IMG/VR virus record: IMGVR_UViG_3300044732_002445
Coordinates: 1-22,621 of that record
DNA: 22,621 nucleotides
Direction: 5' to 3' (one strand)
Origin: a virus
Numbering within the stretch: the first letter of the stretch is position 1; each line of letters starts with the position of its first letter. The notes under the pieces are model-generated. The model was not told where the DNA came from. It did not search any database and saw nothing but the letters and a program-made list of their open reading frames with translations. Positions 1 to 22,621 of the stretch are shown here, piece by piece. Both the position numbers and the translations under genes were made by a program.

Positions 1-108
1 GGAGCGCCTACGGGAGCGCCTACGGGAGCGCCTACGGGAGCGCCTACGGGAGCGCCTACGGGAGCGCCTACGGGAGCGCCTACGGGAGCGCCTACGGGAG
101 CGCCTACG
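1..108. repeat. Nine perfect tandem copies of a 12-bp unit (GGAGCGCCTACG)
   Basis: Nine identical, gapless 12-bp units fill the left edge; the array may continue outside the window. The unit length is a multiple of three and all three forward frames stay open through it, reading as (GAPT)n, (ERLR)n or (SAYG)n. The SAYG frame ends in YPPGTMH and a TAG at 132-134. It could therefore be the low-complexity C-terminus of a gene entering from the left, but frame choice cannot be settled here. Perfect identity suggests recent expansion or an assembly effect. Confidence 0.95.
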
Positions 109-121
109 GGTATCCGCCTGG

Positions 122-237
122 GACCATGCACTAGTGTTTGGTCCGGGTAGGGTGTTCGCCTGGGCGCAGGGTAAAACTGACCAAACACTAGTGTATGGTC
201 CGGGTGGGATAAAAAGACCAAACACTAGTGCATGTTT
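122..237. promoter_or_regulatory. Three copies of a 22-bp palindromic site centred on CACTAGTG
   Basis: Sites lie at 122-143, 179-200 and 216-237. Each has the arrangement GACCA-N2-CACTAGTG-N2-TGGTC, read in either orientation; the third has lost part of its right arm. The first two are followed by CGGGT. Dyad symmetry, near-identity and repetition point to binding sites for a dimeric protein, such as a repressor, partition protein or replication protein. No adjacent promoter was recognised, so the binding partner is unknown. Confidence 0.75.
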
Positions 238-360
238 GCTAGACAGGTTGCCTAGACAGGCTGCCTAGACAGACTGCCTAGACAGGTTGCCTAGACAGGC
301 TGCCTAGACAGGCTGACTAGTTTGGCTGCCTAGACAGGCTGCCTAGACAGGCTGCCTAGG
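237..360. repeat. 13-bp tandem array, consensus TGCCTAGACAGGC
   Basis: The first unit, at 237-248, is one base short. Eight full-length units follow from 249 to 352 and a partial one ends at 360. Most differ by zero or one base. The unit at 314-326 reads TGACTAGTTTGGC, a hybrid of the array unit and the ACTAGT/TTTGG arm of the palindromes just upstream. The array has iteron-like geometry (short, direct, regularly phased) and sits in gene-free DNA. Confidence 0.9.
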
Positions 361-615
361 AAAAAACACTTTTTGGTCCCCAAGTTTGGGGAAAGCTCGC
401 TGCGGCGAGAAAAGGGCGGTGCGGGAAAAACCCCCTCCGCACTATTTTAAAACCAAAATGAAATCCGGTTTTTTGCGCGAGCTGGCGTCAGCATTTTGGT
501 TTTCCAGCCTCGAGGCTGGCAATCCGACACTTGATCGGTTCGGTGTCCAAAGCCGCATTGCACGACAAGACAACGACCGCGCAGACCGCAACCGCAGCGG
601 CTGCACGCATCAGGC
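361..615. other. Gene-free stretch with inverted repeats
   Basis: No convincing gene is seen. The stretch contains CCCCAA-GT-TTGGGG at 378-391. A perfect 12-bp inverted repeat follows, with AAAACCAAAATG at 449-460 and CATTTTGGTTTT at 492-503, separated by 31 bases. Directly abutting it is the 16-bp palindrome CCAGCCTCGAGGCTGG at 504-519. It lies just past the HNH stop codon in the minus direction, so it could fold in that gene's 3' untranslated RNA. No U-tract marks it as an intrinsic terminator. Confidence 0.6.
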
Positions 616-969
616 TCACGCCCGGTTCCAGTGGTGCCCTGCGTCGAGCGGGACGCCCTGGGCATCTGCACCGCGCATGACGCCGGTCACGTCCTGGGAT
701 TGCTTGGCGCCGTCATGGCAGGACTTGCACAACGCCTGCCAGTTCGTCGAGTCCCAGAAGAGCCGGCGCGCGGCGGCGATCGCACGCTCGTTGCCCGACT
801 CGAGGGCCGCGCCCAGGCGGTGGGGCCGCCGATGGTCAACGACCGCGGCCAGGCTGAGACGCCCGACCTGCTCGCACATGGCGCAAGTGGGATGAGCCTG
901 GAGATACCCCAGCCTGGCCTTGGCCCAAGTCCTCCCGTACCCACGGCGATGTGCAGACAGCAACTTCAA
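616..969 (-). CDS. HNH endonuclease
   Basis: A 117-residue protein with a compact HNH (beta-beta-alpha metal) nuclease fold. The N-terminal helix region RRGYGRTWAKAR is typical of phage HNH proteins. The zinc-binding pairs are C29-x2-C32 and C81-x2-C84-H85, the catalytic DH is D45-H46 (VVDHRRPH), and the central Asn is N76 (STNWQALCKSCH). Family members nick or cut DNA and, in many phages, sit beside the terminase and assist packaging; no terminase is visible here. The frame is blocked by a TGA at 976-978, so the start must lie just inside it. TTG at 967-969 is the likeliest, with a second TTG at 961-963. An intrinsic terminator separates it from the primase gene upstream, so it probably has its own promoter, which I could not identify. 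Confidence 0.85.
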   Translation of the reverse strand: MKLLSAHRRGYGRTWAKARLGYLQAHPTCAMCEQVGRLSLAAVVDHRRPHRLGAALESGNERAIAAARRLFWDSTNWQALCKSCHDGAKQSQDVTGVMRGADAQGVPLDAGHHWNRA

Positions 970-1251
970 CCCCGATCAGCAAGATGCGATGAGCGAACTG
1001 TACTCCGGCAACACGCGACATGCAACACCTCGACCCGCTCGCTGCAAGACGCCGACCGCTGCCGGAGCTGCAGCCTCCAACCTGTAAAAATTTGCAAAAA
1101 GTAACGCGGTTACACAGTAACACCAGGTTACTGGGAGTCTGGGAAGCCGCTGGCCGCCATAGAGGATAGGAATACCCCTATATATATGTGTAGTATTATG
1201 TTTGACTGCTCTCTCTCTATATCAGTGATACCTCTGTAACCTTGTTACCGG
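970..1251. promoter_or_regulatory. Intergenic region with three GTAAC-N(3-5)-GTTAC palindromes
   Basis: There is no gene here. Three inverted repeats with identical arms occur at 1101-1113 (spacer GCG), 1117-1131 (spacer ACCAG) and 1236-1248 (spacer CTT). The first two are separated by only three bases. Between the second and third lies an AT-rich segment (TATATATATG around 1180-1190). Shared arms and repetition suggest operator or replication-protein sites upstream of the HNH gene. A TTGACT at 1203-1208 is on the plus strand with no gene to serve, so I do not call a promoter. Confidence 0.55.
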
Positions 1252-1292
1252 TTTTCGTTTCCAGAAACGAAAAACGCCCGGATTTCCGGGCG
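1252..1292 (-). terminator. Intrinsic terminator for the primase transcript
   Basis: On the minus strand CGCCCGG-AAAT-CCGGGCG (1275-1292) is followed directly by TTTTT (1270-1274). This is a GC-rich 7-bp stem with a U-run in the direction of the primase gene. The U-run is itself part of a perfect 10-bp inverted repeat, TTTTCGTTTC-CA-GAAACGAAAA, at 1252-1273. Confidence 0.8.
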
Positions 1293-1306
1293 TCGTGGGC
1301 TAAAAC

Positions 1307-1408
1307 GTTGTAAATTTTAGCAAATTGCAGATTTTAGCAGGTTGTAAATTTTAGCAACCTGTAATTTTTAGCAACTTGTAAATTTTAGCAAGTTGTAAAT
1401 TTTAGCAG
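1307..1408. repeat. Six 17-bp tandem repeats, iteron-like
   Basis: Six gapless 17-bp units start at 1307, 1324, 1341, 1358, 1375 and 1392, with consensus near GTTGTAAATTTTAGCAA. The array ends exactly where the primase-helicase stop codon begins (1409). It is strikingly AT-rich in a GC-rich region. A degenerate copy (CTGTAAAAATTTGCAAAA) lies at about 1082-1099. Unit size, phasing and proximity to a replication-initiation gene match iterons, so this is a candidate origin of replication. Confidence 0.85.
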
Positions 1409-3856
1409 CTAAGCCAGATCTGTAAAATTTTCCACGCTGCTCTGCTGCTCCTGCCCCTTGAGAATTTCTGCAACGAACTCGGAGTGGGTCGCTGATGACC
1501 AGCGCGTCGGGTTGCGCAGGATCCACGCACGGTGCAATTCTCCTTTCACCTTGACCGTACTTGTCCTCGCTCGCACCCCAACTTGCTGCGCCGCGGTCGA
1601 GATCCGGGTGAGCCGGTCGACTGGGATCTTCGCCACCAGGCTGATCTCCCGCTTCAGATCCAACGCCGTGATGCAGTCGCTGGGCCACGACTCGGCGATG
1701 TCAGCCATCGTCTGCGCGATCTCGGAGCGCCCTGCGTCGATCACGGCACGCTTGGCTGCGTTCAACTCCGCTATGCCACCCGGGTCGAAGCCTGAGATGT
1801 CCCGAGTGCGCAGGTACTCGATCACCGACCCCACGAAGAGCGGGCAGTCCAGCAGCCTGTAGATGGCCTGGTAGTACTCAGGCGGTCGCCTCTCCTCCGG
1901 GTTGCTGATCACGAACACGCGCCGATCGTTCTCGGCCAGCGGCAGTGCCGCATCGTGGTTCGAAAAAATCAGGAAGCGACACGCATTGAACTCAACGTGT
2001 TGCCTCCCGTATTTCGGATTCACCAGCCGGGTGCGTTCGGTCAGCATGGACTTGAGCTTCTCCCCGGATTTCGAGGCGTCGTTGGCCTCATTGATCTCGT
2101 CCACCACGGCCAGCACCTTCCGAGACAGCGCCCCGTTGAAGCCGGAGCGCAAGGCGCCCTCCAGGTCGAACCCCAAGGCCACATAGCCTGCCCAGATGCG
2201 TCCGCATATATAGGACAGCCAGTTGCGCCCGATACCCGTCTGGCGAGCCACCATCAGGTAGTGCGCCTGGGGGAGTTCACCCGGCCGTTGCTCGATGTGC
2301 GCCATCCAATCAAGGAGGCGCTCGCGCTCATGTTTGACCGGCGCGAGGTACTCGATGTGGTCGAGAAAGGGCTGGACCCGGGTCTGCCAATCCAGAGGAG
2401 GTCGGGGGCTATAGGGTCGCTGCTCGCGCGGCTGCCACAGATTCATGGCCGACGACCCTTCAGGTGACAGGCAGAACTCCGGCTGGCCCGGGGCGAAGGT
2501 CAGGGTGTAGGCCGTCATGCGGTTGGTCGATTTCAGCCACCGGTCCAGCCTGGGCACCTCTTTGACCGACTTGCCGCTGGGCACCGAGTCGATGCTGGCT
2601 GCGAAGTGGTTTCGCGCATCGCTCAGGGCCATCGACTGCTGGGGCGATCCGCGTTTCGCGATTCGCGAACCGTCGGAGATGAACACCAGGTCGCCGATCA
2701 TCTCCGGCGTGGTCATCACCTCCGGCATGGGCGAGATCGGGTCGAGGGTGCCATGCTCACCGATGATGGCCGCTTCGCGCTTGGCGCGCTCTTCCCGCGC
2801 TTCAGCATCAAGGTCGGGAAAGGCGTTGATGATCGCCGGATCGACCCAGCCGGCCGCCCGTGCCCTGGAGAAGACGAATTCGCCGGAGATGACCCGGCTC
2901 TTGCCGGCCGAGGCCGCGGAGGCCCAATTCCAGGCTTTGCGATCGAAGGTCTCGTCGTTGTGCTTTTCGCTCTTCGCAGACCACTCTCTGGCGATCTCGC
3001 GACCCTCTTCCGAGCCGCCGCAAGCCTCGTGAACCGCCAAGATCACGCGCAGCCACTGATCGTAGCCGAGGCCGTCGTCGTTGGGCAGCACCTCGAGCGC
3101 CTCGCGCAGCCGCCCGTGGATCGCCACCAGCTCCATGTCATCGAGCGCCGCTGCAGCGCGCCTCGCAACCCGCGCGCCATCATCGACTCCCCCGTCCGAA
3201 TGGCCGACCGTGGGCACCGGCAGTGACATCTTGAAGACGACATGCGCAAGGTCATCCGCGGTGCCCGCCGCCAGACCGCCGAGCAGGTCGTCGATGATCA
3301 GCGGCACCGACTCGTGCGCGCCGGGCACGATGAACATGCTGCCATAGGCGCCATCGGCGATCCGGTTTTGCTTGGGGAAAATCTCGACCTCGCCGTTTCG
3401 CACACCGCCCGTTCCGTTGCGCAGCCCGCGCGCTGCCAGAACCGCGGTCAGCGCCTCGCGAACGGCGAATGCGCTCTGGTCCTGCTCCCACAGGAAAATC
3501 GCGTGAACACCGCTGCCGCCGCGCGATCGGAAAAGGGTCGCTTCAAGGCCGACCAGGCTCGCCGTGTCGATCACCTGCTCGACGACGTTCAGCATGTCCT
3601 GCCACGATGTCTCACCAGCGTGAGCGTCAAAATCCAGCAGCGCGCACCGGGTCGTTGCGCTGCCGGGCACCATAGGTGCGACACCGACGGCGGGGCCTCC
3701 GGTCAGATGGTCTTCAAGTTTGGCCTGCGTCAGGGGCTCATCGATTCGAAACGGGCCGCGCCCAGGGCGCTTGATCCAGACCGTGTCGGTGCGAACGCGG
3801 TCGAGCAAAGGTTGGAGAGCCGCGATCTTCGCGGCGACAAGGGGGTGTGAAGGCAA
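1409..3856 (-). CDS. Primase-helicase (AEP primase domain, PriCT-like linker, DUF5906/SF3-like helicase)
   Basis: An 815-residue replication protein. The N-terminal archaeo-eukaryotic-type primase domain (about 1-210) shows the metal-binding LLDFDAH (D75, D77) and the SRGGSGVH motif ending at H118. A PriCT-like helical domain spans about 240-340 (DNDGLGYDQW region). The C-terminal helicase (about 500-690) carries VVDEINE (D586, E587) as Walker B and FSNHD as the sensor Asn. The Walker A position reads QTGIGRNW (539-546): Arg replaces the usual Lys. This architecture, common in phages and P4-like elements, primes and unwinds DNA at an origin. TTG at 3854-3856 is the start: GGAG lies seven bases upstream and an in-frame stop at 3887-3889 leaves no better codon. 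It follows the YdaS-like gene and is closed by the terminator at 1252-1292. Confidence 0.9.
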   Translation of the reverse strand: MPSHPLVAAKIAALQPLLDRVRTDTVWIKRPGRGPFRIDEPLTQAKLEDHLTGGPAVGVAPMVPGSATTRCALLDFDAHAGETSWQDMLNVVEQVIDTASLVGLEATLFRSRGGSGVHAIFLWEQDQSAFAVREALTAVLAARGLRNGTGGVRNGEVEIFPKQNRIADGAYGSMFIVPGAHESVPLIIDDLLGGLAAGTADDLAHVVFKMSLPVPTVGHSDGGVDDGARVARRAAAALDDMELVAIHGRLREALEVLPNDDGLGYDQWLRVILAVHEACGGSEEGREIAREWSAKSEKHNDETFDRKAWNWASAASAGKSRVISGEFVFSRARAAGWVDPAIINAFPDLDAEAREERAKREAAIIGEHGTLDPISPMPEVMTTPEMIGDLVFISDGSRIAKRGSPQQSMALSDARNHFAASIDSVPSGKSVKEVPRLDRWLKSTNRMTAYTLTFAPGQPEFCLSPEGSSAMNLWQPREQRPYSPRPPLDWQTRVQPFLDHIEYLAPVKHERERLLDWMAHIEQRPGELPQAHYLMVARQTGIGRNWLSYICGRIWAGYVALGFDLEGALRSGFNGALSRKVLAVVDEINEANDASKSGEKLKSMLTERTRLVNPKYGRQHVEFNACRFLIFSNHDAALPLAENDRRVFVISNPEERRPPEYYQAIYRLLDCPLFVGSVIEYLRTRDISGFDPGGIAELNAAKRAVIDAGRSEIAQTMADIAESWPSDCITALDLKREISLVAKIPVDRLTRISTAAQQVGVRARTSTVKVKGELHRAWILRNPTRWSSATHSEFVAEILKGQEQQSSVENFTDLA

Positions 3857-3886
3857 GGCAGTCTCCGGGGGTCGAGTGCCTGCGAA

Positions 3887-4192
3887 TCACGCTGCGCGAA
3901 GCGCGGCGCGCTCTTGGCGAAGCGCGGCGCGCTCTTGGCGCGCGGCCATCAGCGCTTCGCGTTCGCGCGCACGCCGGGCCAGATCCGGTCGCAGAACTGC
4001 GATGGACACACCCGAGAGGCGCTCGATCTCTTCGACCCGGTCGGCCGGTGCGCGCCCCTTGGCGCGCCATTGCTGGGTCGCCTGGTACGCGATGCCCAGC
4101 AGTCGTGCCATCTCGGTGGCGCTGCCGACCTTCAGAAATGCGACTTCCAGGGCCGCGCGGGCGAGGCGCGCTTCTTCTTGGGTGAGCTTCAT
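3887..4192 (-). CDS. YdaS/Cro-like helix-turn-helix transcriptional regulator
   Basis: A 101-residue protein with a Cro/YdaS-type HTH at about 20-62 (ATEMARLLGIAYQATQQW, then the RAKGRAPADRVEEIERL helix). Such proteins act as phage repressors or anti-repressors on divergent early promoters. The gene has a strong AAGGAG ahead of the ATG at 4190-4192, so I reject the longer upstream GTG-type start. The C-terminus is an Arg/Ala/Glu coiled-coil-like tail. It contains a perfect tandem duplication of 21 bp (3898-3918 and 3919-3939) that doubles a seven-residue unit. It is the first gene of a minus-strand unit with the primase-helicase, and it lies beside a divergent promoter region it probably controls. 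Confidence 0.8.
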   Translation of the reverse strand: MKLTQEEARLARAALEVAFLKVGSATEMARLLGIAYQATQQWRAKGRAPADRVEEIERLSGVSIAVLRPDLARRAREREALMAARQERAALRQERAALRAA

Positions 4193-4241
4193 GTGAGGGC
4201 TCCTTGTATGTGGAAGGCGCACTCTAGGCTCTTGTGCGCGC

Positions 4242-4270
4242 TAAGTAAAGGGCGCGAAAATAAATTTCAA
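4242..4270 (-). promoter_or_regulatory. Candidate promoter for the YdaS-like regulator and primase
   Basis: On the minus strand TTGAAA (plus 4265-4270) and TACTTA (plus 4242-4247) are spaced by 17 bp and lie 50 bp ahead of the regulator's start. The region is AT-rich compared with its surroundings. Confidence 0.5.
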
Positions 4271-4288
4271 AAAATATGAAAAAAGCAC

Positions 4289-4316
4289 TTGCACAGTCTG
4301 CGAGATGGTGTAGGAT
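4289..4316 (+). promoter_or_regulatory. Candidate early promoter for the plus-strand genes
   Basis: TTGCAC (4289-4294) and TAGGAT (4311-4316) are spaced by 16 bp, about 65 bp ahead of the gene at 4383. It diverges from the regulator's promoter, the usual cI/cro-like arrangement. The AGCACTT just upstream recurs in the second divergent region near 10263. Confidence 0.5.
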
Positions 4317-4382
4317 TCGTTCTCACCGCAGCACACCGCGGCACGAAACCGGACACTTCACCGCACAAGGAACCACTGCTCC

Positions 4383-4676
4383 ATGATCGACATTCAGCCG
4401 ACGCTGATAGCCACGCAAGGCCCTTGGGGGTTGACCCGGGCCGCGACGGGTCAGCTCTTCGTTTCCTGTCCGCAGACTGGCGTCGTGGCGCGCCTTGTTG
4501 AAGATGAACTGCTGTTCACCGGGTCGATGGTCGCCAACGGCGCGTTGATCTGTGCTGCACCGGCCATGCTGGTCGTGCTGCAGCGGCTGAGCCGGATCGA
4601 CAGTCTGCCTCAAGCAGCGCGAGATGACATCGACAACGTGCTGATGCTCGCCCAGAACCCTCCGGGGGCCCGATGA
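4383..4676 (+). CDS. Small phage protein of unknown function
   Basis: A 97-residue protein. The segment NGALICAAPAMLVVLQRL (about 56-74) closely resembles the NA.LIAAAP.LL.AL motif found in many small early proteins of tailed phages and prophages, whose function is not known. It is the first gene behind the candidate promoter at 4289-4316, with AAGGA in the leader about eleven bases ahead of the ATG. Its stop overlaps the next start by ATGA, so the two are probably translationally coupled. No membrane segment or catalytic motif is seen. Confidence 0.75.
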   Translation: MIDIQPTLIATQGPWGLTRAATGQLFVSCPQTGVVARLVEDELLFTGSMVANGALICAAPAMLVVLQRLSRIDSLPQAARDDIDNVLMLAQNPPGAR

Positions 4677-4876
4677 TGAGAATCAAACCCGCTTTCCCAA
4701 TCGTTCTTGGCGGCGCGCTCGCCGCACCCGGCATCACCAGTCGCGAACTGTTCGCGGCGTTCGCGATGACCGCGCTGCTGCGCGAACCGGACTTGAGTTT
4801 CAAAGACATCGCGGTCGAGGCGTTCCTCATGGCCGACGCGATGGTCGAGCAGTCTGAGCGATCGACTGCTGAGTAG
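4673..4876 (+). CDS. Small phage protein of unknown function
   Basis: A 67-residue protein coupled to the gene before it through ATGA. The pattern GITSRELFAAFAMTALL (20-36) followed by a C-terminal ADAMVEQ matches a family of small proteins seen in many phages and prophages (GxTxRDYFAAxAxxGLL...ADAM), function unknown. ATG at 4673 or 4676 could initiate. It is the last gene before the first composite repeat array, which begins 14 bases after the stop codon. Confidence 0.75.
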   Translation: MMRIKPAFPIVLGGALAAPGITSRELFAAFAMTALLREPDLSFKDIAVEAFLMADAMVEQSERSTAE

Positions 4877-4930
4877 GACGGACATTGAAAGCATGGCAGG
4901 GCAGGGCATCGCATCGCATCGCATCGCATC

Positions 4931-4990
4931 GAAACGCGGTCAGGCTCTTGATTCGTCAGGGGTCTGATCGAGTTCTGATGGGACTCGAAA
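4931..4990 (+). ncRNA. Structured RNA core, copy 1
   Basis: As plus-strand RNA, core bases 7-21 pair without interruption with 26-40 (15 bp including four G-U pairs, loop UUCG). A second hairpin follows at once (41-46 with 50-55, loop GAU). On the minus strand the G-U pairs would become A-C mismatches, so the plus strand is the likely RNA. Transcription as a discrete RNA is unproven. Confidence 0.55.
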
Positions 4991-5040
4991 GCAAGGCACC
5001 GCATGGCAGCGCAGCGCAAGGCAACGCAGCGCAGCGCATC

Positions 5041-5100
5041 GAAACGCGGTCAGGCTCTTGATTCGTCAGGGGTCTGATCGAGTTCTGATGGGACTCGAAA
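5041..5100 (+). ncRNA. Structured RNA core, copy 2
   Basis: Identical in sequence to copy 1, 110 bp downstream, with the same predicted 15-bp hairpin and adjacent small hairpin. Confidence 0.55.
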
Positions 5101-5150
5101 GCAGGGCAAGGCGCGGCATCGCAAAGCAGCGCAAGGCAGTGCAAGGCATC

Positions 5151-5210
5151 GAAACGCGGTCAGCGGCTTGGAGATCCAGGCTGTTGATCGAGTTCTGATG
5201 GGACTCGAAA
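5151..5210 (+). ncRNA. Structured RNA core, copy 3 with compensatory changes
   Basis: The interior of the stem differs from copies 1 and 2, yet all 15 pairs remain. Core pair 13-34 goes from G-C to G-U, 14-33 from G-U to C-G, 15-32 from C-G to G-U, 16-31 from U-G to G-C, and 21-26 from A-U to G-C. The loop changes from UUCG to AGAU. The second hairpin is unchanged. Confidence 0.6.
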
Positions 5211-5255
5211 GCATGGCAACGCATCGCACCGCAGGGCAGTGCAACGCAGGGCATC

Positions 5256-5352
5256 GAAAAGCAACGCGGGCTGCACACTCTCAGAGCGGGCATCCCGAGT
5301 CGCTTTGACTCATAACCATATGGCAGGAAACCCTGCCGAAAGGAAATCAATC
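5256..5352 (+). promoter_or_regulatory. Structured leader of the 5353 gene
   Basis: Between array 1 and the gene lie three small hairpins: CGGG-CAT-CCCG (5287-5297), GAGTC-GCTTT-GACTC (5297-5311) and GGCAGG-AAAC-CCTGCC (5322-5337). The last is directly followed by the AAAGGAAA ribosome binding site. No promoter was recognised. Confidence 0.5.
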
Positions 5353-5949
5353 ATGGCAATGCAGACCGCAACTCTCACCGCATCCGGCATCGGCGGACTT
5401 CTTTTGAACAATCCTCAATGCGTCGATCGCTTCAACAGCTTCGCTCGCCGCATGAAGGCGATCAACGACAAGAAGACCCGTCGCACCGACGACGATTACC
5501 TGGAACTGCGTGATCTGGAGGTCGCATCGAAGTTGTACTTTGACGATGCGACCGGAGGTGTGTACGTCCCTGGCACATGGGTGATCGAGTCGATTGCCGG
5601 CTCTGCGTTCGGGGTCGCCAAGCTGTCGCGGGACAAGACCCGTGGGTCGCTTTTCGTGCAGACGATGAAGATTCCGCTCAAGTATGCCGGCATGGAGCTT
5701 GTGAAGGCCCCGGCGGACATCATCAAGAACCCGAAGTTCGTCCACACGATGGCGCTGCCGCAGGGCCAGGTGCGCGTGGTCAAATGCTTCCCGATTTTCC
5801 ACAACTGGTCGTTCGAAGTGAACGTCGAGTTCGACGACTCAATCATGGATCTCGGGATGCTGGTGCGCATCGGTGAGTACGCCGGCAAGTACGTCGGCTA
5901 CGGCGACCTGCGCCCGACGTTCGGCCGCGCCAAGGTCGAGGTGAAGTGA
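5353..5949 (+). CDS. Conserved phage protein of unknown function
   Basis: A 198-residue protein. The overall pattern resembles a widespread phage family of unknown function with a similar layout: early LNNPQ.VDRFN, then DDDYLELRDLE, the beta-strand YVPGTWVIESI, and a C-terminal GEYAGKYVGYGDLRPTFGRAKVEV matching the family's GLGDWRPRFGRF-type ending. No catalytic motif is visible. The start is the ATG at 5353, which has a clear AAGGAAA just upstream; the longer frame back to 5239 runs into repeat DNA. Its stop overlaps the next start (TGATG). It is flanked on both sides by composite repeat arrays, so this two-gene block may be a cassette bounded by repeats. Confidence 0.75.
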   Translation: MAMQTATLTASGIGGLLLNNPQCVDRFNSFARRMKAINDKKTRRTDDDYLELRDLEVASKLYFDDATGGVYVPGTWVIESIAGSAFGVAKLSRDKTRGSLFVQTMKIPLKYAGMELVKAPADIIKNPKFVHTMALPQGQVRVVKCFPIFHNWSFEVNVEFDDSIMDLGMLVRIGEYAGKYVGYGDLRPTFGRAKVEVK

Positions 5950-6395
5950 TGAGCGAGCGCAAAGAGCGGTTCAAGGATTTCTACGCCGAGCTTGATGCCC
6001 GTGGTCTGCTTGAGTACGGGTCGGTGATCGAGTCGAGTCTTGTGCAGGCGCTGCTGGACATCGTGGTGCCGAAGGTCGGCACCAAGGCCCAGTTCGACCG
6101 CGCATCACTGATGGAGTTGGGCGCCGTCGACTACGTTCGTGGGCTGCTGATCAAGCAGGGCCGATACCTGGCCGGTACGCCCGGCGGTTACCGCATCCTG
6201 CTGCCCAGCGAGAACGCCGACCAGGTGGCCGTCTACATCAACGCTGCGCAGCGTAAGCTGGCGAGGGCGTCGATGCTGAACCGCACCACGCCCGCCGAGC
6301 ACCGCGAGCGTGATGATCAGGTCGAGGCGCGGATCGAGTTGGCGCGCAGCGGTGCCGAGTCGCGGTTCCAGCCTGGAGGTAACCGAAGGCAGTGA
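5949..6395 (+). CDS. Conserved phage protein of unknown function
   Basis: A 148-residue, mostly helical protein whose start overlaps the preceding stop by one base, so the two are likely co-translated. The segment VDYVRGLLIKQGRYLAGTPG followed by GYRILLPSENADQV and AQRKLARA resembles phage proteins usually found beside the preceding family. The YLAGTPGGYRI part could be the wing of a winged helix, but this is a guess. A polar, Arg/Glu-rich tail follows. The stop lies 13 bases before composite array 2. Confidence 0.7.
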   Translation: MSERKERFKDFYAELDARGLLEYGSVIESSLVQALLDIVVPKVGTKAQFDRASLMELGAVDYVRGLLIKQGRYLAGTPGGYRILLPSENADQVAVYINAAQRKLARASMLNRTTPAEHRERDDQVEARIELARSGAESRFQPGGNRRQ

Positions 6396-6428
6396 GCCGC
6401 ATTGCTGGGCAATGCAAGGCATCGCATT

Positions 6429-6488
6429 GAAACGCGGTCAGGCTCTTGATTCGTCAGGGGTCTGATCGAGTTCTGATGGGACTCGAAA
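6429..6488 (+). ncRNA. Structured RNA core, copy 4
   Basis: Identical to copies 1 and 2 although 1.3 kb away, with the same predicted pair of hairpins. Confidence 0.55.
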
Positions 6489-6543
6489 GCAGGGCATTGC
6501 AATGCATCGCAAGGCACCGCAACGCATCGCAGGGCAAGGCATC

Positions 6544-6592
6544 GAAACGCGGTCAGGCTCTTGATTCGTCAGGGGTCTGATCGAGTTCCGAT
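6544..6592 (+). ncRNA. Structured RNA core, copy 5, truncated
   Basis: The first 45 bases match the core exactly, so the 15-bp hairpin (6550-6583) is intact. The 3' arm of the small second hairpin is missing. Confidence 0.5.
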
Positions 6593-6622
6593 ACACCGAC
6601 AACCGAGAACCAAAGGCACCAG

Positions 6623-7342
6623 GTGATTCACTATCACGGTCTACCAATCACCCCGAGTACCGCCGCCGTGGCGGCGATAAATACGGGGCATGCGTTCGTG
6701 TCGTTCAAGCACAGGGATCAGCTGACCACGGCCGCAGAATGCTGCCAGTCGTTCGCCATCGACAACGGTGCGTTCTCCGCGTGGCGCTCCGGCGACCCGA
6801 TCACAGACTGGTCGGAATTTTACGAATGGGCCGAGAAGTGCCGGCGGATCCCGTCGTGCGACTTCGCCGTGATCCCGGACATCATCGACGGCAGTGAGCA
6901 GGACAACGACGCGCTGCTTCTGGACTGCCCATTGCCGCGCTGGTTCAGCGCGCCCGTGTGGCACATGCACGAGAGCCTGACGCGGCTGGAGTGGCTGATC
7001 GATGAGTACCCGAGGATCTGCCTGGGCAGTTCCGGGGAGTACGCCAAGGTCGGCGACGAGAAGTGGTGGGTGCGAATCGCCGAGGCGATGTCGGTCATCT
7101 GCGATGAACAAGGCGCGCCTAAGTGCAAGATCCACGGCCTGCGCATGCTCAACCCGAAGGTGTTCACGAAGATACCGTTCGCCAGTGCCGACAGCACGAA
7201 CATCGGTCGCAACGTGGGCATCGACAAGAAGTGGGTGAACGGGAACTACCTGCCACCGACGAAAGAAGCCCGGGCGCAGGTGATGCGCAGCCGGATCGAA
7301 GCCTACAACGCACCTCTCACTTTCAAACTGGACAGACCATGA
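6623..7342 (+). CDS. DpdA-like tRNA-guanine transglycosylase-fold protein (deazaguanine base exchange)
   Basis: A 239-residue protein with the landmarks of the TGT/DpdA superfamily. It has SFAIDNGAFSAW (D47), CDFAVIPDIID (D86), ICLGSSGEY (132-140), KIHGLRML (169-176) and FASADSTNIGRN (D190). In TGT enzymes Asp residues at corresponding positions bind and attack the base. Family members replace guanine with a 7-deazaguanine; phage and bacterial DpdA proteins do this in DNA. At about 240 residues it fits the short phage DpdA types rather than the larger bacterial tRNA enzyme. GTG at 6623 starts the gene, behind AAAGG. Its stop overlaps the YhhQ-like transporter gene (ATGA), which supports a deazaguanine role. 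Whether the substrate is phage DNA or tRNA is inferred. Confidence 0.75.
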   Translation: MIHYHGLPITPSTAAVAAINTGHAFVSFKHRDQLTTAAECCQSFAIDNGAFSAWRSGDPITDWSEFYEWAEKCRRIPSCDFAVIPDIIDGSEQDNDALLLDCPLPRWFSAPVWHMHESLTRLEWLIDEYPRICLGSSGEYAKVGDEKWWVRIAEAMSVICDEQGAPKCKIHGLRMLNPKVFTKIPFASADSTNIGRNVGIDKKWVNGNYLPPTKEARAQVMRSRIEAYNAPLTFKLDRP

Positions 7343-7821
7343 ACCTTGGCATTGCAATCTGTGTGTACTCCGTCGCCATGACGCTCGCCAATCTGAGCGT
7401 GTCGATGTTCGGCCCCGCCGTGTCGCCGATCAACTCTTTCCTCTTCATCGGTCTGGATCTGGCGCTGCGTGACTGGCTGCATGTCAGACTCAAGGCATGG
7501 CAGATGGGACTGCTGATCGCGTCCTCCGGGGTGCTGACCTACGTCTTGAACCCAGCGGCAGGCAAGATCGCTGTGGCTTCCGCCTGCGCCTTCACGGCTG
7601 CAGCCGTCGTCGATTGGTCGGTGTTTTCCAGACTGACTGGAACCTGGAAATTCCGCGCCAACGGATCGAACGTGGCCGGTGCGGCTGTCGACTCCTTCGT
7701 CTTCCCCTACATCGCGTTCGGCGCGCTCATGCCGCACATCGTTGCCATGCAGTTCGCAGCCAAGGTCGCAGGCGGCCTGGTGTGGACTTCGATCCTGTCC
7801 AGATACGCTGGAGAGAAGTGA
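7339..7821 (+). CDS. VUT/YhhQ-family queuosine-precursor transporter
   Basis: A 160-residue inner-membrane protein with about four or five hydrophobic segments (2-22, 30-42, 55-72, 76-92, 112-150). It carries the family motifs SPINSFLFIGLDLALRD (29-45) and RANGSNVAGAAVDSFVFP (106-123). YhhQ in E. coli imports the queuosine precursors preQ0 and preQ1; the phage version is shorter than the E. coli one. It is coupled to the dpdA-like gene before it and to the PP-loop gene after it (ATGA at both ends). The simplest reading is that it supplies precursor for base exchange, since no preQ0 synthesis genes (folE, queD, queE) are visible in the window. Confidence 0.8.
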   Translation: MNLGIAICVYSVAMTLANLSVSMFGPAVSPINSFLFIGLDLALRDWLHVRLKAWQMGLLIASSGVLTYVLNPAAGKIAVASACAFTAAAVVDWSVFSRLTGTWKFRANGSNVAGAAVDSFVFPYIAFGALMPHIVAMQFAAKVAGGLVWTSILSRYAGEK

Positions 7822-8558
7822 TGACCGCGAGCAAAAGAGTGGTGTCCTGGTTCTCGTGCGGGGCCGCCAGTGCGGTGGCAACGCTGCTGGCAGCCGAAAA
7901 GTACGGCCAGATTGAAGCGGTCTACTGCCGCGTCGTTGAAGAGCACGAAGACAATCTGCGCTTCCTTGATGACTTCGTGCGAGTCACGGGAATCCCGGTT
8001 AAGACCATCGTCGATGAACCGCACCAAGGTTCGATCTTCAGGGTCTTTCTCAGGAGAGGTTTCATCAAGAATCAGTACGGCGCGCCTTGCACGATGATTC
8101 TGAAAAAGGACATGCGCAAGTCGTATCAACGCCCCGGAGACATCCAGGTGTTCGGCTACACCGCGGAAGAGCAAGACCGCGCGGATCGATTCATGGATGG
8201 CAACAACGATGTGCGGGAAGACTTCATCCTGCTCGACAAAGGCATCACCAAGAAGGAGTGCTACGCGCACCTGACCCGCCTCGGAATTGAACTGCCCGCC
8301 ATGTACAGACTCGGCTACAGCAACAACAACTGCGTCGGGTGCGTGAAGGGTGGGATGGGGTACTGGAACAAGATCCGCCGGGATTTTCCAGACCGTTTCA
8401 ACAAGATGGCGGAGCTTGAGCGCACCATCGGACACGCCGTGAACAAAGACAAGAACGGTCCCGTGTATCTTGATCAACTCTCCCCGAAGCGTGGGTACAA
8501 AAACAAAGACATGCCCGCCGACTGCGGGTTCACCTGCGAAGTGAAAGAGACACCATGA
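7821..8558 (+). CDS. PP-loop / PAPS-reductase-like ATPase
   Basis: A 245-residue protein of the adenine nucleotide alpha-hydrolase-like superfamily. The PP-loop reads SCGAASA (12-18), so the usual SGG is altered. Cysteines form a C171-x2-C174 pair (NNNCVGC) and a C235-x3-C239 pair (CGFTC), a likely metal or iron-sulphur site. Relatives in phages are annotated as phosphoadenosine phosphosulfate reductase family proteins and their reaction is unknown. The superfamily also includes QueC and DndC, so an adenylating or sulphur-inserting step is possible. Its start overlaps the transporter's stop, tying it to the deazaguanine cassette. Confidence 0.75.
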   Translation: MTASKRVVSWFSCGAASAVATLLAAEKYGQIEAVYCRVVEEHEDNLRFLDDFVRVTGIPVKTIVDEPHQGSIFRVFLRRGFIKNQYGAPCTMILKKDMRKSYQRPGDIQVFGYTAEEQDRADRFMDGNNDVREDFILLDKGITKKECYAHLTRLGIELPAMYRLGYSNNNCVGCVKGGMGYWNKIRRDFPDRFNKMAELERTIGHAVNKDKNGPVYLDQLSPKRGYKNKDMPADCGFTCEVKETP

Positions 8559-8568
8559 GCCACAAGCA

Positions 8569-8694
8569 ATGACCGATGACGACATTGACGAGATGATGCG
8601 TGAGCGGGTCGAGGAGCGGTACCGCTACGCGCTGATGGAGCACCCTGACTGCGCCGACCCGGGCCATCCAGGGTGTGAGGTGTGTGATGACTGA
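8569..8694 (+). CDS. 41-residue Cys-containing microprotein
   Basis: A small acidic protein (begins MTDDDIDEMMRERVEERY) with a C-terminal cluster HPDCADPGHPGCEVCDD whose cysteines and histidines could bind one zinc. It lies between the two PP-loop genes, 10 bases after the first and 15 before the second, in the same direction. A five-codon frame (8555-8572) from the ATG overlapping the preceding stop ends on this start, which could pass ribosomes on. Function is unknown. Similar Asp/Glu-rich, Cys-ended small proteins occur in phages, but I cannot name a family. Confidence 0.6.
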   Translation: MTDDDIDEMMRERVEERYRYALMEHPDCADPGHPGCEVCDD

Positions 8695-8709
8695 TGACAA
8701 GGATCTGTG

Positions 8710-9606
8710 ATGACCAAACCAAAATTGAACGTTAGTTTTTCTGGCGGCAGAACTAGCGCATACATGACCAAGCTCATCTTGGACAACTGGTCAGACAGGT
8801 ACGAAATGCTCGTTGTGTTTGCCAATACGGGTCTTGAGCACCCGAAGACACTTGAATTTGTCCACAACTGCGACCAGCAGTTTGGGTTCAACACCGTGTG
8901 GGTGGAAGGCGTTGTTCACCGTGGTGAACGCAAAGCGAGCACACACAAGGTAGTCACCTTCGAAACAGCGTCTCGCAAAGGTGAGCCGTTTGAGGCGTGC
9001 ATAGAGAAGTACGGCATCCCCAACTCGGCGTTTCCGCAATGCACAAGGGAGCTGAAGTTGTACCCAATCCGGTCGTACCTGCGGTCGTTGGGGATCAACT
9101 ACAGACACATACCTACCGCGATCGGCATACGCAATGACGAGAAACGCAGGGTGTCCAAATCCGCGGATGTCGACAGCATCATCTACCCTTTGGTAACCGA
9201 TTGGCCTACCGACAAGCAGGACGTTCTGGATTGGTGGGAAGATCAGCCGTTCAACCTAGAGATTGATGAATTCGAAGGCAACTGCCTAGGGTGTTACAAA
9301 AAGTCGCTCAAGAAGCATTTCATGCAGATTGAAAGGGACCCGTCCGTGTACGATTTTCACCGACGCATGGAAGACCAGTGGAGATCTTTCGGCCCGCAAA
9401 AAGGGGACAGGGTTTTCTTCAGAGGAAACACCGACACCCGCAAGCTCTTCAAGCTGTACGAAGAGTACGGACACGATCCTCGCAGGGCAAACGAAATGGC
9501 CTACGAGAACGGCGGATGCTCTGAATCATGCGAGATCTATGAAACCGAGGAAGCATCCGGGGTGCGGCGGGCAGCGGTCCAGAAGTACCGCGCCCGCGAG
9601 GTGTGA
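8710..9606 (+). CDS. PP-loop / PAPS-reductase-like ATPase, second copy type
   Basis: A 298-residue protein with a canonical PP-loop SFSGGRTSAYM (9-19), the FANTGLEHPKTL strand-loop (38-49), PQCTRELK (109-116), C192-x2-C195 (NCLGC) and C270-x3-C274 (CSESC). This family is common in phages and its reaction is unresolved. The CxxC plus CxxxC layout is shared with the first PP-loop protein, although the sequences differ. AAGGA precedes the ATG at 8710. The gene is noticeably more AT-rich than its neighbours in its first third and uses codons such as TTT and AGA, suggesting separate acquisition. It ends only five bases before the converging gene at 9612. Confidence 0.8.
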   Translation: MTKPKLNVSFSGGRTSAYMTKLILDNWSDRYEMLVVFANTGLEHPKTLEFVHNCDQQFGFNTVWVEGVVHRGERKASTHKVVTFETASRKGEPFEACIEKYGIPNSAFPQCTRELKLYPIRSYLRSLGINYRHIPTAIGIRNDEKRRVSKSADVDSIIYPLVTDWPTDKQDVLDWWEDQPFNLEIDEFEGNCLGCYKKSLKKHFMQIERDPSVYDFHRRMEDQWRSFGPQKGDRVFFRGNTDTRKLFKLYEEYGHDPRRANEMAYENGGCSESCEIYETEEASGVRRAAVQKYRAREV

Positions 9607-9611
9607 GGCGG

Positions 9612-9929
9612 TCAGGCCTTGGTCGCCTTGCGCGACAGGGTGCGGTTGAACGCCTCAGATCCGACCTCCTCGATCAGGTCGTCGATCCGGGCCATCGCCA
9701 GGCGGCGGGCCCGCGTCAGGCCCAACCCGCGAGACGAAGCGTAGGTGCTATCGACCCGCGTGACCTTCCCGCCTGAAGGCGGGTGGCCGACGATCCACTG
9801 CCCGGAGTCGTCCTTGTGCAGGGCGAGCTTGTGGATGTACGTCCCGCACAGGACAAGCAGCGGTTCGTAGGGCACAGGCTCGCCAATCGGGTTGCCGTCG
9901 CGGTCGCGTCGAATGTAGATCGGTTTCAT
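9612..9929 (-). CDS. Hypothetical phage protein
   Basis: A 105-residue protein that I do not recognise. Its N-terminus, MKPIYIRRDRDGNPIGEPV, reads like a short beta-hairpin. The centre is a Gly/Pro-containing segment (HPPSGGKVTRVDST), and the C-terminal part is helical and charged (ARRLAMARIDDLIEEV). A good AAGGAG precedes the ATG. It is the second gene of a two-gene minus-strand island inside an otherwise plus-strand region and converges with the second PP-loop gene. Confidence 0.65.
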   Translation of the reverse strand: MKPIYIRRDRDGNPIGEPVPYEPLLVLCGTYIHKLALHKDDSGQWIVGHPPSGGKVTRVDSTYASSRGLGLTRARRLAMARIDDLIEEVGSEAFNRTLSRKATKA

Positions 9930-9946
9930 TTCGGGTTCTCCTTGCG

Positions 9947-9966
9947 CGCCCGGCTTGCGCCGGGCG
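9947..9966 (-). terminator. GC-rich hairpin between the two minus-strand genes
   Basis: CGCCCGGC and GCCGGGCG form an 8-bp stem with a 4-base loop. It lies just upstream of the ribosome binding site of the 9929 gene. There is no U-run on the minus strand, so it may attenuate or stabilise the message rather than end transcription. Confidence 0.35.
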
Positions 9967-9972
9967 GGTTGT

Positions 9973-10188
9973 TCAGCAGTATTGGTTACGGATCAGGAAG
10001 GCGATCAACTCTGCCCGGTCACCTTCACGGTACTTGCCGCCGACCGGCCAGACATAGCACCGACCTGATGCCAGTTCACCGATCATCCGGTCGGCTGCGA
10101 TTTCGCGGCGCTCGATGCGGGCCAGAAACCGATCTTCAGCGGCCATGCGGCGGGCCTGTCTTGCGTCGAGGTGCTGAGTGGTGTTCAT
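9973..10188 (-). CDS. Hypothetical phage protein
   Basis: A 71-residue protein beginning MNTTQHLDARQARRMAAEDR, mostly helical and charged. It ends in a hydrophobic, Tyr- and Cys-containing segment (RAELIAFLIRNQYC). AGGAG seven bases before the ATG at 10186-10188 decides the start; the longer frame to 10278 would cross the control region. It is the first gene of the minus-strand island and diverges from the plus-strand replication operon. The function is unknown; its position next to palindromic sites would suit a small regulator, but no HTH is visible. Confidence 0.65.
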   Translation of the reverse strand: MNTTQHLDARQARRMAAEDRFLARIERREIAADRMIGELASGRCYVWPVGGKYREGDRAELIAFLIRNQYC

Positions 10189-10248
10189 GGTCTTGCTCCT
10201 GGTTGGCGCGCCGCGTCGTGCAGCGCATGGACAGATACTCTCACATCT

Positions 10249-10331
10249 CTTGCATATGCGCAAGCACTTTCGTTCCATAAATCGTGAAAATTTTCACAGG
10301 GGTTGCACGGCCTCAAATTTTCATGCAATAT
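10249..10331. promoter_or_regulatory. Divergent control region of the replication operon
   Basis: Two palindromes lie here: CTTGC-ATATGC-GCAAG (10249-10264) and the perfect 14-bp GTGAAAATTTTCAC (10284-10297). A plus-strand promoter candidate follows, TTGCAC (10303-10308) and CAATAT (10326-10331) with a 17-bp spacer. On the minus strand TTGCGC, within the first palindrome, with GAGTAT 17 bp on could serve the 10188 gene. This is the likely switch for the long plus-strand operon. Confidence 0.5.
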
Positions 10332-10362
10332 CCACCACTCCAACGCAACCCGAACCCAAACC

Positions 10363-10515
10363 ATGACACCGACCTCGATCATCCGCGCACCGCAGCCCCT
10401 GCCGCGCCCCTACAAGAAGTCCACACCGATCCGCGACATGCTGATCGCAGCCCTGATCGGCGCCGCCATCGGCGCGCTCTATGCGTCTGTGGCGATGTCC
10501 ACAGGCGCACTCTGA
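10363..10515 (+). CDS. Small single-pass membrane protein
   Basis: A 50-residue protein with a Pro/basic N-terminus (APQPLPRPYKKSTPIRD) and one hydrophobic segment (MLIAALIGAAIGALYASVAM, about 26-45) rich in small residues. It is the first gene after the candidate promoter at 10303-10331. No Shine-Dalgarno sequence precedes the ATG, so initiation may be weak. The next gene follows 19 bases later behind a good AGGAG. The function is not recognised. Confidence 0.5.
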   Translation: MTPTSIIRAPQPLPRPYKKSTPIRDMLIAALIGAAIGALYASVAMSTGAL

Positions 10516-10534
10516 CCAACCCCCAGGAGAAACC

Positions 10535-10966
10535 ATGCTTGAACAGAAGCTCGAAGAGTTGACCTGCGCCATCAACGCGCTGACCGGAATGCTTGCGACC
10601 ATCGGCCTGTCCGCCAAAGAGGCGCCCGCCCCGCGCGCCAAGCGCACCAAGCAGGCCGAAGAGCACACCGCCCAGGCTGCGCCCCCGGTCGTTGAAGAGC
10701 CCGTCGCCGCGCCGCAGCCCGAACCGCGGCCCGAACCGCAGCCCGAGCCGGCGGTCGAGCCGACGGTGGAGGCGTTCGCAGATGTCGAGGACCCCGAACC
10801 GACGCAGGCCGACATCTCCGCACTGGTGATGGCGATCGTGCGGGACAAGGGTCGCGACGTCGCGCTGGGCGCGCTGGCCGGTCTGGGTGTCAAGAACGCC
10901 CGCGAGATCGATCCCGCCAACTACCGCGAGGCCGTTCACGCCCTGCGCGCCGCCGCCGAGTCCTGA
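10535..10966 (+). CDS. Phage protein with coiled-coil N-terminus and Pro/Glu-rich linker
   Basis: A 143-residue protein. A short amphipathic helix (LEQKLEELTCAINALTGML) is followed by a disordered basic then Pro/Glu/Ala-rich linker (about 30-88, with PEPRPEPQPEP repeats). A folded C-terminal domain (about 95-143) contains ALVMAIVRDKGRDVALGAL and LGVKNAREIDPANYREAV. Similar proteins occur just upstream of DUF2800 nuclease genes in phages, where the conserved C-terminal helices precede a DPANY-like motif. No enzyme motif is present; an adaptor or replication-accessory role is a guess. AGGAG precedes the ATG. Confidence 0.65.
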   Translation: MLEQKLEELTCAINALTGMLATIGLSAKEAPAPRAKRTKQAEEHTAQAAPPVVEEPVAAPQPEPRPEPQPEPAVEPTVEAFADVEDPEPTQADISALVMAIVRDKGRDVALGALAGLGVKNAREIDPANYREAVHALRAAAES

Positions 10967-10967
10967 G

Positions 10968-12125
10968 ATGGAGCAGCATTCCAAACTCAGCCCGTCGATG
11001 CTCTACCGGGCCTTCGCATGTCCGGGCAGCGTTCAGGAAACGGAAGGCTGCCCCGACACGTCATCTGCGGCTGCCGAGGAGGGCACCGCGATGCACGAGG
11101 TAGCCAAGCACATCCTGACCGGGCGCCCCGTCACCGAGTTCCGCAACCAGGAGACGCTCGGGTTCGTGATGAACGATGAGCGCATTTCTGTCGTCGAGAA
11201 GTACGTCGGCTACATCCGCGAACTGCAGTTGAAGTTCGGCGGTCAGTTGCTGGTCGAGCAGACCTTGCCGATTCCGGAGATCAACGGCTGGGGCACGACC
11301 GACGCGGCGCTGGTCGGCTGCGACGACGGCACCCTGCGTGTGTTCGATCTGAAGTGCGGTCGCGGCGTTCGCGTCTACGCCGACGGGGAGCAGTTGCGGG
11401 CCTATGCGCTGCCGCTGATGCGCGAGTGGGATCTGATCCATGACATCTCCAGGATCGAACTGCACATCGTTCAGCCGCGTCTGGGCAACTACGACGTGCA
11501 TGTCGTCACACCGGAGGAGTTGGACGCCTTTGCGGGCTCGCTGGTCGATCTGGTGGAGCGCGTAGCGCAGCCTGATGCACCCCGCATTGCCGGAGCATCG
11601 CAGTGCCGGTTCTGTCCTGCCAAGGGCAAGTGCCCGGCCCTGCAAGACGAAGTGCGCAGCATCATCGTCGGTGATGAGTGCGGCTTCGAAGACCTGGACG
11701 CTGCAACCGTAGGATCGATCGTGCTGCATGACAATGAGTGGTTCGCGACCGTCATCAACAAACTGGATCTGATCCGGAGCTGGTGCGACGCGGTCGAAAC
11801 GATGGCCGAGACCCGCATGAAGGAGGGGCACGAGATCCCCGGCTACAAGCTGGTCGCTGGCCGTGCCGGCAACAGGAAGTGGAAGAACGAAGCAGAAGTC
11901 GAGGCACTGCTCAAGAAGTGGCGCCTGTCCAAGGAGGAGATCTACGCCTTCAAGGTCATCAGCCCGACGACTGCTCAGAAGAATTTCGCAGCAACGCCCA
12001 AGCGCTGGCTGGCCTTGGAACAGCACATCGAGCGATCGGAGGGCAAGCCCGAGATCGCCCCTGTAACCGATAAGCGCCCGTCGATTCTGCCGGGTGCCGA
12101 TTCGGATTTCGACGACCTTGTTTAA
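10968..12125 (+). CDS. DUF2800 protein, Cas4/RecB-like iron-sulphur nuclease
   Basis: A 385-residue phage nuclease. The PD-(D/E)XK motifs of the RecB/Cas4 type are present: H43 (AMHEVA), GTTD ending at D112, FDLKCG with D127 and K129, and QLRAY (142-146). Four cysteines, C18 (FACPGS) and C213, C216 and C222 (CRFCPAKGKC), match the split N/C-terminal arrangement that staples a 4Fe-4S cluster in Cas4 and AddB. It probably processes DNA ends during phage replication or recombination. It starts one base after the previous stop codon and is followed by the DUF2815 and polymerase genes, a conserved phage trio. Confidence 0.85.
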   Translation: MEQHSKLSPSMLYRAFACPGSVQETEGCPDTSSAAAEEGTAMHEVAKHILTGRPVTEFRNQETLGFVMNDERISVVEKYVGYIRELQLKFGGQLLVEQTLPIPEINGWGTTDAALVGCDDGTLRVFDLKCGRGVRVYADGEQLRAYALPLMREWDLIHDISRIELHIVQPRLGNYDVHVVTPEELDAFAGSLVDLVERVAQPDAPRIAGASQCRFCPAKGKCPALQDEVRSIIVGDECGFEDLDAATVGSIVLHDNEWFATVINKLDLIRSWCDAVETMAETRMKEGHEIPGYKLVAGRAGNRKWKNEAEVEALLKKWRLSKEEIYAFKVISPTTAQKNFAATPKRWLALEQHIERSEGKPEIAPVTDKRPSILPGADSDFDDLV

Positions 12126-12149
12126 CCCTCAAACCCGAAAGGAAAGACC

Positions 12150-12695
12150 ATGCAAGTGATGCTCAAGAATGTCCGTCTCGCGTTCCCCAACCTGTTCGAA
12201 GCCCGCGGCGTCGGCGATTCGGATCCCCGGTACTCGGCGACTCTGATCTTCGCCGTCGACAGTCCCGCGCATAAGCAGATGGTCGAGGCCATCGAGAAGG
12301 TCGCCAAGGACAAGTGGGGTGCGAAAGCGGAAGTGTCCATGAAGGCAGTCCGCGCCAAGAACAAGGTCTGTCTGCACGACGGCGCTGAGAAGGCCCGCTA
12401 CGACGGATTCGACGGCATGATGTACGTCAGCGCGTCGAACAAGGACCGCCCGACCGTAATCGACCGCCAGCGCGCCCCGCTGCAGCCCGGCGACGGTCTG
12501 CCCTACGCTGGGTGCGTCGTCAACGCTCAGATCGATGTCTGGGCGCAGGAGAACCAGTACGGCCTGGGCATCAACGCACTGCTGATGGGCATCCAGTTCG
12601 TCAAGGACGGCGACCGGTTCGGTGGCGGGGGTGTGGCATCGGCTGACGCCTTCGACATCCTGGAAGACGACGAAGACGCGAGCGATCTGGTCTGA
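12150..12695 (+). CDS. DUF2815 single-stranded DNA-binding protein
   Basis: A 181-residue protein beginning MQVMLKNVRLAFPNLFEARG, the hallmark of DUF2815 (LxNVRLSFPxLFE). It also contains RYSATLIFAVDS, RPTVIDRQRAPLQPGDGLPY, the YAGCVVNAQIDVWAQ strand and a very acidic tail (DILEDDEDASDLV). Family members are phage ssDNA-binding proteins with an OB-like fold. The acidic tail is typical of SSBs that recruit partners. GAAAGGAAAG lies ahead of the ATG. It sits between DUF2800 and the DNA polymerase, as in many phages. Confidence 0.9.
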   Translation: MQVMLKNVRLAFPNLFEARGVGDSDPRYSATLIFAVDSPAHKQMVEAIEKVAKDKWGAKAEVSMKAVRAKNKVCLHDGAEKARYDGFDGMMYVSASNKDRPTVIDRQRAPLQPGDGLPYAGCVVNAQIDVWAQENQYGLGINALLMGIQFVKDGDRFGGGGVASADAFDILEDDEDASDLV

Positions 12696-12697
12696 GC

Positions 12698-14680
12698 GTG
12701 AGCGTGCCGACGATGAAGAACCTGTGGCTCGACACCGAGACGTTCGGACACCGAGATATTCGCGTCGGCACGCACGCCTACACCGAGGCGTGCGAGGTCA
12801 TGCTGGTGGCGTGGGCAGTCGATGAAGAGCCGGTGTCGGTGTGGGACAGAACAACGTCCGACCCGATGCCGGATCGGCTGGCCGCGGCCCTCGCAGACCC
12901 CGAGGTGCGCGTCTGGGCGCACAACTACCAGTTCGACCGTTTCGCGATGAAGCACGGTGCTGGCGTCGATATCCCCATCGAACGCTGGCGCTGCACGATG
13001 GCCTTGGCGTTGTCCCATAGCCTGCCAGGCGCGCTCGGCAAGCTGGGCACGCTGTTCGGCCTGTCTGGCGAAGACGCGAAGATGGACGACGGTCGCAGGC
13101 TGGTGCTGAAGTTCTGCAAATTCCAGGGCAAGAAACAGAAGATCCGCCGCCGCACCCGCGACACCGACCCGGAGGATTGGCAGCGGTTCATGGAGTACGC
13201 CGCGCGTGACGTCGAGGCGATGCGCAAGTTGACCAAGCGGATGCCCCGGTGCAACTGGACGGCGCAAGAGGTCGAACTCTTCCACCTCGACGGTCGCATC
13301 AATGAGCGTGGTGTAGCGGTCGACGCCGAGTTCGCCATCGCAGCCGCCAAGGCATGCGACCTTGAGCAGCGCCGCCTGGCGAAGGACGCTGCGGACATGT
13401 CCTATGGGCATCTTGAAGCGACGACCCAGCGCGATGCGCTGCTGCGATATCTGCGCGACAGGTTCGGCATCGTGCTGGCTGATCTGCGCGGCTCCACCGT
13501 CGAGAACCTGCTCGACAGCGCCGACCTCGACTGGGGCGCGGCCGAGTTGCTTCGCAACCGGCTGCAGGCGTCCACGGTGTCGGTGCGCAAGTACACATCC
13601 ATCGCCAAGGCGATGTCGGCCGACCACAGGCTGCGCGGCGGCACGCAGTTCCGGGGCGCGGCGCGCACCGGGCGGCTGGCCGGTCGGGTGTTCCAGCCCC
13701 ACAACCTGCCCCGCCCTCCCAAGCACATCAAGCAGCCGGCCATCCTGGAGGCCATCGACGCCTTCAAGGCGGGCTGCATTGATCTGCTGGTGCCCAACGT
13801 CATGGAGATGGCGTCGGCAGCCTTGCGCGGTCTCCTGGTGGCGCCTGAAGGCCGCAAGCTGGTCGTGTGCGATCTGTCCAACATCGAAGGGCGCGTCGTG
13901 GCCTGGCTGGCCGGTGAAGAGTGGAAACTCGACGCCTTCCGGGAACGCGACGCCAAGACCGGCCCGGATCTGTATAAGCTGGCCTACGCCAAGGCGTTCA
14001 ACCGCGACGTCGCCACGATCACCGACGACGAAAGGCAGATCGGCAAGGTCATGGAGCTTGCCCTCGGCTTTCAGGGTGCGTCTGGCGCATTCACGACGAT
14101 GGCCGCGGGCTACGGCGTCCGATTGCCTGAGCCGCAGGTGCTGGAGATCGTTCGCGGCTGGCGCGACGCCCACCCGAACATCCGCGACCTCTGGTACGAC
14201 ATGGACGCGGCGCTCAAGGCCGCGACCGATAACCCGAAAGCGGTGATCCCCGTCGGTCCTCGGCTGGTCGTCGACTCGATGAAGCTGGGCAGCAACTACT
14301 GGCTGCGGATCCGTCTGCCCAGCGGTCGATACCTGTGCTACCCGAACCCGCAGGTCGATCCGATCAGCGGCAAGTGGTCGTACATGGGCGTGAACCAGTT
14401 CACACGGAAGTGGGAGCGCATCAAGTCCTACGGCGGCAAGGCCATCGAGAATGCAACGCAAGCCTGCGCCGCCGATATCCTGATGCACGGGATGCTGCTG
14501 GCCGAGAAGAACGGCTACCCGCCCGTGATGTCGGTGCATGACGAAATCATCTCCGAGACCCCGAACACCGAAGAATTCAACGTACATGAGTTGGCTGCGC
14601 TTATGACACGCAACCCAGCGTGGGCAGATGGATTGCCGCTTGCAGCAGAAGGGTACGAAGCGACCCGCTACCGAAAATAA
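12698..14680 (+). CDS. Phage DNA polymerase, family A, with 3'-5' exonuclease
   Basis: A 660-residue replicative polymerase. The exonuclease domain (about 1-190) has the DEDDy residues: LDTET (D12, E14), NYQFD (D80) and YAARDVEAM (Y167, D171). The polymerase domain carries motif A CDLSNIEGRV (D392), motif B RQIGKVMELALGFQG (R446, K450) and motif C VHDE (D615). There is no 5'-3' exonuclease domain, as is usual in phages. Numbering uses the GTG at 12698; the ATG five codons later (12713) would also fit, and neither has a clear ribosome site. It follows the DUF2815 gene by two bases. Confidence 0.93.
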   Translation: MSVPTMKNLWLDTETFGHRDIRVGTHAYTEACEVMLVAWAVDEEPVSVWDRTTSDPMPDRLAAALADPEVRVWAHNYQFDRFAMKHGAGVDIPIERWRCTMALALSHSLPGALGKLGTLFGLSGEDAKMDDGRRLVLKFCKFQGKKQKIRRRTRDTDPEDWQRFMEYAARDVEAMRKLTKRMPRCNWTAQEVELFHLDGRINERGVAVDAEFAIAAAKACDLEQRRLAKDAADMSYGHLEATTQRDALLRYLRDRFGIVLADLRGSTVENLLDSADLDWGAAELLRNRLQASTVSVRKYTSIAKAMSADHRLRGGTQFRGAARTGRLAGRVFQPHNLPRPPKHIKQPAILEAIDAFKAGCIDLLVPNVMEMASAALRGLLVAPEGRKLVVCDLSNIEGRVVAWLAGEEWKLDAFRERDAKTGPDLYKLAYAKAFNRDVATITDDERQIGKVMELALGFQGASGAFTTMAAGYGVRLPEPQVLEIVRGWRDAHPNIRDLWYDMDAALKAATDNPKAVIPVGPRLVVDSMKLGSNYWLRIRLPSGRYLCYPNPQVDPISGKWSYMGVNQFTRKWERIKSYGGKAIENATQACAADILMHGMLLAEKNGYPPVMSVHDEIISETPNTEEFNVHELAALMTRNPAWADGLPLAAEGYEATRYRK

Positions 14681-14703
14681 CCCACCAGCCAGAAGGAACT
14701 GCT

Positions 14704-14907
14704 ATGACCCCCCGCATAGAAGTGAACTACATCGAGCCCCCGACCCTTGAAGAGATTCGTGCAAGGAACGAAGAGAAACTGCGCGCCGCGAAAGAGCACC
14801 TCGGGCGGCGGTGGATCCTGCATCCGGGTAACCGCATTGAGAAGAAACGCACGACGGAAGACAGCTATGCCACGCGCTTTGCTAGCTACGCCCGGCAAGC
14901 GTCGTAA
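14704..14907 (+). CDS. Small hypothetical protein
   Basis: A 67-residue protein that I do not recognise. The helix PTLEEIRARNEEKLRAAKEHL is followed by GRRWILHPGN and a basic tail (IEKKRTTEDSYATRFASYAR). AAGGA eight bases ahead of the ATG supports this start. It sits between the polymerase gene and another small gene in the same operon. Confidence 0.6.
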   Translation: MTPRIEVNYIEPPTLEEIRARNEEKLRAAKEHLGRRWILHPGNRIEKKRTTEDSYATRFASYARQAS

Positions 14908-14914
14908 GGCGCCC

Positions 14915-15082
14915 ATGTACGCCGCCTTCCTGTTCGGCAAGATCCGCTGGGATCTCGGTCTGTATCTGACCAAGAAGGACGCCCTTGAGCAGGCGCGCAT
15001 CGCCGGTCTGATGATCGACCGGCGTGACCTGCGCGGTGGCACCGAAGTGTCGACCCGCCGTGTGTGGATCTCGACCGAATGA
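14915..15082 (+). CDS. Small hypothetical protein
   Basis: A 55-residue protein, MYAAFLFGKIRWDLGLYLTK and onward, ending STRRVWISTE. The ATG at 14915 follows AAGG and lies seven bases past the previous stop; an earlier ATG at 14867 would overlap the preceding gene. A KKDALEQARIAGLMI helix is the only clear element. The stop overlaps the VRR-NUC start through ATGA, so it is probably co-translated with it. Confidence 0.55.
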   Translation: MYAAFLFGKIRWDLGLYLTKKDALEQARIAGLMIDRRDLRGGTEVSTRRVWISTE

Positions 15083-15348
15083 GGGAGAGCGTCGTTGAAG
15101 CGTACCTGCGCAAGCGGGTGCGGGAGGCGGGTGGCGAGGCGTGGAAGTTCACCAGCCCCGGCACCCGCGGCGTGCCAGACCGGATCGTGCTGCTACCAGG
15201 CGGTCGGGTGTGGTTCGTGGAGCTGAAGCGGCCTGGCGCGGTCCCCGCGCCGCACCAGGCTCGACTGCACGAGAAGATGCGCCGCCTCGGGATGTGCGTG
15301 CTGGTGTTGGACTCAATCGAAAGCATTGACGGACTGTTTGCGAGATGA
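15079..15348 (+). CDS. VRR-NUC domain nuclease
   Basis: An 89-residue stand-alone VRR-NUC protein of the PD-(D/E)XK superfamily. Visible motifs are E7 in the first helix, SPGTRGVPDRIVLLP with D34, WFVELKRPG with E48 and K50, and the HQ (59-60) that follows in phage members. Such proteins are structure-specific nucleases, often encoded next to the SNF2-like helicase in phages, as here. ATGA overlaps join it to the genes on both sides. Confidence 0.9.
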   Translation: MRESVVEAYLRKRVREAGGEAWKFTSPGTRGVPDRIVLLPGGRVWFVELKRPGAVPAPHQARLHEKMRRLGMCVLVLDSIESIDGLFAR

Positions 15349-16712
15349 ACCTGCGACCGTATCAAGAGAGAATGATCGAGTTCATCGCGGACAACCCCCG
15401 CGGTGCGCTGTTCGCCGGCATGGGACTGGGCAAGACCGTGTCGGTGCTGACCGCGCTGGACCGGCTGTCGCTGGTCGACGATGTCTTCCCGGTGCTGGTG
15501 CTGGCCCCTTATCGGGTCGCGCAAAGCACCTGGCCCGATGAGGTCGCCAAGTGGCCGCACCTGAGGCACCTGAAGATCGCGGCGATGGTCGGCACTCCGA
15601 AAGAGCGCCTGGCGGCCCTCCACAGTGGCTCGCAGATCCTCACCCTGAACTACGAGAACATCGGCTGGCTGGTGGAGCAACTCGGTCCGCGCTGGCCCTT
15701 CAAGACCGTGGTCGCCGATGAATCGACCAAGCTGAAATCCTTTCGCCTCAGGCAGGGCGGCAAACGCGCCGGGATGCTCGGGGCCAAAGCGTACCGGTCC
15801 GCCAGGTGGATCAACCTGACCGGCACCCCCGCGCCCAATGGTCTGATCGATCTCTGGGGTCAGACATGGTTCCTTGACCGGGAGGTGCTGGGCGCGACCT
15901 ACACCGCGTTCACCGACCGTTGGTTCAAGCAGGGCTATGACGGATACAGCCTGCTGCCGCTGCCTCACGCGCAGGCTGAGATCGAGGCGCGTATCGCCCC
16001 GATATGCACCTCGCTTCAGGCGGCGGACTATCTGGCTCTGCCACCGCTGATCGAGAACGTGATCCGCGTGCAGATGCCTGCGGCGGCGCGCAACGCCTAC
16101 GACGAGATGGAGCGTGAGATGTTCACGACGCTGGCCTCGGGCGAGGAGATCGAAGCGTCGATGGCGGCTGCGAAGACGATGAAGTGCCTCCAAATTGCGA
16201 ACGGCGCAGCGTACATTGGCGACTCCAATGAGGCCTGGGAGGTCGTCCACGATGCGAAGCTCGACGCGCTTGAGGAAATCGTTGAAGAAGCAGCAGGAGC
16301 GCCGGTCCTGGTGGCATATCACTTCCGAAGCGACCTTGAGCGCCTCAAGGGGCGATTCGGAAAGCGCCTGCGACACCTCGACAAGTCTGCCGGCACCATC
16401 CGAGACTGGAACGATGGAAAGATCCCCATCCTCGCCGCCCACCCCGCCAGTGCCGGACACGGTCTGAACCTTCAGCACGGCGGCAACATCCTCGCGATGT
16501 TCGGCCACTGGTGGAACCTCGAGGAATATCAGCAGATCGTTGAGCGGATCGGACCGACCCGCCAGGCGCAGGCTGGTCTGAACCGACCCGTGTTCGTGCA
16601 TCACATCGTGAGCGCCGGCACGGTCGATGAACTGGTGCTGCAACGCCGCGAAACGAAAGCAACCGTTCAAGAGCTGCTCATGCAGCGCATGAAAGAGAAA
16701 AAGCATGTCTGA
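15345..16712 (+). CDS. SNF2-like DEAD/DEAH-box helicase
   Basis: A 455-residue superfamily 2 ATPase. The start LRPYQERMIEFI is followed by Walker A GMGLGKT (25-31), motif Ia VLVLAPYRVAQSTW, Walker B ADEST (D125, E126; Ser replaces the usual Ala/Cys-His) and motif III LTGTPAPNG. The C-terminal half has ASAGHGLNLQ, the FGHWWNLEEYQQ segment and motif VI ERIGPTRQ. Phage homologues are thought to remodel replication or recombination intermediates. It is coupled to the VRR-NUC gene by ATGA, a pairing that recurs in phages and suggests a helicase-nuclease unit. Confidence 0.9.
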   Translation: MNLRPYQERMIEFIADNPRGALFAGMGLGKTVSVLTALDRLSLVDDVFPVLVLAPYRVAQSTWPDEVAKWPHLRHLKIAAMVGTPKERLAALHSGSQILTLNYENIGWLVEQLGPRWPFKTVVADESTKLKSFRLRQGGKRAGMLGAKAYRSARWINLTGTPAPNGLIDLWGQTWFLDREVLGATYTAFTDRWFKQGYDGYSLLPLPHAQAEIEARIAPICTSLQAADYLALPPLIENVIRVQMPAAARNAYDEMEREMFTTLASGEEIEASMAAAKTMKCLQIANGAAYIGDSNEAWEVVHDAKLDALEEIVEEAAGAPVLVAYHFRSDLERLKGRFGKRLRHLDKSAGTIRDWNDGKIPILAAHPASAGHGLNLQHGGNILAMFGHWWNLEEYQQIVERIGPTRQAQAGLNRPVFVHHIVSAGTVDELVLQRRETKATVQELLMQRMKEKKHV

Positions 16713-16845
16713 CAACGACCAAGACGATTTCGATTCTCAACCCCAACCCGGTTGCCCGGACGCGGGCATGATCATGCTGGCCTGGATGGCTATCGTGCTG
16801 CTCGCGTTCACGGTCGGGTGCATCGTAGGAGCAGCAATCTCGTGA
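16705..16845 (+). CDS. Small single-pass membrane protein
   Basis: A 46-residue protein overlapping the end of the helicase gene by eight bases in another frame. The acidic/polar N-terminus (MSDNDQDDFDSQPQPG) is followed by one hydrophobic segment (MIMLAWMAIVLLAFTVGCIV, about 22-41), predicting an N-out or N-in single-pass protein. Its TGA overlaps the following GTG start. The function is unknown. Confidence 0.6.
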   Translation: MSDNDQDDFDSQPQPGCPDAGMIMLAWMAIVLLAFTVGCIVGAAIS

Positions 16846-17072
16846 ACACCGAAGATGAAGTCTCGCAGTACCTGTTGCGCACATACGGTCCGCGACTCAC
16901 GACCGCCGATCTGGCGGCCGTGCTGAAGCTGGCACAGACCACGATCTGGAACACGGCGGCCTCCGGCCACATCAAGGTGCCGACGTATGTGGACAACGGG
17001 AAACGGTACGCCGACTACAGGGATGTCGCCGCGTATCTCAACCAACAGCGGGGCAGCGCCAGCAAAGACTGA
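16842..17072 (+). CDS. Excisionase/MerR-like helix-turn-helix protein
   Basis: A 76-residue protein with an HTH of the MerR/excisionase type: LTTADLAAVLKLAQTTIWN (helices), then SGHIKVPTYVDNGKRYADY forming the wing, and RDVAAYLNQQR. Such proteins bind DNA as small regulators or recombination directionality factors. No integrase is seen, so regulation seems likelier. The start is GTG at 16842, overlapping the previous stop (GTGA); the longer frame from 16752 lies inside the membrane-protein gene. Confidence 0.7.
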   Translation: MNTEDEVSQYLLRTYGPRLTTADLAAVLKLAQTTIWNTAASGHIKVPTYVDNGKRYADYRDVAAYLNQQRGSASKD

Positions 17073-17095
17073 CGCACCCCGCACAGGAGAATCCG

Positions 17096-17320
17096 ATGAA
17101 CTACGAATACGAACAGGCTTTCTGGTGGGTCGGTGCCGCGCTGCTCGCGCTCACGACGACGCACGCAATCTTGCTGATCTGGGTCTGCACGTTGCGCAAT
17201 CGGCTGAAAGCTTTGCGCCAGGACTTCTACATCTTTCGAGACGCCGTGGGCCAGCAGTTCAAGGCCGATGCGATTCGCCAGGCGCGGGCCGCGAACGATG
17301 AGAGAGCGGGGCATGTATGA
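17096..17320 (+). CDS. Small membrane-anchored coiled-coil protein
   Basis: A 74-residue protein. The segment WWVGAALLALTTTHAILLIWVC (about 10-31) is a membrane anchor, followed by a charged helical tail (RNRLKALRQDFYIFRDAVGQ...). The shape resembles an i-spanin but it is short and lies in the early operon, so I make no lysis claim. AGGAG precedes the ATG and the stop overlaps the next start by ATGA. Confidence 0.65.
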   Translation: MNYEYEQAFWWVGAALLALTTTHAILLIWVCTLRNRLKALRQDFYIFRDAVGQQFKADAIRQARAANDERAGHV

Positions 17321-17610
17321 GCGAGGAGATCAGCAAGGCCGCCCGCAGCGCGGTTCTGGATCTGATCGAAGCCAAGCGCACCGGCATGTACCCGTGGCGG
17401 GTAGAGCGGGCCACCCAGACGCTGATGGAGGTGCTGGCGGGCGAGAAGTCGACGACCAGGGAGACCCGGCTGATCAACTACGCGCCGGCGGTCATCTCTT
17501 CGATCACGATGCGTGCTCTGAAGCACGGCAACACGCAGGCAAGCATGCTGACGATGCCGACCATCGTCAGGCTGTCGTTGGATTGGTTGGACAAACGGGA
17601 GGTGAAATGA
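17317..17610 (+). CDS. Hypothetical phage protein
   Basis: A 97-residue, predominantly helical protein (ISKAARSAVLDLIEAKRTGM, WRVERATQTLMEVL, MPTIVRLSLDWLDKREVK) with no recognised domain, membrane segment or catalytic motif. It is coupled at both ends through ATGA overlaps, to the membrane protein before it and the MazG-like gene after it. Confidence 0.65.
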   Translation: MSEEISKAARSAVLDLIEAKRTGMYPWRVERATQTLMEVLAGEKSTTRETRLINYAPAVISSITMRALKHGNTQASMLTMPTIVRLSLDWLDKREVK

Positions 17611-17978
17611 AGAGCGTTTTCGAGCAGCAGCGGGAGTTCATGCAGGCGTGCGGCCAGACTACCTGGACGCCCAACGACAAGCAGATCCTGATGTACGAAT
17701 CGTTGATCGAGGAAGAGCACGCCGAGTGGCTGGACGCGTATGGCGGCAAGGTCGATGACCTGGACGCAGTGATCGATCAGATCGTGGTGCTGATCGGCTA
17801 CGGCCTGTCGCATGGGTGGGACATGGAAGGCGCGTGGGCCGAGGTGATGCGCTCCAACATGGCGAAGATCGATCCGGACACCGGGATGGTGCGGCGACGC
17901 GCAGACGGCAAGATTTTGAAACCAGGCAATTGGGTCGCGCCCGACCTGAAACCTTTCATGGAGCCTTCAAAGCGATGA
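17607..17978 (+). CDS. MazG-like nucleoside triphosphate pyrophosphohydrolase
   Basis: A 123-residue all-alpha NTP pyrophosphatase-like protein. EEEHAE (35-40) supplies the EExxE motif and LDAVID (52-57) the second metal-binding motif. A C-terminal block, RSNMAKIDPDTGMVRRRADG then KILKPGNWVAPDL, is typical of this phage subfamily. It would hydrolyse (d)NTPs to monophosphates, tuning nucleotide pools or removing abnormal nucleotides, which fits its place before ThyX. GGAGG lies just ahead of the ATG. Confidence 0.85.
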   Translation: MKSVFEQQREFMQACGQTTWTPNDKQILMYESLIEEEHAEWLDAYGGKVDDLDAVIDQIVVLIGYGLSHGWDMEGAWAEVMRSNMAKIDPDTGMVRRRADGKILKPGNWVAPDLKPFMEPSKR

Positions 17979-18268
17979 GCGTGTTGCGCGATGCGGCTGA
18001 GAAAGCCGTTAACTTCCTGTCCAAAGAGGGGTTTCTGTTCAACGAAGAAACCCGCTACCTCCATGCCGCCCTCGAGTACGAACGAGTGCCTCTGAGTGTC
18101 GAAGCGATATGGCAACTGATCGAAGAGGATCCGCACTTCAACATGACGGCGGGCGCGCTCTCAATTTTGCTAAGTGAAATTCCTGACCGCGAGGTCGCGA
18201 CCGAGATGTTTAAGCTGCACATCATCGGCATCATCCGTCTGATCGAGCGCGCCCACGGGATTGAATGA
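17975..18268 (+). CDS. Hypothetical phage protein
   Basis: A 97-residue helical protein of unknown function. It begins MSVLRDAAEKAVNFLSKEGF, carries an acidic central helix (AIWQLIEEDPHF) and ends in an amphipathic helix (LHIIGIIRLIERAHGIE). It is coupled through ATGA overlaps to the MazG-like gene and to thyX, so a role in nucleotide metabolism is possible, but only position suggests it. Confidence 0.6.
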   Translation: MSVLRDAAEKAVNFLSKEGFLFNEETRYLHAALEYERVPLSVEAIWQLIEEDPHFNMTAGALSILLSEIPDREVATEMFKLHIIGIIRLIERAHGIE

Positions 18269-19035
18269 TGAAACTGGTTCCTTCTGAAGTGACCCTGCTG
18301 CGCGTCGATGGATTCGATGTCGATGTCGCGAACGCAGCCCGTGTGAGCTTTGCCAAGGAGACGAAGGTCTTCACACCGGCCGAGGACAAGCTGCTCGGCT
18401 ACCTGGCCCGCCACGACCACTGGACACCCTTCGCGCATGTCGGTGCGCAGTTGCGGATCAAGGCTCCGATCTTCGTGGCGCGCCAGTTGGATAAGCATCA
18501 GGTGGGGTTGGTAAAAAACGAGGTGAGCCGGCGGTACGTCGATTCGGAACCCGAGTTCTGGTTGCCCCCAGTGTGGCGCGGGCGGCCAGCCAACGCCAAG
18601 CAGGGATCGACCGGTGTCGTCGATCACCAGGCGGCGTGGAAGGGCCTGAGCGAGCAACTGGTTCGCCGCGCGCTCGATCTGTACCAGCACATGATCGATG
18701 AAGGCGTGGCGCCTGAGCAGGCCCGGATGGTGCTGCCGCAATGCGCGATGACGGAGTGGATCTGGACCGGGTCGCTGATGGCGTGGGCGCGGGTGTGCAA
18801 ATTGCGGATTGATGCTCACGCCCAGGAAGAGACCGCAGAGGTCGCCCGGCGAATCAACGACCTGATGAAGCATGCGTTCCCGGCGTCGTGGGAAAAGTTG
18901 ATGGCGCCGGCCGCCACGCCCAAAGCGTTGAGCGAAGAGCAGATCGCAGAACTGGCGAAGACTCACGGCCTGACCGGGGGCGCTGTTGCGGCCTTCGCAG
19001 CGGCCCTGCAAAAGAGCGTTCTGGGGGCTGCATGA
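18265..19035 (+). CDS. thyX: Flavin-dependent thymidylate synthase
   Basis: A 256-residue ThyX, which makes dTMP from dUMP using FAD, NADPH and methylene-tetrahydrofolate. Recognised blocks are ARVSFAKE (25-32), HDHWTPFAHV (50-59), the signature region KHQVGLVKNEVSRRYVD (77-93), LPQCAMTEWIWTGSLMAW (157-174) and KLRIDAHAQEET (179-190). In classical enzymes the signature is RHR-x7-S; here only the NExSxRY part is kept, a form seen in phage ThyX. A C-terminal Ala-rich extension (about 215-256) is unusual. ATG at 18265 (ATGA with the previous gene) or 18268 may start it. Confidence 0.93.
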   Translation: MMKLVPSEVTLLRVDGFDVDVANAARVSFAKETKVFTPAEDKLLGYLARHDHWTPFAHVGAQLRIKAPIFVARQLDKHQVGLVKNEVSRRYVDSEPEFWLPPVWRGRPANAKQGSTGVVDHQAAWKGLSEQLVRRALDLYQHMIDEGVAPEQARMVLPQCAMTEWIWTGSLMAWARVCKLRIDAHAQEETAEVARRINDLMKHAFPASWEKLMAPAATPKALSEEQIAELAKTHGLTGGAVAAFAAALQKSVLGAA

Positions 19036-19511
19036 CGCGCGAGAACGTGAACATGGCGGCCACGTCGGGGCAAGTCTACTGGCGGGATCCGCAAGCGGAG
19101 CCGCCACCGCGCGGCACCAAGATCATGGCCCTCACCAGCGGCAACGTCGCCGTGTTCGGTGAGTGGCGAGATGACAGCAATTTAGTCGCCTGGACACCGC
19201 TTCCCAAGAAGCGGATCGGCACACCACAAGGAGAGATTCAGATGAGCGCACGGGATCGACAGGAAGGCGGCGACCACTACAAGACGATGGGCACGCAGCC
19301 GTGGGATGTCATCGACACCTGGCCGCTGGAGCAGCGCATCGGATTTTACCGCGGCAACGCCTTGAAGTACGTCATGCGCATGGGCACCAAGGACGAAGCG
19401 CCGACCGAGATCGCCAAGGCGATCCACTACCTTGAGAAGCTGATGGAGGCGCTCAAGGAAAGCGCCGCAGCAGCACCGCCTGCGCCCTCGACACAAGAGG
19501 ACTGGAAGTGA
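19032..19511 (+). CDS. DUF551-like plus DUF3310 fusion protein with internal start
   Basis: A 159-residue frame with two parts. The N-terminal 60 residues (WRDPQAEPPPRGTKIMAL, GEWRDDSNLVAWTPLPKK) match the layout of DUF551, normally a separate small phage protein. The C-terminal part (EGGDHYKTMGTQPWDVIDTW, RGNALKYVMRMGTKD, AIHYLEKLM) is a DUF3310 domain, also common as a small free-standing phage protein. An AAGGAGA at 19228-19234 sits seven bases ahead of the in-frame ATG at 19242-19244, exactly where the second domain begins, so the separate DUF3310 protein may also be made. It overlaps thyX by ATGA and the next gene by GTGA. Confidence 0.8.
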   Translation: MTRENVNMAATSGQVYWRDPQAEPPPRGTKIMALTSGNVAVFGEWRDDSNLVAWTPLPKKRIGTPQGEIQMSARDRQEGGDHYKTMGTQPWDVIDTWPLEQRIGFYRGNALKYVMRMGTKDEAPTEIAKAIHYLEKLMEALKESAAAAPPAPSTQEDWK

Positions 19512-19741
19512 CGCGCGCCCGGTCGACGGTCGATGCCATCCGGGCCGACATCATCGATGCGATGCTGAAGTTCAGACCGCACTGCATCGACATCGATGAG
19601 CAAGCCTGGGCGCAGGTCGAAACCTATGTCGCGATCACGCTGCGCATCCTGGCGAAGACCAACCCGTCGAAGATTGTGGACGCCGCGCGCACTGAGGAGA
19701 TCAGTGCGCGTCTGGCCGGGCGTCCTTGTCTTGACGCTTGA
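19508..19741 (+). CDS. Hypothetical phage protein, last gene of the early operon
   Basis: A 77-residue helical protein starting at a GTG that overlaps the preceding stop. The ALE-type helices VDAIRADIIDAMLKF and WAQVETYVAITLRILAKT are clear, but no family is recognised. Its last 41 bases overlap the 3' end of the opposite-strand gene at 19701, and the overlap contains a perfect hairpin. Confidence 0.6.
   Translation: MTRARSTVDAIRADIIDAMLKFRPHCIDIDEQAWAQVETYVAITLRILAKTNPSKIVDAARTEEISARLAGRPCLDA
19686..19710. terminator. Perfect hairpin in the overlap of convergent genes
   Basis: CGCGCACTGA and TCAGTGCGCG form a 10-bp stem with a GGAGA loop. It lies inside the plus-strand reading frame and takes in the stop codon of the minus-strand gene (19701-19703). 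No U-run follows on either strand, so it may slow polymerase or protect 3' ends rather than terminate by itself. Confidence 0.45.
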
Positions 19742-20144
19742 TCCTGCGACGGCGAAATGACTGCTCCTGCACTTTGGCGAGGTCGATGGATCGCCGTCCT
19801 TTGTCTTCTTTCGGTTTCGGGATGTTGGTCGCGAACAGAAGCACCGCTTTCTGAGCGGACGACCGCCTCTCGACACCCGCAAGAGCGCGCTGCTCAAGCA
19901 GCCTCGACAGCATCAGCATCCTCCCGGCCATTTCGGCTGCGAGCGCAAGATCGCCGCCCGTGCAGGCCGCCAGGCATTCAGGTGCAACGGCCAGAATTCG
20001 GCGCGCGTAGTCCGACGCAGCGTATTGACTGCCGGCGTAATCCGCATCGATTGTTTCCGATGCGCGCACCGTAGTTCGTCGTTGGATGTCGGCGAACTCA
20101 TTGATCGCGTCGATGACGCGGGGCAGGTTGCTGTTCACTGTCAT
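19701..20144 (-). CDS. Hypothetical protein at the end of the minus-strand late operon
   Basis: A 147-residue protein of unknown function. The N-terminal two thirds are helical (NLPRVIDAINEFADIQRRTT, DYARRILAVAPECLAACTGG, LAAEMAGRMLMLSRLLEQ) and the C-terminus is very basic (SFRRRRIKRQDKDARPDAH). ATG at 20142-20144 is preferred to a GTG three codons upstream; neither has a strong ribosome site. It converges with and overlaps the last plus-strand gene. Reduced constraint at both 3' ends would make such an overlap tolerable. Confidence 0.6.
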   Translation of the reverse strand: MTVNSNLPRVIDAINEFADIQRRTTVRASETIDADYAGSQYAASDYARRILAVAPECLAACTGGDLALAAEMAGRMLMLSRLLEQRALAGVERRSSAQKAVLLFATNIPKPKEDKGRRSIDLAKVQEQSFRRRRIKRQDKDARPDAH

Positions 20145-20176
20145 GGCGTTCACATATCGTCAGGAAGAAGGGAGGT

Positions 20177-20515
20177 TCAACTGCGGATGATCTTGCGTGC
20201 GGCCTTCTGCGCCGCGGGCGCACCGGCCTTGGCTGCGCGCTTGCGGCGCGGAAAGAGCGCGTATGAAGGGGTCATCGGGAACACCTTGGGCGCCCCCGCC
20301 AGCGCGGCCAGGTTGGCTGGTGGGCAGGTGTTCTGCAAGAAGTAGAACCACTCCCCGTGCGCGGCCAAGGCCATGCACAACCCCGCAGCCAAGTGGGTCG
20401 AGGAGTTTCGATCCTGGCGATGAACGTAGCGCATGCATTCATTGCGCCGCGTGCATTGCGTTCTGTTGAATTCGCCCGTGCAGCGGGTGACCGTCGGTGC
20501 AACAGCATCTGTCAT
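20177..20515 (-). CDS. Hypothetical Cys-containing protein with basic tail
   Basis: A 112-residue protein. The N-terminal region has three spaced cysteines (C12, C21, C27; RCTGEF, TQCTRRNECMRY) that might bind metal. A hydrophobic aromatic segment (AAHGEWFYFLQNTCPPANLA) follows, and the tail is rich in Lys/Ala (RRKRAAKAGAPAAQKAARK), resembling histone-like tails. GGAG precedes the ATG at 20513-20515, which overlaps the stop of the small gene upstream. No family is recognised. Confidence 0.6.
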   Translation of the reverse strand: MTDAVAPTVTRCTGEFNRTQCTRRNECMRYVHRQDRNSSTHLAAGLCMALAAHGEWFYFLQNTCPPANLAALAGAPKVFPMTPSYALFPRRKRAAKAGAPAAQKAARKIIRS

Positions 20516-20661
20516 CGGTAGGACTCCATCCACGCGATCACCAGCATCATCCCGGTGATCAACCCCAGAAAGTACGCTTTGACCACGCTGCGCCGGCCGC
20601 GCATGTAGCCCATCTCTTCGTAGAACCGATGCGCTTCTTGCGGCGTCGGTTCACGCTTCAT
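20512..20661 (-). CDS. Small single-pass membrane protein
   Basis: A 49-residue protein with a charged N-terminus (MKREPTPQEAHRFYEEMGY, then RGRRSVVK) and one hydrophobic segment (AYFLGLITGMMLVIAWM, about 29-45). It is linked by ATGA overlaps to the lipoprotein gene upstream and to the Cys-containing gene downstream. A membrane protein next to a lipoprotein invites comparison with spanin pairs, but it lacks the periplasmic coiled coil expected of an i-spanin. Confidence 0.55.
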   Translation of the reverse strand: MKREPTPQEAHRFYEEMGYMRGRRSVVKAYFLGLITGMMLVIAWMESYR

Positions 20662-20924
20662 CGCGCAAGAACCTTGGGCTTGAGGGCATCGATCAGCACT
20701 CCGGTGGAGGTGCCCTGCTCGGTCACCTTCACCTCAGTCACGGCCTGCCCGGATTCCGCGTCAGTGACCGTCACCCGGACAAAGCAGATCGCCGCGCAAT
20801 TGGGTTGCCAGAAACCTGACAGGAGCGCCTTGGGCGGCTCCGACGCCGGGAAGGTGGCGTGGGAGCAGCCTGCGGTCAGCATTGCACAGGCGATTATGAT
20901 TTTCTTGATCACGGTCGGTCCCAT
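20658..20924 (-). CDS. Small lipoprotein
   Basis: An 88-residue protein with a lipoprotein signal: basic IKK, the hydrophobic IIIACAMLT stretch, then the lipobox LTAGC with the modified Cys at position 19. The mature part is short and beta-rich (ICFVRVTVTDAESGQAVTEV, KVTEQGTSTGVLIDAL). ATG at 20922-20924 or GTG at 20910-20912 could start it; both ribosome sites are weak. It may be a surface-exclusion or lysis-linked lipoprotein, but I cannot say which. Confidence 0.65.
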   Translation of the reverse strand: MGPTVIKKIIIACAMLTAGCSHATFPASEPPKALLSGFWQPNCAAICFVRVTVTDAESGQAVTEVKVTEQGTSTGVLIDALKPKVLAR

Positions 20925-20931
20925 TGGGCTC

Positions 20932-21294
20932 TCAGGTGGAGATGAAGACGATCGGCTGCGATGAGACTGCGACCGGGGCGGCGACGGCAACCTCAAGCGC
21001 GACTGCATCGACACGCGCGGGCGGCAGGTTGGCGGTGGCGACCTCGACAGCAGCCTGGTCGACGACTGCGCGAGGAGTCGTGACGGAGGCGACCTCAGCG
21101 GCAGCCTGGTCGACCACTGCCTTTGGCGTGGTGACGGAGGCGAACTCGATGGCAGCCTGGTCGACGATCGCCTTCGTCGGCGGGATGACCGGCAGGTACG
21201 CGAATTCGACCGCGACCTGGGACACGACCGCGGCCGGGTTGGAGATGACAGTCGAGATGACCTCGACTGCAATTTGGGATACGCGGATCGCCAT
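20932..21294 (-). CDS. Repeat-containing structural-region protein
   Basis: A 120-residue protein built from 17-residue repeats of the form (A)VVDQAAxEVASVTTPx; the DNA repeats every 51 bp from about 21040 to 21190. The start MAIRVSQIAVEVISTVISNP is nearly the same as in the gene upstream. Proteins with runs of RVxQxAVEVL units are frequent beside tail genes in phages, usually without known function. No signal or enzyme motif is seen. GAGGGA precedes the ATG. It is probably a duplicated, expanded version of the neighbour's N-terminus. Confidence 0.65.
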   Translation of the reverse strand: MAIRVSQIAVEVISTVISNPAAVVSQVAVEFAYLPVIPPTKAIVDQAAIEFASVTTPKAVVDQAAAEVASVTTPRAVVDQAAVEVATANLPPARVDAVALEVAVAAPVAVSSQPIVFIST

Positions 21295-21301
21295 GAGTCC
21301 C

Positions 21302-21946
21302 TCAGATCACAACCGGTGGCAGCACTTCGATGGCTGGCCCGGTGAGCTTGAACGTGCAGGTGGAACCGACGACCCCGTCGACGGCGGCATTCCAGGTGCG
21401 CTGAGAGACCATTGCCACGCACCGCCACTTTGACCCGTCGCGGAAGGTCACCAACAGCAGACGCCGCTTGCGGTCCTTGGCGGCCACTGCGACCGCGTCG
21501 TGCGCAGTGTTGCCGATCTTCCAGAACCCTTCGACGGTGAGCGTGCCGTGATCGGTCTTGCCGATCCTGTACTCGCTGGCGACGCTGCACATCGTCGAGG
21601 TGCGGATCTCTGCACTCATTCCGCCGGTCACCGTGATGGACTTGGTCGTGCAGTCCATCAGCACCATCGGGGGGAACGGGGCCATGACGTCGGTGCATTC
21701 GTCGATCGACATCTGGACGCTCGTGCCTTGAGCGAGCAGTGGATCAGGGCCGACAGGCGTGGGAGGCGGAGGGGGCTCCTGCCCCATGTTGAGAGCGATC
21801 TCCACCGCAGCCTGGTCGACGATCGCATACGTCGGCGCAGGACGCACGCTTGCGATCTCGGCTGCCACCTGCGAAACCGACGCGGCGGGGTTCGAGACGA
21901 CAGTCGAGAGAACCTCGACAGCAAGCTGGGAGACGCGGATCGCCAT
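21302..21946 (-). CDS. Putative tail structural protein with RVSQ-type N-terminus
   Basis: A 214-residue protein. Residues 1-52 (MAIRVSQLAVEVLSTVVSNP and two further VSQVAAE / VDQAAVE units) parallel the downstream gene. A Pro-rich linker (EPPPPPTPVGP) leads to a beta-rich domain (about 75-214) with TLTVEGFWKIGNTAHDAV, RKRRLLLVTFRDGSKWRC and VGSTCTFKLTGPAIEV. The latter resembles tail-tube-like phage proteins in style, but I cannot assign a named family. Its position next to a lectin-like structural protein supports a virion role. Confidence 0.6.
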   Translation of the reverse strand: MAIRVSQLAVEVLSTVVSNPAASVSQVAAEIASVRPAPTYAIVDQAAVEIALNMGQEPPPPPTPVGPDPLLAQGTSVQMSIDECTDVMAPFPPMVLMDCTTKSITVTGGMSAEIRTSTMCSVASEYRIGKTDHGTLTVEGFWKIGNTAHDAVAVAAKDRKRRLLLVTFRDGSKWRCVAMVSQRTWNAAVDGVVGSTCTFKLTGPAIEVLPPVVI

Positions 21947-21952
21947 TGCAGG

Positions 21953-22621
21953 TCAGACGTGCTCGACGCCGAACGCGGTGGCGTTGTACTCGGCTTTGGT
22001 CCACTTGAGGCCCGTCTCCGGGTTGGTCTCCATCATCAGCGTGCTGACCGGCGTCGAGTAGTTGGATGTCGTAGCAAGGGCCGGCCCCTTGTAGATCGTC
22101 GACACCGGCCGCACCAGCACCTTCATATCCCGTGCAGCGGCGTCATCTCGCATCGCGATTGCGGAGGTCTGGATCGTGTGGACGTTGATCGCGCGGGCCG
22201 TCGGATGGGCCTTCACAGTGAACAGTTCCTGCGCCGAACCGCCTGCTGAGATGTAGTCGGTGTTGGTGTTCACCTGCTGCTCATCCAACAGCGACCAGCG
22301 CACGGTGCCCGTCGAAGGCGTCCAGTTAGCCGTCAGGTCAGCGACCGGAAAGAGCGTATGCACCGAGCAGTCGCCCAAGCGCGCGTTGTTCACCGTGCCG
22401 GTCTTGTCCAGGCAGTACAGGTCATCGATCAGAACATCCAGCCCCGCGGGTGATGTAAGCCCGAGGTTCAACTTGTCGATGACGCCCGCGCCGCCATTTC
22501 GAGTATCAATGCCAGACAGGTTGACGCGCGGAGCCTCGTCGATCCAGACCTTCAGCACGCCAGCGGTGTCACTGACGGTGAGTTCGATCTCGACGTAGTG
22601 GTAGTCCACCGGGCTGCCGCC
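21953..22621 (-). CDS. Phage virion protein with lectin-like (ConA-type) domain, partial
   Basis: The reading frame is open to the window edge, so the N-terminus lies outside; the GTG at 22607-22609 is unlikely to be the start. At least 222 residues are visible. The segment DYHYVEIELTVSDTAGVLKV, then IDEAPRVNLSG, DTRNGG, and LDVLIDDLYCLDKTG with LGDCSVHTLFPVAD is typical of jelly-roll (laminin G/ConA-like) domains in phage tail or adhesion proteins. DLTANWTPSTGTVRWSLLDE and a beta-rich C-terminal half follow. It is the most upstream minus-strand gene seen and marks the structural module. Confidence 0.7.
   Translation of the reverse strand, partial: GGSPVDYHYVEIELTVSDTAGVLKVWIDEAPRVNLSGIDTRNGGAGVIDKLNLGLTSPAGLDVLIDDLYCLDKTGTVNNARLGDCSVHTLFPVADLTANWTPSTGTVRWSLLDEQQVNTNTDYISAGGSAQELFTVKAHPTARAINVHTIQTSAIAMRDDAAARDMKVLVRPVSTIYKGPALATTSNYSTPVSTLMMETNPETGLKWTKAEYNATAFGVEHV

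Follow-up and report, generated by a model that had tools for sequence, protein, structure and literature searches.

A probable VIPR locus with GCA-phased guide RNAs in an environmental tailed phage

Positions 4891-6603 of the IMG/VR virus record IMGVR_UViG_3300044732_002445 very probably constitute a VIPR locus of a tailed phage, which comprises a Vipr protein, a Vap protein, and six guide RNAs and would silence competing DNA. The stretch analyzed as a whole, positions 1 to 22,621 of the record (22,621 nt), is referred to as the window. VIPR (Viral Interference Programmable Repeat) systems, first described in a 2026 preprint, consist according to its main text of the RAMP protein Vipr, the accessory protein Vap, and guide RNAs termed vrRNAs (PMC13142463). 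The assignment is carried by the protein family and predicted fold of Vipr, the gene pair, the fixed triplet with its hypervariable dinucleotides, and a covarying tail including a pseudoknot, all of which are established here. With it, an environmental phage joins a recently described class of RNA-guided systems that has been proposed to predate CRISPR.

By analogy with the systems of SUSP1 and P. fulva, on which transcription, binding, and repression are modeled throughout, vrRNAs would be transcribed from the locus, Vipr subunits would coat the pentamer tract, and the tail would cap the resulting Vipr-guide complex. As in the published systems, the variable dinucleotides would then pair with double-stranded DNA, with one base skipped per dinucleotide, and DNA recognition would block transcription of a competing phage or satellite.

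Genes and guide RNAs of the locus

The vipr gene (5353-5949, plus strand) encodes a RAMP (Cas7-like) protein of 198 aa belonging to phrog_4652. The VIPR name came from a search against solved structures, in which this protein matched 36pp_D, "SUSP1 Vipr protein", with E=8e-18. A profile of 24 Viprs aligns with 36pp_D over the full length (E=3e-36), and hhalign of the window Vipr against SUSP1 Vipr yields 99.9% (E=9e-31). Moreover, the AlphaFold model of the window protein (pLDDT 93) resembles Csm3/Cas7 subunits, with a Foldseek probability of 1.0 (E about 1e-4) and VIA Z scores of 10-11 over about 134-160 residues. Judged by homology and predicted fold, the product of this gene is Vipr, a small protein with a RAMP/RRM core. 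The following gene, vap (vipr-accessory gene; 5949-6395, plus strand, 148 aa), is similar to the SUSP1 gene beside vipr (hhalign 93.6%, E=2e-7), and vap homologs adjoin vipr in most related loci. Comparison of the Vap fold with the PDB gave no significant match, the weak ones being winged-helix-like regulators. Neither Vipr nor Vap is represented in Pfam, NCBIfam, or PADLOC.

Both sides of the vipr-vap pair are occupied by vrRNA units, six in total and all on the plus strand, in a region of direct 110-bp repeats. Each unit spans ~100-110 nt and is composed of a 5' tract of GCANN pentamers and a 60-nt 3' tail. The tracts hold 8, 10, 10, 9, 8, and 11 pentamers, compared with 9-16 in published vrRNAs. 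In vrRNA1 (tract 4891-4930, tail 4931-4990), the last of the 8 pentamers joins the tail pseudoknot and NN is mostly TC, which results in low information. The tract of vrRNA2 (4991-5040, tail 5041-5100) reads AG CC TG GC GC AG AC GC GC [TC]; that of vrRNA3 (5101-5150, tail 5151-5210), in which one triplet is GCG, reads GG AG CG TC AA GC AG GT AG [TC]; and that of vrRNA4 (5211-5255, tail 5256-5315) reads TG AC TC CC GG GT AC GG TC. Downstream, vrRNA5 (tract 6389-6428, tail 6429-6488) overlaps the 3' end of vap and contains two imperfect triplets (GAG, GCT) among its 8 pentamers, and vrRNA6 (tract 6489-6543, tail 6544-6603) reads GG TT AT TC AG CC AC TC GG AG [TC].

Between the copies, the GCA positions share 94% pairwise identity, whereas NN shares 26%, which is about chance level; the entropies of the five pentamer columns are 0, 0.14, 0.38, 1.89, and 1.56 bits. 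Exchange of guides on an unchanging scaffold would be expected to leave such a pattern, with a near-constant triplet and identical tails (copies 1, 2, and 5) around hypervariable dinucleotides. Pentanucleotide repeats of phages yielded nothing in a literature search, and a sigma-70-type promoter sought beside the arrays in the window was not found.

This architecture closely follows that of Escherichia phage SUSP1 (VIPR type II; PDB 36pp), which makes four ~100-nt vrRNAs around vipr-vap (PMC13142463). Both loci combine a Vipr homolog with a neighboring vap homolog, vrRNAs flanking the two genes on either side, and ~100-nt units in which a pentamer tract precedes a folded 3' tail containing a pseudoknot. 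The published vrRNA is described as 9-16 pentamers of a fixed GGY triplet and a hypervariable NN, followed by a structured, pseudoknotted 3' tail (PMC13142463). In contrast, the window triplet is GCA, the window Vipr falls into a separate clade (27 rows, support 100/98), and a model of the window's tails detects no such tail sequence in SUSP1. Because of its GCA triplet and its Vipr outside the SUSP1 clade, we do not file the window as VIPR type II (SUSP1 / P. fulva clade). With class 1 CRISPR-Cas effectors (type III Csm3, type VII Cas7), the locus shares the backbone-subunit fold and a guide RNA with a fixed end. Unlike these systems, the window has no array of unique contiguous spacers, its tracts being GCA-phased, and VIPR guides are described as being read in dinucleotides rather than contiguously (PMC13142463). 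No cas1 or cas2 was seen among the scanned window proteins, and PADLOC returned nothing for the three locus proteins.

Not every unit appears equally preserved. The dinucleotides of vrRNA1 are mostly TC, the tract of vrRNA5 is short and imperfect, and the tail of vrRNA6 lacks its second hairpin, so that these three may be decaying; the vrRNA6 tail is possibly decayed already. This pattern, together with the three guides (v2, v4, v6) that were scanned and found no target, would fit a locus that is VIPR by descent and non-functional today, its guides being relics of which the structure alone persists. Such a locus would still be VIPR in identity, and the explanation competes with ours on function. 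We consider it rather improbable, since vipr and vap are both intact and close to those of the related locus L019 (84% and 66% identity), and vrRNA2-4 look complete.

Beside the VIPR locus lie a queuine tRNA-ribosyltransferase-like gene (phrog_887) and two PAPS-reductase-like genes (6623-7342, 7803-8558, and 8707-9606). The phrog_887 gene possibly serves 7-deazaguanine DNA modification, and the three genes perhaps provide further anti-defense functions. Three short tandem arrays at the far end of the contig (1-110, 12-mer x9.2; 239-359, 13-mer x9.3; 1308-1407, 17-mer x5.9) are possible origin or regulatory repeats.

Structure of the vrRNA tails

The tails were the starting point of the work: a first-pass annotation had described a 60-nt repeat core folding into a 15-bp RNA hairpin with covariation between copies. 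All five of its cores are present, starting at 4931, 5041, 5151, 6429, and 6544, and in hairpin 1 bases 7-21 pair with 26-40 without a break (15 pairs including four G-U, closed by a UUCG loop). In vrRNA1, hairpin 1 is formed by 4937-4951/4956-4970 and hairpin 2 by 4970-4976/4980-4986, and the tail scores 62.6 bits with covariance model R1. Tails 1, 2, and 5 are identical at 60/60 nt. Tail 3 represents a compensatory variant that keeps all 15 pairs of hairpin 1, with 13-34 changed on one side and 14-33, 15-32, 16-31, and 21-26 on both. The assignment to the plus strand likewise holds: RNAfold z-scores are -4.2 and -4.9 on this strand versus 0.1 and -0.5 on the minus strand, and the plus-strand cores have minimum free energies of -27.5 and -30.1 kcal/mol, with 0/200 shuffles as stable. 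The second hairpin, said to follow the first immediately, is predicted by RNAfold as 7 bp (40-46/50-56), but this part of the description fails for the copy at 6544, in which hairpin 1 is intact and hairpin 2 lost (R1 46.8 bits).

Three features had been absent from that description. A sixth, divergent core lies at 5256-5315, just before the gene at 5353; its R1 score of 56.4 bits is that of one of the 35 training rows of the model. Further, a GCANN pentamer tract precedes every core, and the last pentamer of the tract is able to base-pair with the hairpin 2 loop. In the window, this pseudoknot joins CATC(G) of that pentamer to (T)GATG in the loop (in vrRNA1, 4927-4931 with 4976-4980, plus strand). 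In vrRNA5, where the last pentamer is GCATT, it is kept via U-G, while the corresponding pairing in tail 4 is between AAAGC and GCTTT, the loop of the hairpin GAGTC-GCTTT-GACTC. In five of the six units, the last pentamer therefore counts as tail sequence. In these five it reads GCATC or GCATT, a constancy that this role would account for.

Homologous tails support a selected plus-strand RNA structure by both pairing and covariation. The alignment, made with MAFFT and hence blind to structure, comprises 35 tails drawn from 13 loci. Standard pairs make up 88.8% of the pair cells versus 69.4% in shuffled alignments, changes on both sides occur at 19 of the 23 pairs, and the covariation score is 0.526 versus 0.183; none of 500 shuffles reaches any of these three values, although the hairpin figures are inflated, given a finder that required hairpins, a few tails picked out by eye, and relatedness among many rows. 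When the pairing partners are shifted by one column, pairing drops to 47-49%, and stem changes that break pairing are not the pattern among the homologs. The pseudoknot, which played no part in tail selection, is paired at 92.6% (alignment columns 6-10 with 53-57) and shows both-side changes at four of its five pairs (AU/UA, AU/CG, GU/UA, CG/AU). Moreover, RNAalifold picks hairpin 1 and the pseudoknot helix unprompted. The part of the guide RNA that would cap the complex thus has a testable secondary structure with a covariation-backed pseudoknot.

Searching ~1.5 Mb with the covariance model returned 55 tails, about 16 of them outside the training set. Fifty-two lie in loci with a vipr gene; two of the remaining three are in a contig cut off beside vap, and one is in a 12.5-kb contig without vipr. 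In the window, the model finds no tails apart from the VIPR locus.

The core had been taken for a phage RNA family without a described counterpart. Searches by sequence returned little: Rfam found no family above its curated gathering threshold in the window, a BLAST search of phages with the repeat region produced one short, weak match, and the exact 17-mer of hairpin 2 had zero matches in viral contigs. The claim of novelty nevertheless fails, because the structure is the tail of a VIPR guide RNA, a kind published in 2026 (PMC13142463); the hairpin core is half of a functional unit and not a free-standing RNA family.

Two abutting sense-strand hairpins between genes could also act in cis on the surrounding transcript, as a put-like antiterminator, an attenuator, or an mRNA stabilizer with no guide role. 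The put antiterminator RNA of HK022 consists of two neighboring stem-loops in the phage transcript, as does the window core, a likeness drawn from description; to our knowledge, put has neither a pentamer tract nor a partner protein gene. Some homologs end as T-rich hairpins ahead of a start codon, which would suit a cis-acting element. Such an element leaves unexplained the strict 5-nt GCA period, NN identity at chance level, the identical tails, the constant vipr neighbor, and the Cas7-like fold of that neighbor, and we regard it as very unlikely. Least probable of all are repeats acting at the DNA level, as replication or recombination sites or as mobile hairpin elements spreading in tandem: the direct 110-bp repeats and the identity of tails 1, 2, and 5 indicate that units do duplicate, but stability and compensatory G-U pairs are confined to the plus strand and the covariance-model matches sit at vipr genes rather than being scattered.

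Related loci and the GCA triplet

Scanning 2.9 million viral contigs for (GCANN)8, using DNA only and no protein information, identified at least 120 stretches, many of them simple repeats. Among the matches listed, 49 loci carry varied (non-simple) arrays, often with two abutting hairpins, and the fetched DNA of 34 of these 49 contains a homolog of the window Vipr. According to rough ORF calling, the arrangement seen most often has arrays between two genes, all on the same strand. The many GCA/NN arrays in viral contigs suggest that, beyond the SUSP1 type, many more such systems exist.

In a tree of 50 Viprs, the window protein belongs to a clade of 27 (support 100/98), in which the array triplet is GCA in 26 and degenerate in one (L124), proportions that are biased because most loci were found by the GCA pattern. 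The other group, comprising SUSP1, Felix-type, Pseudomonas LESphi2, and actinophage Viprs, has GGC, GGT, or GGY, apart from L009, which has GCA. GCA also occurs on further branches of the tree and CGC on one. The main text of the preprint names GGY or "a related consensus" that it leaves unspecified there (PMC13142463), and GCA may already be covered by the latter. By sequence comparison, the GCA triplet marks a well-supported Vipr clade and is distinct from the published GGY. We tentatively propose, as a possibility that we rate below even, that the GCA/NN loci make up a widespread VIPR clade of their own, set apart from the characterized GGY systems by its triplet code, its tail with a pseudoknot, and perhaps its rule of reading, with the triplet as a lineage-specific code matched to its own Vipr. 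The match between GCA and a Vipr clade opens a direct experimental route to how Vipr reads its guide.

We identified GCA/NN VIPR loci in two named phages, Listonella phage phiHSIC and Vibrio phage 1.266.O, where the proteins are annotated as hypothetical. Like the window, both have the GCA triplet, a Vipr of the same clade (46-48% identity), a vap-like gene downstream, and vrRNA arrays around the genes. In contrast, their tails differ in sequence and escape the window-tail model, and their guides are unrelated. In phiHSIC, an opposite-strand gene is annotated between vipr and vap.

Several relatives depart from this layout. In L062, L104, and L013, GCA/NN tracts beside divergent Viprs are joined by very short linkers (e.g., CCATCGCCA or GGCAGGA) instead of hairpin tails, and are perhaps the staggered arrays named in the preprint. 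The 12.5-kb viral contig without vipr (L107) carries a lone vrRNA of the window type (tail 892-955, minus strand) with an apparent sigma-70 promoter upstream (TTGACA, about 17 nt, TAATAT); it is perhaps a satellite or phage borrowing a partner's Vipr, or a fragment.

Actinophage Vipr loci have GGC/NN tracts followed by tRNA-like tails, located near 2772, 2907, 4228, and 4371 in Mycobacterium phage LittleE (L132), near 2897 in prophiBWHA-1 (L130), and at 3777-3845 in Gordonia phage Trine (L131). In these tails, an acceptor-like stem encloses a second stem that carries the T-arm motif GTTCGA(N)YC and varies in sequence from copy to copy. ARAGORN calls one of them, in Trine, tRNA-???, and Rfam returned no tRNA match. 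Actinophage VIPR loci may thus use tRNA-processing enzymes.

Guide reading and target searches

In the preprint, the NN dinucleotides specify DNA with one base skipped between them (PMC13142463). Decoded by this rule, three of the six window guides (v2, v4, v6) gave no matches above chance in the collections scanned, namely viral contigs for all three and one genome collection for v6. For v2, 11 viral matches fall into about 8 distinct places in unrelated genes, and 1 of the 11 agrees at the tenth dinucleotide, roughly as expected by chance. For v4, 8 matches all represent one site, which we take, judging by eye, to be in replication gene P of enterobacterial phages, and the skip lies off the wobble position. 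For v6, viral contigs contained no match; the genomes contained 9, most of them within a single conserved gene of haloarchaea, and none agreed at the tenth dinucleotide. From Vibrio phage 1.266.O, two guides each had a single match among viral contigs. One of these (L145) runs on into the adjoining AA dinucleotide, with the first unit matched incompletely and no recognizable gene at the site; the second shows no extension. We rejected all of these candidates. A local search with all guides over ~2.4 Mb on both strands likewise showed no excess over chance at skips of 0-2, and at a skip of 3 found mostly the arrays themselves.

One guide of 1.266.O (L127, 3742-3801), read with a 1-nt skip in the wobble frame, spells [SR]-R-[DE]-G-[NK]-G-[NK]-S-T-[SR]. 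As an anecdotal case, one of many guides read, it fits the Walker A motif and may aim at an ATPase gene.

Codon phase was compared across 854 dinucleotides from 31 loci. A model placing NN at codon positions 1-2, on either strand, beats positions 2-3 in 99% and positions 3-1 in 100% of bootstraps, while it beats a phase-free mixture in only 78%. This agrees with, and does not prove, a skipped base at the wobble position.

Follow-up and report, generated by a model that had tools for sequence, protein, structure and literature searches.

Ever since 2019 it has been an open question what singleton DpdA proteins do, as the first two phages measured, Orion and 7-11, yielded no modified base or traces of it. 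In Salmonella phage 7-11 the trace corresponds to 50 dADG per 10^6, according to the part of PMC6884629 drawn on here. The cultured Pantoea phage MED16, whose DpdA falls in the singleton cluster DpdA/TGT_1 and has SEN1 and SW9 as its nearest viral relatives, carries 354 dADG per 10^6 nucleotides and its DNA is still cut by most of the restriction enzymes tried, again according to the part of the source used (PMC8306585). Across the singleton-DpdA phages measured so far, the level of 7-deazaguanine given in these excerpts is low, at 0.02-0.13% of Gs (PMC6884629, PMC8306585). Phages 7-11 and MED16 belong to group 3 of Hutinet 2019, and the excerpts record no FolE, QueD, QueE or QueC for either of them. 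Seuratvirus-type phages have queD and folE beside dpdA and make the base.

The locus described here shares its DpdA family and the lack of a recorded synthesis pathway with 7-11 and MED16, but unlike these phages, as they are described in the excerpts, it has dpdA in one operon with a gene for a VUT transporter, and we propose import of the base in place of the synthesis seen in Seuratvirus-type phages. It occupies positions 6,623-9,606 of IMG/VR record IMGVR_UViG_3300044732_002445, of which positions 1-22,621, a 22.6-kb fragment of a phage genome, form the window analysed. An ORF check of the window confirmed four main ORFs, all on the + strand. The features are as follows.

6386..6662, + strand: two repeat copies, spaced roughly 110-115 nt apart, immediately upstream of dpdA
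6623..7342, + strand: dpdA, starting with GTG and encoding a 239-aa transglycosylase of the singleton DpdA / TGT-like type
7339..7821, + strand: vut, short VUT/YhhQ-like transporter, 160 aa, ATGA overlap with dpdA
7821..8558, + strand: PP-loop 1 (PP1), PAPS-reductase-like, CxxC and CxxxC, 245 aa, probably a passenger
8569..8694, + strand: small ORF of 41 aa between PP1 and PP2
8707..9606, + strand: PP-loop 2 (PP2), NinC family, 299 aa, probably a passenger acquired by recombination
9561..9606, + strand: recombination scar, the PP2 tail RAAVQKYRAREV; a blastn match to contig L247 begins at 9561

The initial annotation had all of the first three genes joined by ATGA overlaps, which holds for dpdA and vut but not for the vut/PP1 junction, a one-base TGATG overlap (or GTGA if PP1 begins at the GTG at 7818). 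The microprotein and second PP-loop gene that it placed after PP1 are indeed present, and no Pfam match or other family was found for the 41-aa ORF. The cassette most likely comprises two genes, dpdA and vut, rather than five.

With a probability of about 58%, we favour a two-gene salvage module in which VUT imports a 7-deazaguanine base and DpdA inserts it into phage DNA, the PP-loop genes being passengers. VUT would bring the base, most likely preQ0 and possibly preQ1, into the infected cell, and the singleton DpdA would exchange it for guanine in phage DNA by a TGT-type reaction that uses the conserved aspartate of its SADS motif. Formation of the amide (dADG, as in MED16) would fall to another enzyme. 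A dedicated transporter offers a reason for the low amounts of modified base in such phages, namely supply. If true, DNA modification in DpdA-VUT lineages depends on environmental bases, and the amount of modified base seen in the laboratory depends on the host and the medium. Several cultured phages carry the pair, which makes the question directly testable. A broader and more tentative proposal, which we would place somewhat short of even odds, is that importer and inserter form a portable pair in phages that do not synthesise the base, put together several times over with the genes in either order, that places a vitamin-like environmental base into DNA and is most useful in queuosine-salvaging hosts.

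Judged by its sequence, the product of 6623-7342 is a member of the singleton DpdA family, in agreement with its initial description as DpdA/TGT-like. It matches phrog_887 ('queuine tRNA-ribosyltransferase') at 3.6e-68, has homologues in 106 phage records at E<=1e-5, and is 45% identical to the SEN1 and SW9 proteins and 32% identical to the DpdA of phage 7-11. Homology extends over the active-site region to the DpdA of the Queuovirinae/Seuratvirus preQ0 pathway (CAjan type), as hhalign recovers the DpdA of Seuratvirus GottfriedDienst, whose gene adjoins queD and folE (97.3%, E 2.4e-11, 151 columns). D47 in DNGAF and D190 in SADS are invariant in the 19 sequences aligned, and in the hhalign alignment the two motifs face LDSGAFSA and SCDSS of the Seuratvirus protein; by TGT precedent, we take both aspartates to be catalytic. 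Pfam and NCBIfam scans returned no match for the protein, nor did the protein or its profile match any PDB sequence. When the AF2 model, which is of modest confidence (pLDDT 66.5, weak at both ends), was compared by VIA, TGTs came out on top (Z 10.5, 5.0 A, 221 residues), with CutC at 10.0, and a Foldseek search with the model gave generic barrels only and no match at E<=1e-3. By analogy with MED16 and 7-11, the enzyme probably puts a modified guanine in place of guanines in DNA.

The VUT protein likewise lives up to its assignment as a VUT/YhhQ-like transporter, since it exceeds the Pfam cut-off for PF02592 (1.8e-11; 45.1 bits against 27.2), and it matches phrog_4899 at 5.9e-37. The PF02592 match and six hydrophobic stretches in its hydropathy profile are common to it and the E. 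coli YhhQ / VUT preQ0 transporters (COG1738), and by analogy it probably imports the modified base. It differs from them in being short, with 160 aa as opposed to reading frames of 215-289 aa in most strong host VUT copies, and in scoring below cut-off in the curated YhhQ models (TIGR00697, 4e-5, 23.5 of 50.95 bits; PRK11212.1, 23 of 252 bits).

The pairing of this VUT with DpdA is strong and near-obligate. VUT resides within 600 bp of DpdA in 71/80 viral DpdA loci (the best 80 of at least 597 relatives), and each of the 62 newly fetched VUT loci contains DpdA; across the whole set of VUT loci (the best 80 of 180), tblastn detects it in 79/80. Scans of this kind are biased to close kin because the best 80 rows were taken, and many of the contigs are fragments. 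The same scheme covered the best 80 of 457 PP1 and of 284 polA relatives, and all 20 PP2 relatives. All of the 131 pairs detected by tblastn are on the same strand with VUT downstream, at a median gap of 30 bp, and the polA control gave DpdA or VUT in 0/80 loci by tblastn and the VUT profile in 1/80. The reversed order, with VUT first, occurs in PEAT2, Opt-719, LHE71, Phc and RCIP0319, cultured phages among them; DpdA is annotated as such in PEAT2 and confirmed by phrog_887 in the other four. Along an 85-row DpdA tree (207 rows, with 122 merged as near copies), a quick tree with many weakly supported forks, the VUT state changes at least nine times. Among DpdA genes in bacterial genomes VUT is found beside 7/67 and is absent beside 60/67, indicating that DpdA does not need VUT. 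This counts against the two-gene model, as do the occurrence of VUT without DpdA in some phages (mEp021), the low 7-deazaguanine levels of singleton-DpdA phages, the restriction sensitivity of MED16 DNA, and the fact that G024, G025 and G026 each possess VUT frames already, beside which the transporter would be a second one.

A salvage route is consistent with the que gene content of phages and hosts. PF01242, folE and queE did not turn up among the scanned proteins of the 22.6-kb window, the QueC family (PF06508) finds no match in its record, QueD was not detected in the sister contig G077, which is 99.5% identical to the window, and PTPS was detected in 0/49 viral records, of which 48 are DpdA records and one is the sister contig. 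A small DpdA-linked protein, phrog_37496, gave nothing when compared with QueD profiles. On the host side, PTPS/QueD is absent from 4/7 hosts of VUT-bearing loci versus 2/59 others (Fisher p 7e-4), in a comparison of 66 of the 67 genomes (L338 was left out) whose lineages are not independent and whose first 27 members were selected with VUT status in view so as to take in the VUT-bearing isolates, the other genomes, that of L332 among them, being added later. Rhizobium and Devosia belong to one order, and L331, L391, L393 and L397 are MAGs, with the L397 contig ending at DpdA. A strong full-length QueC match is missing in 2/7 VUT-bearing hosts versus 3/59 others, and QueC absence is thus not clearly tied to VUT. 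In L332 there is a four-base overlap between a PTPS/QueD gene and the start of a DpdA that is 67% identical. The earlier view that salvage is the simplest model gains support from the DpdA-VUT linkage, the reversed gene orders, the host QueD pattern and the dADG that the excerpted source gives for MED16.

It is conceivable that RNA is the target instead: VUT would import a queuosine precursor, the TGT-like enzyme would modify host or phage tRNA and thereby tune translation, and the low-level DNA modification in relatives would be incidental. Such a scenario fits the very low DNA levels in singleton-DpdA phages, and tRNA queuosine is what YhhQ-type transporters serve. Moreover, cluster DpdA/TGT_1, to which the enzyme belongs, includes proteobacterial TGT homologues as well, in the part of PMC8306585 drawn on here. 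We nonetheless regard an RNA target as unlikely, since the window protein aligns to phage DpdA and has no detectable homology to canonical TGTs in hhalign comparisons with ten host TGTs, a profile comparison that is low in power as it misses the Seuratvirus DpdA too. Canonical TGT carries a zinc domain, for which the window protein has no room because it ends about 50 residues past the catalytic motif, and a TGT is already present in 27/27 hosts searched. Alternatively, the host could make the base that feeds DpdA while VUT serves some other purpose in the same context, such as transporting another purine or depleting the pool of the host. The substrates of the VUT family may be wider, and most hosts of the 60 genome-borne DpdA loci that lack VUT have QueC and PTPS. 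A host-made base is nevertheless rather improbable in view of the near-obligate VUT-DpdA pairing and because hosts that lack PTPS are over-represented among VUT bearers.

The initial annotation had also envisaged that the two PP-loop proteins activate, amidate or sulphurate the base or its precursor, as a new branch of this chemistry. A four-gene pathway would accord with the gene order, with the short vut/PP1 overlap and with the model of PP1 (pLDDT 87.3), whose nearest Foldseek matches are the sulphur-transfer PP-loop enzymes and QueC (TtuA/NcsA/QueC/LarE), and a NinC-family gene lies within 10 kb in 18/80 DpdA loci (the best 80 of at least 597). We rejected it as very unlikely, because DpdA is near 2/80 PP1 relatives (the best 80 of 457) and 0/20 PP2 relatives (all 20), the closest kin thus residing in phages without DpdA, because PP2 is NinC-like, a family also present in lambda, and ends in a recombination scar, and because the GC of both genes is below that of dpdA and vut. 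PP1 and PP2 are most likely unrelated passengers, and with the PP-loop genes outside the chemistry the claim of a new branch loses its main ground. Both proteins match phrog_424 (PP1 at 1.7e-46); PP2 exceeds the PF01507 cut-off (8.1e-10) whereas PP1 stays below it (17.8 of 22.5 bits). PP1 matches PDB 21fy_C 'PptA' at 2.8e-77 and is about half identical to it, the alignment being judged by eye. Neither protein matches PF06508 in the Pfam scan, and neither translated sequence contains ECGIH, the C-terminal active-site motif of PAPS reductase (CysH). By tblastn PP2 matches a lambda imm434 copy (9e-24, 29.6%) that is named hypothetical in its record, NinC being named in other PP2 matches, and the alignment of PP2 with NinC shares the PP-loop and the CxxC / CSESC cysteine columns. 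The kin of PP1 and PP2 in these NinC and PptA systems are not linked to DpdA. PP2 was probably acquired by recombination. The 3' end of the gene, which encodes the C-terminal tail, is the junction: NinC relatives stop short of this tail in the alignment, and an otherwise unrelated 75-aa ORF on a sister contig (L247:120-347) shares it, ending RDAVQKYRAREV. We found no relevant literature on PptA, nor on queuine tRNA-ribosyltransferase with the VUT family. Yet another scheme is protein deazaguanylation, as in type IV CBASS, where the TGT-family Cap10 and the QueC-like Cap9 join deazaguanine to a protein N-terminus, according to the part of PMC11996544 used here. VIA does list Cap10 for the DpdA model (Z 10.1), and Foldseek lists Cap9 for PP1. 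Such a scheme is highly improbable, since TGTs score as high as Cap10, PP1 lacks a PF06508 match and does not travel with DpdA, and the scanned window proteins include no CD-NTase.

Neighbouring methyltransferase genes were considered as a sign of a role in DNA and set aside. A C5-methyltransferase lies within 2.5 kb in 5/27 viral DpdA loci with full flanks, 4/22 VUT loci, 4/55 genome DpdA loci, 3/34 PP1 loci, 2/14 PP2 loci and 0/66 polA loci; as the search model was built from a single seed sequence and PP1 and PP2 loci resemble DpdA loci, this proximity does not discriminate. Finally, the repeat found directly upstream of dpdA recurs elsewhere in the window, with three further copies at 4888-5269.

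The DpdA and VUT frames at this locus are most likely a salvage-fed module for base exchange in DNA, the main rival being that the pair acts on tRNA. The locus lies on a virus fragment of 22,621 bases, and the four named reading frames and the 41-aa frame of the initial annotation are confirmed as real:

6623-7342, + strand, dpdA, TGT-like protein, 239 aa
7339-7821, + strand, vut, YhhQ-like transporter, 160 aa
7821-8558, + strand, first PP-loop protein (PP1), 245 aa
8569-8694, + strand, small ORF, 41 aa
8707-9606, + strand, second PP-loop protein (PP2), 299 aa

The ATGA overlap described for dpdA and vut is present, while vut and PP1 overlap by TGATG instead. Replication genes surround the locus (a primase-like protein, a DUF2800 exonuclease, an ssDNA-binding protein, an SNF2-type helicase and ThyX), and neither RNA family matches nor tRNAs were found in the window.

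VUT lies within 600 bp of DpdA in 71 of 80 viral DpdA loci by profile (70/80 by tblastn; best 80 of at least 597), and DpdA is found in all 62 newly fetched VUT loci by profile and in 79/80 VUT loci by tblastn (best 80 of 180), the single miss having VUT at its edge. In each of the 131 pairs that tblastn detected, the two genes share a strand and VUT follows DpdA, the median gap being 30 bp. DpdA also precedes VUT in phage AB3P2, and the reversed order occurs in the cultured phages PEAT2, where DpdA is identified by annotation, and RCIP0319, Opt-719, LHE71 and Phc, where it is identified by phrog_887. On an 85-row DpdA tree VUT changes at least nine times, and the starred branches force at least five changes of the 'VUT only' label. 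Control polA loci (best 80 of 284) hold DpdA or VUT in 0/80 cases by tblastn and VUT in 1/80 by profile. However, VUT adjoins DpdA in only 7/67 bacterial genome loci, and in phage mEp021, whose whole record holds no DpdA, it lies next to methyltransferases (L329:4959-5471), with a hypothetical gene on one side and a DNA methyltransferase on the other; both observations count against the pairing. Among the 21 VUT-bearing phage records, annotated neighbourhoods were viewed in seven and some others were judged from match coordinates alone. Precursor uptake by phages with a singleton DpdA is an idea already in print, in a publication that also notes phage YhhQ homologues, without correlation; our searches of an open-licence library found no statement of a tight DpdA-VUT pairing. 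As a separate observation, an ~82-aa protein, phrog_37496 (for example L337:9756-10004, L081:10699-10989 and L084:5756-6001), adjoins DpdA in 30/67 genome loci and 25/80 viral loci (best 80 of at least 597); it is a possible DpdA partner and is absent from the window.

The window DpdA has no match in Pfam or NCBIfam and matches phrog_887, 'queuine tRNA-ribosyltransferase' (3.6e-68). Its relatives among 50,697 phage records number 106 at E<=1e-5, 105 of them less than 60% identical, and 122 at E<=1e-3; 19 diverse relatives keep DNGAF (47-51), PD (85-86), H171-G172 and SADS (188-191). For comparison by eye, a host TGT (L401) has the motifs TDSGGFQ and DMFDC. The profile of these 19 aligns (probability 97.3%, E 2.4e-11) to the DpdA of Seuratvirus GottfriedDienst, where dpdA adjoins queD and folE. 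Phage CAjan is of the same type, and its dpdA mutant is reported to have lost dPreQ0 (PMC6884629). Profile comparison with canonical TGT detected neither the window DpdA nor the Seuratvirus DpdA, and the test is uninformative because it missed the latter. The initial annotation had proposed that a structure other than a TGT barrel would refute its reading: with an AF2 model of pLDDT 66.5 and pTM 0.65, weak at its ends, Foldseek returned generic barrels only, and VIA-align ranked TGTs first (Z 10.5, CutC at 10.0), which neither contradicts a TGT barrel nor proves one.

Published measurements give 50 dADG per 10^6 nucleotides for phage 7-11, whose DpdA is 32% identical to the window protein, and none for Orion (PMC6884629). 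A further paper (PMC8306585) gives 354 dADG per 10^6 for phage MED16, with dpdA the sole such gene detected; assigns its DpdA to cluster DpdA/TGT_1 alongside the singleton DpdAs of phages; names SW9 and SEN1, both 45%-identical matches of the window DpdA, as its nearest viral homologues; and describes its DNA as still cut by most restriction enzymes tried. Members of this family are thus able to modify DNA; the levels measured are low. TGT, for its part, is present in 27/27 hosts tested.

Salvage, the supply route proposed initially, is consistent with the absence of PTPS (QueD) from all 49 viral records, which are fragments (48 DpdA records and G077, the record of the sister contig). Among hosts, PTPS is missing in six (G024, G025, G026, G111, G112, G115), four of which carry VUT-bearing DpdA loci (L388, L390, L392, L393); that is 4/7 VUT-bearing hosts against 2/59 others (Fisher p 7e-4, with lineages not independent and some genomes MAGs). 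The QueC pattern is weaker: a strong full-length match is lacking in 2/7 VUT-bearing hosts (G024, G026) and 3/59 others (G083, G091, G115), the 59 including the genome of L332, which lay outside the QueC search. The genomes of hosts G024, G025 and G026 also encode VUT frames, which are longer. L332, from an uncultured betaproteobacterium, links DpdA to the 7-deazaguanine pathway independently: a short PTPS/QueD-like gene (109 aa, L332:9675-10004) there runs into the start of a dpdA whose product is 67% identical to the window DpdA. In hosts G001 (C23), G003 (C5) and G010 (C8), a second QueC adjoins a weak TGT match and PTPS, perhaps as host dpd or CBASS-like clusters.

The inclusion of both PP-loop enzymes in the cassette was not borne out, DpdA being nearby in 2/80 PP1 relatives (best 80 of 457) and 0/20 PP2 relatives. 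PP1 usually neighbours replication genes (identified by eye). About half of its residues are identical in PDB 21fy 'PptA' (2.8e-77), a name for which we found no explanatory literature, and its model (pLDDT 87.3) is nearest to TtuA, NcsA, QueC and LarE. The PP2 family, annotated in part as NinC, shares CxxC and CSESC motifs and matches 479 phage records, including lambda imm434; 18/80 DpdA loci (best 80 of at least 597) have some remoter member of the NinC family within 10 kb, as expected of a gene common in phages. GC content is 56% in PP1 and 53% in PP2, below dpdA (61.5%), vut (60.5%) and polA (65%).

Identity between the window and the sister contig L247 is 99.5% over 10179-22621 and, over 9561-10194, 97%; beyond that the two differ. 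Where PP2 ends in the window, L247 carries an ORF of 75 aa, unrelated, whose end is RDAVQKYRAREV; PP2 ends RAAVQKYRAREV, beyond the point where its relatives stop. Together these place a recombination joint at the PP2 end, made in one or other lineage. L247 ends at the joint, and the comparison covers 9561-22621, downstream of dpdA and vut.

A repeat in five copies, spaced ~110-115 nt, occupies 4888-5269 and 6386-6662, ending just before dpdA and flanking two genes (5239-5949, phrog_4652, and 5946-6395). Its 35-nt core occurs exactly four times, with none expected by chance. The repeat may serve as a promoter or as a target for recombination. Elsewhere, tandem genes on the - strand (20932-21294 and 21302-21946) have stretches in common that are 78% alike, and the larger matches a tail-tube family weakly.
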